Of a DNA stretch of 36,854 bases, positions 1 through 36,854 are shown piece by piece. The stretch is from a virus. Below the pieces are notes generated by a model. It saw nothing but the letters and a program-made list of their open reading frames with translations. It ran no database searches and had not been told where the DNA came from. Both the position numbers and the translations under genes were made by a program. The stretch covers positions 1-36,854 of the IMG/VR virus record IMGVR_UViG_3300025419_000009. The stretch is one strand, 5' to 3'. How positions within the stretch are numbered: position 1 is the stretch's first letter; each line of letters begins with the position of its first letter.

Positions 1-701
1 ACGTCAGCCTCTTGCGTGCCTCCGAGGCCGAGCGTGGTCAGGCTGGTGAGCGCAGCCAGCGGTGTCACGTCGGCAACCTGCGTTCTCCAGAGGTAGAGCG
101 TGGTCAGGCTGGTGAGCGCAGCCAGCGGCGTCACGTCGGCCACCTGCGTGTTCCAGAGGCCGAGCGTGGTCAGGCTGGTGAGCGCAGCCAGCGGCGTCAC
201 GTCGGCAACCTGCGTTCTCCAGAGGTAGAGCGTGGTCAGGCTGGTGAGCGCAGCCAGCGGTGTCACGTCAGCCACTTGCGTGCCTCCGAGGCCGAGCGTG
301 GTCAGGCTGGTGAGCGCAGCCAGCGGTGTCACGTCGGCAACCTGCGTTCTCCAGAGGTAGAGCGTGGTCAGGCTGGTGAGCGCAGCCAGCGGTGTCACGT
401 CAGCCACTTGCGTGCCTCCGAGGTCGAGCGTGGTCAGGCTCGTGAGCGCAGCCAGCGGTGTCACGTCAGCCACTTGCGTGCCTCCGAGGTCGAGCGTGGT
501 CAGGCTGGTGAGCGCAGCCAGCGGCGTCACGTCGGCCACCTGCGTGTTCCTGAGGTCGAGCGTGGTCAGGCTGGTGAGCGCAGCCAGCGGTGTCACGTCA
601 GCCACTTGCGTGCCTCCGAGGTCGAGCGTGGTCAGGCTGGTGAACGCAGCCAGCGGCGTCACGTCGGCAACCTGCGTGTTCGAGAGGTAGAGCGTGGTCA
701 G
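1..701 (-). repeat. 66-bp LRR-coding tandem array, copy B
   Basis: Exact 66-bp periodicity. Units differ mainly at the codons for beta-strand residues (T/Y/G/D and SN/GG/WR/RN/WN) and at a few linked synonymous sites (CAAGTGGCT against CAGGTTGCC). Units carrying GG nearly always carry the same synonymous markers, which points to exchange of whole cassettes rather than point mutation. The array is cut by the window start. Confidence 0.9.
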
Positions 702-773
702 GCTGGCTTTTTTCGCCTCGGTTAAGCCGGCAATCCATTTGCAAAGTTCCTCTTGCGTGATGATTTTCTCCAT
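1..773 (-). CDS. Leucine-rich-repeat protein, copy B (partial, runs off window)
   Basis: The reading frame starts at the ATG at 773 after an AAGGGGAAT ribosome site and stays open to base 1, so the C-terminus is missing. A 24-residue leader (MEKIITQEELCKW...) has no signal peptide or membrane segment, which suggests a cytoplasmic protein. It is followed by eleven 22-residue LRR units of the bacterial internalin/SDS22-like type with the invariant part TQVADVTPLAA. The beta-strand positions vary between units: YLSN, DLGG, DLRN, DLGG, DLGG, YLWR, GLGG, YLWR, GLWN, YLWR, GLGG. The last unit has V changed to E (TQEADV). Its leader and upstream DNA match copy A. LRR folds bind proteins or other ligands; the ligand is unknown. 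Confidence 0.85.
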   Translation of the reverse strand, partial: MEKIITQEELCKWIAGLTEAKKASLTTLYLSNTQVADVTPLAAFTSLTTLDLGGTQVADVTPLAALTSLTTLDLRNTQVADVTPLAALTSLTTLDLGGTQVADVTPLAALTSLTTLDLGGTQVADVTPLAALTSLTTLYLWRTQVADVTPLAALTSLTTLGLGGTQVADVTPLAALTSLTTLYLWRTQVADVTPLAALTSLTTLGLWNTQVADVTPLAALTSLTTLYLWRTQVADVTPLAALTSLTTLGLGGTQEAD

Positions 774-815
774 ATTCCCCTTTCGGTTCAGTTGTCAGTT
801 GTCAGTTGTTAGCGG
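774..815 (-). promoter_or_regulatory. Duplicated 5' leader of LRR copy B with CAACTGA repeats
   Basis: On the minus strand this reads three ACAACTG-type repeats, then GAACCGAAAGGGGAAT before the ATG. The stretch from about 696 to 811 is the same as that from about 1620 to 1735 upstream of and inside copy A, so leader, ribosome site and N-terminal codons were duplicated together. Copy A's stop codon (816-818) lies just upstream, so the two genes are probably co-transcribed. I see no clear -10 box. Confidence 0.6.
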
Positions 816-1697
816 TCAGCGATAAATTCTCAGGCTGGTGATCGCAGCCAGCGGCGTCACGTCGGCAACCTGCGTTCTCCAGAGGTAGAGCGTGGTCAGG
901 CTGGTGAGCGCAGCCAGCGGCGTCACGTCGGCAACCTGCGTGTTCGAGAGGCCGAGCGTGGTCAGGCTGGTGAGCGCAGCCAGCGGTGTCACGTCAGCCA
1001 CTTGCGTGCCTCCGAGGTCGAGCCTGGTCAGGCTGGTGAGCGCAGCCAGCGGTGTCACGTCGGCAACCTGCGTGTTCGAGAGGTAGAGCCTGGTCAGGCT
1101 GGTGAGCGCAGCCAGCGGTGTCACGTCAGCCACTTGCGTGCCTCCGAGGTCGAGCTTGGTCAGGCTGGTGAGCGCAGCCAGCGGCGTCACGTCGGCAACC
1201 TGCGTTCTCCAGAGGTAGAGCGTGGTCAGGCTGGTGAGCGCAGCCAGCGGCGTCACGTCGGCAACCTGCGTGTTCGAGAGGCCGAGCGTGGTCAGGCTGG
1301 TGAGCGCAGCCAGCGGTGTCACGTCAGCCACTTGCGTGCCTCCGAGGTAGAGCGTGGTCAGGCTGGTGAGCGCAGCCAGCGGCGTCACGTCGGCAACCTG
1401 CGTGTTCGAGAGGCCGAGCGTGGTCAGGCTGGTGAGCGCAGCCAGCGGTGTCACGTCGGCAACCTGCGTGTTCGAGAGGTAGAGCCTGGTCAGGCTCGTG
1501 AGCGCAGCCAGCGGCGTCACGTCGGCAACCTGCGTGTTCGAGAGGTAGAGCGTGGTCAGGCTCGTGAGCGCAGCCAGCGGTGTCACGTCAGCCACTTGCG
1601 TGCCTCCGAGGTCGAGCCTGGTCAGGCTGGCTTTTTTCGCCTCGGTTAAGCCGGCAATCCATTTGCAAAGTTCCTCTTGCGTGATGATTTTCTCCAT
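816..1697 (-). CDS. Leucine-rich-repeat protein, copy A
   Basis: This is a 293-residue protein: a 24-residue leader identical to copy B, twelve LRR units and a short tail AITSLRIYR. Beta-strand signatures in order are R-DLGG, T-YLSN, R-YLSN, T-GLSN, T-YLGG, T-GLSN, T-YLWR, K-DLGG, R-YLSN, R-DLGG, T-GLSN, T-YLWR. The scaffold residues (LTSLT.L.L..TQVADVTPLAA) are otherwise constant. In LRR structures the x positions of LxxLxLxx face the concave ligand surface, so variation is confined to the predicted binding face. There is no signal peptide, anchor or C-terminal cap. The start has a good AAGGGGAAT site. It lies downstream of the 1754-1936 gene and the promoter at 1964-1993. Function unknown. 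Confidence 0.9.
   Translation of the reverse strand: MEKIITQEELCKWIAGLTEAKKASLTRLDLGGTQVADVTPLAALTSLTTLYLSNTQVADVTPLAALTSLTRLYLSNTQVADVTPLAALTSLTTLGLSNTQVADVTPLAALTSLTTLYLGGTQVADVTPLAALTSLTTLGLSNTQVADVTPLAALTSLTTLYLWRTQVADVTPLAALTSLTKLDLGGTQVADVTPLAALTSLTRLYLSNTQVADVTPLAALTSLTRLDLGGTQVADVTPLAALTSLTTLGLSNTQVADVTPLAALTSLTTLYLWRTQVADVTPLAAITSLRIYR
843..1625 (-). repeat. 66-bp LRR-coding tandem array, copy A
   Basis: Twelve units in frame (the first lacks its first three residues). The distance between the two start codons (924 bp) is exactly 14 x 66 bp, so copies A and B are in register; that register would favour unequal crossing-over between and within them. Confidence 0.9.
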
Positions 1698-1741
1698 ATT
1701 CCCCTTTCGGTTCAGTTGTCAGTTGTCAGTTGTTGGTTGTC
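1698..1741 (-). repeat. CAACTGA-type short tandem repeat upstream of LRR copy A
   Basis: Plus strand shows CAGTTGTCAGTTGTCAGTTG followed by TTGGTTGTCAATG. It is a 7-8 bp repeat of a different family from the CTGATCCC repeats, and it also precedes copy B. A TTGACA occurs in its minus-strand reading, but no -10 box follows at normal spacing. Confidence 0.6.
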
Positions 1742-1753
1742 AATGGTCGATCG

Positions 1754-1936
1754 TCAGCGAGCCCCGTAGCGGAGAAGCCCTGAAATAATCTCGCAAGCCA
1801 GGTAGAGCGCGGCGCCCACCACGGCCGTCTTCAGCAGCCGGTCGCCCGTCCTGCCGAGCACGTATATCCAGTCGCCCATGCGGCTCAGTTGCTCGTCGCT
1901 GGGGTTCCAACCCATCAGTTGTGTCCAAAGTTTCAT
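1754..1936 (-). CDS. Small membrane protein, 60 aa
   Basis: MKLWTQLMGWNPSDEQ... starts at 1936 after GGAAGGCGGGAAT, a good ribosome site, and about 20 nt after the predicted transcription start of the promoter at 1964-1993. A central hydrophobic stretch (TAVVGAALYLACEIISGLL, about residues 36-54) should span the membrane once. It is the first gene of the cassette that continues into the two LRR genes. No family recognised. A longer reading from 1993 would begin inside the promoter and is less likely. Confidence 0.6.
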   Translation of the reverse strand: MKLWTQLMGWNPSDEQLSRMGDWIYVLGRTGDRLLKTAVVGAALYLACEIISGLLRYGAR

Positions 1937-1963
1937 ATTCCCGCCTTCCGCAACCTCACATCT

Positions 1964-1993
1964 AATATAGCGGGATAATCCCGTCAATGTCAA
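1964..1993 (-). promoter_or_regulatory. Promoter for the small membrane protein and LRR cassette
   Basis: TTGACA (1993-1988), an 18-nt spacer, then TATATT (1969-1964). It begins directly after the U-tract of the terminator at 1994-2034. The spacer is largely filled by a 13-bp palindrome (1971-1983), so a bound repressor would block polymerase. Confidence 0.65.
1969..1987. promoter_or_regulatory. Operator-like palindrome O1
   Basis: CGGGATAATCCCG at 1971-1983 is a perfect palindrome around one base. The wider form AGCGGGATAATCCCG is nearly repeated at 22159-22173 and, on the minus strand, at 35729-35743. The shared core is AGCGGNATAATNCC. All three sit in promoters. Confidence 0.6.
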
Positions 1994-2034
1994 GAAAAAA
2001 ATCGGGCGGCTCCGTCTTCCCAGCGGAGCCGCCC
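1994..2034 (-). terminator. Strong rho-independent terminator
   Basis: A perfect 11-bp G+C-rich stem (GGGCGGCTCCG / CGGAGCCGCCC, 2004-2014 with 2024-2034) and a 9-nt loop, followed on the minus strand by a run of seven T. It closes the operon that ends with the XRE gene and the 66-residue gene, and insulates the LRR cassette. Confidence 0.9.
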
Positions 2035-2056
2035 AAGCCCAACCCCGCGCCGGTTC

Positions 2057-2257
2057 TCAGCGGCACTGGGGCGTGCCCGGTGTGTCTGCGAGATCCGGGC
2101 GCTCGCGATCGCCGTCGCCGGCGGTCGTTTCCATTAGCGCCGCCTGAAAGTCTTCCAGCAGCGCGCTGATAAAGAACGGCCTCACTTCGTTGGGGCGCTC
2201 TCTGGCAAACCACTCCGCCGCCCAGCGCATAATCTCGCGCGTAGTCATGCGCTTCAT
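2057..2257 (-). CDS. Hypothetical protein, 66 aa
   Basis: MKRMTTREIMRWAAEWF... overlaps the stop of the XRE gene as ATGA, so it is probably translationally coupled to it. The N-terminal half is predicted helical with W and F residues (EIMRWAAEWFARE, EVRPFFISALLEDFQAALME); the C-terminus is charged and proline-containing. No family recognised. Its position suggests a partner or modulator of the regulator. The strong terminator follows directly. Confidence 0.6.
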   Translation of the reverse strand: MKRMTTREIMRWAAEWFARERPNEVRPFFISALLEDFQAALMETTAGDGDRERPDLADTPGTPQCR

Positions 2258-2856
2258 ACCTGCATCCATTCCGGCAGCGTGTACTGCCCCGCGGCCATGG
2301 CTTTTGCGGCCTGCTCCAGGATGCGCAAGTTCCACGACTCCATTCCCGGCAGCAGTTCGGCAATCTCCGCCAGGAAGGCCTCCCGCGCCAGCAGATCTTC
2401 TTTTGTCCGCTGCATCAGATCCTCAAGGCTGAACCGCTCGTCCATCAGCAGTTCGATCTCGATTCCGAGCGCCCCGGCGATCCGCCTTGTCACCTTTATG
2501 GTTGAACAACACGCACTGCATTCGATCTTGCTAATGTGGGTACGCCGTGTCTTTATGCGCTCCGCCAGTTCCCTCTGGCTCCAGCCTCGCGCCTTGCGCA
2601 GCCCACGGAGCCGGGCGGCAAAATCCCGATCGTCGAATGCCTTCGCCGCACGCGGTTCCTTATCTCCGGTTTCCGGTTCCAGCTTCAGCCTCGCATTCAA
2701 CCTGTAGGCCATCACGAATCGGCATGTCGGCCGGTTGCAAGCGCTTTTTCCCTCGGGCCAGAATTGCACCAGGCCGCACTTCGGGCAGCGCACCACCGGA
2801 CGCCTGTCCGGCGTCGATTCACGCTTGCTCGTTGCAAGCTCTGCTTTGCTTTCCAT
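2254..2856 (-). CDS. XRE-family regulator with N-terminal zinc ribbon, 200 aa
   Basis: Starts at the ATG at 2856 after GGAGGGGAATAACGTC. Residues 24-45 hold a zinc ribbon (C24, C27, C40, C45: CPKCG...CNRPTC). About residues 82-140 form a Cro/CI-type helix-turn-helix (LRGLRKARGWSQRELAERI, then RRTHISKIECSACCSTIKVTRRIAGALGI). The rest is helical. Zinc-ribbon/XRE fusions of this kind are, as I recall, common in Acidobacteriota. It is the best candidate for a lysogeny-type repressor here, but nothing in the sequence ties it to a given operator. Transcribed after the lysis cassette, with its own hairpin upstream (2896-2925). Confidence 0.85.
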   Translation of the reverse strand: MESKAELATSKRESTPDRRPVVRCPKCGLVQFWPEGKSACNRPTCRFVMAYRLNARLKLEPETGDKEPRAAKAFDDRDFAARLRGLRKARGWSQRELAERIKTRRTHISKIECSACCSTIKVTRRIAGALGIEIELLMDERFSLEDLMQRTKEDLLAREAFLAEIAELLPGMESWNLRILEQAAKAMAAGQYTLPEWMQV

Positions 2857-2895
2857 GACGTTATTCCCCTCCGCCGCGCCCTGCACAGGCCAAAG

Positions 2896-2925
2896 GAATG
2901 CCCCAGCCTCTCAGCCGGGGCATTC
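2896..2925 (-). terminator. Hairpin terminator after the lysis cassette
   Basis: GAATGCCCC (2896-2904) pairs with GGGGCATTC (2917-2925) around a 12-nt loop. On the minus strand only a short CCTTT follows, so it may be a weak terminator or attenuator before the XRE gene. Confidence 0.6.
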
Positions 2926-2974
2926 TTCCTTCGCGCGGCAGGGTTCCCAGCCATCCGCGCGCGAGCTCTTCTCC

Positions 2975-3538
2975 CTACTTGGCTGTCAGCGGCTGGCCGC
3001 CGGCTTTGATCCACGCTTTCTCGTAATCCGCGGCATTAGCCGTTCGATAGAAGGGATGCCCGATCTTCGCCCGGCCGTGATGGTCGTAGTATATCCCGCG
3101 GCTCGGCAGCGCTACGCTCATTTTGGCCTGATTTGCGCTCACGGGCAGCACAGCCAGTACTGCATCGATACCGGCCACCAGCACGTCGATCAGGGCTGCG
3201 TAAGGCGCCGTGAAGGGTATCACGCTGGTAATCGCCTCTATCGTGTTCAGCGCAGTGATAATGTTTTGTGCCGTTCCGCCATTGACCCAGGAGGGCTCTG
3301 AGTTAACCAGCGCAGCAAGGGCGTTCTTCATCGGCTGAACCCAGGCCGCTCCTGGCTCTGCTTGCGCAATGACGGCTTCGGCAGACTGAATCGCGGTGTT
3401 GAGCAGGGCTTCCTTTTGCTGCATACTCATGCTGCAGCCAGTCATGCCCACCATGGCCACAGTTGCCACTGGCGCTGCCACGGGCAACGACGTTGCGTAG
3501 AACAGGACGGCGGTGAATAGTGCGAGTGCTTTCTTCAT
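2975..3538 (-). CDS. Predicted exported lipoprotein, lysis-cassette neighbour, 187 aa
   Basis: Starts at 3538 after AAGGAGAGCAGCAC. MKKALALFTAVLFYATSLPV... is a signal peptide; a possible lipobox GMTGC lies near residue 30. The middle holds a hydrophobic segment (about residues 102-130, IPFTAPYAALIDVLVAGIDAVLAVLPV). The C-terminal part is basic and aromatic. It follows the endolysin and holin candidates, so an outer-membrane spanin-like or holin-like role is possible, but its length and internal hydrophobic part are not typical of Rz1. No certain family. Confidence 0.65.
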   Translation of the reverse strand: MKKALALFTAVLFYATSLPVAAPVATVAMVGMTGCSMSMQQKEALLNTAIQSAEAVIAQAEPGAAWVQPMKNALAALVNSEPSWVNGGTAQNIITALNTIEAITSVIPFTAPYAALIDVLVAGIDAVLAVLPVSANQAKMSVALPSRGIYYDHHGRAKIGHPFYRTANAADYEKAWIKAGGQPLTAK

Positions 3539-3581
3539 GTGCTGCTCTCCTTGGGTTGGATTGCCCGCCGCGGCGAGCTGG

Positions 3582-3770
3582 TTACTTTGTCGTGGCCGCA
3601 TCGATTTGCGGCTGTGTGGAGTGCGTGTCGAAGTCTTTTGCAAGAATCCCGAGAGCCGCTAGTGCCGCGGCGCCCACATAGCCCTGCCAGTTATTCGGGC
3701 CACTGTAGTTCGCAAGTCCTGTCGCTATCCCGGCGATCAACCCGAATAGCGTTGTCTTCCAGTTTTTCAC
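3582..3770 (-). CDS. Holin candidate, 62 aa
   Basis: GTG start at 3770, chosen because TAAGGAGAACAAA precedes it at ideal spacing and overlaps the endolysin stop region. Two hydrophobic segments (about residues 5-21, TTLFGLIAGIATGLANY, and 27-42, YVGAAALAALGILAK) flank a short turn with W and G, and the C-terminus is hydrophilic (AKDFDTHSTQPQ). Short two-segment proteins ending in an AKDF/AKD-type tail next to endolysins are frequent phage holin candidates. Size and position fit. Its action on the inner membrane is inferred. Confidence 0.65.
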   Translation of the reverse strand: MKNWKTTLFGLIAGIATGLANYSGPNNWQGYVGAAALAALGILAKDFDTHSTQPQIDAATTK

Positions 3771-3780
3771 TTTGTTCTCC

Positions 3781-4158
3781 TTACTCGATGACTTGCAGGC
3801 GGTTGTCACCGTCGGCCTGCATGATGCCGCGATAGGCGTGCGTCAGCGCAATGCAGCCGTCGCTGGCGGTGTGGTTCATCGCATCGTTGTCGCCGTGGAT
3901 CATGAATCCGCCGCGCCCGTACATCTGGTTATCGGCATCCGGTATCAGACGCGTCACGATCGGACCCTTGCTGTTCGGTCCGGGGGGATCGTCGAACCAG
4001 CCGGCAATGGTGTACATGCCGGGCGGAATCGGCCCGTGGTTCGGGATCCGGCAGTCCAGGGGATTGTTGAGGCTCGGGCCGTTGCCGCTATAGCCGATGC
4101 CCAGCAGCCGGCTACCGGGCGTCAGCATCTTTCCAGTCGAAATCTGGTATGTCCACAT
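3781..4158 (-). CDS. Tlde1/YkuD-like L,D-peptidase, endolysin candidate, 125 aa
   Basis: MWTYQISTGKML... overlaps the ACP stop as TGATG. It shows the Tlde1-family signature: GYSGNG near residue 22, GPIPPGMYTI at 42-51, then FMIHGDN with H88 and ASDGCIAL with S99, G101 and C102. The HxxN...SxGC pattern is the active site of L,D-transpeptidase-fold enzymes, where Cys attacks peptidoglycan peptide cross-links. Tlde1 proteins are known as type VI effectors with L,D-carboxypeptidase activity; here the holin candidate directly downstream suggests a phage endolysin. No signal peptide, which fits holin-dependent release. Confidence 0.8.
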   Translation of the reverse strand: MWTYQISTGKMLTPGSRLLGIGYSGNGPSLNNPLDCRIPNHGPIPPGMYTIAGWFDDPPGPNSKGPIVTRLIPDADNQMYGRGGFMIHGDNDAMNHTASDGCIALTHAYRGIMQADGDNRLQVIE

Positions 4159-4442
4159 CAGCGTCTCGCCCCCGTGCGCTTCGCCAGCGCCTGCTTGGCC
4201 GCCATCTCGCTCGCCGTGTTGACCACATCCTGCACGGTGCGCCATTCCCCGGCCGCGTTGTCGGCGATCTCCTCATCGTCGAGAATGCCTTCCTCGATCT
4301 GCATGGCGATCTCCACGCGGTCCAGGCTGTCCATGCCTAGGTCTTCGGTCAGAAGCGCCTTCGGCGTCAGCTCCTCATCGTTGCAGCACAAGGTCGTTAC
4401 CAGAATCTCCTTGACCTGCTCCTCGATCGTTGCCTTTCCCAC
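4158..4442 (-). CDS. Acyl carrier protein, 94 aa
   Basis: GTG start at 4442 after GACGAGGGGAATT. It contains the ACP phosphopantetheine motif LGMDSLDRVEIAMQIEE with Ser39 as the expected attachment residue, an acidic helix III region (EEGILDDEEIADN) and TVQDVV before the last helix. It is about 15 residues longer than typical ACPs because of a basic C-terminal tail (KQALAKRTGARR). ACPs carry acyl chains for fatty-acid and related synthesis. No partner enzyme is in the window, so it must use host enzymes or act otherwise. It is coupled to the endolysin by TGATG overlap. Confidence 0.88.
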   Translation of the reverse strand: MGKATIEEQVKEILVTTLCCNDEELTPKALLTEDLGMDSLDRVEIAMQIEEGILDDEEIADNAAGEWRTVQDVVNTASEMAAKQALAKRTGARR

Positions 4443-4460
4443 AATTCCCCTCGTCTTTCC

Positions 4461-4491
4461 GATCCCTGACCCCTGACCCCTGATCCCTGTT
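4461..4491 (-). repeat. G-rich junction repeat R1
   Basis: Minus strand: AACAGGGATCAGGGGTCAGG then GGTCAGGGATC. Four G-tracts of 3-4 with 3-4 nt loops, between the basic-protein stop and the ACP ribosome site. Confidence 0.85.
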
Positions 4492-4492
4492 C

Positions 4493-4795
4493 TTACATCG
4501 CGCAGTCGTGCGTGCGCCCCGCCTGGCTGGTAATGGCGCCATGATCCTCGTGCGCGCCATAGTGCAGCCCGTTCCTTCCCTGGTGCGCCCGCGGCCCGTT
4601 GTGGTTTCCGCCGGCCTTGTGCGCCTTCAGCTTGTTCTGGTAGGCGGCGATCGCGGCGCCCTTGCCCTTGGCGGCCTCAATCTTCTTGAAGTTGCCGGTG
4701 GTCTTCGTCCGTCCGATCGCCTTCACCGCCGCGCGGCCATGCGCGCCCTTCGGCGCGTGTCCCTTGCTCGCTGGATTCAGCTTCATCTTCGCCAT
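4493..4795 (-). CDS. Basic Lys/His-rich phage protein, 100 aa
   Basis: Starts at 4795 after AGAGAGGATAAAGCG. Very rich in K, H, G and A, with MAKMKLNPASKG at the start and KAIGRTKTTGNFKKIEAAKG in the middle; the second half holds repeated H and N. No hydrophobic core is evident, so it is probably partly disordered and may bind nucleic acid. Similar short basic proteins with a GRTKTTGxF element recur in phage genomes as hypotheticals, to my knowledge. First gene of the ACP/lysis group. Confidence 0.7.
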   Translation of the reverse strand: MAKMKLNPASKGHAPKGAHGRAAVKAIGRTKTTGNFKKIEAAKGKGAAIAAYQNKLKAHKAGGNHNGPRAHQGRNGLHYGAHEDHGAITSQAGRTHDCAM

Positions 4796-4841
4796 CGCTT
4801 TATCCTCTCTCGTCCAGGTTTATCGACCTTGCTGTTTCCAT

Positions 4842-4898
4842 TCAGAAGACTAGCACCACTCCAAGATACACCTGGCTAATCAAAATCAAAGTGCTCAT
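4842..4898 (-). CDS. Possible 18-residue hydrophobic peptide
   Basis: MSTLILISQVYLGVVLVF opens with ATGA on the stop of the RHH gene at 4895 and has AAGGAG nine bases upstream. The same AAGGAG...ATGA arrangement starts the RHH gene at 5056. The peptide is almost wholly hydrophobic and could insert in a membrane. It may be only a by-product of the duplicated 18-bp junction. Confidence 0.3.
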   Translation of the reverse strand: MSTLILISQVYLGVVLVF

Positions 4899-5056
4899 GC
4901 CTTCGGCTCCTTCCGCTCGACTGCTTCTCGGATCAGCCCCACGACCCACCTGTTGAGCGAGACATCAGCGCAGACCGCCTTGATTTGCGCCTGAGACTTC
5001 AATAGCGCGGGTAGCCTCACCTTGATCTCTTCCGCATGATCAGGGACCGTAATCAT
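4895..5056 (-). CDS. Ribbon-helix-helix protein, 53 aa
   Basis: MITVPDHAEEIKVRLPALLKS... starts at 5056, overlapping the upstream stop as ATGA, with AAGGAG at good spacing. The pattern is an RHH fold: short strand EIKVRLP (about 9-15), helix SQAQIKAVCADV, then SLNRWVVGLIREAVER as the second helix. RHH proteins dimerise and bind palindromic DNA through the strand. It is third in a coupled group (5354, 5190, 5056) started by a promoter with a palindrome. It could be a regulator or antitoxin-like protein; no toxin is recognised next to it. Confidence 0.65.
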   Translation of the reverse strand: MITVPDHAEEIKVRLPALLKSQAQIKAVCADVSLNRWVVGLIREAVERKEPKA

Positions 5057-5190
5057 GCCTTCGGCTCCTTGTCTTTCAGCGCGGCGACATACGCCTGGTA
5101 CCATTTGCGCCAAGATTCGGTGTTCGAGTATGGCCTCTGCGCCGATTCGCCCGCGCGTGTATGATAATAAACAACCCCATTCCCGCTCAT
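5053..5190 (-). CDS. Small hypothetical protein, 45 aa
   Basis: MSGNGVVYYHTRAGESAQ... runs from 5190, coupled by ATGA to the FitA-like RHH gene upstream and by ATGA to the RHH gene downstream. Aromatic-rich (YYH, SWRKWYQAYVAALKDKEPKA). Its last five residues KEPKA are identical to the last five of the following RHH protein because the junction DNA is duplicated (18 bp at 4895-4912 and 5053-5070). No family recognised. Confidence 0.5.
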   Translation of the reverse strand: MSGNGVVYYHTRAGESAQRPYSNTESWRKWYQAYVAALKDKEPKA

Positions 5191-5354
5191 TTCGTCCTCC
5201 GGCGCTCGGCTGCCCGCTTCTGGACAACGCGCCCATCCAAGATGAGGTCAAGCAGGTACTCGCTCAGGCTCCAGCCTTTTAAGTCAGCCTCAGCCTTGAG
5301 CGCCCTTTTCGTCTCAACGGGTACGCCTGTCACTTTGAGGTATGTGGTGCTCAT
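5187..5354 (-). CDS. FitA/CopG-like ribbon-helix-helix protein, 55 aa
   Basis: MSTTYLKVTGVPVETKRALK... has the FitA-type layout: strand TYLKVTGVP, helix ETKRALKAEADLKG, WSLSEYLLDLILDG as second helix, basic tail RAAERRRTK. FitA-like proteins are antitoxins or regulators that bind inverted repeats in their own promoter. The start at 5354 is preferred over 5372 because it lies 7 nt after a TACTAT -10 box, which predicts a leaderless message. A 9-bp inverted repeat overlaps start and -10, as expected for autoregulation. No VapC-like PIN toxin is adjacent. Confidence 0.75.
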   Translation of the reverse strand: MSTTYLKVTGVPVETKRALKAEADLKGWSLSEYLLDLILDGRVVQKRAAERRRTK

Positions 5355-5391
5355 GTGGGTAATAGTACCCACATCAGCCGCGCCTTGTCAA
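5353..5391 (-). promoter_or_regulatory. Leaderless promoter with palindrome (P3)
   Basis: TTGACA (5391-5386), 18-nt spacer, TACTAT (5367-5362), seven bases, then the ATG at 5354. The inverted repeat ATGTGGGTA / TACCCACAT (5353-5361 and 5366-5374) covers the -10 and start codon: an autoregulatory operator layout. Its sequence differs from the AGCGGNATAATNCC sites. Confidence 0.65.
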
Positions 5392-5523
5392 AGGCCAGCA
5401 CGCCTTTATTTTCTGCCAGACCCACCACAGCGCCCCGGCCACGTCGAGCACGCCTGCCGATAGCAGCCCGATCAGGAACACGCCCAGCATGGCTCCGATG
5501 AGGCTCAACGCGAGCAGAATCAC
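5374..5523 (-). CDS. Small membrane protein, 49 aa
   Basis: GTG start at 5523 overlapping the upstream stop as GTGA. MILLALSLIGAMLGVFLIGL... is hydrophobic for about 35 residues (one or two membrane passes), followed by WWVWQKIKACWPLTRRG, a positive tail that should face the cytoplasm. With the proline-rich and coiled-coil membrane proteins upstream it forms a three-gene coupled group after the GH27 gene, which may be a second lysis or membrane module. Too short for family assignment. Confidence 0.55.
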   Translation of the reverse strand: MILLALSLIGAMLGVFLIGLLSAGVLDVAGALWWVWQKIKACWPLTRRG

Positions 5524-5687
5524 TTTTCCCAGCGTTCCTTGATATAGGCCCGCAACTCCTCAATCATCGCGTGCGCGGCGGGCAGCGTCCGGGGCAGGGG
5601 CGCGGTGACGAACGGCACAGGCGCACACTGGATCGGCGGCTTCGGTTGGCCTGGTACCGGCGGAGGTGGTTCGAGCTTCGGTTTCAT
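5520..5687 (-). CDS. Proline-rich small protein, 55 aa
   Basis: MKPKLEPPPPVPGQPKPPIQ... begins at 5687, sharing ATGA with the upstream stop. The first 35 residues are proline-rich and probably extended; the last 20 (AHAMIEELRAYIKERWEK) form an amphipathic helix. No signal peptide. Coupled on both sides. Function unknown; the proline-rich part recalls periplasm-spanning or adaptor regions, but that is weak. Confidence 0.55.
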   Translation of the reverse strand: MKPKLEPPPPVPGQPKPPIQCAPVPFVTAPLPRTLPAAHAMIEELRAYIKERWEK

Positions 5688-6139
5688 GGCTCTATCCTCT
5701 GAATCTGCGCGTCTTGCGGCGCGGTGTTGCGTGCGGTTGCGGGTTGCGGCGCGGCGTAGAACGAGTGTCCGTCTTTGCTCGTGCCCAGCGTGTCCTCTTG
5801 CGACGGCTCCTGTTTCCTGCCGCCCATCTCCGGGTAAAGATGGTAGTCCGGAGACACCGATGGGATGTTCAACTTGAACAAGACTTTCTGCTGATCCAGG
5901 CCCAGCGTCTCTAACTGGAAGCCCTGAATCCGCTGGCCCTCTTTCAGTTCGGTCTGCCCATCCTTCAACTCTTTCTGCCCACCCTCAAGCACATCGAGCC
6001 GGTTCACAATCCGCTCATGATCCTTTGCAATGAACGCGGAACCGCCCGCAATGGAAGCGACGATGGAACAGCAGACCATTATCACCGGCACCCAGTCATG
6101 CCACAGCGTCCGAAACCTCATTGTGAACCCAGCAGCCAT
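5684..6139 (-). CDS. Membrane-anchored coiled-coil protein, 151 aa
   Basis: Starts at 6139 after GGGGAGAACGGAG. One membrane segment (VPVIMVCCSIVASIAGGSAFI, about 18-38) is followed by a coiled coil with a repeated pattern GGQKELKDGQTELKEGQR (about 53-70), then a polar C-terminal half. The layout, an N-terminal anchor with a following coiled coil, resembles i-spanins or haemolysin-XhlA-like phage membrane proteins. First gene of the three-gene membrane group between GH27 and the RHH genes. Confidence 0.6.
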   Translation of the reverse strand: MAAGFTMRFRTLWHDWVPVIMVCCSIVASIAGGSAFIAKDHERIVNRLDVLEGGQKELKDGQTELKEGQRIQGFQLETLGLDQQKVLFKLNIPSVSPDYHLYPEMGGRKQEPSQEDTLGTSKDGHSFYAAPQPATARNTAPQDAQIQRIEP

Positions 6140-6226
6140 CTCCGTTCTCCCCAGTTTCGGTTTGCCTTGCTCGTCCTGGCCCTTCCGATTACTGGGAAGT
6201 CAGCGATGCGCGGCGCTGCGTTGACA

Positions 6227-7519
6227 TCATCGAATCCCCATGTTTTGCATAACGACATTCTGCATTGCGGTTCCACCGTTCGGCGTCACGAGTACCAGCG
6301 CCATTCCGTAGGCCGGAAGCGATACGCTGTAGCTCGTCATGTGCCCCAAGTCCGAGCGGGCGAACAAATCTCTCACATCCGGGTTGCTGTAGGCGCTGAG
6401 GTTCGCCGTCACGGTCTGGGTCGTGCTGGCGCGGTTCAACAGGCCCAGGGCGTAATTCCCATCCCACAGCATCTTGGTCCATACCTCACAGGTTGCGCTG
6501 CCGCAACTTGTCTGGCTGGTCCGCTTGGCAATCAGCCCCAGGGCGTCCTGATCCACCGCGATCACTTCCGGGTTCTTGTACATTGCCAGCAGCCCGCTCG
6601 ACATGGCCGTAACATCGGTTCCGAAGATCAAAGGAGACGACCACAGAGAATCCATGCCGAACTGGGTCTGCTGCTGGGTGGCCGTGAAGGTTCCCGTAAG
6701 CGGCCCGCTCCCGGTTCCGTTCATGAGCATATCGGCATTCGCCCAATAACCCACGGCGCTGTAGCCCGATAGCCCGGCGGCTATGTCGATTGCGCCGTCG
6801 AAGTTCGCCCACAGCCCGTTGATGTCCTGCTGGTCGAACCGATACTCATTCTGCCCCACCGGCTTTGCCCACAGCCACAGGTTTGCCCACGGCGAAGGAG
6901 TGGTGCCAACCTGAATAATCATCGGACGGCTGCCGGCGCGAATGTCTTGCGCCATCAACTGCCAGATTTGAGGCCCAGCCGTGCTGTAGCAGGAACTATA
7001 TCCGGCATCGACGTTGCAGCCATCGTAGTCCAAAAAGTCGGCTCCCCACGTTGCGAACTGGGTTGCATCCGCGCTCTCATGCTGATAGCTGCCGAGGTAA
7101 CCGGCGCAGGTCGTGGAATAAGGGGAAGAGTAGATGCCGAACTTTTCTCCGTCCGCGTGGACATAGGTAACGGTTGCGGCCATTCCATCTGGAAACCGGG
7201 TTGCATTCGCCACCAGGTTCCCGCCCCCGTCCCGGCTTGCAGCGGGCCAGCCATCGTCCACCACCACGAAGTTGTAGCCAGCGGCCAGCAGCCCGGTTGA
7301 CACAAGCCCGTCCGCCTGTGTTTTCACATAGGCTTCCGTGGGCGCTGATCCTTGAGCGTACCAGGTGCTCACGCCCATGCGCGGCGTTGGCAATAGGCCG
7401 TTCCATGCGAGCACGGTAGGGGAAGGAAGATTGCCGCAATTGTCGGTCGCGTCGCCGCTCAAGGGCCAAACAGCCGCGGCAAGCAACACAAGAACCCAGA
7501 TATGGAGAATGCGTTTCAT
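6227..7519 (-). CDS. Secreted GH27 alpha-galactosidase-like enzyme, 430 aa
   Basis: Starts at 7519, coupled (ATGA) to the fibre gene. Signal peptide MKRILHIWVLVLLAAAVWPL (cleavage near residue 24). GH27 signatures in order: FVVVDDGW (D88, D89), WGADFLDYDGCN with nucleophile candidate D166, YWANADML with acid/base candidate D263, and SSPLIFGTDV plus NPEVIAVDQDALG in the C-terminal part of the barrel; a beta-sandwich end follows. GH27 enzymes remove terminal alpha-galactose or alpha-N-acetylgalactosamine. The lysine two residues before the nucleophile in the human enzyme (KFDGC) is D164 here, so sugar specificity may differ. In this phage it may trim host surface or biofilm polysaccharide. Confidence 0.85.
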   Translation of the reverse strand: MKRILHIWVLVLLAAAVWPLSGDATDNCGNLPSPTVLAWNGLLPTPRMGVSTWYAQGSAPTEAYVKTQADGLVSTGLLAAGYNFVVVDDGWPAASRDGGGNLVANATRFPDGMAATVTYVHADGEKFGIYSSPYSTTCAGYLGSYQHESADATQFATWGADFLDYDGCNVDAGYSSCYSTAGPQIWQLMAQDIRAGSRPMIIQVGTTPSPWANLWLWAKPVGQNEYRFDQQDINGLWANFDGAIDIAAGLSGYSAVGYWANADMLMNGTGSGPLTGTFTATQQQTQFGMDSLWSSPLIFGTDVTAMSSGLLAMYKNPEVIAVDQDALGLIAKRTSQTSCGSATCEVWTKMLWDGNYALGLLNRASTTQTVTANLSAYSNPDVRDLFARSDLGHMTSYSVSLPAYGMALVLVTPNGGTAMQNVVMQNMGIR

Positions 7520-9846
7520 GGCGTGGTCACCGTCCAACTCATCAGAGTCGTTCCTCCACCTACGTTGGCCGGGCTTGGTCCAATAGCGTTGATCGGCTCG
7601 AAGTAGACGCCGATGTAATTGTACCCCCCGGAACTGAGATAGCCGCTCGCTGCCGTCTCTTTGTAGAGCGGGAGCCAATAACTTAAGTCACTTGAAACCC
7701 AGTAGCTGACATAGGTTCCGTCGTACTGAATCCTGTAAGCCCAGAAGTGCGCTCCATCCCGATTGATCGAAAAACTGTTGAGCGACGTATAGCTTCCGCA
7801 TGAAGCCGTCGTGCAGCCGATCACCGCGATAATCGCATTCTCCTTCACATCCACTTCCACAATAGGGCCGGTGGGCGAAGACGCAACAATCATGCCGGTG
7901 TTGAAGTAGTCGGGCGCGCCTGGGGGCACGCTCAGCAGCGCGGTAGCGGTGAAGGGGACGACGGGAGCGGCTGTAAGCTGCCCTTCGACCTGCTCCACCG
8001 AAGCGCCGGAGTCAGCCATCAGGATGCCGGTCAGTGTGTTGCCGACAGAATACGTCCCGCTATGATTCAGTGCCGTGGTCAGGCCCGTTCCGGTCAAGGT
8101 TGGCGCTGTGCTCATGGCGGGTCCAAACATCCCGCTCCCAGCCAGTACAGACGAACAAGAAACCAGCGTCCAGGTGGTGCAAGCCCCGCTGGTTACCGTC
8201 GAGCATACCAGCGTCTCTTTGATGGTTCCACCTCCCGTGGAAGTATCTCCACAGGACGCCGCATCCGATACGCTCACCTGCGATACCCCGGCAACCAGGT
8301 TATAGCCGTTCGCAACGGTAATCGCCGGAAGCCCCGATACCAGTACGGGCGTCAGATTCAACATGCTGGCCCCGCTTCCGCCGGTTGCAACCGTTCCCGT
8401 AGCAGGCGTAATGCCATGCGCCCCATCTGTCACGACGGCAACCTTGGCAACTGTGCCCATATCGGTCCCGCCGAAACCACTCCCGGTGTTGTATTGCACC
8501 GACCCAGTGATGCCTCCAGGGCTTCCGCCCCCTCCGCCTGTGGAGCCGATCTCATTCCAACTCCATGTGCTTGCCCCGTAAGGCACCATGCACATATAGG
8601 TATTGCCTGCGGACGATCTGTACTGCATCAGCGTGTTGACGGTTGCAGAGCACACGAGCGTTGGCGGATCAGGTGTGTCGGTCAGCGGAGGCAGCATTCC
8701 CACCTGGACTATCGGCCCGGTGCCATTGGTAGGAGTCGTCACCAGAGGTGAGTTCGCCACAATCTGCGCGACCCCAGTTGTGCCGCTTCCCACTCCGCCC
8801 GGCGAGCACACCGTTGCGGGCGTTCCGGTCGGCACGGTATAGACGATCTCGAAACCCACAAACGTGATGCTGACGCCCTGCGCCGAGATATATCCAGCGC
8901 CATAAGTCTGCTCAATCAGCACGCCGATGGTGGCATTGTTGAGCACCTGAGTCAGTTCCGACACAGGAACCAAAAAGCATGTACCGCAGGCGCTGGTGGT
9001 GTAGGTAACCGGTCCAAAGCTCCCGCTGCTTGGCGGAAAGCCGCTGAACCAGGGATCGCTCCCGTTTGGCACAGTCATCTGCCCGGCGGTCAGCGAACTG
9101 GTTCCATAACCGCTGCCCACTAGAATGCCGTTCAGGGCCACGATAGTGGCATTCGGCGGCAACTGCGGCATTTGAAAGCCGCCCCATCCGATCTCCGCGC
9201 CTCCTAATCCAACGGCCTGCACCATCTCTGCGCCGCCACTCAAAGTGGATGAGGCTGTGTTCCCCGATGGCAAGTAGGTAGGCGGCCCAGGGTTGGGATT
9301 CAGGGTCCACGGATTTGGGGCAGCCCAATCTGTCGTAGGCAGCGCCCACGCCACATACTGTCCGCTCGGCGGACTCATCGTCGGCACGTTCGATGGGCAG
9401 GAGAGCGCATTCTGGCCGTAAGCTGTCGGCACGTAGCCCGACAGATGGCCTCCAGAATTGGTCTGGAAAGTGACGTTGCTGTAGCCGGTGGGCGGTGCGG
9501 GCGTCGTGTCGTCGAAGTTCAACAGTGCTTGGTCGGCCAGGTCTGTGCCATTGTGCTGGAGTTCGAGGCTCGTGCCGCCTCCCGCTTCCAGTTCCCAGCC
9601 GTCAGAGGCGCAATGATAGCGGGTGTTGGGGATCACGGCCGTGTTCTGGTAAGGCTGCCCATAATTCGCGGTGCTGCAGGGCACGCTCAAACTCGTTGGC
9701 GTTCCCGCGCCGGTGATTGGCGGCCATTTGATTTGTGTTACGGCGTTGATCTGCGCCGCTGCGGTGCCCACAGCCATGCCTAGCGCCAGCGCGGCCAGCG
9801 CCGCGGCGTTACGGGTTGACAAAACAAAGCGCGTCGATGCGGTCAT
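7516..9846 (-). CDS. Fibre-like protein with signal peptide and lectin-like C-terminus, 776 aa
   Basis: Starts at 9846 after GGAGATCCGA, overlapping the previous gene by 38 nt. N-terminus TRNAAALAALALGMAVGTAAAQ is a signal peptide. The body is glycine/threonine/serine-rich beta structure; a Gly-rich linker (GGGGGSPGG) is followed by GSVQYNTGSGFGG, a motif recurring in tail-fibre proteins. The last 200 residues (ISVNPG-like VPPGAPDYFNTG... through DGAHFWAYRIQYDGTYVSYW) look like a concanavalin/LamG-type lectin fold. Probably a receptor- or polysaccharide-binding fibre; the GH27 gene directly downstream supports a sugar target. A signal peptide on a virion protein is unusual. Confidence 0.65.
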   Translation of the reverse strand: MTASTRFVLSTRNAAALAALALGMAVGTAAAQINAVTQIKWPPITGAGTPTSLSVPCSTANYGQPYQNTAVIPNTRYHCASDGWELEAGGGTSLELQHNGTDLADQALLNFDDTTPAPPTGYSNVTFQTNSGGHLSGYVPTAYGQNALSCPSNVPTMSPPSGQYVAWALPTTDWAAPNPWTLNPNPGPPTYLPSGNTASSTLSGGAEMVQAVGLGGAEIGWGGFQMPQLPPNATIVALNGILVGSGYGTSSLTAGQMTVPNGSDPWFSGFPPSSGSFGPVTYTTSACGTCFLVPVSELTQVLNNATIGVLIEQTYGAGYISAQGVSITFVGFEIVYTVPTGTPATVCSPGGVGSGTTGVAQIVANSPLVTTPTNGTGPIVQVGMLPPLTDTPDPPTLVCSATVNTLMQYRSSAGNTYMCMVPYGASTWSWNEIGSTGGGGGSPGGITGSVQYNTGSGFGGTDMGTVAKVAVVTDGAHGITPATGTVATGGSGASMLNLTPVLVSGLPAITVANGYNLVAGVSQVSVSDAASCGDTSTGGGTIKETLVCSTVTSGACTTWTLVSCSSVLAGSGMFGPAMSTAPTLTGTGLTTALNHSGTYSVGNTLTGILMADSGASVEQVEGQLTAAPVVPFTATALLSVPPGAPDYFNTGMIVASSPTGPIVEVDVKENAIIAVIGCTTASCGSYTSLNSFSINRDGAHFWAYRIQYDGTYVSYWVSSDLSYWLPLYKETAASGYLSSGGYNYIGVYFEPINAIGPSPANVGGGTTLMSWTVTTP

Positions 9847-10399
9847 TCGGATCTCCAGCTTCGGTTGCAAAGTTCAGCGTGGCCACATTGGCCGCGGTAG
9901 TGTAGCTCAGAGTAGGCAGCGCCTGCCCGTAGGGTAGCGCCACGCCGTTGTAAAACAGGGCCACAATCGCGCCCGGAGCCGTGTAAACCGTTCCCGGAAC
10001 TGCGCCCGTGCAGGGCAGATAAGCCAGCGTGCTCCCTCCCGGCAGCGGAGGAACGATCGGCGTGGCGTTGCTCAGGTCGACCGTCTCTGTGCCGCTGAAC
10101 TGATACATCCCGCACTGCACCACGTTGTCGTCGCCGTCCAGCACCATGATGCTGTAGTAGGTTCCCGCCGGCGTAATCACGTCGTTGCCCCACAGTTTGA
10201 TGCTGATTACGCCGGCCGCCGCGATCAGGTCAAACGGCCCCGGCTTGGCTATGATCGCCGTTCCCGCCACCACCGGAATCACCGGCCCGTAGCCGCACAG
10301 CGCAATGCGCAGCTTGCCCTGGTTGCCGGCGGAGCTCACCAGCGCGCCGGTAAAATCCTCCAGCGTGGCCGTCAGCGTGATTTGCGGTGTCAGCGGCAT
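9809..10399 (-). CDS. Beta-rich virion or fibre-associated protein, 196 aa
   Basis: Starts at 10399 after AGGAAAGGCAAAAGCAA. MPLTPQITLTATLEDFTGAL... has repeated short beta strands and GTYYSIMVLDGDDNVVQCGMYQFSG, a pattern like Ig- or carbohydrate-binding modules found in phage fibre regions; a C-terminal LSYTTAANVATLNFATEAGD segment continues it. No signal peptide. It sits between the SleB-like gene and the long fibre gene and is probably part of the host-contact apparatus. Confidence 0.55.
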   Translation of the reverse strand: MPLTPQITLTATLEDFTGALVSSAGNQGKLRIALCGYGPVIPVVAGTAIIAKPGPFDLIAAAGVISIKLWGNDVITPAGTYYSIMVLDGDDNVVQCGMYQFSGTETVDLSNATPIVPPLPGGSTLAYLPCTGAVPGTVYTAPGAIVALFYNGVALPYGQALPTLSYTTAANVATLNFATEAGDPNDRIDALCFVNP

Positions 10400-10414
10400 T
10401 TGCTTTTGCCTTTC

Positions 10415-10441
10415 CTGATCCCTAACCCCTGATCCCTGTTT
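10415..10441 (-). repeat. G-rich junction repeat R2
   Basis: Minus strand AACAGGGATCAGGGGTTAGG then GATCAGG. It fills the junction between the SleB-like stop and the ribosome site of the 196-residue gene. Only three full G-tracts. Confidence 0.8.
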
Positions 10442-10444
10442 TCA

Positions 10445-10900
10445 TCACTCGAAGAATAGCATTGTCCACAAACTCGCCGCCTCGCGGTGGTTTTCGGGAT
10501 CGTGGATGATCCGCTCCACAAACCAGGCGCTTGGCGGTTCCTTCAAGAAAAACCAGTACTTCGCGTCCTTCAGCGCCTCTTCGATCGTCTCCTCGTCCGG
10601 CAAGCTCCCCGCCAGGGCATCGTGACGGCCGCCGCCATAGTAAATCTCGTCGATGTCCCTCAGCAGCCGGCTGAAGGCCTTCCCGTTGGGATCCAGTTTC
10701 ACCCTCGGGCCCGGCAGGTTACCCATGCAGTCCTCCGCCTCTTCCAGCACAGTCAGCCAGTTGCCGTCGCCCCAGCCGGCCTTCACGCGGTTGCGGATAC
10801 AGTAGCAGATCGCCTTCATCTGCTCCAGGCTGGCGCCTTCGCCCGCCCACCGCGCCGCGGCCATCGCCAAAGCCGCTTTGTTTAGCTCGCTGGCCGTCAT
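10445..10900 (-). CDS. SleB-like cell-wall hydrolase candidate, 151 aa
   Basis: Starts at 10900, sharing ATGA with the upstream gene. The N-terminal half (AALAMAAARWAGEGASLEQM, then KAICYCIRNRVKAGWGDGNWLTVLEEA) matches the pattern of SleB/CwlJ-type hydrolases, in which a helix ending in a glutamate (here E21) is followed by IxxVxxNRV. SleB enzymes are lytic transglycosylases on peptidoglycan. The C-terminal half is not typical. It could be a virion-associated enzyme that opens the wall at infection. Homology is judged by eye and modest. Confidence 0.5.
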   Translation of the reverse strand: MTASELNKAALAMAAARWAGEGASLEQMKAICYCIRNRVKAGWGDGNWLTVLEEAEDCMGNLPGPRVKLDPNGKAFSRLLRDIDEIYYGGGRHDALAGSLPDEETIEEALKDAKYWFFLKEPPSAWFVERIIHDPENHREAASLWTMLFFE

Positions 10901-11943
10901 TGCACCCTCCCCGCCTGGTTCCGCATCTTCATCAACTGCTCCAGATACCACGCCGCGGCCGGTCCGCTGCCCACCGGGAATGCCTTGTGCGCCTGGGCCT
11001 CGGTAATCGCTCCGCAGCGGATCATGGTCAGCAGCGCCGTCCGCCAGCCCAGGTACTTGGCTGTCGTCGGCACGCCGAACTCGTTGAAGTTCATCACCAT
11101 CCACTCCGTGCCCAGCGGCCATTGAAGAGTGCCCACGCGCAGCAGCTCCGGCTCCGCAAGCTGCTCCACGGCCGACATCTCCATCAGGATCCGCGTCGCC
11201 TCCTCGATCATCTTGGCGGCCAGCGTGAAGTTCCTATCCGCCTCGCTGTGCAGGTGCAGCGCCCGCAGCAGCCCCGCCTTCAAAATCACGGCCTGCGCCT
11301 CCTCGCGCAGCTCCCGCGCCTTCGCCTGCGGATACTCGGTCACCGGCTTCTGGCCCGTCCACAACGGATTGCGCATGTAGAGCCCTACGCGCCCGCTCTT
11401 CGCCTCGGGGGTGCTCTTCACCACGTTCATGCTCAGTTTGATGCGCCCCTTGCCGGTCACCTTTCCAAGCCGGTCGTAGAACTGCGGCGGCGTCAGCAGT
11501 TGCCCGTAGCGCATCTCCTCGTTTTCCTTGCCCTCCCAGCGTTGCTGGCCCTCCCACTTCTGGTCCTTCGATTGCAAGCAGGCCATCTCGTGCAGCGCCC
11601 AGGTCTTCTCCAGCGCCTCCTGCGGGTTCTTGGCCTCCTCCGCCTCCCGTGCCATCCTTTCCATCGCTTCCACCACGCGCGGGTGCCGGCTTAGCTCGTT
11701 CAGCGTCCGCGTGTCCTGGAAGTCCTGCAAGCTCGGTTTCTGGCGCAGCTCCTCTTCCGGACCGATGCGCAGCGCCAGGCCCAGGTCGTCGAGCGCGCTT
11801 TCGTCCGTAGGGTCTGGAATCCACCGCCCGCCGTCGATCTCTTCGGCTGCCTTGCGGATCTCGGCGTCCGCCGGGTGCGCCTTGGGCGCGCTCTGATCCT
11901 TGGGCTTGATAATCACATTCGGCATCTGGATCGTGTCGCTCAC
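10897..11943 (-). CDS. Hypothetical protein, 348 aa
   Basis: GTG start at 11943 overlapping the upstream stop as GTGA; stop coupled to the SleB-like gene. The N-terminal half is charged and helical with a coiled-coil stretch (VVEAMERMAREAEEAKNPQE). The middle is LMNVVKST-like and basic; the C-terminal 100 residues are W- and L-rich (TLQWPLGTEWMVMNF, YLGWRTALLTMI). No signal peptide or membrane segment. No family recognised; probably a virion or assembly protein given its place between internal virion proteins and the hydrolase. Confidence 0.6.
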   Translation of the reverse strand: MSDTIQMPNVIIKPKDQSAPKAHPADAEIRKAAEEIDGGRWIPDPTDESALDDLGLALRIGPEEELRQKPSLQDFQDTRTLNELSRHPRVVEAMERMAREAEEAKNPQEALEKTWALHEMACLQSKDQKWEGQQRWEGKENEEMRYGQLLTPPQFYDRLGKVTGKGRIKLSMNVVKSTPEAKSGRVGLYMRNPLWTGQKPVTEYPQAKARELREEAQAVILKAGLLRALHLHSEADRNFTLAAKMIEEATRILMEMSAVEQLAEPELLRVGTLQWPLGTEWMVMNFNEFGVPTTAKYLGWRTALLTMIRCGAITEAQAHKAFPVGSGPAAAWYLEQLMKMRNQAGRVQ

Positions 11944-12353
11944 GCCTGCCTCACAATCCGGGGATCGACGCCTGTTTCCGCCACCGTCAGCGCCAGCCCT
12001 TGCTCGGCGAAGTATTCCACCTGCCGCCGCGTCTCGTCGTCCCTGACCCCTGATCCCTGATCCCTGATCCCTGTTTCTTCCATTTCCCGCCTGCTGATCA
12101 ACTCCCCCAGCGCGTCCGCCAGGTCTTCCGACACCTTGCGCACATTCTCATTCGCCGCTCGCTGAGAACAGTTCTTTACGATGTAGCGCATCTCCTCCAG
12201 CCGTTGCGTCGTCACCATTTCCCGCCTGCTAATCAACTCCCCCAGCGCGTCCGCCAGGTCTTCCGACACCTTGCGCACATTCTCATTCGCCGCTCGCTGA
12301 GAACAGTTCTTTACGATGTAGCGCATCTCCTCCAGCCGTTGCGTCGTCACCAT
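11940..12353 (-). CDS. Helical protein with duplicated 45-residue module, 137 aa
   Basis: Starts at 12353 (TGATG overlap with the previous gene). Two identical 45-residue modules (VTTQRLEEMRYIVKNCSQRA, then ANENVRKVSEDLADALGELI) lie head to tail, each beginning with Met; a third Met then leads into a repeat-coded linker (EETGIRDQGSGVRDDE) and an unrelated tail ending DPRIVRQA. The modules are amphipathic helices. The preceding 73-residue gene carries a diverged third copy (RKSWADVAKGLGELIELRRR). Internal ATGs could give shorter forms. Function unknown. Confidence 0.6.
   Translation of the reverse strand: MVTTQRLEEMRYIVKNCSQRAANENVRKVSEDLADALGELISRREMVTTQRLEEMRYIVKNCSQRAANENVRKVSEDLADALGELISRREMEETGIRDQGSGVRDDETRRQVEYFAEQGLALTVAETGVDPRIVRQA
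12041..12074 (-). repeat. G-rich repeat R3, inside a coding sequence
   Basis: Minus strand reads GGGATCA three times then GGGGTCAGGG: five G-tracts. It is translated in frame as GIRDQGSGVRD in the 137-residue protein. Confidence 0.9.
12084..12353 (-). repeat. 135-bp in-frame tandem duplication
   Basis: Units 12219-12353 and 12084-12218 differ at one base (12231 a, 12096 g), which is synonymous (ATT/ATC). The near identity points to a recent duplication or ongoing homogenisation. Confidence 0.95.
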
Positions 12354-12574
12354 CAGCTCACCGTGCCTTCCAGCGGAATGCTCACTGTCCGCCTGCGCAG
12401 CTCGATCAGTTCGCCCAAGCCCTTGGCCACATCCGCCCAGCTTTTCCGCATCCACTCGGTTTCTTTGTTGCGCCTCGACCGCTGCACAGCCAAATCATGC
12501 AGACCCTTCAATTGCTCCATGGTCAGCGGTTTGTGACCCCTGACCCCTGTTCCCTGTTCCCTGTTCCCTGTCAT
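12353..12574 (-). CDS. Small helical protein, diverged module paralogue, 73 aa
   Basis: Starts at 12574, ATGA-coupled to the 812-residue gene. The first 12 residues (TGNREQGTGVRG) are coded by a G-rich junction repeat, so the original start may have been the Met at LTMEQLKGL. Residues 19-64 align by eye to the 45-residue module of the next protein (EWMRKSWADVAKGLGELIEL against ENVRKVSEDLADALGELISR). Function unknown. Confidence 0.55.
   Translation of the reverse strand: MTGNREQGTGVRGHKPLTMEQLKGLHDLAVQRSRRNKETEWMRKSWADVAKGLGELIELRRRTVSIPLEGTVS
12534..12570 (-). repeat. G-rich repeat R4
   Basis: Minus strand CAGGGAACAGGGAACAGGGA then ACAGGGGTCAGGGGTCA: five G-tracts. It codes the N-terminus of the 73-residue protein, so the repeat supplies codons right after the start. 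Confidence 0.85.
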
Positions 12575-15009
12575 TTCTCATTCCCCTCGTTGCTTTCTTC
12601 CGCCTGCCGTTCCCGGCTGGTTTCTGTTTCCTGTTGCTGAATCATGGTTGCCAGCATCGGCCCATAGTGGTCCGGGTTGGCGCCCGAGTCGATAGCGAAG
12701 ATCAGATTCTGCGCCACCTTCGGATTGGTGAGCACGGCATCCATCACGCGCCTGGTTGCGGCTGCCGTCGCCCAGCCGGCCGCGCCTCCCATTTCGTAGG
12801 GCATTCCTGCCATGTGGCCCAGGTATGCTCCCGCCGCTATCGGACCGACGTGCAGGCTCATCAGGCCGTTCACCACCGGCTTGATCGCCACGCCAAACTT
12901 CGCCCGGGCTGTCCCGGTCCGGTTCAGCTCTGCCACCCTGAAGAGCGTGTCCAGGTTGTCTTTGCCCACCACGCGCTCCAGCGGCCCGCGCCCCATCCTC
13001 TGCTGCAACCGGCTCAGGTTGTTCATCAACCGGCCGCCGTCGAAGCCGCGATACTCCCAGCTCCGCGCGCTGCTGCTGGCGTTGCCTGTGAAGCTGCCAT
13101 CCACGGCCGCGGCCACCGCTTTCATTTTTTGCGCGTTCTTGAAAGCGTCGTTGAAGCCGCTCAATTCCTTGGGACTCACCGCGCCATGAATATCTTTCAT
13201 CAACTGATCCATCTGGCGGTTCGTCTCGTCCACAGCCTTCTCAGCGGCCGCCTGAGCTTCCAGCCCGCTCGCGCCCTTGTAGGCTGCCCAGGCATCCTTG
13301 TTGGCCTGCCGAATGGCGTTGAACTTGCCTCCGGTGATGTCATTGAAATGCTCGTAGCCGTCCGTCGCGAGCTTGTCGAGCTGGTTAGCAGCTTCGGTAT
13401 AGCTGCCCGTCTTCTTGAGCGTTGCGGGGATGTCAACCGGCAAAAAGTTCGGCTTGCCGGCGTTGGGCAGGTTCGCCGTCACCCGCTCGTGATATTCGCC
13501 CAACTGTTTCATGGCGTCGGCGCGGGCTTCCAGTATCTGCCGCTGCTGCGCCGGCGGCATATGCTCAAACTCCGGCCCATCCACAATCTTGTTCAGGTTG
13601 GCGACGTGCGCGCTGGCAATGTTCGCATCCTGGGTTTTCAGCACGCCGCCGCCTCTGGCTACATCCGCTTGCGCCTCTGCACCGCCCTCTGTGGCGGGCG
13701 TGTAAGCTTGCACACGTTTAAGCATCCTGTCGGGTACCGTTTGGGCTGTCGATCCCATCTCGGCGCGATTTTGCGGCCCCACTTTTCCTTCTCCCTCGAC
13801 TCTCGATGCTGCTGGATCAAACTTTGCGGCCGGGTGTGCGATCCGGCCCGTTGTTCCTTCTTCCGGCGTCACTCCGCGCAGATTGAACTCATACGGCCCG
13901 GTAGAAGCCGGTAGCCCCGGCGCGCTGGGCGGCACGGCGCGGCTCTCGTTCACTTCCTCCAGGTGCCCCGCCAGGGATCCTCGCGCCGCATTGCGAATCG
14001 ATTCCTGGCCGGCCGCCTGTTGCGGCGTGGCGCGCGCATTGCGCACCTCGGCGGATACCGGCGTCGGAACTCCGCCCACATCCTCCAGCGTCGTCGCCCG
14101 CTTGGCGATCGCGGAGCTGAGCCCCTGCCCCGCCGCATCCAACGCGCCGCCCAGCGCCGCGGTCGTCATACCCGCGCCCACCGCCGCTCCAGTGTCGCCT
14201 CCGGTCTTCACATAGGTCTGCGCGCCGCCCGCCATGCCCTGGCGCACAGCCGTGGTGCCGATCTTGATGATCTTCTGGATGGGCGCCGGCAGCTTCTCCA
14301 GGATGCTGGCCACTCCGGTAGCTTCTTTGAGCTTCTCCGCCATGGGAAGCATTTCAGCGCCCTTCCCGAGCAGTTTGAAGAGACCATCCATCCCGATGAA
14401 CTCGCCGATGTTCTCTCCCGCCTCTCCCACGCCCTGCGCCACACCCTTCGTGGGCGTCGCCGCGGCCTCCTGCAGCATCTCTTCCGGCCTGGTCAGCGGC
14501 CCTCCGCCGCGCGCCAGGCGGTCCACGCCGGCGGCTGTCCGCTCCACTCCCGCGCCCGCGCCTGTGAACAGGTTTTGGGCGACCTTTTCCGGCGCTTCTG
14601 AAACGCTGTCCAGCAGTTTCAGCGGATGATACCAGGGCAAGCCGTCCAGGTAACGGTCGATGGCGTCCTCGTCCACCGGCAGCGCCGCATGGTCGCGCGC
14701 ATAGCGTTCCAGGGTTCCCTGGTCGGCAAAGCGGTGTCCCGCTGCCCCGGCCTTCTCCACGTTGCTGAATGGGATATCCACCGGCTGGCCCTGCGGATCG
14801 AGCATCTTGTAAGTGCCTTCGCCGTTGGCGTTGTAAGCCATCCCCTTCGGCTGCTGCGCGTTCACGCCGTCCGGCGCCCCGGTAGTTGCCGGGTTGTTAC
14901 CGGGTGCACTCACCGGGGTGGCTTTGCTCATATCGAACAAGGGTTGCGCCGCCTGCGCTGCGCCGATGGGCACAGCTTTTGACATATCGAAGAGAGGCGC
15001 CGTGTTCAT
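12571..15009 (-). CDS. Large internal virion (ejection-type) protein, 812 aa
   Basis: Starts at 15009, ATGA-coupled to the 677-residue gene. Begins with two PLFDMSKA repeats, then a QPKGMAYNANGEGTYKML... region. Residues about 150-310 are rich in A, G and L with amphipathic segments (GMDGLFKLLGKGAEMLP, GAAVGAGMTTAALGGALDAA); the rest is long helical and coiled-coil. The C-terminus is polar and Q/E-rich (IQQQETETSRERQAEESNEG). Length, order (third after 203- and 677-residue proteins) and composition fit podovirus internal core proteins that are ejected with the DNA. No transglycosylase motif seen. Confidence 0.65.
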   Translation of the reverse strand: MNTAPLFDMSKAVPIGAAQAAQPLFDMSKATPVSAPGNNPATTGAPDGVNAQQPKGMAYNANGEGTYKMLDPQGQPVDIPFSNVEKAGAAGHRFADQGTLERYARDHAALPVDEDAIDRYLDGLPWYHPLKLLDSVSEAPEKVAQNLFTGAGAGVERTAAGVDRLARGGGPLTRPEEMLQEAAATPTKGVAQGVGEAGENIGEFIGMDGLFKLLGKGAEMLPMAEKLKEATGVASILEKLPAPIQKIIKIGTTAVRQGMAGGAQTYVKTGGDTGAAVGAGMTTAALGGALDAAGQGLSSAIAKRATTLEDVGGVPTPVSAEVRNARATPQQAAGQESIRNAARGSLAGHLEEVNESRAVPPSAPGLPASTGPYEFNLRGVTPEEGTTGRIAHPAAKFDPAASRVEGEGKVGPQNRAEMGSTAQTVPDRMLKRVQAYTPATEGGAEAQADVARGGGVLKTQDANIASAHVANLNKIVDGPEFEHMPPAQQRQILEARADAMKQLGEYHERVTANLPNAGKPNFLPVDIPATLKKTGSYTEAANQLDKLATDGYEHFNDITGGKFNAIRQANKDAWAAYKGASGLEAQAAAEKAVDETNRQMDQLMKDIHGAVSPKELSGFNDAFKNAQKMKAVAAAVDGSFTGNASSSARSWEYRGFDGGRLMNNLSRLQQRMGRGPLERVVGKDNLDTLFRVAELNRTGTARAKFGVAIKPVVNGLMSLHVGPIAAGAYLGHMAGMPYEMGGAAGWATAAATRRVMDAVLTNPKVAQNLIFAIDSGANPDHYGPMLATMIQQQETETSRERQAEESNEGNEK

Positions 15010-17039
15010 TGCGGGGCGATCCCATAGTCAACGGTGCCGGTTGCGTTCGTCCAGTGCATTTTCCCATCGGGGCCAGGCGCTTTGTATGTTGCTCCCGCCG
15101 GTGGCGCAGCCGGCTGCGCGATCGCGTCCTTCTGCACAAATTCCTTGGCTCCCAGCCCTTCCAGAATCTTCGTACTCTCGGGCGAGAGCATCTGAAAGTC
15201 TCGCGGCCTGCCCATGCCGGTTTCGTACTGGTGGCTCAGAGCGTCATAGCGCCCATTCATCAGCGTCAGCGCCTCCTGGATGCCGGCCTTGATCTGGTCG
15301 GGCGTCTGCGCCGTGCTCATGGTTTCCTTCCAGCCCTGAATCTCCTGGTCGGTTCCGGCGGTGCGCTTGAAGATAGCGCTTAGTTCGTCGGCCACGGCGT
15401 TGACATCTTTTTTGTACTGCCCCGGCGCCGTGGCTCCAAACCATGGCCCAACGGTATTTTTGAAGGCATTCGCTGCTTGGAAATTCGTGTTTCCCAGCGC
15501 CGCGCCTGTTTTGTTGAGCTGGTCGAGATGCTGAATTGCAGTGTTCAGGCTGCGGATGTTTGTGGCTGCCTCGCCGCTGGTGAAGTCCTGCAACAGCTTG
15601 TGGCGCGTGCCGTACTGCTTCTCGTCGTAACTGGGATCGATCTGCTGCGCCAATCCAATCGCCGTCTCGCGGTCAACCTGGCCGCTCTTGGCAAATTTGC
15701 GCTGCGGAAAGGTCGCAGGATCGGTTCGGTAATCGAGCAAGCCTTTCACCGCCGCCTGAATCGGAGCGGGATATTGTTCCAGTCCTGCGGTTCCAGTCGC
15801 TCCTGGCGTCGGCGTAGCAGTTTGGGCTCGTTTTGCTTCCGCCTCGGCACGCGCTTTTTCCGCTTCCGCATAATTTTTGGCTGCTTCCGCTGGCGCAGCC
15901 TCGGCACGCGCTGTTGCCTCGGCACGCGCTTTTCCCGCTTCCGCATAATTTTTGGCTGCTTCCGCTGGCGCAGCCTTGGCCCGCGCTGTTGCCTCCGCGG
16001 TCTGCGCCACTTTCAGGCCGGTTTCCACCTGGTCTGTCTTGTACTTCAGCGCCGCATTTCCGGCCGCCGTGTTGTAATCGTCGATCTCCCCCTGGGTGAT
16101 CGGGCCGGATGCTTTGTGTTCGAGATATTGCCCGGTGGTGTTGTCGAAGGTATGGAAAATCGCTCCATCCGGCAGCACGGTGGCCCGGTAGCCGGGCGTC
16201 GTCTTGTAAACCTTGAATCCGGCCACCTGGCCATTCTCGTAGTTGGGAACAAACTCCAGCGCGTGATTTTTTACCAAGTCTTCCATCAGTTGCGGATTTT
16301 TAGCCATCAGGTGGCTGATGTCCCCGACGTGTGCGGTAGTTCCCAGCAGAATTCCGCCATTCTCCTTGAGCCGGTCTTCCTGCTTGTCGGCGAACTGCTC
16401 ATCCTCCTGGCTGGCCTTCACCTTCAACCGCGCTGCGGTGTAGGCGTGCTCCGCCATCTGCATCCGCAGCAATTGGTTGTTCGCATTGTCCAGCGTCTGC
16501 TGCCGCGCCTGTTCGGTCATCTCTTTCTGCTGCTTTTGCTGCTGTTGCTGATCCTGCTGGCCGGCCTCCACACCGGCCAGCGCCGCCTTCCCCATGTTGC
16601 CCGCGCCCTTGCCAGCCGCCAGCCCCGCCGCCGCCCCGTGGATAGCTTCTCCGGCAATGCGCAGCCACTGCTCTCCATGGGTCAAGCTCACCTGCTTGAC
16701 ATAGCTGTTTCCGTCCTGGTCCTTGCCGATCTCCGGCCGCGTCTTCCCCGTCAGCGCGTCTGCGATCGAGTCCATCACGCCCAGAATGCCGCCGCGCTTC
16801 TGCGGCGTAATCACCGTCGGTTGCGCGGGCGCGGGGGCTGCGGGCGGCGCGCCAGCGGCCGCTCCTGGCGTCGCTGGGGTTGCGGCGGCCTTCTGCGCGC
16901 TTGCCGTCGGCTGCGCGGCGCCCTGCGCGGCTTGGCTCCAGTCTCCTCCGCCTGCTGCGGGCGCCGGCTGCTGGCTCGCTATCTGCGCGCTCTTGTCTCC
17001 GCTGCCCGTCTGGTCCGGTATTGCTTGTGCCTCAGCCAT
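15006..17039 (-). CDS. Internal virion protein, 677 aa
   Basis: Starts at 17039 after AAGAGGAAAATC; an upstream extension to 17222 overlaps another gene and is rejected. The N-terminal 60 residues are A/P/Q-rich and disordered; an amphipathic part (DSIADALTGKTRPEIG) and a Q-rich coiled coil (QQDQQQQQKQQKEMTEQARQQ) follow. Residues about 351-403 hold a 25-residue tandem repeat (APAEAAKNYAEA.KARAEA). The C-terminal third is globular (TNIRSLNTAIQHLDQLNK). Coupled to the 812-residue protein. Best read as an ejected core protein. Confidence 0.65.
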   Translation of the reverse strand: MAEAQAIPDQTGSGDKSAQIASQQPAPAAGGGDWSQAAQGAAQPTASAQKAAATPATPGAAAGAPPAAPAPAQPTVITPQKRGGILGVMDSIADALTGKTRPEIGKDQDGNSYVKQVSLTHGEQWLRIAGEAIHGAAAGLAAGKGAGNMGKAALAGVEAGQQDQQQQQKQQKEMTEQARQQTLDNANNQLLRMQMAEHAYTAARLKVKASQEDEQFADKQEDRLKENGGILLGTTAHVGDISHLMAKNPQLMEDLVKNHALEFVPNYENGQVAGFKVYKTTPGYRATVLPDGAIFHTFDNTTGQYLEHKASGPITQGEIDDYNTAAGNAALKYKTDQVETGLKVAQTAEATARAKAAPAEAAKNYAEAGKARAEATARAEAAPAEAAKNYAEAEKARAEAEAKRAQTATPTPGATGTAGLEQYPAPIQAAVKGLLDYRTDPATFPQRKFAKSGQVDRETAIGLAQQIDPSYDEKQYGTRHKLLQDFTSGEAATNIRSLNTAIQHLDQLNKTGAALGNTNFQAANAFKNTVGPWFGATAPGQYKKDVNAVADELSAIFKRTAGTDQEIQGWKETMSTAQTPDQIKAGIQEALTLMNGRYDALSHQYETGMGRPRDFQMLSPESTKILEGLGAKEFVQKDAIAQPAAPPAGATYKAPGPDGKMHWTNATGTVDYGIAPQ
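15835..15985 (-). repeat. 75-bp tandem repeat in the 677-residue gene
   Basis: Two copies spaced exactly 75 bp (TAATTTTTGG cores at 15871 and 15946) code 25-residue alanine/glutamate/lysine-rich helix repeats. The frame is kept. The A+T-rich core stands out from the neighbouring DNA. Confidence 0.8.
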
Positions 17040-17049
17040 GATTTTCCTC

Positions 17050-17661
17050 TTAGGTCTTGAATCCGCCCTCAGCCCACCCGCCGCCGAGCGCTCCCGCCGC
17101 GCCAATCGCGGCATTGATCCAGGAGTTGTTTTCCTGGGCAATCTGGTTGGCCGTGGTTCCCGCCGCCGTGCCCGCTCCGGTCGCCGCGGTCTCGTAGCCC
17201 ACGGGATTATCCCCGGCGGCAATGCTCATCAGCCCGCTGCCCGCCTGTTGCCATTCCTGGTACCCCTGGTTGTAATTGGCTTCCTGAATCTGCGTTTCCT
17301 CGCCGCTTTCGCTTTGCGCCGCCTTCTCCGCCACCTGCTGCTGCATCTCCGATTGCGCCCCGCTGGGCAGCGGATTGGTCCCTCCACCCTCCGCGGCGAT
17401 CGCCTCGCCCGTCGCCTTCGCTGCCTGGGCGTAATTCTCTGCGGTACCCTCCACCGCCTGGGCGTTCAGGGTATTTGTCTCCTCCTCACTGAAGCCTTGC
17501 TGGTTCGGCCCGGCGGCGAATATCTTGTCGAATTGCGCTTTCAGCGGCGCGTACACAGCCTGCTGGTCGGCGTACTGCTCGGCGGTCATCTGCTGAGCCT
17601 GCTGGTAGGCCTGCATCTGCTCATCTTGCAGTTGGGTCTGCGCTCCGGTCGCTCCGCACAT
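17050..17661 (-). CDS. Internal virion protein, 203 aa
   Basis: MCGATGAQTQLQDEQMQAYQ... has the MCG-type start and Q-rich N-terminal helix seen in small internal virion proteins of short-tailed phages. Middle: helical, E/A-rich (AQAVEGTAENYAQAAKATGE). C-terminus: glycine/alanine-rich hydrophobic stretch (WINAAIGAAGALGGGWAEGG) that could insert in a membrane. It precedes the two large internal proteins, the usual order for ejection proteins. An operator-like 12-mer inside it (17202-17213) is judged coincidental. Confidence 0.65.
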   Translation of the reverse strand: MCGATGAQTQLQDEQMQAYQQAQQMTAEQYADQQAVYAPLKAQFDKIFAAGPNQQGFSEEETNTLNAQAVEGTAENYAQAAKATGEAIAAEGGGTNPLPSGAQSEMQQQVAEKAAQSESGEETQIQEANYNQGYQEWQQAGSGLMSIAAGDNPVGYETAATGAGTAAGTTANQIAQENNSWINAAIGAAGALGGGWAEGGFKT

Positions 17662-17680
17662 CCTGCATTCCTTTCCAGGT

Positions 17681-18166
17681 TCACACGCCGCTCTGGCGGA
17701 TCAGCTTCTTCCTCAGCATTTCCCCATGGCGCTCGAACCCCAGCCGCTTTATGCAGAATCGTATCAGGCTTTCGTTCCTGCTGTCGAAGATAAGTTCCTC
17801 CGCGCCCATGGGAATCACCGTCCGCTCCAGCCACTGGCAACCCTCGGCCAGCGCCCTGAAGACGCGCATGGGCCGCCCCTCCTCGCAGGGCGGGAACTGG
17901 ATGAAAATCTGCACCACGTTGTGTATCGGACCTTCCATGAGCGCCATGCTTTTTATAATGTGCATCTTGAAGAAGTAGCACGGCCCCTGCCGGTCGCTGA
18001 GCAGGAACCCGTCGCGTCCCAGTCTGTTCTCCAGCCAGAATCCGGGGTCGATCGTGCCGGCGTGCTCCGGGTCCGCCGCCGTCCACCGCTCCGCCAGCTC
18101 GCGATCGCGCTCGTCCGTCGGACGCAAGAAGCAATCTCCGAACTTGAAGGTATTCAGCGCCGTCAT
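17681..18166 (-). CDS. GNAT-like acetyltransferase-fold protein, 161 aa
   Basis: Starts at 18166, ATGA-coupled to the upstream zinc protein. The pattern fits the GNAT fold: an N-terminal DERDRELAERWTAADPEHAG segment, strands DGFLLSDRQGPCYFFKMHI and VVQIFIQFPP, helix MRVFRALAEGCQWLE, then ELIFDSRNESLIRFCIKRLGFE, which resembles GNAT motif B. The Q/RxxGxG/A acetyl-CoA loop is not clearly present, so activity is uncertain. Such proteins often sit beside internal virion genes in podovirus-like genomes. Confidence 0.6.
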   Translation of the reverse strand: MTALNTFKFGDCFLRPTDERDRELAERWTAADPEHAGTIDPGFWLENRLGRDGFLLSDRQGPCYFFKMHIIKSMALMEGPIHNVVQIFIQFPPCEEGRPMRVFRALAEGCQWLERTVIPMGAEELIFDSRNESLIRFCIKRLGFERHGEMLRKKLIRQSGV

Positions 18167-18426
18167 GGTTTTTCTGACCCCTGGCCCTTGACCTCTGTTT
18201 CCTGCTTTTCAATTTGCTGCACTTCGTACTCCAACTGCCCGCCACACAGCGCGCATTTCCCAATCGGGCTGCCCGGCCCGGGCTTGTGAATGTACAGCGG
18301 CGATGTCCCGCACATCAGCTCGCCCAGCCGGTCAACCTCCTCCAAGCTGATGAGGCTGCCAAACCTCAGAATCTTGGCATGGTCCGCGTTCTTCACGCAT
18401 TGAATCTTCAACCGGATTTCAGCCAT
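18163..18426 (-). CDS. Small zinc-ribbon protein, 87 aa
   Basis: MAEIRLKIQCVKNADHAKIL... overlaps the previous gene by 8 nt. C-x2-C (CALCGGQLEYEV) near residue 58 with earlier cysteines (C10, C39) could bind zinc. The C-terminus (ETEVKGQGSEKP) is coded by junction repeat R5. No enzyme motif. One of at least eight small cysteine-pair proteins in this genome. Confidence 0.55.
   Translation of the reverse strand: MAEIRLKIQCVKNADHAKILRFGSLISLEEVDRLGELMCGTSPLYIHKPGPGSPIGKCALCGGQLEYEVQQIEKQETEVKGQGSEKP
18174..18199 (-). repeat. G-rich repeat R5, degenerate
   Basis: Minus strand AACAGAGGTCAAGGGCCAGG then GGTCAG. Only two full G-tracts. It codes the last residues of the 87-residue protein and precedes the GNAT-like start. 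Confidence 0.6.
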
Positions 18427-18754
18427 GTGCCGCTTCCGGCTCGCAGGGGTTAGGGGTTAGGCGTGAGGGATCAGAAGCCGCTTTTTTGGTGCAAATGCGG
18501 CTGTTACATAAGGTTTCCTCTTCATCGACCCATCCGCAGGCTTCACCCGTCCGTCTGTCAATGCACGGCGTGAACTCGGTACAACCGCAAATACGGCAGA
18601 TTCCTCTCACTGGCGCAGGCCTCCGCAGAAACTCATTCAACTCGGCCAACTGAGCAGCTATCTCAAATAAGACTACCGCCTGGATTGTTGGCATTGCTTG
18701 ACTGTTAGTCTTGAGAGCCTCGCAAGCGTGTTCTCGAAGTTCGTTCGCGTTCAT
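18419..18754 (-). CDS. Zinc-knuckle protein, 111 aa
   Basis: Starts at 18754 after AGGGGAATAGGG. The N-terminal 50 residues are helical (IQAVVLFEIAAQLAELNEFLRR). A cysteine-rich module follows: GICRICGCTEFTPCIDRR, then CGWVDEEETLC and C. The CxxCGCTxxxPC...C.WVDEExxLC pattern recurs in small phage proteins, to my knowledge. Near the C-terminus, repeat R6 is read in its C-rich sense and codes SDPSRLTPNP. Function unknown. Confidence 0.65.
   Translation of the reverse strand: MNANELREHACEALKTNSQAMPTIQAVVLFEIAAQLAELNEFLRRPAPVRGICRICGCTEFTPCIDRRTGEACGWVDEEETLCNSRICTKKAASDPSRLTPNPCEPEAAHG
18445..18474 (+). repeat. G-rich repeat R6, opposite orientation, coding
   Basis: Plus strand GGGGTTAGGGGTTAGGCGTG then AGGGATCAG. 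Its C-rich strand is the coding strand of the 111-residue gene, giving LTPNP. Confidence 0.75.
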
Positions 18755-18768
18755 CCCTATTCCCCTTT

Positions 18769-18805
18769 CTAACCCCTAACCCCTAAGCCCTAACCCCTGA
18801 TCCCT
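18769..18805 (-). repeat. G-rich junction repeat R7
   Basis: Minus strand GGGATCAGGGGTTAGGGCTT then AGGGGTTAGGGGTTAG: five G-tracts, telomere-like TTAGGGG spacing. It fills the gap between the 974-residue stop and the 111-residue start. Confidence 0.85.
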
Positions 18806-21728
18806 ATCTCGCCGCTTGCTCCTTGCGCTCGTCCTCGGTCGTCGCGTAGATGCCCCAGTCCATTAGCTCATCCGCGGCGGCCTGCGTCCCGTAATCGAAC
18901 TTGGTCAGAATGCAGTCGCTCACCAGGCTGCGCCCGTTGATCTTCGTCTTGTAGCGGTCGCTGTAGACGCTCACGCTCTCGGGCACCGGCTTGGGAGGAT
19001 CCTGATCAATCTGCAGCAGCGGATCCCACGGCCGCGCCGCCGAGGCCGCAATCTCGCCCAGCAGAATGCTCACCGCCGGCCGCGCGCCCACCGCCGCGCT
19101 CTTGGCGCTGATGTGCACCACTTCGGTGGTCTGCCCGGTCGGGCACAGCAGGTTCACGCCCTTGACATCCCACGCCGGGTAAGCTGTGCCGCCGGTGAAC
19201 ACTCCCGGATGATCCCGGTCGGAGGCGTTGTCATTCCATAATGTCCCGCTTGCGTCGCGCGCCAAAATCGGTCCACCACCCACCGGAGGCCCAATCAGCA
19301 GTTGGAAAATCCCTGGGCTGGTCTCCACCGATTGCACGGCGCTTGTACCTCCCACAACTGCCGCCCTCGGGCTCCATAGCAAGCCGCTCTCCGGAGGCGC
19401 CACGCTCGACATGCGGAACCAGCCTACGGCTCCATCCGCCACGTACATCCCGGTATCTCTCGTGTTGGCGATGCACCAGCTCAGAAAGGCTGTCGCCGGG
19501 TTGTAAAGCGCACTGTTGAGGCCGCCGGTAGTGACTTTCAGGAACTGATCTCCGATCGGGAATCCGACCTCCGTGTAGCCGCTCTGCGGATTGAACGGAT
19601 ACTGGATCGTGATGCTGCTCACCTTTGCGTTAGCCTCCATCAGGTAGATCACGGTCCCCAAGATGTCCAGGGCGTTGTAGTTTGCCAGGTTCACCTTGTC
19701 GCAATACTTGGTCGCGTAGAAGGGATTGCTGGCCGTTCCCAGTCCCAGCACAATCTCGATTCCGCTCGTGGTGAAAACAAGCAGGGCTCCATTTTCCACC
19801 GTGATGGGCACGGCGCGGATAAAATTGCCCTTCAGCGGAATTTCGTTCAGGGGCGGAAAAGCCGTCGCGCCATTGCCGGTTATGGTGTCCGGGCCGCCGC
19901 TGTAGTAGAGCGTGGATCCCAAACCCATCCAAACTCTTTGCAGATAGAAAACCGGAGCCGTCATTCCCGGTTGTGGCGGATCGTTGCTCTCGGCCACTGG
20001 CGCGGGAATAAGAGCGTTCAGCGCGCCGCCGCCCGTAGTGCTGGTGTCGGGGATCCCCAGTTCGCCATAATCCAGGCTTGTTCCCAGGGTATCGGTCGGG
20101 GTTTGGTCTTCGAGGATCAGCGTGGCTTGTCCCTGAGCCGTCCTCCAAATCCAAATCTGATCTATCTGCGTATCGGAGTCAAAGCCGTCCAGAATTTCAA
20201 GGTACGGTTGCAGGCCGCTGGTGTTGGCTGGCCCGAGAATCCCGCCGGGGATAGTCACCGGCAAAGATGCCGTGGACACCGATCCATCGATCGAATGAGT
20301 CGAAAAAGCATAGCTGACCGCGGCGGTCGTCAGCTTTACCCCCGGCCCTACGCAGGTCCAGGTCAGCGCGCCGTCGCTGGTGGTGGCTCCCACCGTCGTG
20401 GCCCAGGTGGGCTCTGATCCTCCGGAGTTCCCTCCGCCTCCGTTGGTTACAATCTGCAGGTTCTGGTTCGAGTCCACAATGACGAGAATTTGTCCCGAGA
20501 CGCTTGCATTCCCGAAGGCGGTTGAAGCGGTCCAAACTCCGGATGGTCCAAAGTTCCACCAGACGGCCGTGCCGTCCACAGTCAGCGAATATGGACCTTG
20601 CCCCACTGTCCAGTTGGGGTAATTCAAGCCGGTTTTGTAGTTCGTTCCGCCAGGAACGAAGTTCATCATCACCTGAATGTTTTGGTTTGGGTCGAGTATC
20701 GAATAAAACTGGCCCTGCACGGTGTTCGCCTGCCAAAAACGCGCTCCATCTGACACCAGAAGCGGGGATCCATGGAAAGAAGATGCTCCCAGACCCCAAT
20801 TCTGCAATGCCGTCCCATAGCATTTCCACTGCTGCCCGGCGTCGGCTGTCACCGCGAACTGCGTTCCACTGAAAATGGGCGCTGTCGCCCCCGTCGTTCC
20901 GTTGCCCGTCGATCCTGTGCCTGTATCCGCGGTCTGGGCATAGGCTGTGTGCGCCAGCGCGATGGTGAAGATGCCCAGCGTCGTCGAAACGATCGAAGCC
21001 ACCGGATAAGTGTGCGTGTTCAAGTAAGTTGCTCCGGTAAGCCCGCTGAAGCTCACCGCCGCGCCCACCAGGTTGGGAAACTGCTCCGGAACCGCCTGCG
21101 GATTCACCCAGATCGTCACCGTCGTCCCATTCGACGCCGTAGCCACAATTTGAAGCGAGATTCCGCCCAGCGCCATCTGTATGGTTCCCGGCGCCGCGCC
21201 TTCGTTGATCAGATTGCCGGAGTTGAATGTCTTGCTCGGTCCCCATCCTCCCGGATAAATCCACTTCTTCAGCGCATTCGACCGCGTGAAAAAGAGAGTT
21301 GTTCCGACTCCTAAAAAGCGGGTCGGTCCGCCTCCCGATCCGCTGTAGACGGTGCTCTTTCCCCCGCCCGTTGCGTCATAAATGCTGCCATCGCTCCCGT
21401 CGGCGAGTATGCGGATGATCTCCTGGCCGTACTGGATGCACTTGAAGGCATAGAAACTCAGAATCGACGGAAAGGTTGTAGAGTTCCATTCCGGATTGCC
21501 CGGCCGGCGGATATCGGTCAATTTGGCGCTGATCTCCCGGTTCAGCCCATCCCACATGGAGTCGAACCGGCTTCCCTGGTAGAACTTTTTGATCAGATAG
21601 GCGGTGGCCGCGTCGCGGTACGGGCTGCGCTGGGTCCACAATCCTGTGAACTGTTCGCCGCCCATGTTGAGCGCTCCGTACCGGGTTGGGTCCGTCTGCG
21701 CTCCAGTCGCCTGTATCGGGTTAGCCAT
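18804..21728 (-). CDS. Large beta-rich tail structural protein, 974 aa
   Basis: Starts at 21728 after AGGAGCGCAGCGACCA. N-terminus: GGEQFTGLWTQRSPYRDAATAYLIKKFY, helical, then long G/S/T-rich beta stretches with repeats of the type FWQANTVQGQFYSILDPNQNIQV and ASVSGQILVIVDSNQNLQIV; the C-terminal 250 residues are mixed and end with a charged helix (ATTEDERKEQAAR). No signal peptide. Its size and place between adaptor-like proteins and internal virion genes suggest a tail-tube, hub or stabilisation protein of a short tail. Specific role unknown. Confidence 0.65.
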   Translation of the reverse strand: MANPIQATGAQTDPTRYGALNMGGEQFTGLWTQRSPYRDAATAYLIKKFYQGSRFDSMWDGLNREISAKLTDIRRPGNPEWNSTTFPSILSFYAFKCIQYGQEIIRILADGSDGSIYDATGGGKSTVYSGSGGGPTRFLGVGTTLFFTRSNALKKWIYPGGWGPSKTFNSGNLINEGAAPGTIQMALGGISLQIVATASNGTTVTIWVNPQAVPEQFPNLVGAAVSFSGLTGATYLNTHTYPVASIVSTTLGIFTIALAHTAYAQTADTGTGSTGNGTTGATAPIFSGTQFAVTADAGQQWKCYGTALQNWGLGASSFHGSPLLVSDGARFWQANTVQGQFYSILDPNQNIQVMMNFVPGGTNYKTGLNYPNWTVGQGPYSLTVDGTAVWWNFGPSGVWTASTAFGNASVSGQILVIVDSNQNLQIVTNGGGGNSGGSEPTWATTVGATTSDGALTWTCVGPGVKLTTAAVSYAFSTHSIDGSVSTASLPVTIPGGILGPANTSGLQPYLEILDGFDSDTQIDQIWIWRTAQGQATLILEDQTPTDTLGTSLDYGELGIPDTSTTGGGALNALIPAPVAESNDPPQPGMTAPVFYLQRVWMGLGSTLYYSGGPDTITGNGATAFPPLNEIPLKGNFIRAVPITVENGALLVFTTSGIEIVLGLGTASNPFYATKYCDKVNLANYNALDILGTVIYLMEANAKVSSITIQYPFNPQSGYTEVGFPIGDQFLKVTTGGLNSALYNPATAFLSWCIANTRDTGMYVADGAVGWFRMSSVAPPESGLLWSPRAAVVGGTSAVQSVETSPGIFQLLIGPPVGGGPILARDASGTLWNDNASDRDHPGVFTGGTAYPAWDVKGVNLLCPTGQTTEVVHISAKSAAVGARPAVSILLGEIAASAARPWDPLLQIDQDPPKPVPESVSVYSDRYKTKINGRSLVSDCILTKFDYGTQAAADELMDWGIYATTEDERKEQAAR

Positions 21729-21747
21729 TGGTCGCTGCGCTCCTGAA

Positions 21748-21780
21748 AACAGGGGTTAGGGATTAGGGGTTAGGGGTCAG
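21748..21780 (+). repeat. G-rich repeat R8, opposite orientation
   Basis: Plus strand GGGGTTAGGGATTAGGGGTT then AGGGG: four G-tracts. Its C-rich strand gives the last codons (ELTPNP) and the stop of the 131-residue gene. Confidence 0.85.
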
Positions 21781-22158
21781 TTCCGGCTCGCCGCCGCTGT
21801 TGCTTGGATTCAGCAGCGCCGTCAGCCGCGCCTGCAACACGATCTGCAAGATGTTGGCCTTGTCCGAGCCTCCGAGTCCAATCACCGCATCGCGCAGTTC
21901 CATGTCGCTCACCGCGGCGATCGCCTCGTCCACCTGCTCCACGGGAATCTCCAAGCTGATCGGGAAAACCAGTTGGGGCGCATCCTCCGCTTCGGTCTCG
22001 TCCGCCGGCTCCGGCGCCTCTACATTCTCCGCTTCGGCGCTTGCGGGTTTCAGTTTTTGGGCTTTGTACCAACTGATCTTCAAAGCCTTGGCTACGGCGC
22101 TGACACTTTTGCCTTCCTCAAACAGTTGGGCAGCTTCGGTTTCGAGTGCATTCTCCAT
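21763..22158 (-). CDS. Helix-turn-helix-like acidic protein, 131 aa
   Basis: MENALETEAAQLFEEGKSVS... starts at 22158, six bases after the TATTAT of promoter P2, so its message should be leaderless. The first 40 residues (AAQLFEEGKSVSAVAKALKI, then SWYKAQKLK) look like a homeodomain-type helix-turn-helix. An acidic linker (EAENVEAPEPADETEAEDA) follows, then a helical C-terminal part (EQVDEAIAAVSDMELRDAVIG). It may be an internal regulator of late genes or a small terminase-like protein; neither is established. It breaks an otherwise structural gene row. Confidence 0.6.
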   Translation of the reverse strand: MENALETEAAQLFEEGKSVSAVAKALKISWYKAQKLKPASAEAENVEAPEPADETEAEDAPQLVFPISLEIPVEQVDEAIAAVSDMELRDAVIGLGGSDKANILQIVLQARLTALLNPSNSGGEPELTPNP

Positions 22159-22160
22159 AG

Positions 22161-22194
22161 CGGGATAATACCGTCACTCTCTCCACTATGTCAA
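22161..22194 (-). promoter_or_regulatory. Leaderless promoter P2 with operator O2
   Basis: TTGACA (22194-22189), 18-nt spacer, TATTAT (22170-22165), CCCGCT, then ATG at 22158. CGGGATAATACCG (22161-22173) overlaps the -10 and matches O1 at 12 of 13 bases. The string TATTATCCCGCTATGGAG matches the plus-strand promoter at 35732 at 17 of 18 bases, although the genes differ. Confidence 0.7.
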
Positions 22195-22199
22195 GTGGT

Positions 22200-22907
22200 T
22201 TATTGCGCGCGGCCGGACGCGCCTGTCTGCCCCGCCGCCTGGCTGCGCTGGAAGGTTCGCGTCACATTCATCCAGTCGCCGATAAAGATCGCCTTAGCCT
22301 GCTCATCCAGCCCATCCTGGGTGGCCAGCAGGCCGCTTACAAAGTCCTTCTCCCAGATCGGGAAGCGCGTGTCGTTCACCAGCAGCCCCGCCAGCGCCAG
22401 CAGCCCAATGTTGAAAAGATACCCGTACTCATCCGCCACCGGACCCCACAGGCTCCCAAAGCTGGTCATCAACGTGGGCTTCTGCTGGAAGTCGAAGTTG
22501 GCGGTATAATCCGCGTCCGGCGTGTAGTTGAAGCGGAAGGTAATGTTGCCGGCGTTGTCGTCGTACTGCGGCGCCGCAATTGTGGGCCTGGCCACGCTGC
22601 TGTTCTTGGGCAGCGCCACGGCGCCCTGCAGGGGCATGTCGTTGCCCTCCGCATCCGTCAGCCATTGCGTCTCAATCCGACCCAGCGTGGGCAGCGCTTG
22701 CGCATAATCCGTCCCGCCCAATTGGCTGATCGCGAAAGCCGCGTGCCCGCGGTTCGCCCGCCAGATAAACGGCGCGCCCAGAATGCGCTGCTTGATAATG
22801 TTCGCCATGGTAATGCCGGGCTGCTGATTGTTGACGTTCAGCAGTTGATTCTTCAGCAGCGTCGAGCAGAACGCGGCGGAGTCCGAGAACGTCAGTGTGC
22901 TGGCCAT
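22200..22907 (-). CDS. Virion structural protein, 235 aa
   Basis: Starts at 22907 after AGGAACGACCG. MASTLTFSDSAAFCSTLLKN... has a helical N-terminus, then a beta-rich middle (AGNITFRFNYTPDADYTANF) and an amphipathic C-terminal helix (DEQAKAIFIGDWMNVTRTFQ). No signal peptide. Between the 323-residue adaptor-like protein and P2. Probably a head-tail connector or tail component; no family recognised. Confidence 0.55.
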   Translation of the reverse strand: MASTLTFSDSAAFCSTLLKNQLLNVNNQQPGITMANIIKQRILGAPFIWRANRGHAAFAISQLGGTDYAQALPTLGRIETQWLTDAEGNDMPLQGAVALPKNSSVARPTIAAPQYDDNAGNITFRFNYTPDADYTANFDFQQKPTLMTSFGSLWGPVADEYGYLFNIGLLALAGLLVNDTRFPIWEKDFVSGLLATQDGLDEQAKAIFIGDWMNVTRTFQRSQAAGQTGASGRAQ

Positions 22908-22937
22908 CGGTCGTTCCTGCTTTCCTTCCCACGGGCT

Positions 22938-23909
22938 TTAGTACGGCTGGTCCGCCGTGTACGGCCCAATCTGGTCCCAGCGCCGCTCTACAACCTGCGT
23001 CAGCGGAACCAGGCTATAGACGTTCGGCTCCTTGTCGCCCTCTCCGGTCATGTCCGCCACAATCTCCGCCACCCAACCCTTGATGAGTCCTTCCTTGCCC
23101 TTCACCAGCGCCAGCATCTCCTGGCCGCGCTTGGCGTCCGCCGGGTTGGGGCTGGCCGCCAGGCACTCCGCCTCCAGCCCGCGCCGCACATGCCGCAGAT
23201 AACTATCCGGGAAGGGATTCAGCGCCTGCTTGAAGGTCGCGATCGTGGGCGGCTCCATTTGGTAGTAGGGATTGATCTGGTAAGTCGGCCCGGTCTGGTT
23301 GGGCAGCTTGTCCACTCTGAATCCCTGGCTGCCGCCGCTTACTACCGTCCACGTGCAGCCGCCGTCCGTCACCGTCACACCCTCGGCGCTCTGCGCCGGC
23401 GCGCTGGGCTGGCTCGTTCCCGTCGTTCCAAAGCCGGTCAAGATCAGGATGTTCCCGTTGGCGTCCACAAAGTTCATAATCGGGTTGGCGCCCTGCGGGC
23501 CGCTCGTCACCAGCGGGTAGTAAGTTACTCCCGGCCCCGGCCAGCTTCCGAAGCTCAGCTCGGAGTTGTACATCCAGCAGATCTCTCCCGGCCGCCACAT
23601 CTGCACGCTGGTCCGGCTCAGTCCGCGCCTCCAGGTCAGGTTCCACAGCGGCTTGGGGATCTGCGTGTTGTTGATGTCGATCATGTCGCAGTCTTCGCCC
23701 CAGCCGATCGGCCCGGCCGCCTGCGCAGGCTGCGGATAGTCCTGCTGCCAGCTATTCGTATAGAAGGGCGTCGCCACGGCGCGGTTGAACTTCCAGTTGA
23801 AGCGCGCCGTCAGCAGGTCGGCGAAGACGCGGTTGATCATCTCCAGAGCCAGCGCGTTGCCGTAGCCTCCAGGCACGTGCCGCGGATCCGGGATTCCCTT
23901 CCCGGCCAT
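22938..23909 (-). CDS. Head-tail connector or adaptor-like protein, 323 aa
   Basis: MAGKGIPDPRHVPGGYGNAL... begins at 23909; no clear ribosome site precedes it, and an upstream in-frame extension has no ATG. The N-terminal part is helical (ALEMINRVFADLLTARFNWK); the middle is beta-rich with W and G; the C-terminal 100 residues are helical (TFKQALNPFPDSYLRHVRRG). Order after the capsid and fibre-like proteins fits a connector. Assignment is by position only. Confidence 0.5.
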   Translation of the reverse strand: MAGKGIPDPRHVPGGYGNALALEMINRVFADLLTARFNWKFNRAVATPFYTNSWQQDYPQPAQAAGPIGWGEDCDMIDINNTQIPKPLWNLTWRRGLSRTSVQMWRPGEICWMYNSELSFGSWPGPGVTYYPLVTSGPQGANPIMNFVDANGNILILTGFGTTGTSQPSAPAQSAEGVTVTDGGCTWTVVSGGSQGFRVDKLPNQTGPTYQINPYYQMEPPTIATFKQALNPFPDSYLRHVRRGLEAECLAASPNPADAKRGQEMLALVKGKEGLIKGWVAEIVADMTGEGDKEPNVYSLVPLTQVVERRWDQIGPYTADQPY

Positions 23910-23960
23910 GGCGTCGAGTAGGGTTTGCAGAGTTTGGGAGCTGTTTGCCGTCGCACACCG

Positions 23961-23994
23961 CCTGATCTCTGATCTCTGAACACTGATCCCTGTT
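23961..23994 (-). repeat. G-rich repeat R9, degenerate
   Basis: Minus strand AACAGGGATCAGTGTTCAGA then GATCAGAGATCAG. It keeps the GATCAG period but has lost most G-tracts. It sits in the 186-bp gap between the 312- and 323-residue genes, where I see no gene. Confidence 0.7.
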
Positions 23995-24095
23995 CTTGCG
24001 GCTCAGGGCCAGTTTGCCGGGGGAATAGTCGGCGCCCTGGCCCTGCCGCTCTGCCGCGCTTACCAGGAGGCATGGCGCGCCGGCATCCCGTTGGC

Positions 24096-25034
24096 TTACC
24101 CCACAACCTCGATCTGGGCATCCAGCAGTTGCGCGCTGGGCACGGCCGCCGTGCCTGTCGCCATGGTTACCGCCAGGGTCTCCGCCGTCAGCAAGTTCAC
24201 CGTCGGCGTGCTGAAGGTGATCTTCGCCGGCACACTGGTTGTCGCCCAGGGCGTAAATCCGGCCACATTCGCCACCCCCAGCACCACCGTGCTGCTCGGG
24301 TTCGTCCACGTCGCCTTGGCAATGTTGGTGTCGGTCGAAGCGGCCAGAAAAGTGTACAGTGCCGTCGCGGTCAGCGCGGCGGTCGTTCCCAATACAACTT
24401 GATTGCCCACCGCTGTGCCGCCGTGCACAATAAAGGTCACCAGCGTGCCATTCACGGTGATGGTGTCCCCGGCGGTCGGGTTCGTCCCCACAGTGATCGT
24501 GTCGCTCGACCCGATGTTCGAGTCCAGGAACTCCGTGATCGCGGCCGTCGTGGCCGTGCCCAGGTCCGCCTTCACATGCCCGTAGCTCATAATGGCTGCG
24601 GTCGCTCCCGTCGTGGCCACCAGCAGCTCGAACTCGAAGTCGATAGGCAGGTTCACGCTGGCTGCCGTGTTCGTGGCTGTCGTCGAGATGGAGCAGAGCG
24701 TCACTCCGCCCAGCGTCAGCGCCAGCGTGATGGTCGCCACGTTCGAGCTGGTGGTCGAGTACACCATGCGCCCGCGCACGCGCACTCTGCGGTTCTGCAC
24801 GTTCAGCGCGCCCGCGTTCAAGGCCAGGCTCAGCAGCGTCTGCGCCGTGGTGATTGCGGTCAGCGCCAGCGCGTTCTCCACAATCGCCAGCCTCGAAAAC
24901 AAGACGGCGCGCGTGCGGCTTGCTCCGCTGATCTCCAGGATGTTGTTCTCCGTGTCCAGGATCAGCGCCTGCTGGTCATATGGGTTGGTTCCTGCCGCGT
25001 TCAGCGGCCCAAAGCTCAAACGGTCTGCGCCCAT
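24096..25034 (-). CDS. Beta-rich virion protein, 312 aa
   Basis: Starts at 25034 after AGGAGCAGGACG. Very rich in T, A, V and G. N-terminal part: RTRAVLFSRLAIVENALALT; middle: VRVRGRMVYSTTSSNVATIT and VNLPIDFEFELLVATTGATA, a jelly-roll-like pattern also seen in the 198-residue protein at 33961; the C-terminal half has GDTITVNGTLVTFIVHGGTA. No signal peptide. Probably a capsid-decorating or fibre protein; role inferred from composition and context. Confidence 0.55.
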   Translation of the reverse strand: MGADRLSFGPLNAAGTNPYDQQALILDTENNILEISGASRTRAVLFSRLAIVENALALTAITTAQTLLSLALNAGALNVQNRRVRVRGRMVYSTTSSNVATITLALTLGGVTLCSISTTATNTAASVNLPIDFEFELLVATTGATAAIMSYGHVKADLGTATTAAITEFLDSNIGSSDTITVGTNPTAGDTITVNGTLVTFIVHGGTAVGNQVVLGTTAALTATALYTFLAASTDTNIAKATWTNPSSTVVLGVANVAGFTPWATTSVPAKITFSTPTVNLLTAETLAVTMATGTAAVPSAQLLDAQIEVVG

Positions 25035-25052
25035 CGTCCTGCTCCTTTTTGG

Positions 25053-25988
25053 CTAGTAACCTTTCAGGATTACCCAGCCGGTTGTCGCTACGCCAGTCAG
25101 TGTCACGGCGCTCGTTGAAAGTGCGCTCTCGATCGCAGCGCTCCCGCCTTCCACATCGGGCGTCACGGTAAATGCCGTGGGAAACGTATAAGCGGCCGTC
25201 CCTGTGCAAGCGGCAGCGTAGGCTATGACTTCCTTGAAGCTCGAACCCTGCTCGGGCTGGGAGTAGGTTACCGTCCCCGAAGTGGAGCAGTTCACGACCG
25301 ATTGCGCCGATGAAACGTTCACCTTCGTGAATCCACCGGCGGCCGGTGCCGTTCCTCCGATCGCCGGCGGGCTGGCCAGGTATGTCGCTCCATCCGTGGC
25401 CACAGGCGCAATCGCGCTTCCCAGCGGCTTCCAGCTCAAAAAGAATGTGTGCCCGTTGGTCGTGGGGCTGGCCAGCAGTCCGGTCAGATTCAACGCCGTC
25501 TGGTATGGAACGCTTCCCAGCGCGCCCCCCGCCAGATTGCCCGCCGTGGCATTCCCGTTCGAGGGCGCGCCCACATAGTGAAAGGTCACCACGGTTGTCG
25601 AGTCCCCGGCGGTGTAGGTAATCAGGTTAATGCGCAGATAAATCACCGGCGCCGCGCTGATGAACTCCGCTCCGCTGGCCGTGCAGCTTATGGCGCTCCC
25701 GCCGTCCACGTTGTACCAGTTGCTGTCGTCGCTCGATCCCTGGGCGTGGAAGGTGCAAGCGCTGGGCGCGGTCCCGCTCACCGTGAAATCGATGGTATAG
25801 ATTGCAGGGCGGGGCGCAACCAGACCGTTCAGAATGATGTAGTTTCCCAGTTGCCCGGTCGTCGTCGCGCTGTTCGCGGTCCAGGTGTAGACGAGGCTTG
25901 AAGACAGATTGCTCTGCGCGGCGGCCAACCCCGCGCCTATCAGCGCCAAAGCCAGTACCAAACCGCCGCGAATCAGCTTGTTTTTCAT
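25053..25988 (-). CDS. Fibre-like protein with signal peptide, 311 aa
   Basis: MKNKLIRGGLVLALALIGAG... carries a clear signal peptide (cleavage near AAAQS, residue 26). It starts at 25988, where repeat R10 supplies the GGGGGCGG upstream. The middle has GGALGSVPYQTALNLTGLLA, a motif of tail-fibre proteins, then FFLSWKPLGSAIAP and a Thr/Ser-rich beta end. Like the 776-residue protein it combines fibre motifs with an export signal. Either the protein goes to the host envelope, or the virion assembly is unusual. Confidence 0.6.
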   Translation of the reverse strand: MKNKLIRGGLVLALALIGAGLAAAQSNLSSSLVYTWTANSATTTGQLGNYIILNGLVAPRPAIYTIDFTVSGTAPSACTFHAQGSSDDSNWYNVDGGSAISCTASGAEFISAAPVIYLRINLITYTAGDSTTVVTFHYVGAPSNGNATAGNLAGGALGSVPYQTALNLTGLLASPTTNGHTFFLSWKPLGSAIAPVATDGATYLASPPAIGGTAPAAGGFTKVNVSSAQSVVNCSTSGTVTYSQPEQGSSFKEVIAYAAACTGTAAYTFPTAFTVTPDVEGGSAAIESALSTSAVTLTGVATTGWVILKGY

Positions 25989-25995
25989 CGTCCGC

Positions 25996-26030
25996 CCCCT
26001 GATCCCTGATCTCTGACCCCTGATCTCTGT
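25996..26030 (-). repeat. G-rich junction repeat R10
   Basis: Minus strand CAGAGATCAGGGGTCAGAGA then TCAGGGATCAGGGGG. Its 3' G-run abuts the start of the signal-peptide fibre gene, so the repeat doubles as ribosome-site-like sequence. Confidence 0.8.
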
Positions 26031-26031
26031 T

Positions 26032-26640
26032 TTACGCCGCGTACCTGTCACAAGGCCGGCGCCGCAGTACCGGCGCTCCGGTCTCCGTGTTTGTCGTGGT
26101 GATGGTTACGCCGCATTGCATCTCCTGGGCGGCCTCTTCGCTCAGCTTGTCTTTGGCCAGGTCATACAGCCGGTTGAACTCAGCCAGATCCGCATGATAC
26201 TTCGCCACGCGGGCATCGCGCTGGGCCGCTGTCTCGCCCTCGCGAATCGCGGTCGCCTGGTCGGCGGGATGCGGGCTCCAGCACTCGCCGCGGCAGATAA
26301 TGCACTTGATCAGCTTGGTAAAGCCGTCCGGCATGTTGAAGACGCTCAGCGCGCTGTCGCCCTTGCCCTTGTAGGGATTCTTCGGCGATCCTCCCTGGCG
26401 GTGGTTGCATTCGGCCATCAAAGCCTTGCGGTTCGCCCTGTCGGTCGCCAATTGCGCCTGCCGCTGCCGGTTCTTCCGGCTGCGGTCCGCCTTCTCGTTC
26501 TTCAGGCGCTGGTTACGTTCCTTGGCCTCTTCCAGGTCAAGCTGCTTGGTCTCCAGATCAATCCGCTTGATCTCCAGATCGAGCTTCGCCAGATCGCTCT
26601 CCGCCTTTGCTTCCGCCGTGCTTTTGGCTGTCTCTGCCAT
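26032..26640 (-). CDS. Coiled-coil protein with cysteine knuckle, 202 aa
   Basis: Starts at 26640 after GGGAGAGCATC. Residues 1-75 form a highly charged coiled coil (LEIKRIDLETKQLDLEEAKE). A KCIICRGEC knuckle lies near residue 115, followed by helical DARVAKYHADLAEFNRLYDL. Cysteines near the end (MQCGVTI, RRPCDRY) could complete a metal site. Position directly after the capsid and zinc-ribbon genes suggests a head or assembly protein. No family recognised. Confidence 0.55.
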   Translation of the reverse strand: MAETAKSTAEAKAESDLAKLDLEIKRIDLETKQLDLEEAKERNQRLKNEKADRSRKNRQRQAQLATDRANRKALMAECNHRQGGSPKNPYKGKGDSALSVFNMPDGFTKLIKCIICRGECWSPHPADQATAIREGETAAQRDARVAKYHADLAEFNRLYDLAKDKLSEEAAQEMQCGVTITTTNTETGAPVLRRRPCDRYAA

Positions 26641-26658
26641 GATGCTCTCCCATTCCCC

Positions 26659-26862
26659 TCAAAGTCTCCGGCGATTTGGCTTGCGCCGAGGCTCGCCGGG
26701 GGCCTGCAGCGCCTTGCGATAAATCTCTCCGTGCCTGATGCAGTTCCAAATCTCGAAATCCGGGCTCGTAACCTGTACTGCCGCGTGGCCACACCTTGGG
26801 CAGTGCTTCTTCGCCGCCATCTGCGCTACAACCGATGTCGCGCCTTCAAAGTTGGGCTGCAT
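26659..26862 (-). CDS. Small zinc-ribbon protein, 67 aa
   Basis: Starts at 26862 after AAGGAGAATCGGAG. A CPRCGHAAV knuckle and a single later Cys (IWNCIRHGEIYRK) with nearby His could form a zinc ribbon. The C-terminus is very basic (EPRRKPNRRRL). Lies just after a hairpin that follows the capsid gene. May bind nucleic acid or capsid; unknown. Confidence 0.6.
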   Translation of the reverse strand: MQPNFEGATSVVAQMAAKKHCPRCGHAAVQVTSPDFEIWNCIRHGEIYRKALQAPGEPRRKPNRRRL

Positions 26863-26885
26863 CTCCGATTCTCCTTTGCATTCCG

Positions 26886-26909
26886 CCGGGGCGGTCTCGG
26901 CCGCCCCGG
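26886..26909 (-). terminator. G+C-rich hairpin after the capsid gene
   Basis: CCGGGGCGG (26886-26894) pairs with CCGCCCCGG (26901-26909) around TCTCGG. No U-run follows, so it may be a partial terminator or an mRNA-stabilising hairpin that raises capsid expression over downstream genes. Confidence 0.6.
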
Positions 26910-26912
26910 ATT

Positions 26913-26944
26913 CCTAACCCCTGATCCCTAACCCCTAATCCCTG
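26913..26944 (-). repeat. G-rich junction repeat R11
   Basis: Minus strand CAGGGATTAGGGGTTAGGGA then TCAGGGGTTAGG: four G-tracts. It sits between the capsid stop and the hairpin at 26886-26909. Confidence 0.85.
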
Positions 26945-26947
26945 CGG

Positions 26948-28120
26948 TTAGGTTGTCTGCGGCACCGCGTTGGCGATGCGCATACGGCTGGTCGCGTCTG
27001 GAGGCAAGCCCACGCCGAAGACGCAATTGTAGCCCGTGCCGGCCATGATCAGGCCGTTCGGGTCGTAGGCGGTCCGTTCCTTGTACTCGCCCGCCCATAG
27101 GTTCATGTTCTCCCAGCGCGGATCGATCTTGGTGTGCCGCTTGTTCGGGAAGTTCACAAACACGATCGCATCCGCTCCGGCAAGGTAAGTGCTGATCGCC
27201 GTCAGCCCGCTGCCTTCCCAGTTGGTGGTCTGCGTCTGGTTGGTGCTCTTCCTCCAGTGGCAGCCCATCAACTCCAGCGTCTTGACGGGCGTTTCCCCGT
27301 CCTGCCCGTCCAGCGGCTCCAGCTTCAACTGCCCGGCGTCGGTGTGCTTCCAGATATCGACAACCGAGTTGTTCGAGTTGTCGAGCATCATGTCGCCCAC
27401 AAAGAAGTCGTGGATGCTGCCGTTGTAATAGCCGTTCGCCATCGGTCGCACGGTCGCGCCGCCCAGGCTGGCCGGCATCTGCTCGATCATGTTCTTCGAG
27501 AAGGCGTACGGCGAGTTGGTCGAGTCCTGGTTCGATGTCCTGCCGTCCCAGGTGCGCAGGTAATCCATCATGTACATCACCAGGTCGTCGATGCTGATGC
27601 CGAGCTGGTAGGCCATCACGCGCCGGTTCTCTTCCAGATCGTTCGAGATCGAGGTCAGGAACGCCAGATCGGAGATGTTGTTGTAGTTGGCCAGTTGCGC
27701 CACCACAATGTCCTTGAAGTTCACGCTGATCTGCTCGGGCGTCCCGATGGTGCCTTCCGTCTGTTGCTGCGTATCCGCGCCTAGCGGAATCGCCATGAAG
27801 TTGCGGAAGGTCTGGCCGCTCTTCTCCGGCAGGTCCATATGGGTCACCATCAGCAGCTTGTTCAGGTTCATATAAAGCCACTTCATGAAGACCCGGTTGT
27901 AGTGGATCGTAAGCCGCGCCTGCGGCATGTTGGCGCTGGTCTGCGCCGCCGGGCTGGGACCGTCGCAAACTGTTGCCGCTCCAGCCGCCATCGCCGCGGC
28001 ATTCATGGCGCTGTGCAGGGTTACCGCGATAGCGCCGCCGATCGCGGCGATGACTTGGATGATGGTCCAAAGCACACAAGCCACGCCACGCGAGATTTTG
28101 CACTGCATCGTCTCGGTCAT
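26948..28120 (-). CDS. Major capsid protein, N4gp56-like, 390 aa
   Basis: Start at 28120 after GGGAGCGGAGT. From about residue 65 the sequence follows the N4gp56 capsid pattern: MPQARLTIHYNRVFMKWLYM, then PEKSGQTFRNFMAIPLGADT, TEGTIGTPEQISVNFKDIVV and LTSISNDLEENRRVMAYQLG. C-terminal GLPPDATSRMRIANAV completes the HK97-like domain. Coat proteins of this family form the icosahedral shell. Odd: residues 8-50 (GVACVLWTIIQVIAAIGGAI...) are strongly hydrophobic, unlike a usual capsid start. An internal ATG at 28006 would omit most of it but has no visible ribosome site. The scaffold-like gene lies just upstream. Confidence 0.8.
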   Translation of the reverse strand: MTETMQCKISRGVACVLWTIIQVIAAIGGAIAVTLHSAMNAAAMAAGAATVCDGPSPAAQTSANMPQARLTIHYNRVFMKWLYMNLNKLLMVTHMDLPEKSGQTFRNFMAIPLGADTQQQTEGTIGTPEQISVNFKDIVVAQLANYNNISDLAFLTSISNDLEENRRVMAYQLGISIDDLVMYMMDYLRTWDGRTSNQDSTNSPYAFSKNMIEQMPASLGGATVRPMANGYYNGSIHDFFVGDMMLDNSNNSVVDIWKHTDAGQLKLEPLDGQDGETPVKTLELMGCHWRKSTNQTQTTNWEGSGLTAISTYLAGADAIVFVNFPNKRHTKIDPRWENMNLWAGEYKERTAYDPNGLIMAGTGYNCVFGVGLPPDATSRMRIANAVPQTT

Positions 28121-28149
28121 ACTCCGCTCCCTGGTCCGCGGCTCAGTTT

Positions 28150-28971
28150 CTAAGCTGTCCGCTGCTGAGGGAAGTGGAACTCGCACGCCGCCGCGTAGTC
28201 TGGATCGTTCGCCTCGATCAGGCGCCGCATCTTCGCTTCCGGCATGGTGCGGATCTCCTCTTCCGTGTACTTCACAGTCCGTGTCTGCGCGGTCTGCGGG
28301 GCGCTGAAGCTGCTGCTTCGCGCGCCGGTGGCGAACCGCGTGCCTCTTGGCCTCTCCACGTGCTGCACCTGGCTCTCGCCAGGAAGTACAGGGGGCGTTA
28401 TGGTTAGGGTTTGCGGCTCCTCGAAGAGTTCGCCGCGCTGCTGTAGCTCCTGAAAAGTCTCGGTCAGCATCTGTTTGGTAATCAGGCCAACCTTGCCGCC
28501 TACTTTGCGGCCCGCGCTCTCGCACAGCATCCGCTTGTTGCCGGCGTGGGGATAAAACTCCGGGTGCTCGGCCTGCCACGCCATGCAAAGGTTCGCAAAG
28601 ATCTGGATCGCCTGCTGGCGCGGGTCCACGCCCGTCTGGTCCACCACCAGGCGAATCACGGCCTCGCCGCTCTTGGCCGGATTGCTCAGGTCGAGCGTCG
28701 CCTGCATCCGCTCATCGGCGCTGAGGCTTGTCCGGGGCGCGGCCGGGGGTGGCGTCCCCGGCGCCGCTGGTTGTATCGGCGCTGCCGCGCGGCGGACAAG
28801 AGCAATCTGCGCGTTGGCGTTCTGGATGGCCAGTTTCTGCAACACTTCCTCCATGCTCGCCCCATAGGTGGCGTTCAGCGCGCTGCCGTCCTCCAGGTCG
28901 ATAATCCAGCAGACAGTTTCCGGCTCAACCGGCTTTCCGTTCGGCCTCGTCTCGCTCCAATAGGCTTTCAT
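28150..28971 (-). CDS. Scaffold-like protein, 273 aa
   Basis: MKAYWSETRPNGKPVEPETV... starts at 28971, ATGA-coupled to the 150-residue gene, with GAGAAGGGAACCGGGGA upstream. Proline/alanine-rich linker at about 70-90, then helical AVIRLVVDQTGVDPRQQAIQ, and an E-rich C-terminal part (EEEIRTMPEAKMRRLIEAND). Directly precedes the major capsid gene; length and charged helices fit a scaffolding or assembly protein. No protease motif seen. Confidence 0.5.
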   Translation of the reverse strand: MKAYWSETRPNGKPVEPETVCWIIDLEDGSALNATYGASMEEVLQKLAIQNANAQIALVRRAAAPIQPAAPGTPPPAAPRTSLSADERMQATLDLSNPAKSGEAVIRLVVDQTGVDPRQQAIQIFANLCMAWQAEHPEFYPHAGNKRMLCESAGRKVGGKVGLITKQMLTETFQELQQRGELFEEPQTLTITPPVLPGESQVQHVERPRGTRFATGARSSSFSAPQTAQTRTVKYTEEEIRTMPEAKMRRLIEANDPDYAAACEFHFPQQRTA

Positions 28972-29420
28972 TCCCCGGTTCCCTTCTCTTTCCGCTGCTC
29001 CAACTCCAGTTCGGCCAGCTCCGCGTCCACCATCAACTCCAGTTCGCCCTTCGCCCGGCGGTACATCTTGGCGTACCCAAACGCCTCGGCGATCGCGTCC
29101 CGATCCTTTAGCGGGTCTCCCTGAGCCAGGATTATAGCCGCCTTCTCATGGATTCTGCACGTTTTTTCCAGCAGCCTCGCCAAAATCGGCCATCCCGGCA
29201 GTATCCGCATCTCCCGCAGGTCCATCCGCTCGGCGGTGGTCAGCTCCCTGTCCGGGTCTTCCACGGGCGCCCGGCGCAGCGTTTCCTGAGCCGCCCCCGC
29301 CTCTTCCATCCGGCCATCTTTCAGCGCCGCCAACTCCGGGTTCAACGGGACGCCGGCCAGGTACTTCTCCAGCGGCGTTAGTTCTGACCCCTGATCTCTG
29401 ACCCCTGATCCCTGGTTCAT
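28968..29420 (-). CDS. Hypothetical protein, 150 aa, repeat-coded N-terminus
   Basis: Starts at 29420, ATGA-coupled to portal. Residues 2-13 (NQGSGVRDQGSE) are coded by repeat R12. The rest is helical and charged: LTTAERMDLREMRILPGWPI, KTCRIHEKAAIILAQG, and an E-rich tail (ELELMVDAELAELELEQRKE). Coupled on both sides to structural genes, so probably an assembly protein. If the repeat is a late insertion, an ancestral start may have been lost. Confidence 0.6.
   Translation of the reverse strand: MNQGSGVRDQGSELTPLEKYLAGVPLNPELAALKDGRMEEAGAAQETLRRAPVEDPDRELTTAERMDLREMRILPGWPILARLLEKTCRIHEKAAIILAQGDPLKDRDAIAEAFGYAKMYRRAKGELELMVDAELAELELEQRKEKGTGE
29384..29415 (-). repeat. G-rich repeat R12, coding
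   Basis: Minus strand CAGGGATCAGGGGTCAGAGA then TCAGGGGTCAG. It begins two codons after the ATG of the 150-residue gene and is read as QGSGVRDQGS. Confidence 0.85.
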
Positions 29421-31615
29421 TCCCCCACTCCCGGCACGCCATTTTGCAGCTCGCCCATGTCTGTGTTGCGCTCCAGCCGCGCCTCGGCCAGTTCCAGGGG
29501 CACGTCGCCGCTCACGTGGTCCATAGCCTTGTCCACCAGCGTATGCTGGATGTCCTGTTTGCCCTGCTCCTGAATCTGCTGGAGCTTGTTCTGACCCTTC
29601 GCCTGCTCCACGGCCTGCGCCATCTTGGCCTTGATCGCCTCGGGATTCATCTGCGCCATGTTCTGTTTCTGCTCGTCCGTCATGGGCACAAAGATGTCCT
29701 GCCAGTTTTGCAGTTCGCTCATCCGCTGGAAGGCGTTCTCGATAGCCTGGAAGTTGATCGTCTGCCCGATCTCGTGCTGCCACTGCATCAACTGCGGCTG
29801 CTGCACAATCTGCAGGAAGAACGGTATCAACTGCATAATCGCGGCCTTGGCCGCCAGCTTCTGCCCGCACAGCACCTTGATCTCGAACTCCGCGTCGATG
29901 AACGCCTCGGCGGTAATCTCCTCCAGGATGCTCGCTCCCAGCCGCGAGCTGAGAATCTCGCGGATCTCCTGAATAGGCATGTCCTCCAGAATCCGCTCCC
30001 GCTGGAAAGCTCTCCACCGCTTGATGGTGTACTCCAGGTGCGCCACGGGGTCGGCGATGTTGTCGTCGGCCTTCGATCCCGCCCGGTTCACCCCCGCCGC
30101 CGTGCGCATGGCGCTCGATCCCGGCGTGTTCACGTTGCCCTGCATTGAGATGGAGTCGGCGCCCACCGTGTTCTCGCCGCCGTCCTTGCCTAGTTGGTAA
30201 ATCTTCCAGGCCTCGGGCGGAATCTGCGGCATTTGCATGAACTGGAACGCCTTGCGCACGTCTCCGTCGCGCGTCCGCACTCCCCACAGCGTTCCCAGGC
30301 CCATCACCACGTTCTGGGTAGGCGCGTTGCCGTCCTGGCTATCGTAGAGAATCGGCGCGTTCAGCGGGAAGGCGATCATCTTCAGTACTTCGTTCAGCAC
30401 GCCCTGGTCCATGCGCTGGTCCCCGGCGTTCAGCCTGCCCGTGCCCATCCCATAACCGCTGTTGTCGATGTTCCACCAGGTCGCGCTGTACCCCAGCGCC
30501 TGGTCGCCCATGGTGTGTTCCTGGTTCCGGATCACCTTCCGTCGGCTCTCGTAGCAGAGAACCTCGATCACCACCTTGTCCGTCCAATAAGCCAGCTTCA
30601 TCAGCGGCTTCTCAAACGGGTTGGCGCTCTCGTTGCGCTGCTCCCCGGCCGCGTGCAGCACGGTGCTGCTCTCCTGGTTCATCGACTGCGCCACCTGGCT
30701 CCCCACCGCCGCGTCGCCTAGCGGATTTTCCAAGAAGTACGTCTTCAGGTCTTCGTCGCTGGGGATGTCCTTGTAGCAGTCCAGTTCGCGCAGGCTCTTC
30801 AAATCCTCGAAGGCCACATAGTCGATGTCGATTCGCGCCCCGCCGGTCAAGTCGGGCCGGTTCGGTGTCCGCCACTTCGGGCTGTAGAGCGTGGTGCCCA
30901 GCCGCCGGTACTCGAAGTAGGGCCAGCTCTCCTCGACCGTCTCCTCGCGCACCTTGAAGGTATCGCTCTCCCAGGTATCCACCTCTTTCTTGCCGCCCAG
31001 CGGCATGTCGATCGAGACCGGAGGCGTCTCGCGCACGCGACTCTTCTTCTTGACCTTCTTCGTCTCCCAGATCGGAATCCAGATCGCCGTGCCTTGCAGC
31101 ACTTGGCACTCGATTCCCAGGCTCATGTTGTACTCGAAGTCCGCCCGGTCGTCGAGTTCCTCGAAGATCGCGCTCCATGCCTCCAGAATCCGCTCCGAGT
31201 TGGGATCGCCGGCCAGCTTGCCGCGCGGTTCGAGGGCGGTGGGGCTGGTGTCGGCAAAGATGCCCCGCCGCACCTGGTTGCTCATGGTGTTGCGGTTCTT
31301 GGCCACGTTGAAGCGGCTGATGCGCGCCGGCCGGCTGGTCTGCATCCGCCAGTCGCGGTCGTAGTTCGGGCTCTGGTAAAGGAAATCGACGTACTGCCAC
31401 TCCGCCAGCCAACTGTTCGTGTCCAGCCATGCCATAGCCCGCTGGTAGTCTTCCCACACAATGGTGGCCGCCGCGTCGTCGTCGAAGAGGATACCCTCGG
31501 CGGAACTCGCGGGCAGCGTCACCTGCTTGTCCTGGATCAACGGCGTCAGCTCGTTGCCCAGCGGCATCCCATCTCCGCCCACCTTCGCCGCTATTTCCTC
31601 GCGATCAGCCAACAC
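29417..31615 (-). CDS. Portal protein, 732 aa
   Basis: GTG start at 31615, overlapping the zinc-ribbon gene by 11 nt. Order TerL-portal-scaffold-capsid and size (about 730 aa, as in podovirus portals) support the call. N-terminal wing: WEDYQRAMAWLDTNSWLAEW; then ARISRFNVAKNRNTMSNQVR and a body with many W/Y/D motifs; C-terminal third is a Q/E-rich coiled coil (AQAVEQAKGQNKLQQIQEQG) that fits a barrel or crown. The portal is the 12-subunit channel for DNA packaging and ejection and a platform for the terminase. Confidence 0.8.
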   Translation of the reverse strand: MLADREEIAAKVGGDGMPLGNELTPLIQDKQVTLPASSAEGILFDDDAAATIVWEDYQRAMAWLDTNSWLAEWQYVDFLYQSPNYDRDWRMQTSRPARISRFNVAKNRNTMSNQVRRGIFADTSPTALEPRGKLAGDPNSERILEAWSAIFEELDDRADFEYNMSLGIECQVLQGTAIWIPIWETKKVKKKSRVRETPPVSIDMPLGGKKEVDTWESDTFKVREETVEESWPYFEYRRLGTTLYSPKWRTPNRPDLTGGARIDIDYVAFEDLKSLRELDCYKDIPSDEDLKTYFLENPLGDAAVGSQVAQSMNQESSTVLHAAGEQRNESANPFEKPLMKLAYWTDKVVIEVLCYESRRKVIRNQEHTMGDQALGYSATWWNIDNSGYGMGTGRLNAGDQRMDQGVLNEVLKMIAFPLNAPILYDSQDGNAPTQNVVMGLGTLWGVRTRDGDVRKAFQFMQMPQIPPEAWKIYQLGKDGGENTVGADSISMQGNVNTPGSSAMRTAAGVNRAGSKADDNIADPVAHLEYTIKRWRAFQRERILEDMPIQEIREILSSRLGASILEEITAEAFIDAEFEIKVLCGQKLAAKAAIMQLIPFFLQIVQQPQLMQWQHEIGQTINFQAIENAFQRMSELQNWQDIFVPMTDEQKQNMAQMNPEAIKAKMAQAVEQAKGQNKLQQIQEQGKQDIQHTLVDKAMDHVSGDVPLELAEARLERNTDMGELQNGVPGVGE

Positions 31616-31808
31616 TCACCCCCGGTATGACGGACTCAGGCGCGTTTACAACTTCTTCCATGATGATCTTAACGATTTTCCATTGTCTAAGGCAGTTTTC
31701 ACACTCAGGGTTCTGGCATTGGTAAAAATCGTTTTCTGTGAGAGGCATCAAATGGTTGCATTTTCCACAAAAAACAGAATGTAAAACGATTTTGTTTCCC
31801 TCAGCCAT
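31605..31808 (-). CDS. A+T-rich small zinc-ribbon protein, 67 aa
   Basis: MAEGNKIVLHSVFCGKCNHL... overlaps the TerL end by 8 nt and the portal start by 11 nt. Two cysteine pairs (CGKC and CQNPECENC) should bind zinc, a Com-like or ribbon pattern. Its DNA is visibly poorer in G+C than the flanking TerL and portal genes (TGTAAAACGATTTTG, ATTTTCCATTG), so codon use differs and it may be a recent gain wedged between two core genes. Function unknown. Confidence 0.7.
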   Translation of the reverse strand: MAEGNKIVLHSVFCGKCNHLMPLTENDFYQCQNPECENCLRQWKIVKIIMEEVVNAPESVIPGVSVG

Positions 31809-33537
31809 CCAGCCCTCCCGGCAGCGGCGGCATACTCCATGTCGCTGTCTTTTGCATGGCGGCCAGGTGCGCCGTCATCTTCTGCTGCGCCTGCTCGTCC
31901 ACTGCCGGCATCCCCTGCTGGCTAAGGAAGCTCTGCACCAGCGCGTCTTCCCTGCGCCGCCGCTGCCAGGCTATCTCCTCTTCCTGCATGTTGGCCCGCA
32001 TCTGGCTGATGGGAACCAAAGCAGCGAAGCGCGAGATGCACTCCACGATTCCATTCTCCTCCACTAGCCCAAAATGCACAAACTGCTTCTGGCACTCAGC
32101 CGCTTTGCTCATTCCGGTCGAGAACAGCACCCGGCCTACCTTCATCAGCGGCTCAAGCTGCTTGATCGCTCCGGTCCTCCGGTTGTCGTCCTCCTCGAAC
32201 TCCAGCCATTGAATCCGCACGCTGCGGTTCCGCTTTGCCGCCTCGTTGCGGATGTGCGCCGCCAGATACTCGCAGCCGGGCACGTCGATAATCATCACCC
32301 CGTCCGCGTCGTTCTCCTTGGCCGCCGCCACAATTCTCTCAGCTTCGCTGGAAGGCGTGTAGGCGCTCTGCCAGCACTCCTTGACGTACACCTTCCCATC
32401 CACCACCGTAGCCGCGGCGCCCTCGCTGAACTTGGCCATCCCCGGCTTTCCGCCGTACCTCGGCCTCCAGCAGATGAATGTCTCTGCATCGTTGCGCCTC
32501 GGCAGCCGCTCCTCTTCGATCGCGCAGCTCGCGTACAGCTTCTCCGGGAAGGTCGGCACATTGCCGCCCTGAGGGTCGTTCTGCTGCTGGCTCATGAAAC
32601 TTTCGTAGTTGTCGAGATATTTTTCGCGGAGAATTTTATAACGCAACTGCGGAAACTCCGGCCAATAAAAGATCAGGTCATCTTCTGCGGGGAACTCGCC
32701 GGGCAGGAACGGGCAGCCGTCCTTGCGCGCGATGGAACTCCGGATCAGCACGCCCCATGCCTCTGGGTTTTCTTTGGCTCTCTCGATGCATTTGGAGTAG
32801 AAGTCGAAAGGATGGTATCGCGTCCCGCCGATCCGGATGTAGCCCATACCCTCCGGGCCGGACCGCAGCAAGTTCTCATTCTGGGCGCACACGTTGATTA
32901 CCCGGTTGCGCACTTCCGGGCTGGCATCGATTCCGCTGTTTTTTGTGTCTTCCACATCGTCGGGGTCGATGTGCGAAGGATGCCAGCCAGACTGGGTAGA
33001 TTCGGGAGAGCTGATGGCTAGCGTTGTATCTAGGTCGCCAGCGCCCACCAGTCGGCGGTTGGGCAGGTTCCAGGCCCAGCGTTGCGAATCGACCGAGGAA
33101 TACGCCGGGTCTTTTTCCGTCACCGACTCGAAAAACAGCTTTTGGAAGACGGTCGGCGATGCGCCTTTAGGCTTGTAGAAGTACTTCGCCGTATGCTTGC
33201 CGATCGCCGTGGCCAGCGGTTGCGTGGCGCTCTCGCAAAGGAACGTCACTTCCTCCGGGAAGGCGCAAAGCCACTGTACGCGGTCCACGCGCTTCAAGCT
33301 GGTTTTGAAGGTGTGCCGGGGGTCCAGGTGCAGCAGGTTCTTCTTGCAGGGTTGGGCGAACATGGGCAGGGTGGGAACCTTGGGACCGTAGAGATCGACG
33401 GCGGCCTGATGAACGCGGGGAACAAAGTCCGGGTAGCCCAGCATCTCGGCGGCGAAAAACATATCCTTTAAAAAGCGATGCCGCAAGTCCTCGCGGTATG
33501 CGGCATCGCTTTCGATCTTGTCGGTGTCGAGAATCAC
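31801..33537 (-). CDS. Terminase large subunit, 578 aa
   Basis: GTG start at 33537 with GGAG eight bases before it. ATPase part: a Walker-A-like LDPRHTFKTSLKR with K79 and T80 (the loop differs from GxxxxGKT, as in several TerL groups), WLCAFPEEVTFLCES, and HIDPDDVEDTKNS with D191/D193/D194 as Walker-B-like acids. Nuclease part: VVDGKVYVKECWQ and DGVMIIDVPGCEYLAAHI, with acids that can hold metal. TerL powers packaging and cuts the concatemer. It starts the head module; no small subunit is identified. Confidence 0.75.
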   Translation of the reverse strand: MILDTDKIESDAAYREDLRHRFLKDMFFAAEMLGYPDFVPRVHQAAVDLYGPKVPTLPMFAQPCKKNLLHLDPRHTFKTSLKRVDRVQWLCAFPEEVTFLCESATQPLATAIGKHTAKYFYKPKGASPTVFQKLFFESVTEKDPAYSSVDSQRWAWNLPNRRLVGAGDLDTTLAISSPESTQSGWHPSHIDPDDVEDTKNSGIDASPEVRNRVINVCAQNENLLRSGPEGMGYIRIGGTRYHPFDFYSKCIERAKENPEAWGVLIRSSIARKDGCPFLPGEFPAEDDLIFYWPEFPQLRYKILREKYLDNYESFMSQQQNDPQGGNVPTFPEKLYASCAIEEERLPRRNDAETFICWRPRYGGKPGMAKFSEGAAATVVDGKVYVKECWQSAYTPSSEAERIVAAAKENDADGVMIIDVPGCEYLAAHIRNEAAKRNRSVRIQWLEFEEDDNRRTGAIKQLEPLMKVGRVLFSTGMSKAAECQKQFVHFGLVEENGIVECISRFAALVPISQMRANMQEEEIAWQRRRREDALVQSFLSQQGMPAVDEQAQQKMTAHLAAMQKTATWSMPPLPGGLDG

Positions 33538-33540
33538 GGC

Positions 33541-33870
33541 TTACGCTCCGGCTTGGGCTGCTCCCGCGCCAGGCATCGGCTCCGCGCCCTGGGCTGCCTC
33601 TTCCGGCTCTTCCGCTTCGCCCTGGCCGCCGCCGTTCTGTGCAAACGATTCCTCGATATGCTGGCCGGCTTCCTCGGGGCTTTGGCTGGTGGCTACGTTC
33701 TCCCGCTCGGGCATGGTGAAGGCGTCGCCCTTCTTCGCTTTGTAGGTGTGGTGATGGATGTGCGATCCATCGTCGACCTCCACTGTGCGAATCTGGTACA
33801 GGTGCAGCTTGGCCTTCTTCTTGCCCTTGCCGCCTTCGTCTTTCTTGGGCTTCTCTTCTTCCTTGGCCAT
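33541..33870 (-). CDS. Acidic/basic low-complexity protein before TerL, 109 aa
   Basis: Start at 33870 after AGGAGAACGCG. MAKEEEKPKKDEGGKGKKKA... is highly charged. The centre (HLYQIRTVEVDDGSHIHHHT, then YKAKKGDAFTMPE) could be one small beta domain with a His cluster. The C-terminus is A/E/P/G-rich (EEPEEAAQGAEPMPGAGAAQ). Directly upstream of TerL; a small terminase or assembly role is only a positional guess. Confidence 0.5.
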   Translation of the reverse strand: MAKEEEKPKKDEGGKGKKKAKLHLYQIRTVEVDDGSHIHHHTYKAKKGDAFTMPERENVATSQSPEEAGQHIEESFAQNGGGQGEAEEPEEAAQGAEPMPGAGAAQAGA

Positions 33871-33899
33871 CGCGTTCTCCTGATTGTCAAGCATTGTTC

Positions 33900-33925
33900 G
33901 CTGGGCTAGATTTCTCTAGCCCAGC
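33900..33925 (-). terminator. Perfect 11-bp hairpin between structural genes
   Basis: GCTGGGCTAGA pairs with TCTAGCCCAGC around TTTC. No U-run follows, so it is at most a weak terminator; it may set the ratio of the 198-residue protein to downstream genes. Confidence 0.6.
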
Positions 33926-33960
33926 CAGGGGCCGTCAGCACAAAATCAGGCCGCTGTTTC

Positions 33961-34557
33961 TTATCCGACGCTGAACTTGGTCACCACGATGGTCGTCAGG
34001 GTTCCGGCAGCGGCGCCGCTCGATGTGATGCTGAGCGAGAACTGAGCCACCGGGTTGCTGGAGTTGCTGATGCCTGTCGGCACGTTCGTGAATGCCGCCT
34101 CGGGATCGAGCGTGTTGTTGATCGACTGCTTGCACTCGCCGGTCAGTTTGCCGCTCACCGAGTCGTAGCGCATGATCGCCCGGATCGAGAATGGCGCGGT
34201 GGTGCTGTTCTGGGCTGGCAGGCTGCTGGCTGTCTTGTGCAGCAGGTTGCTGGAGACCACCAATGTGCTTGCATCGGCGTAGAGCCCCAGCGCGATCGTG
34301 CCGGTGTTGGTTGTCTTGATGTAGCCGCAGACCTCCAGCACCAGGTCGGTCTGCTCGTTGGCGGTGTCGGGCGGAAGCGCCACGCTGAGGGCCACTGCGG
34401 TATTCTGGGTACTCAGCAGCTTCGTCTCTGCATTGGTGGAGATGGTCTGAGTCGCCGGCAGCGGGCCTGCCTGGCCGCCCTGCACGTTCAAACCAGGCTG
34501 GTTCGCCGGAGCGGTCTGTGCCAAGACTGGTCCGTTTGGTCTGTCATAAAGTCCCAT
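33961..34557 (-). CDS. Beta-rich virion protein, 198 aa
   Basis: Starts at 34557 after GAGGAGCAGATC. A proline/glutamine-rich start (PNGPVLAQTAPANQPGLNVQ) is followed by a T/S/A-rich beta region (LVLEVCGYIKTTNTGTIALG, TTAPFSIRAIMRYDSVSGKL, FSLSITSSGAAAGTLTTIVV). The layout resembles the 312-residue protein at 24096, so the two may be related jelly-roll proteins. Promoter candidate directly upstream; the hairpin at 33900-33925 follows. A decoration protein is likely but unproven. Confidence 0.55.
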   Translation of the reverse strand: MGLYDRPNGPVLAQTAPANQPGLNVQGGQAGPLPATQTISTNAETKLLSTQNTAVALSVALPPDTANEQTDLVLEVCGYIKTTNTGTIALGLYADASTLVVSSNLLHKTASSLPAQNSTTAPFSIRAIMRYDSVSGKLTGECKQSINNTLDPEAAFTNVPTGISNSSNPVAQFSLSITSSGAAAGTLTTIVVTKFSVG

Positions 34558-34592
34558 GATCTGCTCCTCGGCGGGGATTCCGCTAGCGAAAG

Positions 34593-34621
34593 TCTATGCT
34601 ACCTTTCCGCTGGTTTGTCAA
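34593..34621 (-). promoter_or_regulatory. Possible promoter of the structural operon
   Basis: TTGACA (34621-34616) with a 17-nt spacer to CATAGA (34598-34593), 36 nt before the start at 34557. The -35 lies in the end of the upstream coding region. The -10 match is weak. Confidence 0.35.
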
Positions 34622-35135
34622 GCAGCTTCTTGAATCCTTGGATTTTGGCGTCTATTTCGTCATACCCGATGCGACCAAGCTCGTCCATCATTGCCAGGTC
34701 AGGATTGCCATCTTCACCTGAGAGGCAATGAGCGTCCGCGATCCGGTCGCGCTCCTCCTCCAAGAGGGCCACGGCTCCCTTGAGCGCCCGCTGAAGGTCG
34801 CGCCGGTTTGAGATCGAAGTATCTTTTTGCACCGGCTCACTGTGGCGGATGTCTCCCCGCGAAGCCCGCCAGCGCCGGTACTCCTCGCGTTCGGCTTCCG
34901 TCGAAGGGTGCAGGCACTTTGGGCATCGGCTGCGGCGCCGTTGCAAAATTCTGATCTGGTCGAGATCGTCCTTGCACTTCTCGCCGCAGGTTGCCGTCTG
35001 CCGGCGCGCCCGGCTGGGCTCGATCTCCGCCCTGCAAACGGTGCAATACAGGGGGGGAATCTGCGAGTTCTTGTTGGGTTCGGCGGGTTCGGCGGCTTCC
35101 GCTTCGCGGTCTAAAACTGCTGCATGGTCAGACAT
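34599..35135 (-). CDS. Zinc-finger protein, 178 aa
   Basis: Starts at 35135 after TGAGGCGATTGA, inside the end of the RusA gene. Two cysteine clusters: YCTVCRAEIEPSRARRQTAT with CGEKC, and RSRCPKCLHPST; these could form a treble-clef or HNH-like zinc fold, but the HNH histidines are not evident. The C-terminal half is helical (DLQRALKGAVALLEEERDRI). Such proteins sit beside replication or recombination genes in many phages. Binding partner unknown. Confidence 0.6.
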   Translation of the reverse strand: MSDHAAVLDREAEAAEPAEPNKNSQIPPLYCTVCRAEIEPSRARRQTATCGEKCKDDLDQIRILQRRRSRCPKCLHPSTEAEREEYRRWRASRGDIRHSEPVQKDTSISNRRDLQRALKGAVALLEEERDRIADAHCLSGEDGNPDLAMMDELGRIGYDEIDAKIQGFKKLLDKPAER

Positions 35136-35557
35136 TCAATCGCCTCAATCGTCATGATGGTTTTGGGGCCGATCTCACGGCATGGGAGTGAATCGTAAAT
35201 CTCCACAATCAGCCTCTTCACCCAGGCATCCGAGAGTTCTTTCCCTTTGGCGTCGCGGAACATGCCGCGCTTCGCGGCACAGTCCAGGATGAGCTTGTTG
35301 TAGTTGTCGGCGTCGCCGCGTTGGGCCTTCCCTGGGAAGTAGCACAGGGTTACTTGAAAGATTCCGCTGGCGCTCACTGCGTAGAGGTCGCGGGCAAAGA
35401 TCGGAAAGTCGCGCATGAACGCCTTGGCCGCCGCGCTCTTGGGGTGAACGCCGGCGGCCGGATGCTCGGTGAGATGGTTCACGCTGGGGGGCAGCATCGG
35501 CATCTCGAAGCGAATGATGGACGGACCGTTCAAGCCGCTATCCCCCATCTGCGCCAT
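35111..35557 (-). CDS. rusA: RusA-like Holliday junction resolvase, 148 aa
   Basis: Start chosen at the ATG at 35557 (GGAG seven bases upstream); a longer frame to 35641 overlaps the upstream gene fully. RusA pattern: FEMPMLPPSVNHL at the N-terminus, beta strand FQVTLCYFPG, then RGDADNYNKLILDCAAKRGM with catalytic-type D82, D84 and D92, and LSDAWVKRLIVEIYD with D110. RusA enzymes are dimers that cut four-way DNA junctions during replication and packaging. Fits the early region next to the initiator candidate. Confidence 0.8.
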   Translation of the reverse strand: MAQMGDSGLNGPSIIRFEMPMLPPSVNHLTEHPAAGVHPKSAAAKAFMRDFPIFARDLYAVSASGIFQVTLCYFPGKAQRGDADNYNKLILDCAAKRGMFRDAKGKELSDAWVKRLIVEIYDSLPCREIGPKTIMTIEAIECLTMQQF

Positions 35558-35715
35558 CTGCGCTCCATTTTGGCATTTTCTTTTTGCTGTTTGCATTCCA
35601 GACAAAGATTCTCTTTGGTTGTGATATGCGATAAGCCGCACTCGAAGCAGAGTCGCGCGAGACGTCGGAATTCCGCCTCGGTGATCTGGCCGGTATTTAG
35701 AGTTTTTGTTTCCAT
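35530..35715 (-). CDS. Small double-CxxC zinc protein, 61 aa
   Basis: METKTLNTGQITEAEFRRLA... starts at 35715 with AGAGG upstream and a TATAAT -10 box. CFECG and CLECK pairs form a four-cysteine zinc knuckle; the tail is basic (KMERRWRRWG). Overlaps the RusA start, so co-translated. Its first codons mirror those of the divergent RHH gene (both METK). A regulator or nucleic-acid binder is plausible. Confidence 0.6.
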   Translation of the reverse strand: METKTLNTGQITEAEFRRLARLCFECGLSHITTKENLCLECKQQKENAKMERRWRRWGIAA

Positions 35716-35743
35716 GTTGCGCCTCTAGTGGTATTATACCGCT
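35709..35743. promoter_or_regulatory. Divergent promoter region P4 with operator O3
   Basis: Palindrome GGTATTATACC (35730-35740) contains a plus-strand TATTAT (35732-35737), six bases before the RHH ATG at 35744 (leaderless), and a minus-strand TATAAT (35738-35733) for the 61-residue gene. Plus -35: TTTCCA at 35709-35714, 17 nt spacing; minus -35: TTACTT, 16 nt. The minus reading AGCGGTATAATACC matches the O1/O2 core. Confidence 0.65.
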
Positions 35744-35980
35744 ATGGAGACAAAAAGTAAGAGCAGATTACGAAAAAAATCGACGGCCGCGGCCGATGTC
35801 TACGCTGCCTCAAAATGGTCGCCGGTTCACAAGCGCATCGAAATCCGGTTTCCATCAGCCGAAGAGCATCGCCTGATTTTTCAAGCTGCCGAACGCTCCG
35901 GCTTGTCGATGAATGGCTGGCTGGTGCGTGTTAGTAAGGCGGCCGCTGAGCGCGAGCTGGGAATGGAATCAGGAACCTAG
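35744..35980 (+). CDS. Ribbon-helix-helix regulator, 78 aa, the only plus-strand gene
   Basis: METKSKSRLRKKSTAAADVY... begins directly after the operator O3. Basic N-terminal arm (about 1-25); then strand HKRIEIRFP, helix SAEEHRLIFQAAERSG, and LSMNGWLVRVSKAAAEREL as the second helix: the Arc/CopG-type RHH layout. RHH dimers bind palindromes, so this protein is the natural candidate to bind O3 and the similar O1 and O2. Its stop shares CTAG with the stop of the convergent winged-helix gene. Leaderless transcription would link its synthesis tightly to its own promoter. Confidence 0.75.
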   Translation: METKSKSRLRKKSTAAADVYAASKWSPVHKRIEIRFPSAEEHRLIFQAAERSGLSMNGWLVRVSKAAAERELGMESGT

Positions 35981-36327
35981 ATCGGCTCTCCGCCGACGGC
36001 TTGCAGGTTCTGCATCTCGTAGAGATTGGGAAGTGGCGTGCTGCCTCCCTCGGGGCTTTTGCGCGTCCGCTTGCGTATTTTCACGACTCCCTTAGATTCC
36101 AGCTCTGCCAACCCGCACTGGATGGTTTTATCGGAGACGTTCACGATGCGCGCCAGGGTTTTGATGCTGATATTCTCACAGCCTCCAAAATCAACGTTTG
36201 CGTAGTATTTCAGCGCCGTTAGGGCAACCGTAGCCTTCCAGGTCGGATTGAATCGTGCGAAAAATACCTTTGGGATCATCAGGAACGGGTAGGTTTGCCG
36301 GTCTCTGGATCGAATTTTGTTTGACAT
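35977..36327 (-). CDS. Winged-helix protein, replication-initiator candidate, 116 aa
   Basis: Start at 36327 after GGAGAGAATA. Basic start (SNKIRSRDRQTYPFLMIPKV), then helical FNPTWKATVALTALKYYANV and a helix-turn-helix with wing (ISIKTLARIVNVSDKTIQCG, then LAELESKGVVKIRKRTRK, about 53-90). This matches the helix-turn-helix-36 / RepA-DnaD-like N-terminal domain common in phage replication proteins, but there is no second domain. It sits next to the iteron-like region, so origin binding is plausible. A purely transcriptional role is the alternative. Confidence 0.65.
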   Translation of the reverse strand: MSNKIRSRDRQTYPFLMIPKVFFARFNPTWKATVALTALKYYANVDFGGCENISIKTLARIVNVSDKTIQCGLAELESKGVVKIRKRTRKSPEGGSTPLPNLYEMQNLQAVGGEPI

Positions 36328-36401
36328 TATTCTCTCCGCGCAGTCCATCTGAGCAGGGTTGGCTTCAAAGCGCAAGCCAGAGGTCTCCAAATGTACATGT
36401 A

Positions 36402-36434
36402 TCTGTGGAAATCCTGTGGAAATCTTGTGGAAAA
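36402..36434 (+). repeat. Three 11-bp iterons
   Basis: TCTGTGGAAAT, CCTGTGGAAAT and CTTGTGGAAAA lie end to end. On the other strand they read TTTCCACA, near to DnaA-box style (TTATCCACA). Typical size and spacing of replication iterons. Confidence 0.6.
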
Positions 36435-36490
36435 AAAGACGATTTCTGTTGAAAAAGCCTTGCTGATTTCCACTTGTATACCCCTAGGGT

Positions 36491-36530
36491 GGTCCCTATT
36501 AGGGGGGAGGGGTGGTCCCCAATAGGGACC
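36491..36530. repeat. Inverted repeat GGTCCCTATT / AATAGGGACC
   Basis: 10-bp perfect arms (36491-36500 and 36521-36530) around a purine-rich loop that itself holds a second GGTGGTCCCC. Possible origin hairpin or regulator site. Confidence 0.65.
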
Positions 36531-36698
36531 ATAAAAGCAATAGAGGTAAATAGTAGTTTCTAGTTTCTTTGCGACCGTAGTAGCCGTAGTCGGTTTTTCC
36601 ACACACCATAGCCGGCCATTTCTTAAGGTAAATTCTGTAAACCATCACATAGTTTACATACCAGAGAGAACAAAAGCAACAACAAAAACAAAAGCAGG

Positions 36699-36854
36699 AT
36701 CGGACGACAAAGCCTCCTCTGATAAAAACAACCAATTTGACAAATAAGTGAAATTTATTTATCGTAAACGTTCATGCTTCACACTCTGCATAAAATAAAT
36801 TTCACTTATTTGTCAAATTGGTTGTTTTTATCAGAGGAGGCTTTGTCGTCCGAT
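36699..36854. repeat. 62-bp perfect inverted repeat at the window end
   Basis: Arms 36699-36760 and 36793-36854 are exact reverse complements with a 32-nt loop. The right arm ends on the last base. Each arm carries TTGACA pointing to the loop. It may be a hairpin telomere, a replication fold-back, or an assembly or amplification artefact. Confidence 0.9.

Follow-up and report, generated by a model that had tools for sequence, protein, structure and literature searches.

The window analysed here is the complete IMG/VR contig IMGVR_UViG_3300025419_000009 (36,854 bases), one end of which encodes two tandem leucine-rich repeat (LRR) genes, A and B; both lie downstream of a 60-aa ORF and behind a sigma-70-like promoter. 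The features of the locus, and those elsewhere in the contig to which it is compared, are as follows:

3..773, minus strand: LRR gene B, sister copy of gene A, with a cap identical to that of A and 11 modules, 10 of them complete
774..815, minus strand: leader of gene B, with TGACAAC heptamers and the ribosome-binding site AAAGGGG
816..1697, minus strand: LRR gene A, 293 aa, with a helical N-terminal cap (residues 1-24) and 12 modules of 22 aa (66 bp)
1754..1936, minus strand: small ORF of 60 aa that opens the putative LRR transcription unit, judged by eye to have one membrane-spanning stretch
1964..1993, minus strand: sigma-70-like promoter, TTGACA-18-TATATT (11/12)
2254..2886, minus strand: HTH (repressor-like) gene upstream of the LRR unit
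22157..22176, minus strand: second copy of the promoter motif, TGACGGTATTATCCCGCTAT, upstream of the core gene 21763-22158
31801-33537, minus strand: terminase large subunit (phrog_38 match)

Gene A starts with an ATG behind a strong ribosome-binding site (AAAGGGG), and its N-terminus (MEKIITQEELCKWIAGLTEAKKASLT) is polar and helical; the modules are followed by a short final strand, and the protein stops past the last repeat with no C-terminal domain. Gene B is incomplete, running off the contig end, and has a module order unlike that of gene A; leader and cap are common to the two genes as a 116-bp exact repeat (695-810 / 1619-1734). The initial annotation had described gene A, which is a real ORF, and had omitted the sister gene at 3-773 of the minus strand. 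Long antisense frames were ruled out as coding, since the scaffold codons change only synonymously in the minus-strand frame. Each LRR leader (774-815 and 1698-1745) contains three to four copies of the TGACAAC heptamer just 5' of the ribosome-binding site.

Pfam LRR_4, a class defined by a 22-residue LxxLxLxx(N/T)x(I/V)xDxxPL repeat scoring above the curated cut-off, matches both genes far above that cut-off (203.5 bits against 27, E 1.5e-61, for gene A); the unit scaffold of the phage arrays is TQVADVTPLAALTSLT. Only the cap and the repeats were detected as domains, and for this reason the protein most likely acts by binding. The nucleotide-binding and effector domains that characterize NLR-like immune receptors are absent from gene A, as is the cell-wall or membrane anchor expected of an internalin; the LRR A protein has no PADLOC defence-family match. 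The initial annotation considered the protein cytoplasmic, and no signal peptide is evident by inspection, which suggests action inside the infected cell. The 60-aa ORF at 1754..1936 has no family match.

The phage and its tie to the LRR unit

The contig has the gene order of a tailed phage: the minus strand carries the terminase, a portal homologue, a gene with a weak major head protein match (phrog_1357) and the genes of the tail region, and the portal protein is homologous to that of Tunturiibacter phage Tunturi_3 (28% over 82%). As Tunturi_3 is a podovirus with an Acidobacteriota host (PMC11924767), the host of the present soil phage is probably an acidobacterium. No phage integrase (PF00589) was found in the contig, and lysogeny is therefore not supported. 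Terminase relatives occur in nine IMG/VR records, one of which is identical to the window in all proteins compared, from about 33.9 to 12.2 kb; the gene at 9809-10399 has relatives in 13 records, giving 20 distinct records together with the terminase set. None of these 20 related records, several of them fragments and with poor right-arm synteny, has an LRR_4 match, and on this basis the LRR unit is interpreted as an accessory gain of the phage.

The promoter holds a 20-bp motif, TGACGGGATTATCCCGCTAT (1967-1986), which contains the perfect palindrome CGGGAT-T-ATCCCG. The copy TGACGGTATTATCCCGCTAT is the only other near match in the window, where none is expected by chance, and the site at 22157..22176 is also present in the sister records L003 and L022; since the motif is common to a core phage gene, it ties the LRR unit to the phage. 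Host contamination is considered unlikely for the same reason, although the locus does lie at the contig end. Given the perfectly palindromic core of the LRR copy and the HTH gene just upstream, it is a reasonable guess that the palindrome is a putative repressor site and that the HTH gene (2254..2886) is its candidate regulator.

Several other genes and repeats of the contig deserve mention. A phage-borne alpha-galactosidase is encoded at 6227-7678 (Melibiase_2, E 2.7e-36, with Melibiase_C) and is possibly a polysaccharide depolymerase; an acyl-carrier-protein-like gene at 4158-4442 (PP-binding, E 3.5e-7) overlaps a Tlde1/YkuD L,D-transpeptidase-fold gene at 3781-4245; the gene at 4895-5251 has a weak HicB-like antitoxin match (Pfam HicB, E 0.0005, just under the cut-off), and no toxin partner was identified for it. 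Tracts of a 7-bp unit (CAGGGAT/CAGGGGT, minus strand) are dispersed over the contig, about twelve in all, many of them immediately 5' of start codons, and comparable tracts are present in the sister phages L003, L019 and L022. They include:

4459-4492, 10408-10441, 12043-12076, 12533-12566 and 18776-18809: 7-bp-unit tracts
23962-23995, 25999-26032, 26914-26947 and 29384-29417: further 7-bp-unit tracts

Position-specific variation and predicted structure

The variation was counted in the 22 complete modules of genes A and B, of which 16 are distinct at the DNA level. The amino-acid changes fall at repeat positions 3, 5, 7 and 8, in agreement with the claim of the initial annotation that the units vary only on the predicted concave face; the sole exception concerns position 20, where I or F replaces L in two terminal modules, the last one in A and the first one in B. 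The residues found in the 22 modules are:

Position 3: T in 17, R in 4, K in 1
Position 5: Y in 10, D in 7, G in 5
Position 7: G in 8, S in 7, W in 6, R in 1
Position 8: N in 9, G in 8, R in 5

The residues listed earlier (T/R/K, Y/G/D, and SN/GG/WR) are all present; that list lacked the further pairs RN and WN, and position 3 is mostly T and invariant in gene B. Two modules never differ at more than four of 22 residues unless one of the two terminal ones is involved, which puts the lowest pairwise identity at about 77-82%, with most pairs above it; the arrays span about 264 and 235 aa. Positions 10, 11, 12, 15 and 21 show synonymous variation only. Across the 18 scaffold codons pN/pS is 0.03, while the four concave codons have a pN of 0.40 against a pS of 0.14 for the whole unit, so the confinement of variation proposed earlier is borne out within the contig. 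Nine of the 10 nonsynonymous variable sites lie in four of the 22 codons (binomial P 1.8e-6), and the concave codons hold nine nonsynonymous and no purely synonymous sites, compared to one and five elsewhere (Fisher P 0.002); both tests assume independent sites and are somewhat overstated, since the units share ancestry. Strong amino-acid conservation of the unit outside the variable positions is supported by these values; the variation on the predicted binding surface fits diversifying selection as judged by a pN/pS comparison with few independent alleles (3, 3 and 5).

The main alternative to selection for diversity is an ordinary young tandem-repeat expansion, in which homogenised units leave four positions free while the others are constrained or too young to differ, with neither diversity favoured nor a repertoire for recognition. 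Tandem duplications that keep the frame are frequent in this phage, with 135-bp copies, 99% identical, at 12080-12353 inside the gene 11940-12455, and a 75-bp copy at 15841-15995; the variant alleles are few, and relaxed selection on new repeats is general (PMC5120217). However, positions 10, 12, 15 and 21 lie outside the leucine core and still vary synonymously but never in amino acid, the concave codons carry the nine-to-zero excess given above, and the same four positions recur in an unrelated Mollicutes gene; the expansion reading is considered unlikely. One sister contig, G001, stops within the gene carrying the 135-bp repeat.

An AlphaFold2 model of the gene A protein, with B used as alignment, has a pLDDT of 91 and a pTM of 0.88, with regular strands of the form x3-L-x5-L-x7 across the units. 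As the leucines point into the core, positions 3, 5 and 7 are predicted to lie on the concave strand with position 8 directly after it, a placement deduced from the LRR fold and not from coordinates; the modelling proposed as a check in the initial annotation thus places the variable positions where it had expected them. The top solved structures by fold are the LRR domain of C. tepidum Roco and internalin A, and the top PDB match by sequence is internalin A; among 50 viral models listed by fold, every named case is from a eukaryotic virus.

The internalin-like relatives are surface proteins, which raises the alternative that the LRR proteins are virion or cell-surface binders, either tail-associated and receptor-binding or on the host surface, rather than cytoplasmic ones. 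Virion proteins of phages require no signal peptide, and one of the genes in the structural region has the promoter motif in front of it too; against this, the LRR genes are placed past the putative lysis and regulatory genes and have a promoter of their own, and the proteins consist of cap and LRRs with no tail-attachment domain and no credible tail-family match. A virion or surface role is considered improbable, and the cytoplasmic binder remains the preferred reading.

Recombination among units and reliability of the array

The variable residues are linked to synonymous markers. The pair GG at positions 7-8 always occurs with CAA-GTG-GCT, SN and WR with CAG-GTT-GCC, and RN and WN with CAG-GTG-GCC; this rule, first noted in the initial annotation as markers travelling with variant residues, holds in 22 of 22 modules. 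The linkage is short-range: Cramer's V is 1.00 at 9 bp and about 0.6-0.7 at 6 to 24 bp, with blocks from position 5 to 15, and no significant linkage was found at or beyond about 30 bp, whether inside units or over unit borders; position 3 is linked to no other marker. Since linkage is complete at 9 bp and gone past about 30 bp, the pattern fits an exchange of blocks shorter than one unit. The cassette exchange originally inferred is consistent with this decay and with the wholly different order of the two arrays: in register, module type agrees between A and B at 0 of 11 positions, at any shift it agrees at two at most, and two types are common to both. Because cap and leader are exactly alike despite the unlike arrays, either the arrays have diverged more quickly than the heads, or gene conversion has acted on the heads. 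Gene A also contains a 176-bp exact internal repeat with copies five units apart, which is interpreted as a mark of unequal crossing-over or slippage.

It was also proposed that this diversity arises without a reverse transcriptase; no RVT_1 match was found in the contig, which may be incomplete, and a diversity-generating retroelement was rejected for the contig on these grounds.

The observations on module order depend on the assembly, and arrays of high internal conservation in fungi are not trustworthy from Illumina assemblies (PMC12222747). This caution probably applies to the phage array, because the contig, which comes from a metagenome, begins inside the array and one exact repeat, that of 176 bp, exceeds a 127-base k-mer; an array collapsed or made chimeric from several strains would render the module order and the difference between A and B unreal. 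However, a single exact pair exceeds 118 bp, and its path has unique flanks; on this reading of the repeat analysis the module order is largely fixed, as a single exact repeat exceeds k-mer-scale length, and the copy number of one loop may differ. The position-specific variation is moreover independent of module order, and an artefact is considered highly improbable as the source of the pattern.

In IMG/VR, further alleles were sought by the complete protein sequence, by an alignment of the units and by two DNA patterns, and no relative of the phage locus was confirmed; 17 stretches matched a pattern and none passed tblastn, where a low-complexity filter on the 88-residue query may have hidden some. 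Bacterial genome contigs, searched with cap patterns only, gave one weak Bacteroidetes LRR, and the matches in the phage collection are all unannotated 'Listeria phage' records.

Related systems and proposed function

Between-strain change is seen in an independent LRR family, carried by plasmids of Mollicutes bacterium LVI (CP136991, CP136955 and CP136957). The internalin-like gene of CP136991 has 13 complete units with the scaffold NSISDITPLSGLTN and varies in amino acid only at positions 3, 5, 7 and 8; a related gene on plasmids of strains LVI A0075 and A0078, which are identical to each other, has a different residue palette at mainly the same positions and 9 versus 14 units (by a looser count). 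Repeat number and palette thus shift between strains with the variation mainly at the same four positions, which is the kind of outcome that the initial annotation had looked for, though in a family other than that of the phage gene. The Mollicutes proteins share with the phage a fixed scaffold and the variable positions, but they are secreted and membrane-anchored by sequence, have extra domains and unrelated codons, and are encoded on plasmids rather than by a phage. With this family known, the mechanism becomes plausible in the phage as well, and the pattern is less novel; the modular repertoire proposed in the initial annotation stands as a pattern, but not as one special to the phage. In CP136991.1 (1-38442) a 14-unit and a 9-unit LRR gene occur three times at a spacing of about 12.8 kb, which may reflect a multimer or an assembly duplication.

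The closest precedent is considered to be the high-internal-conservation repeats of fungal NLRs, which are defined by a repeat identity above 85% across 100 aa or more and include WD40, ANK and TPR types, as in het-d and het-e of the Podospora HNWD family (PMC4986451, PMC12222747). In the WD40 type, diversifying selection acts on four positions of each repeat, which belong to the interaction surface, and the polymorphisms of TPR and ANK repeats are on the concave face; no LRR type was found among these fungal repeats (PMC4986451). The likeness extends to near-identical units, few variable surface positions, probable shuffling and exchange within the family, and problems with short reads, although the fungal repeats are sensor domains of multi-domain immune receptors while the phage LRRs stand alone. 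The LRR_4 proteins InlA and C. tepidum Roco resemble the phage protein in their 22-residue LRR, helical N-cap and concave protein-binding face, but the latter has no signal peptide, anchor, Ig-like or GTPase domain, and its repeats are far more alike than those of InlA. Phage diversity-generating retroelements likewise target diversity to the binding face of a phage protein; they differ in that no reverse transcriptase was found in the contig and that the variation here extends across many tandem units and is linked to synonymous markers. In the variable lymphocyte receptors of lampreys, LRR modules are assembled into varied binding faces; the phage repeats, by contrast, are germline.

Taken with a probability of about 0.55, the preferred reading is that the locus is an accessory tailed-phage module of recombination-diversified, most likely cytoplasmic LRR binders whose target varies. 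The module would consist of a promoter of phage type, the gene for the putative 60-aa membrane protein and two or more stand-alone LRR solenoid genes of the internalin/Roco (LRR_4) type in tandem, each LRR product being a scaffold predicted to bind a protein by its concave sheet. Unequal recombination and gene conversion among the 66-bp units, within and between genes, would change array composition by exchange tracts of tens of bases while the arrays remain nearly identical; selection would fix the scaffold and may favour diversity at positions 3, 5, 7 and 8. From the selection pattern and the accessory position we infer a target that is variable too; a host factor, for example a defence protein, is the likeliest candidate, with a rival-phage protein as the alternative. 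The intracellular host or rival-phage target named in the initial annotation is a conjecture. The stronger proposition, that the phage keeps a recombination-driven LRR repertoire, varied at four concave positions with no reverse transcriptase, to track a fast-changing intracellular partner, for instance among the defence proteins of the host or the proteins of rival phages, is considered quite unlikely.

The sharing of four variable positions by a phage and an unrelated plasmid family suggests a general signature that can be searched for, namely LRR units that are almost the same and differ at positions 3, 5, 7 and 8 alone, and the LRR proteins are concrete baits for finding host or rival targets. 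If the preferred reading is true, the fungal high-internal-conservation route to recognition diversity would include LRR proteins and phages as well, and would offer an alternative to diversity-generating retroelements.

Follow-up and report, generated by a model that had tools for sequence, protein, structure and literature searches.

Background

Divergent transcription in bacteria can arise from symmetric promoters that act on both strands of the DNA. The commonest and optimal spacing between the divergent transcription start sites (TSSs) of these promoters is 18 bp, and 7 bp is the optimal distance from the −10 element to the TSS. In addition, positions −7 and −11 are reciprocal, and the T at −18 lies opposite the initiating A of the other strand (PMC12825309, PMC10268837). 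Leaderless genes (those described as TA-led) are widespread in bacteria and a TATAAT-like signal precedes their starts by approximately 12 nt (Zheng et al. 2011, PMC3160421). Leaderless mRNAs for repressors encoded on mobile or viral elements, lambda cI and Tn1721 tetR, are among those cited in the text of PMC9938897. The word 'leaderless' does not occur in the text of PMC12825309 or PMC10268837, and full-text searches, with most subscription journals outside their scope, gave no paper whose title and abstract describe leaderless expression combined with a bidirectional or divergent promoter in this way. Here, we describe loci in the genome of an uncultured phage that appear to bring these components together.

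The phage genome

The window analysed is a whole IMG/VR virus record of 36,854 bases. Most of its long genes are on the minus strand, as is the gene for the large subunit of terminase (31801-33537). Relatives of this terminase are present in about 65 other IMG/VR contigs, many of them near 40 kb, and two scans with terminase alignments did not find it in 84,980 bacterial and archaeal genomes. In named phages, matches to the terminase are only ∼23% identical across 70% of its length. Phage records contain nothing close to the late half of the window, and a search of Rfam gave zero hits.

Repeats of several types are found in the window. A 66-nt unit is repeated in tandem more than 20 times across two adjacent ORFs at 1-1723, with leucine-rich repeats identified by Pfam in the one ORF that was scanned. 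Arrays of heptamer-like repeats (CCCTGAT/CCCTGAC/CCCTAAC) are dispersed in about a dozen copies, many of which seem to be located where genes of the minus-strand operon adjoin (4457-4518, 10406-10467, 12041-12088, 12538-12585, 18172-18219, 18774-18821, 23960-24007, 25997-26044, 26912-26959, and 29382-29429). At the end of the contig, 36699-36760 and 36793-36854 form a perfect inverted repeat of 62 nt around a 32-nt loop, representing either a hairpin end or a fold-back introduced by assembly. Among the minus-strand ORFs, the translation of 4158-4442 resembles acyl carrier protein (GMDSLDRVEI motif, by eye only), which is unusual in a phage, and 3781-4245 has a Tlde1/YkuD L,D-transpeptidase-type domain (Pfam E 9e-14), its product possibly being linked to lysis or the cell wall.

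Promoters close to start codons

A first-pass annotation of this DNA had proposed that a −10 box lies only 6-7 nt before the ATG at 22158, 5354, and 35744, and all three sites are as described. The arrangement is TTGACA-18-TATTAT-6-ATG at 22158 and TTGACA-18-TACTAT-7-ATG at 5354 (both minus strand), and TATTAT-6-ATG with a weak −35 element, TTTCCA, at 35744 (plus strand). No SD site was found close upstream of these three starts, whereas many other genes in the window, with ORF starts assigned mechanically, have one. The window has five near-consensus promoters compared with 0.45 in shuffled sequences, and three with an ATG 5-8 nt past the −10 element compared with 0.05 per shuffled window (largest count, one). 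These three are the sites at 22158, 5354, and 36737, the last of which was discounted as probably spurious because it is within the 62-nt fold-back at the contig end. From this geometry we infer that 22158, 5354, and 35744 are sigma-70-type promoters for leaderless mRNAs, with predicted TSSs at, or no more than one base from, the A of the ATG. It had been suggested that this represents an unusual mode of translation; it does stand apart from the many genes with SD-like sites, but leaderless translation is a known mode. The three genes are unrelated in sequence, but all of them encode small predicted DNA-binding proteins, with a weak match for that at 22158.

The predicted leaderless gene at 21763..22158 (minus strand) encodes a protein of 131 aa in which the N-terminus gives a weak match to HTH domains (HTH_23-like), and only close relatives of it were found. 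Its TSS would be the A of the ATG at 22158, with the −10 TATTAT at 22165..22170 and the −35 TTGACA at 22189..22194. In a homologue with 69% protein identity (L005) the promoter sequence GACGGTATTATCCCGCTATGGA and the −10 element are identical and TTGACA is retained; the upstream spacer differs by substitutions and one deletion. The candidate operator at this site, CGGGATAATACCG / CGGTATTATCCCG (22161..22173), is imperfect, with five of six pairs matching, and its sequence is also present at 1971-1983 and 35729-35741.

On the plus strand, the predicted leaderless gene at 35744..35980 encodes a 78-aa protein, and its −10 element, TATTAT, is at 35732..35737, 6 nt ahead of the ATG. Overlapping this is a minus-strand −10 element, TATAAT (35733..35738; upstream sequence of the partner, catagcggtataataccactagaggcgcaac), for a divergent gene that is small, Cys-rich, and the first on the terminase side (35530..35715). 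This gene with its start at 35715 is an addition to the first-pass annotation. Its TSS was placed 18 bp from the plus-strand TSS by analogy with the published spacing, and the predicted 11-nt leader, AGAGGCGCAAC (35716..35726, minus strand), contains an SD-like GAGG. The two −10 elements are covered by the palindrome AGTGGTATTATACCGCT (35727..35743), a candidate operator and symmetric bidirectional −10 in which eight of nine pairs match about an axis at −9. It is conserved in two relatives (L020 and L006) apart from the last base. In the same two relatives, whose proteins are 55% identical, TCTAGTGGTATTATACCGC-ATG is kept and the surrounding DNA has diverged.

Several comparisons suggest the type of protein encoded at 35744. 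A profile of 12 relatives matches Arc (1.4e-5), Pfam matches to TacA1/NikA are sub-threshold, and a structural model predicts two helices with high confidence, in a helix-helix arrangement, for which Arc is the top Foldseek match, albeit with weak E-values (best 0.22). By profile and fold match, the product is an Arc-like ribbon-helix-helix (RHH) protein.

The predicted leaderless gene at 5187..5354 (minus strand) also encodes an RHH protein (55 aa, NikA/FitA-like). It has a −35 TTGACA at 5386..5391, a −10 TACTAT at 5362..5367 (7 nt ahead of the ATG), and a perfect palindrome with 9-bp arms, ATGTGGGTA-ATAG-TACCCACAT (5353..5374), that spans the −10 element and start codon. Support is weaker at this site because no homologue was found in viral contigs or in the fetched loci. 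The site seems to be a separate occurrence of the design, in which an autoregulated leaderless RHH gene has an operator of its own. Just downstream, 4898-5056 (minus strand) encodes a second small protein of RHH/HicB-like type. A palindrome overlapping the −10 element had been proposed for each site; at 5354 it is strong, at 35744 good, and at 22158 only imperfect.

The sequence TATTATnCCGCTATGGAG is found exactly twice in the window, at 22153-22170 (minus strand) and 35732-35749 (plus strand); two matches with up to three mismatches occurred in 0 of 100 shuffles. Agreement at 17 of 18 bases between two of the promoters (P2 and P4) had been attributed to a mobile or selected regulatory cassette, and corresponds to a common operator plus −10. 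A promoter cassette that is mobile, or was duplicated recently, and has spread within the phage genome would be in keeping with the 95% likeness of the 21-nt arms at 22152-22172 and 35730-35750. However, identity between the copies ends at the element and their flanks are unrelated, in relatives both copies have kept their position beside orthologous genes, and the arms co-vary by locus across the family. Since the promoters are unchanged beside orthologues of only 69% and 55% identity, they are more readily explained by selection than by mobility, and we rejected the mobile cassette as very improbable. The alternative part of the original suggestion, a selected regulatory site, is upheld by promoters being kept in place while their surroundings diverged.

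Conservation and divergent spacing in the phage family

A set of 39 non-redundant RHH relatives was surveyed from regions near terminase, and nearly all are on the strand opposite to it. A TATAAT-like hexamer with no more than one mismatch is present 6-8 nt ahead of the ATG in 28 of the 39 (at exactly 6 nt in 23) and is missing from this interval in the other 11; when two mismatches are allowed, 35 of the 39 have such a hexamer. The background for these hexamers is ∼0.1% per position, and similar treatment of terminase starts gave 1 in 43. Some loci offered a choice of up to three in-frame ATGs; the one with the best fit was then scored, which could lift the ∼1% background only a few-fold. An SD-like sequence between −16 and −4 was found in none of the 39.

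At 14 of the 39 loci the divergent gene has its ATG either 18 bp (10 loci) or 19 bp (4 loci) from that of the RHH gene, most other distances being represented by approximately one to three loci each, with a second peak at 29 bp (six loci, including that in the window). Most of the 18-19 bp loci have a partner −10-like box 6 or 7 nt ahead of the partner ATG, and overlapping −10 elements on both strands, with symmetry about −9, are found at 35744 and in most relatives examined. Since 18-19 bp between ATGs is the known TSS spacing, both genes in this class should be leaderless and use a common −10/operator; TSSs placed at the A of both ATGs would put the start codons at the observed distance. Each of the two divergent genes would start at its own TSS and, at exactly 18 bp, the A of each start codon would double as the −18T of the other promoter. 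If the TSS spacing is also 18 bp in the 29-bp class, the partner there would have an 11-nt leader. A de novo search of IMG/VR for divergent pairs of extended −10 elements gave 67 stretches, among which the clear divergent regulator pair was one already known (L045/L062).

These data bear on whether the genes might instead be leadered, with transcripts starting upstream and the −10-like boxes being fortuitous or minor. The gene at 5354 does have an in-frame GTG at 5372 with AAGG upstream of it. Against this, upstream SD-like sequence is lacking throughout the 39 relatives, the 6-nt spacing is fixed among diverged homologues and, in the 18-19 bp class, any leader would need to start within the divergent coding sequence. 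Leadered transcripts are improbable, and conservation in place, close −10 elements, and the lack of SD-like sequence all favour the predicted leaderless starts.

The palindrome as a probable operator

At every one of the nine sites tested first, the dyad axis at −9 scored better than its two neighbours. In a set of 22 non-redundant sites, the arm pairs −15/−3 and −16/−2 are each complementary in 17, compared with 9.3 and 8.3, respectively, under a null in which the right arms are redistributed between loci. Overall, co-variation of the arms was equalled in 0 of 20,000 shuffles. The −16/−2 pair occurs as G.C, C.G, and A.T (0 of 5000 shuffles), and in a smaller, nine-sequence set the co-variation is 0.403 compared with 0.166 (0 of 500 shuffles), slid versions giving at most 0.167. 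These shuffle counts do not amount to exact probabilities, since shared ancestry remains in the shuffles.

Symmetry of this type might arise merely from two overlapping (extended) −10 elements, in which case the bidirectional promoters would be constitutive and lack a protein operator. Symmetric −10 elements are common in bacteria (PMC10268837), and TGnTATNATAnCA, which many of the sites fit, is two overlapping extended −10 elements. Nevertheless, position −16 is outside the extended −10, so the co-varying −16/−2 pair falls beyond it, and the conserved product is a predicted DNA-binding RHH protein. The operator string also recurs in a place where it does not serve as a −10: GGKATTATMCCGCTAT has a third exact copy, additional to those noted at first pass, at 1967..1982 (minus strand). 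The core of this copy, CGGGATTATCCCG (1971-1983), forms a perfect palindrome of 13 bp and falls between the −35 and −10 elements of the promoter TTGACA-18-TATATT (1964..1993, minus strand), and the gene behind this promoter is small, leadered, and SD-bearing, with its ATG at 1936. This different placement relative to the promoter indicates that the element is separable from the −10, as expected for a binding site. An origin in promoter symmetry alone is unlikely, and the comparative data support an operator over the −10: the shared element is a predicted binding site rather than a by-product of the promoter.

Taken together, the geometry, conservation, arm co-variation, and absence of SD-like sequence make it probable that these are leaderless sigma-70-type promoters, with an Arc-like RHH protein that would repress its own gene through the palindrome at −9 and act on a small regulon, and with 5354 being independent. 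RHH autorepression is the likeliest mechanism. The protein would bind the palindrome centred on −9, blocking RNA polymerase at the −10 element, and would repress not only the RHH gene but also the overlapping promoter for divergent transcription toward the terminase side. The sites at 22158 and 1967-1982, assigned by shared sequence only, would be further targets. We favour, somewhat less firmly, a more general form of this proposal for the uncultured phage family, in which a conserved palindrome of 17-18 bp would be at once the shared −10, the operator, and the spacer between two +1/−18T start codons, giving two leaderless mRNAs from a single RHH-controlled switch.

Significance and comparison with known systems

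If this is correct, it would illustrate the extent to which regulatory DNA can be compacted, with one palindrome providing an operator, two promoters, and two translation starts. The RHH regulator gene and its divergent neighbour would constitute an unusually compact, conserved genetic switch. These loci would also provide a natural test of how symmetric bidirectional promoters are regulated, which the abstract of PMC12825309 describes as an open issue, and of what leaderless expression serves, which is largely still to be established (PMC9938897).

The phage loci resemble the symmetric bidirectional promoters studied by Warman, Grainger, Wade and colleagues in having overlapping −10 elements on opposite strands, symmetry about −9, reciprocal positions −7 and −11, and a predicted TSS spacing of 18 bp. 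They differ in that both start codons lie at predicted TSSs, with 18-19 bp from one ATG to the other, that the arms reach past the −10, and that a linked RHH gene is conserved. As in TA-led genes, a −10-like box is found ∼12 nt ahead of the start codon without an SD sequence; unlike them, the cases described here are regulator genes in phages in which SD-like sites precede many of the other genes. CvkR/cas12k of type V-K CRISPR-associated transposons is similar in that both mRNAs are leaderless (predicted here) with an inverted-repeat operator at the promoter, but the regulator is MerR-type, and the corrected start codons and TSSs are 82 nt apart, so there is no common −10 (PMC9938897). The protein encoded at 35744 has sequence and fold similarity to Arc, of the Arc/Mnt and CopG-type RHH repressors, and unlike these its gene has a predicted leaderless start and a single dyad, the putative operator, over a shared −10. 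Lambda cI and Tn1721 tetR have other protein folds and separate −10 elements. The components are already known from these systems; it is their combination that appears to be new.

Follow-up and report, generated by a model that had tools for sequence, protein, structure and literature searches.

From our sequence comparisons, we conclude that the window, i.e. the whole stretch of 36,854 nucleotides analysed here (IMG/VR virus record IMGVR_UViG_3300025419_000009, classed as linear), is probably the TerL-side part of a linear tailed-phage genome of about 40-44 kb, both ends of which would be loop-bearing hairpins with joined strands. The core of this conclusion was observed: the position of the ends is conserved, both ends of relatives show self-paired turn-arounds, and contigs stop at the apex. 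From the assembled contigs we infer covalent closure of the strands in the cell. In the following, the T end denotes the TerL-side end of a genome and the F end its far end.

Terminal inverted repeat and gene order of the window

The last bases of the window form an inverted repeat with arms of 62 bp, which are 100% complementary and have 32 nt between them (Table 1). An earlier reading, made from the sequence alone, had described a perfect 62-bp inverted repeat closing the contig on its last base, and this was borne out by the repeat search. As a DNA strand, the terminal repeat folded with −73.4 kcal/mol, compared with −14.3 ± 2.5 kcal/mol in shuffles (z −23). Should this be a hairpin end, its duplex would stop at the apex near position 36777, and positions 36777-36854 would represent the opposite strand of the same end. 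Several relatives of the window have GTCAA at 25-34 nt from the tip. The iterons that the same reading had placed beside the repeat were found as three copies of TGTGGAAA, starting at 36404, 36415 and 36426, about 270 bp inward of the hairpin; we take these to resemble DnaA boxes. Sites resembling DnaA boxes averaged 1.7 in the first 1500 nt of the T end of 17 genomes, compared with 0.02 in 423 other windows, and this enrichment suggests that some members of the group have an origin close to the T end.

From the hairpin end, the genes of the window run leftward, in the order initiator-like protein, RusA-like nuclease, zinc-ribbon-like protein, TerL, portal and head protein. The search returned no confirmed relatives of the tip-adjacent HTH protein. 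A small divergent ORF (35744-35980, + strand) had a weak match, below the cut-off, to the TacA1 antitoxin family, and similar ORFs occur in some relatives. A second record, IMGVR_UViG_3300009629_000062, encodes a TerL that is 100% identical to that of the window and therefore comes from the same phage or a very close one; this contig begins 348 nt ahead of TerL and is without the tip. In three relatives (L018, 4414-6834; L017, 3-1952; L043, 4229-6670), TerL is interrupted by an in-frame segment of some 240 aa, a possible intein, within an open frame of 650-863 aa.

The left end of the window consists of coding-type 66-bp units that are unrelated to the right-end repeat, and the contig breaks off within them. 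About 24 of these units (22 aa each) are arranged in tandem at positions 1-1700, presumably as part of a gene for a leucine-rich-repeat protein, of which such units are typical. The sequence-only reading had counted the left-end repeat in favour of an artefact. The left end is indeed a repeat, but one of coding-type units at which the assembly stopped, and it provides no argument for an artefact. The window falls several kb short of the other end of the genome on this side, so that the far end is missing from it. Other repeats include twelve scattered, seemingly intergenic copies of a CCCTGACCCCTGATCCCTG-like repeat between 4457 and 29429, and exact or near-exact tandem duplications at 12080-12349 (135 bp, 99%) and 15841-15990 (75 bp, 96%).

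Table 1. Positions of features in the window, and arm and loop lengths of the tips that turn back in the window and its relatives
Feature	Position	Strand	Evidence or remark	Arm	Loop
Terminal hairpin, inner arm (62 bp)	36699..36760	+	Repeat search and anchored tip test		
32-nt loop; apex near 36777, likely the physical duplex end	36761..36792	+	Repeat search, folding, loop comparison		
Outer arm, probably the same end read back on the other strand after the turn	36793..36854	+	Repeat search; relatives alike		
TTGTCAA box on inner arm (TTGACAA on +)	36737..36743	-	Read from sequence		
T/G-rich tract (A-rich on +) directly inside the hairpin; same at TerL-side tips of relatives	36664..36698	-	Read from sequence		
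Two GGTCCC..GGGACC-type elements; counterpart in relatives, paired GGTGCTAATAGCACC elements	36491..36530	.	Sequence and motif scan		
Three TGTGGAAA iterons, 11-bp spacing	36404..36433	.	Motif scan		
Winged-helix type protein, DnaD/replication-initiation-like	35977..36390	-	HTH_36 below cut-off; phrog_186 E 1.5e-6		
RusA-like Holliday junction resolvase; candidate telomere-junction resolvase (putative function)	35111..35641	-	phrog_34 E 1.2e-8		
Conserved zinc-ribbon-like protein, adjoins nuclease gene; cysteine pattern from alignment	34599..35135	-	15/17 genomes		
Terminase large subunit (TerL); anchor for the search for relatives	31801..33537	-	phrog_38 E 3.1e-20		
Portal protein	29417..31615	-	28.3% to Tunturi_3 portal protein		
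Major head protein	26948..28588	-	34.5% to Tunturi_3 major head protein		
G063, T end				98 bp	30 nt
Window, T end				62 bp	32 nt
G059, T end				54 bp, 2 mismatches	37 nt
G057, T end				40 bp	33 nt
G008, T end				28 bp	15 nt
G006, T end				28 bp, 1 mismatch	39 nt
G064, T end				24 bp	36 nt
G059, F end				48 bp	4 nt
L296, F end				23 bp, perfect	14 nt

Conserved ends and turned tips in relatives

Relatives were gathered from viral contigs via TerL, which was confirmed in 25/25 further records. In every one of the 44 contigs that measure 37 kb or more (37.3-44.7 kb; 29 tabulated from the first listings and 15 from later records), the distance between the TerL start and one contig end is 1.9-10.2 kb, and the gene is directed away from that end. 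Random breakage of circular genomes would place TerL in this way in about a quarter of the contigs, and the result thus speaks for fixed ends. At the opposite side, the distance between the F end and the start of the gene for a clamp-loader-like AAA protein is 20-720 nt in 33 of the 34 loci used; only in G018 is it longer, at 2.3 kb. The scan comprised 68 loci, and in the other 34 the gene lies away from the contig end and the record names, by name comparison, are absent from the TerL listings. Since the positions of TerL and of the clamp-loader gene are fixed, we regard these contigs as linear genomes that are nearly complete and have two fixed ends, T and F. No T-F joint was found in any of these 44 contigs, and none of them crosses the T end. 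A comparison of the two ends over their outermost 400 nt gave 16 nt as the longest shared stretch (2/20 records), with none of at least 12 nt in the other 18. The tip region of the window had no match among 50,697 phage records. A DNA pattern derived from its arm was discarded, as it matched only eight unrelated contigs.

An anchored test, scoring inverted repeats that begin on the outermost base of a contig, was applied to 50 T tips and 41 F tips selected by us. Such repeats were detected in 8/91 tips (7/50 T and 1/41 F); the F tip of L296 was found later and lies outside these counts. Altogether, nine tips turn back (seven T and two F); they are distributed over eight contigs and several metagenomes, and every repeat starts on the outermost base (Table 1). 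None of 48 control contig ends had an anchored inverted repeat; their best candidate spanned 13 bp and contained a mismatch. The limit score of 16 was likewise not attained at any of 3763 internal start points. The controls included the far ends of G063, G064, G067 and G068, which end inside the genome. In G059, the T tip and the F tip each turn back on their own sequence and the arms of the two differ, which means that neither end is a junction with the other. Other TerL-side contig ends lie mostly inside genes and are without a close terminal repeat beyond those named here. Two observations count against hairpin ends, namely that 83/91 tips do not turn back and that the arms contain mismatches in G006 (one) and G059 (two).

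Related contigs that do not turn stop at the apex. The 14-nt loop of L296 (44,290 bp) sits exactly where four related contigs end. A 16-base pattern taken from four short-stopping F tips and scanned against all viral contigs returned those four, three unrelated contigs and L296 as a new one. The C-rich block CCCC-N-CCCC occurs 37-54 nt from the tip in 13/41 F tips and within 90 nt in 15/41, compared with 0/820 control windows; in G059 its distance to the apex is about 43 nt (counted by hand on the sequence). GTCAA was found in 7/50 T tips and 11/41 F tips, and in 134/2730 control windows. These boxes (GTCAA, GCCTAACA-like) are located near the tips at a steady distance, yet in a minority of tips, and this was also counted against hairpin ends.

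If the ends are hairpins, the terminal repeat would be one telomere read round, consisting of the inner arm, the loop and the complementary strand of the same end. Short-read contigs would usually stop at the apex, and some would continue round it for 23-98 nt, yielding an inverted repeat that ends at the contig end. The closed hairpins of Kaumoebavirus are described as inferred from the same assembly signature (PMC7909422). The sequence-only reading had considered three options, namely a hairpin with covalent closure, an end from protein-primed or rolling replication, and a fold-back; the end position conserved among independent assemblies and the turned relatives favour the hairpin, and random fold-back finds no support.

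The main rival is an open linear end, the 3' end of which folded back and was copied during library preparation or in the cell (snap-back). This would produce perfect arms of any length at true ends only, and most tips do end without turning. We nevertheless consider it unlikely, since the T loops measure 30-39 nt in six of seven cases while their sequences are unrelated, and since the arms of G059 have mismatches at distances of 29 and 50 bp to the loop (by hand count), which would be unexpected in freshly copied arms. Open phage genomes with cos or repeat ends would also yield T-F joints, and among contigs of at least 37 kb none crosses the T end. An open terminal palindrome as in parvoviruses, with the outer arm as the physical DNA end that folds back to prime replication, would agree with arms beginning exactly at the contig end in 9/9 turned tips and with the small internal hairpins present in some T loops. 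Arms that range from 23 to 98 bp without a constant relation to the box, and the stop of related contigs at the apex, not one arm further out, make it quite improbable. The same range of arm lengths led us to set aside the assembler k-mer as an explanation of the repeat length.

A circular or circularly permuted genome, in which assemblies would break at the repeat as a recombination or telRL-like site, has a precedent in the virion DNA of N15, which has such a site internally, and GTCAA and AT-rich sequence are common to the T and F tips of some genomes. Each outer arm of G059, however, complements its own end and not the other, which refutes circularity for this genome, and T-F joints are absent as described above. 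Assemblies with longer k-mers are not broken by repeats of 23-28 bp, and the shortest repeats found here are of this length. We therefore hold a circular genome to be very improbable. A random assembly or amplification fold-back of one contig would agree with a repeat as long as its distance to the contig end. It is nonetheless scarcely credible, as the same position and behaviour recur in eight contigs from several metagenomes; the fold-back artefact, which the sequence-only reading had regarded as the sober choice, finds no support in the control contig ends (0/48).

Candidate enzymes for making and resolving the ends

The route to hairpin ends described for phages is the action of a protelomerase on a palindromic site (PMC10612081, PMC12042878). 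Protelomerase PF16684 was detected in 0/10 and 0/25 records, and profiles of the TelN and VP882 protelomerases, run against 3919 ORFs from 17 records (four of them incomplete), yielded E values above 1 only, while the two controls scored. Tyrosine integrase PF00589 (0/25 records), serine recombinase PF00239 (0/18) and the DDE transposase domain rve PF00665 (0/18) were not detected either; Mu-like ends were set aside, as no DDE transposase was found. The telRL site of N15 has 26/28 symmetric pairs and no spacer, whereas the spacers found here measure 15-39 nt at T ends and 4 and 14 nt at F ends.

A nuclease of the Holliday junction resolvase type is encoded near the T end in 45/50 records and belongs to one of three unrelated families (RusA, VRR-like or phrog_190-like); for 18 of the 50 records, this count covers about 5 kb at the T end. 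No such gene was found in five records, namely G006, the contig of which is incomplete, and four others in which the examined part comprised about 5 kb. The VRR-like label is weak and derives mainly from PHROG matches (E 1.2e-4 and 0.0054). VRR_NUC entries ranked at the top for the AlphaFold model of this family (mean pLDDT 76), with E values of 0.1 and above, and a PDB sequence search returned nothing for it. Holliday junction resolvases are common in ordinary phages, which was counted against the proposed explanation. The occupation of one slot by three unrelated nuclease families suggests that the activity is needed, be it for the resolution of telomere-junction cruciforms or for debranching before packaging, as we infer.

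Replication starting from inside would run round each hairpin and produce inverted T-T and F-F junctions. These junctions, most likely extruded as cruciforms, would be recut into hairpins by the Holliday junction resolvase of the phage (RusA in the window) together with ligation. We tentatively propose that the window belongs to a widespread lineage of tailed phages or phage-plasmids with covalently closed, loop-bearing telomeres that lacks a protelomerase, resolves its cruciforms in a poxvirus-like manner with interchangeable Holliday junction resolvases and probably infects Acidobacteriota in soil.

ParA is encoded in 7/17 genomes, with Pfam or PHROG support for G018 and G029, and RepA_C was detected in G006 and G039 (two proteins tested). 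The presence of ParA and RepA in some relatives suggests that life as a linear plasmid is possible. An SbcC/RecF-like ATPase, found in 12/17 genomes (e.g. L045, 4074-5675), fits a plasmid-like state and is possibly linked to protection of the hairpins from SbcCD-type nucleases. TelN of N15 is reported to block the hairpin-cutting Mre11-Rad50 (PMC12624138).

Host, significance and comparison with known systems

The nearest cultured phage for the head and portal proteins (34.5% and 28.3%) is Tunturi_3, a podovirus of Tunturiibacter (Acidobacteriota), and because of these matches Acidobacteriota are the likely hosts. Unlike the phages described here, Tunturi_3 has a 97.6-kb genome, and a search of the accessible text of its paper (PMC11924767) returned nothing on hairpins, telomeres or linear ends. 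Podoviruses of the ICP2/CW02 type were distant matches for TerL (22.8-26.4% identity). TerL profiles had no match in bacterial genome contigs, nor did the portal protein in plasmids.

A literature search by titles and abstract openings, with preprints and most subscription journals outside its scope, yielded no paper describing such phages, which leaves their absence unproven. Within this scope, a poxvirus-like telomere strategy has not been described for bacterial viruses. Hairpin telomeres of phages are presented in PMC12042878 as having so far been found via the protelomerase gene. If our conclusions are true, a hairpin-ended lineage without a recognisable protelomerase would escape such a gene-based search. 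The lineage would then represent a second way of making telomeres in bacterial viruses and a simple bacterial counterpart to the ends of pox- and asfarviruses. Its existence would further account for the dozens of IMG/VR contigs of 37-45 kb that are classed as linear fragments and are probably complete.

The phages with N15-type telomeres (N15, PY54, phiKO2, VP882 and phiHAP-1) are likewise tailed and have a linear plasmid form with hairpin ends, as the present group would have. They encode a ParA-type partition gene and a RepA-type initiator, which are also predicted in some members of the present group. In contrast to the N15 type, no protelomerase was found here, the T ends have loops of 15-39 nt in place of a zero-spacer palindrome, the terminase gene lies a few kb from the tip rather than in the middle of the molecule, and many virion and tip genes are unrelated.

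Poxviruses differ from the present group in having a long terminal inverted repeat common to both ends, and the phages described here are bacterial tailed phages with a terminase. For the flip and flop loop isomers of poxviruses, the group offers no two turned contigs from one species to compare; no such pair of loops was observed, which was counted against hairpin ends. As in poxviruses, asfarviruses and Kaumoebavirus, an incompletely paired hairpin would join both strands, as seen here in the assembled contigs of seven T and two F tips. A Holliday junction resolvase is described as virus-encoded in the poxvirus type, and its counterpart here is the nuclease predicted in 45/50 records.
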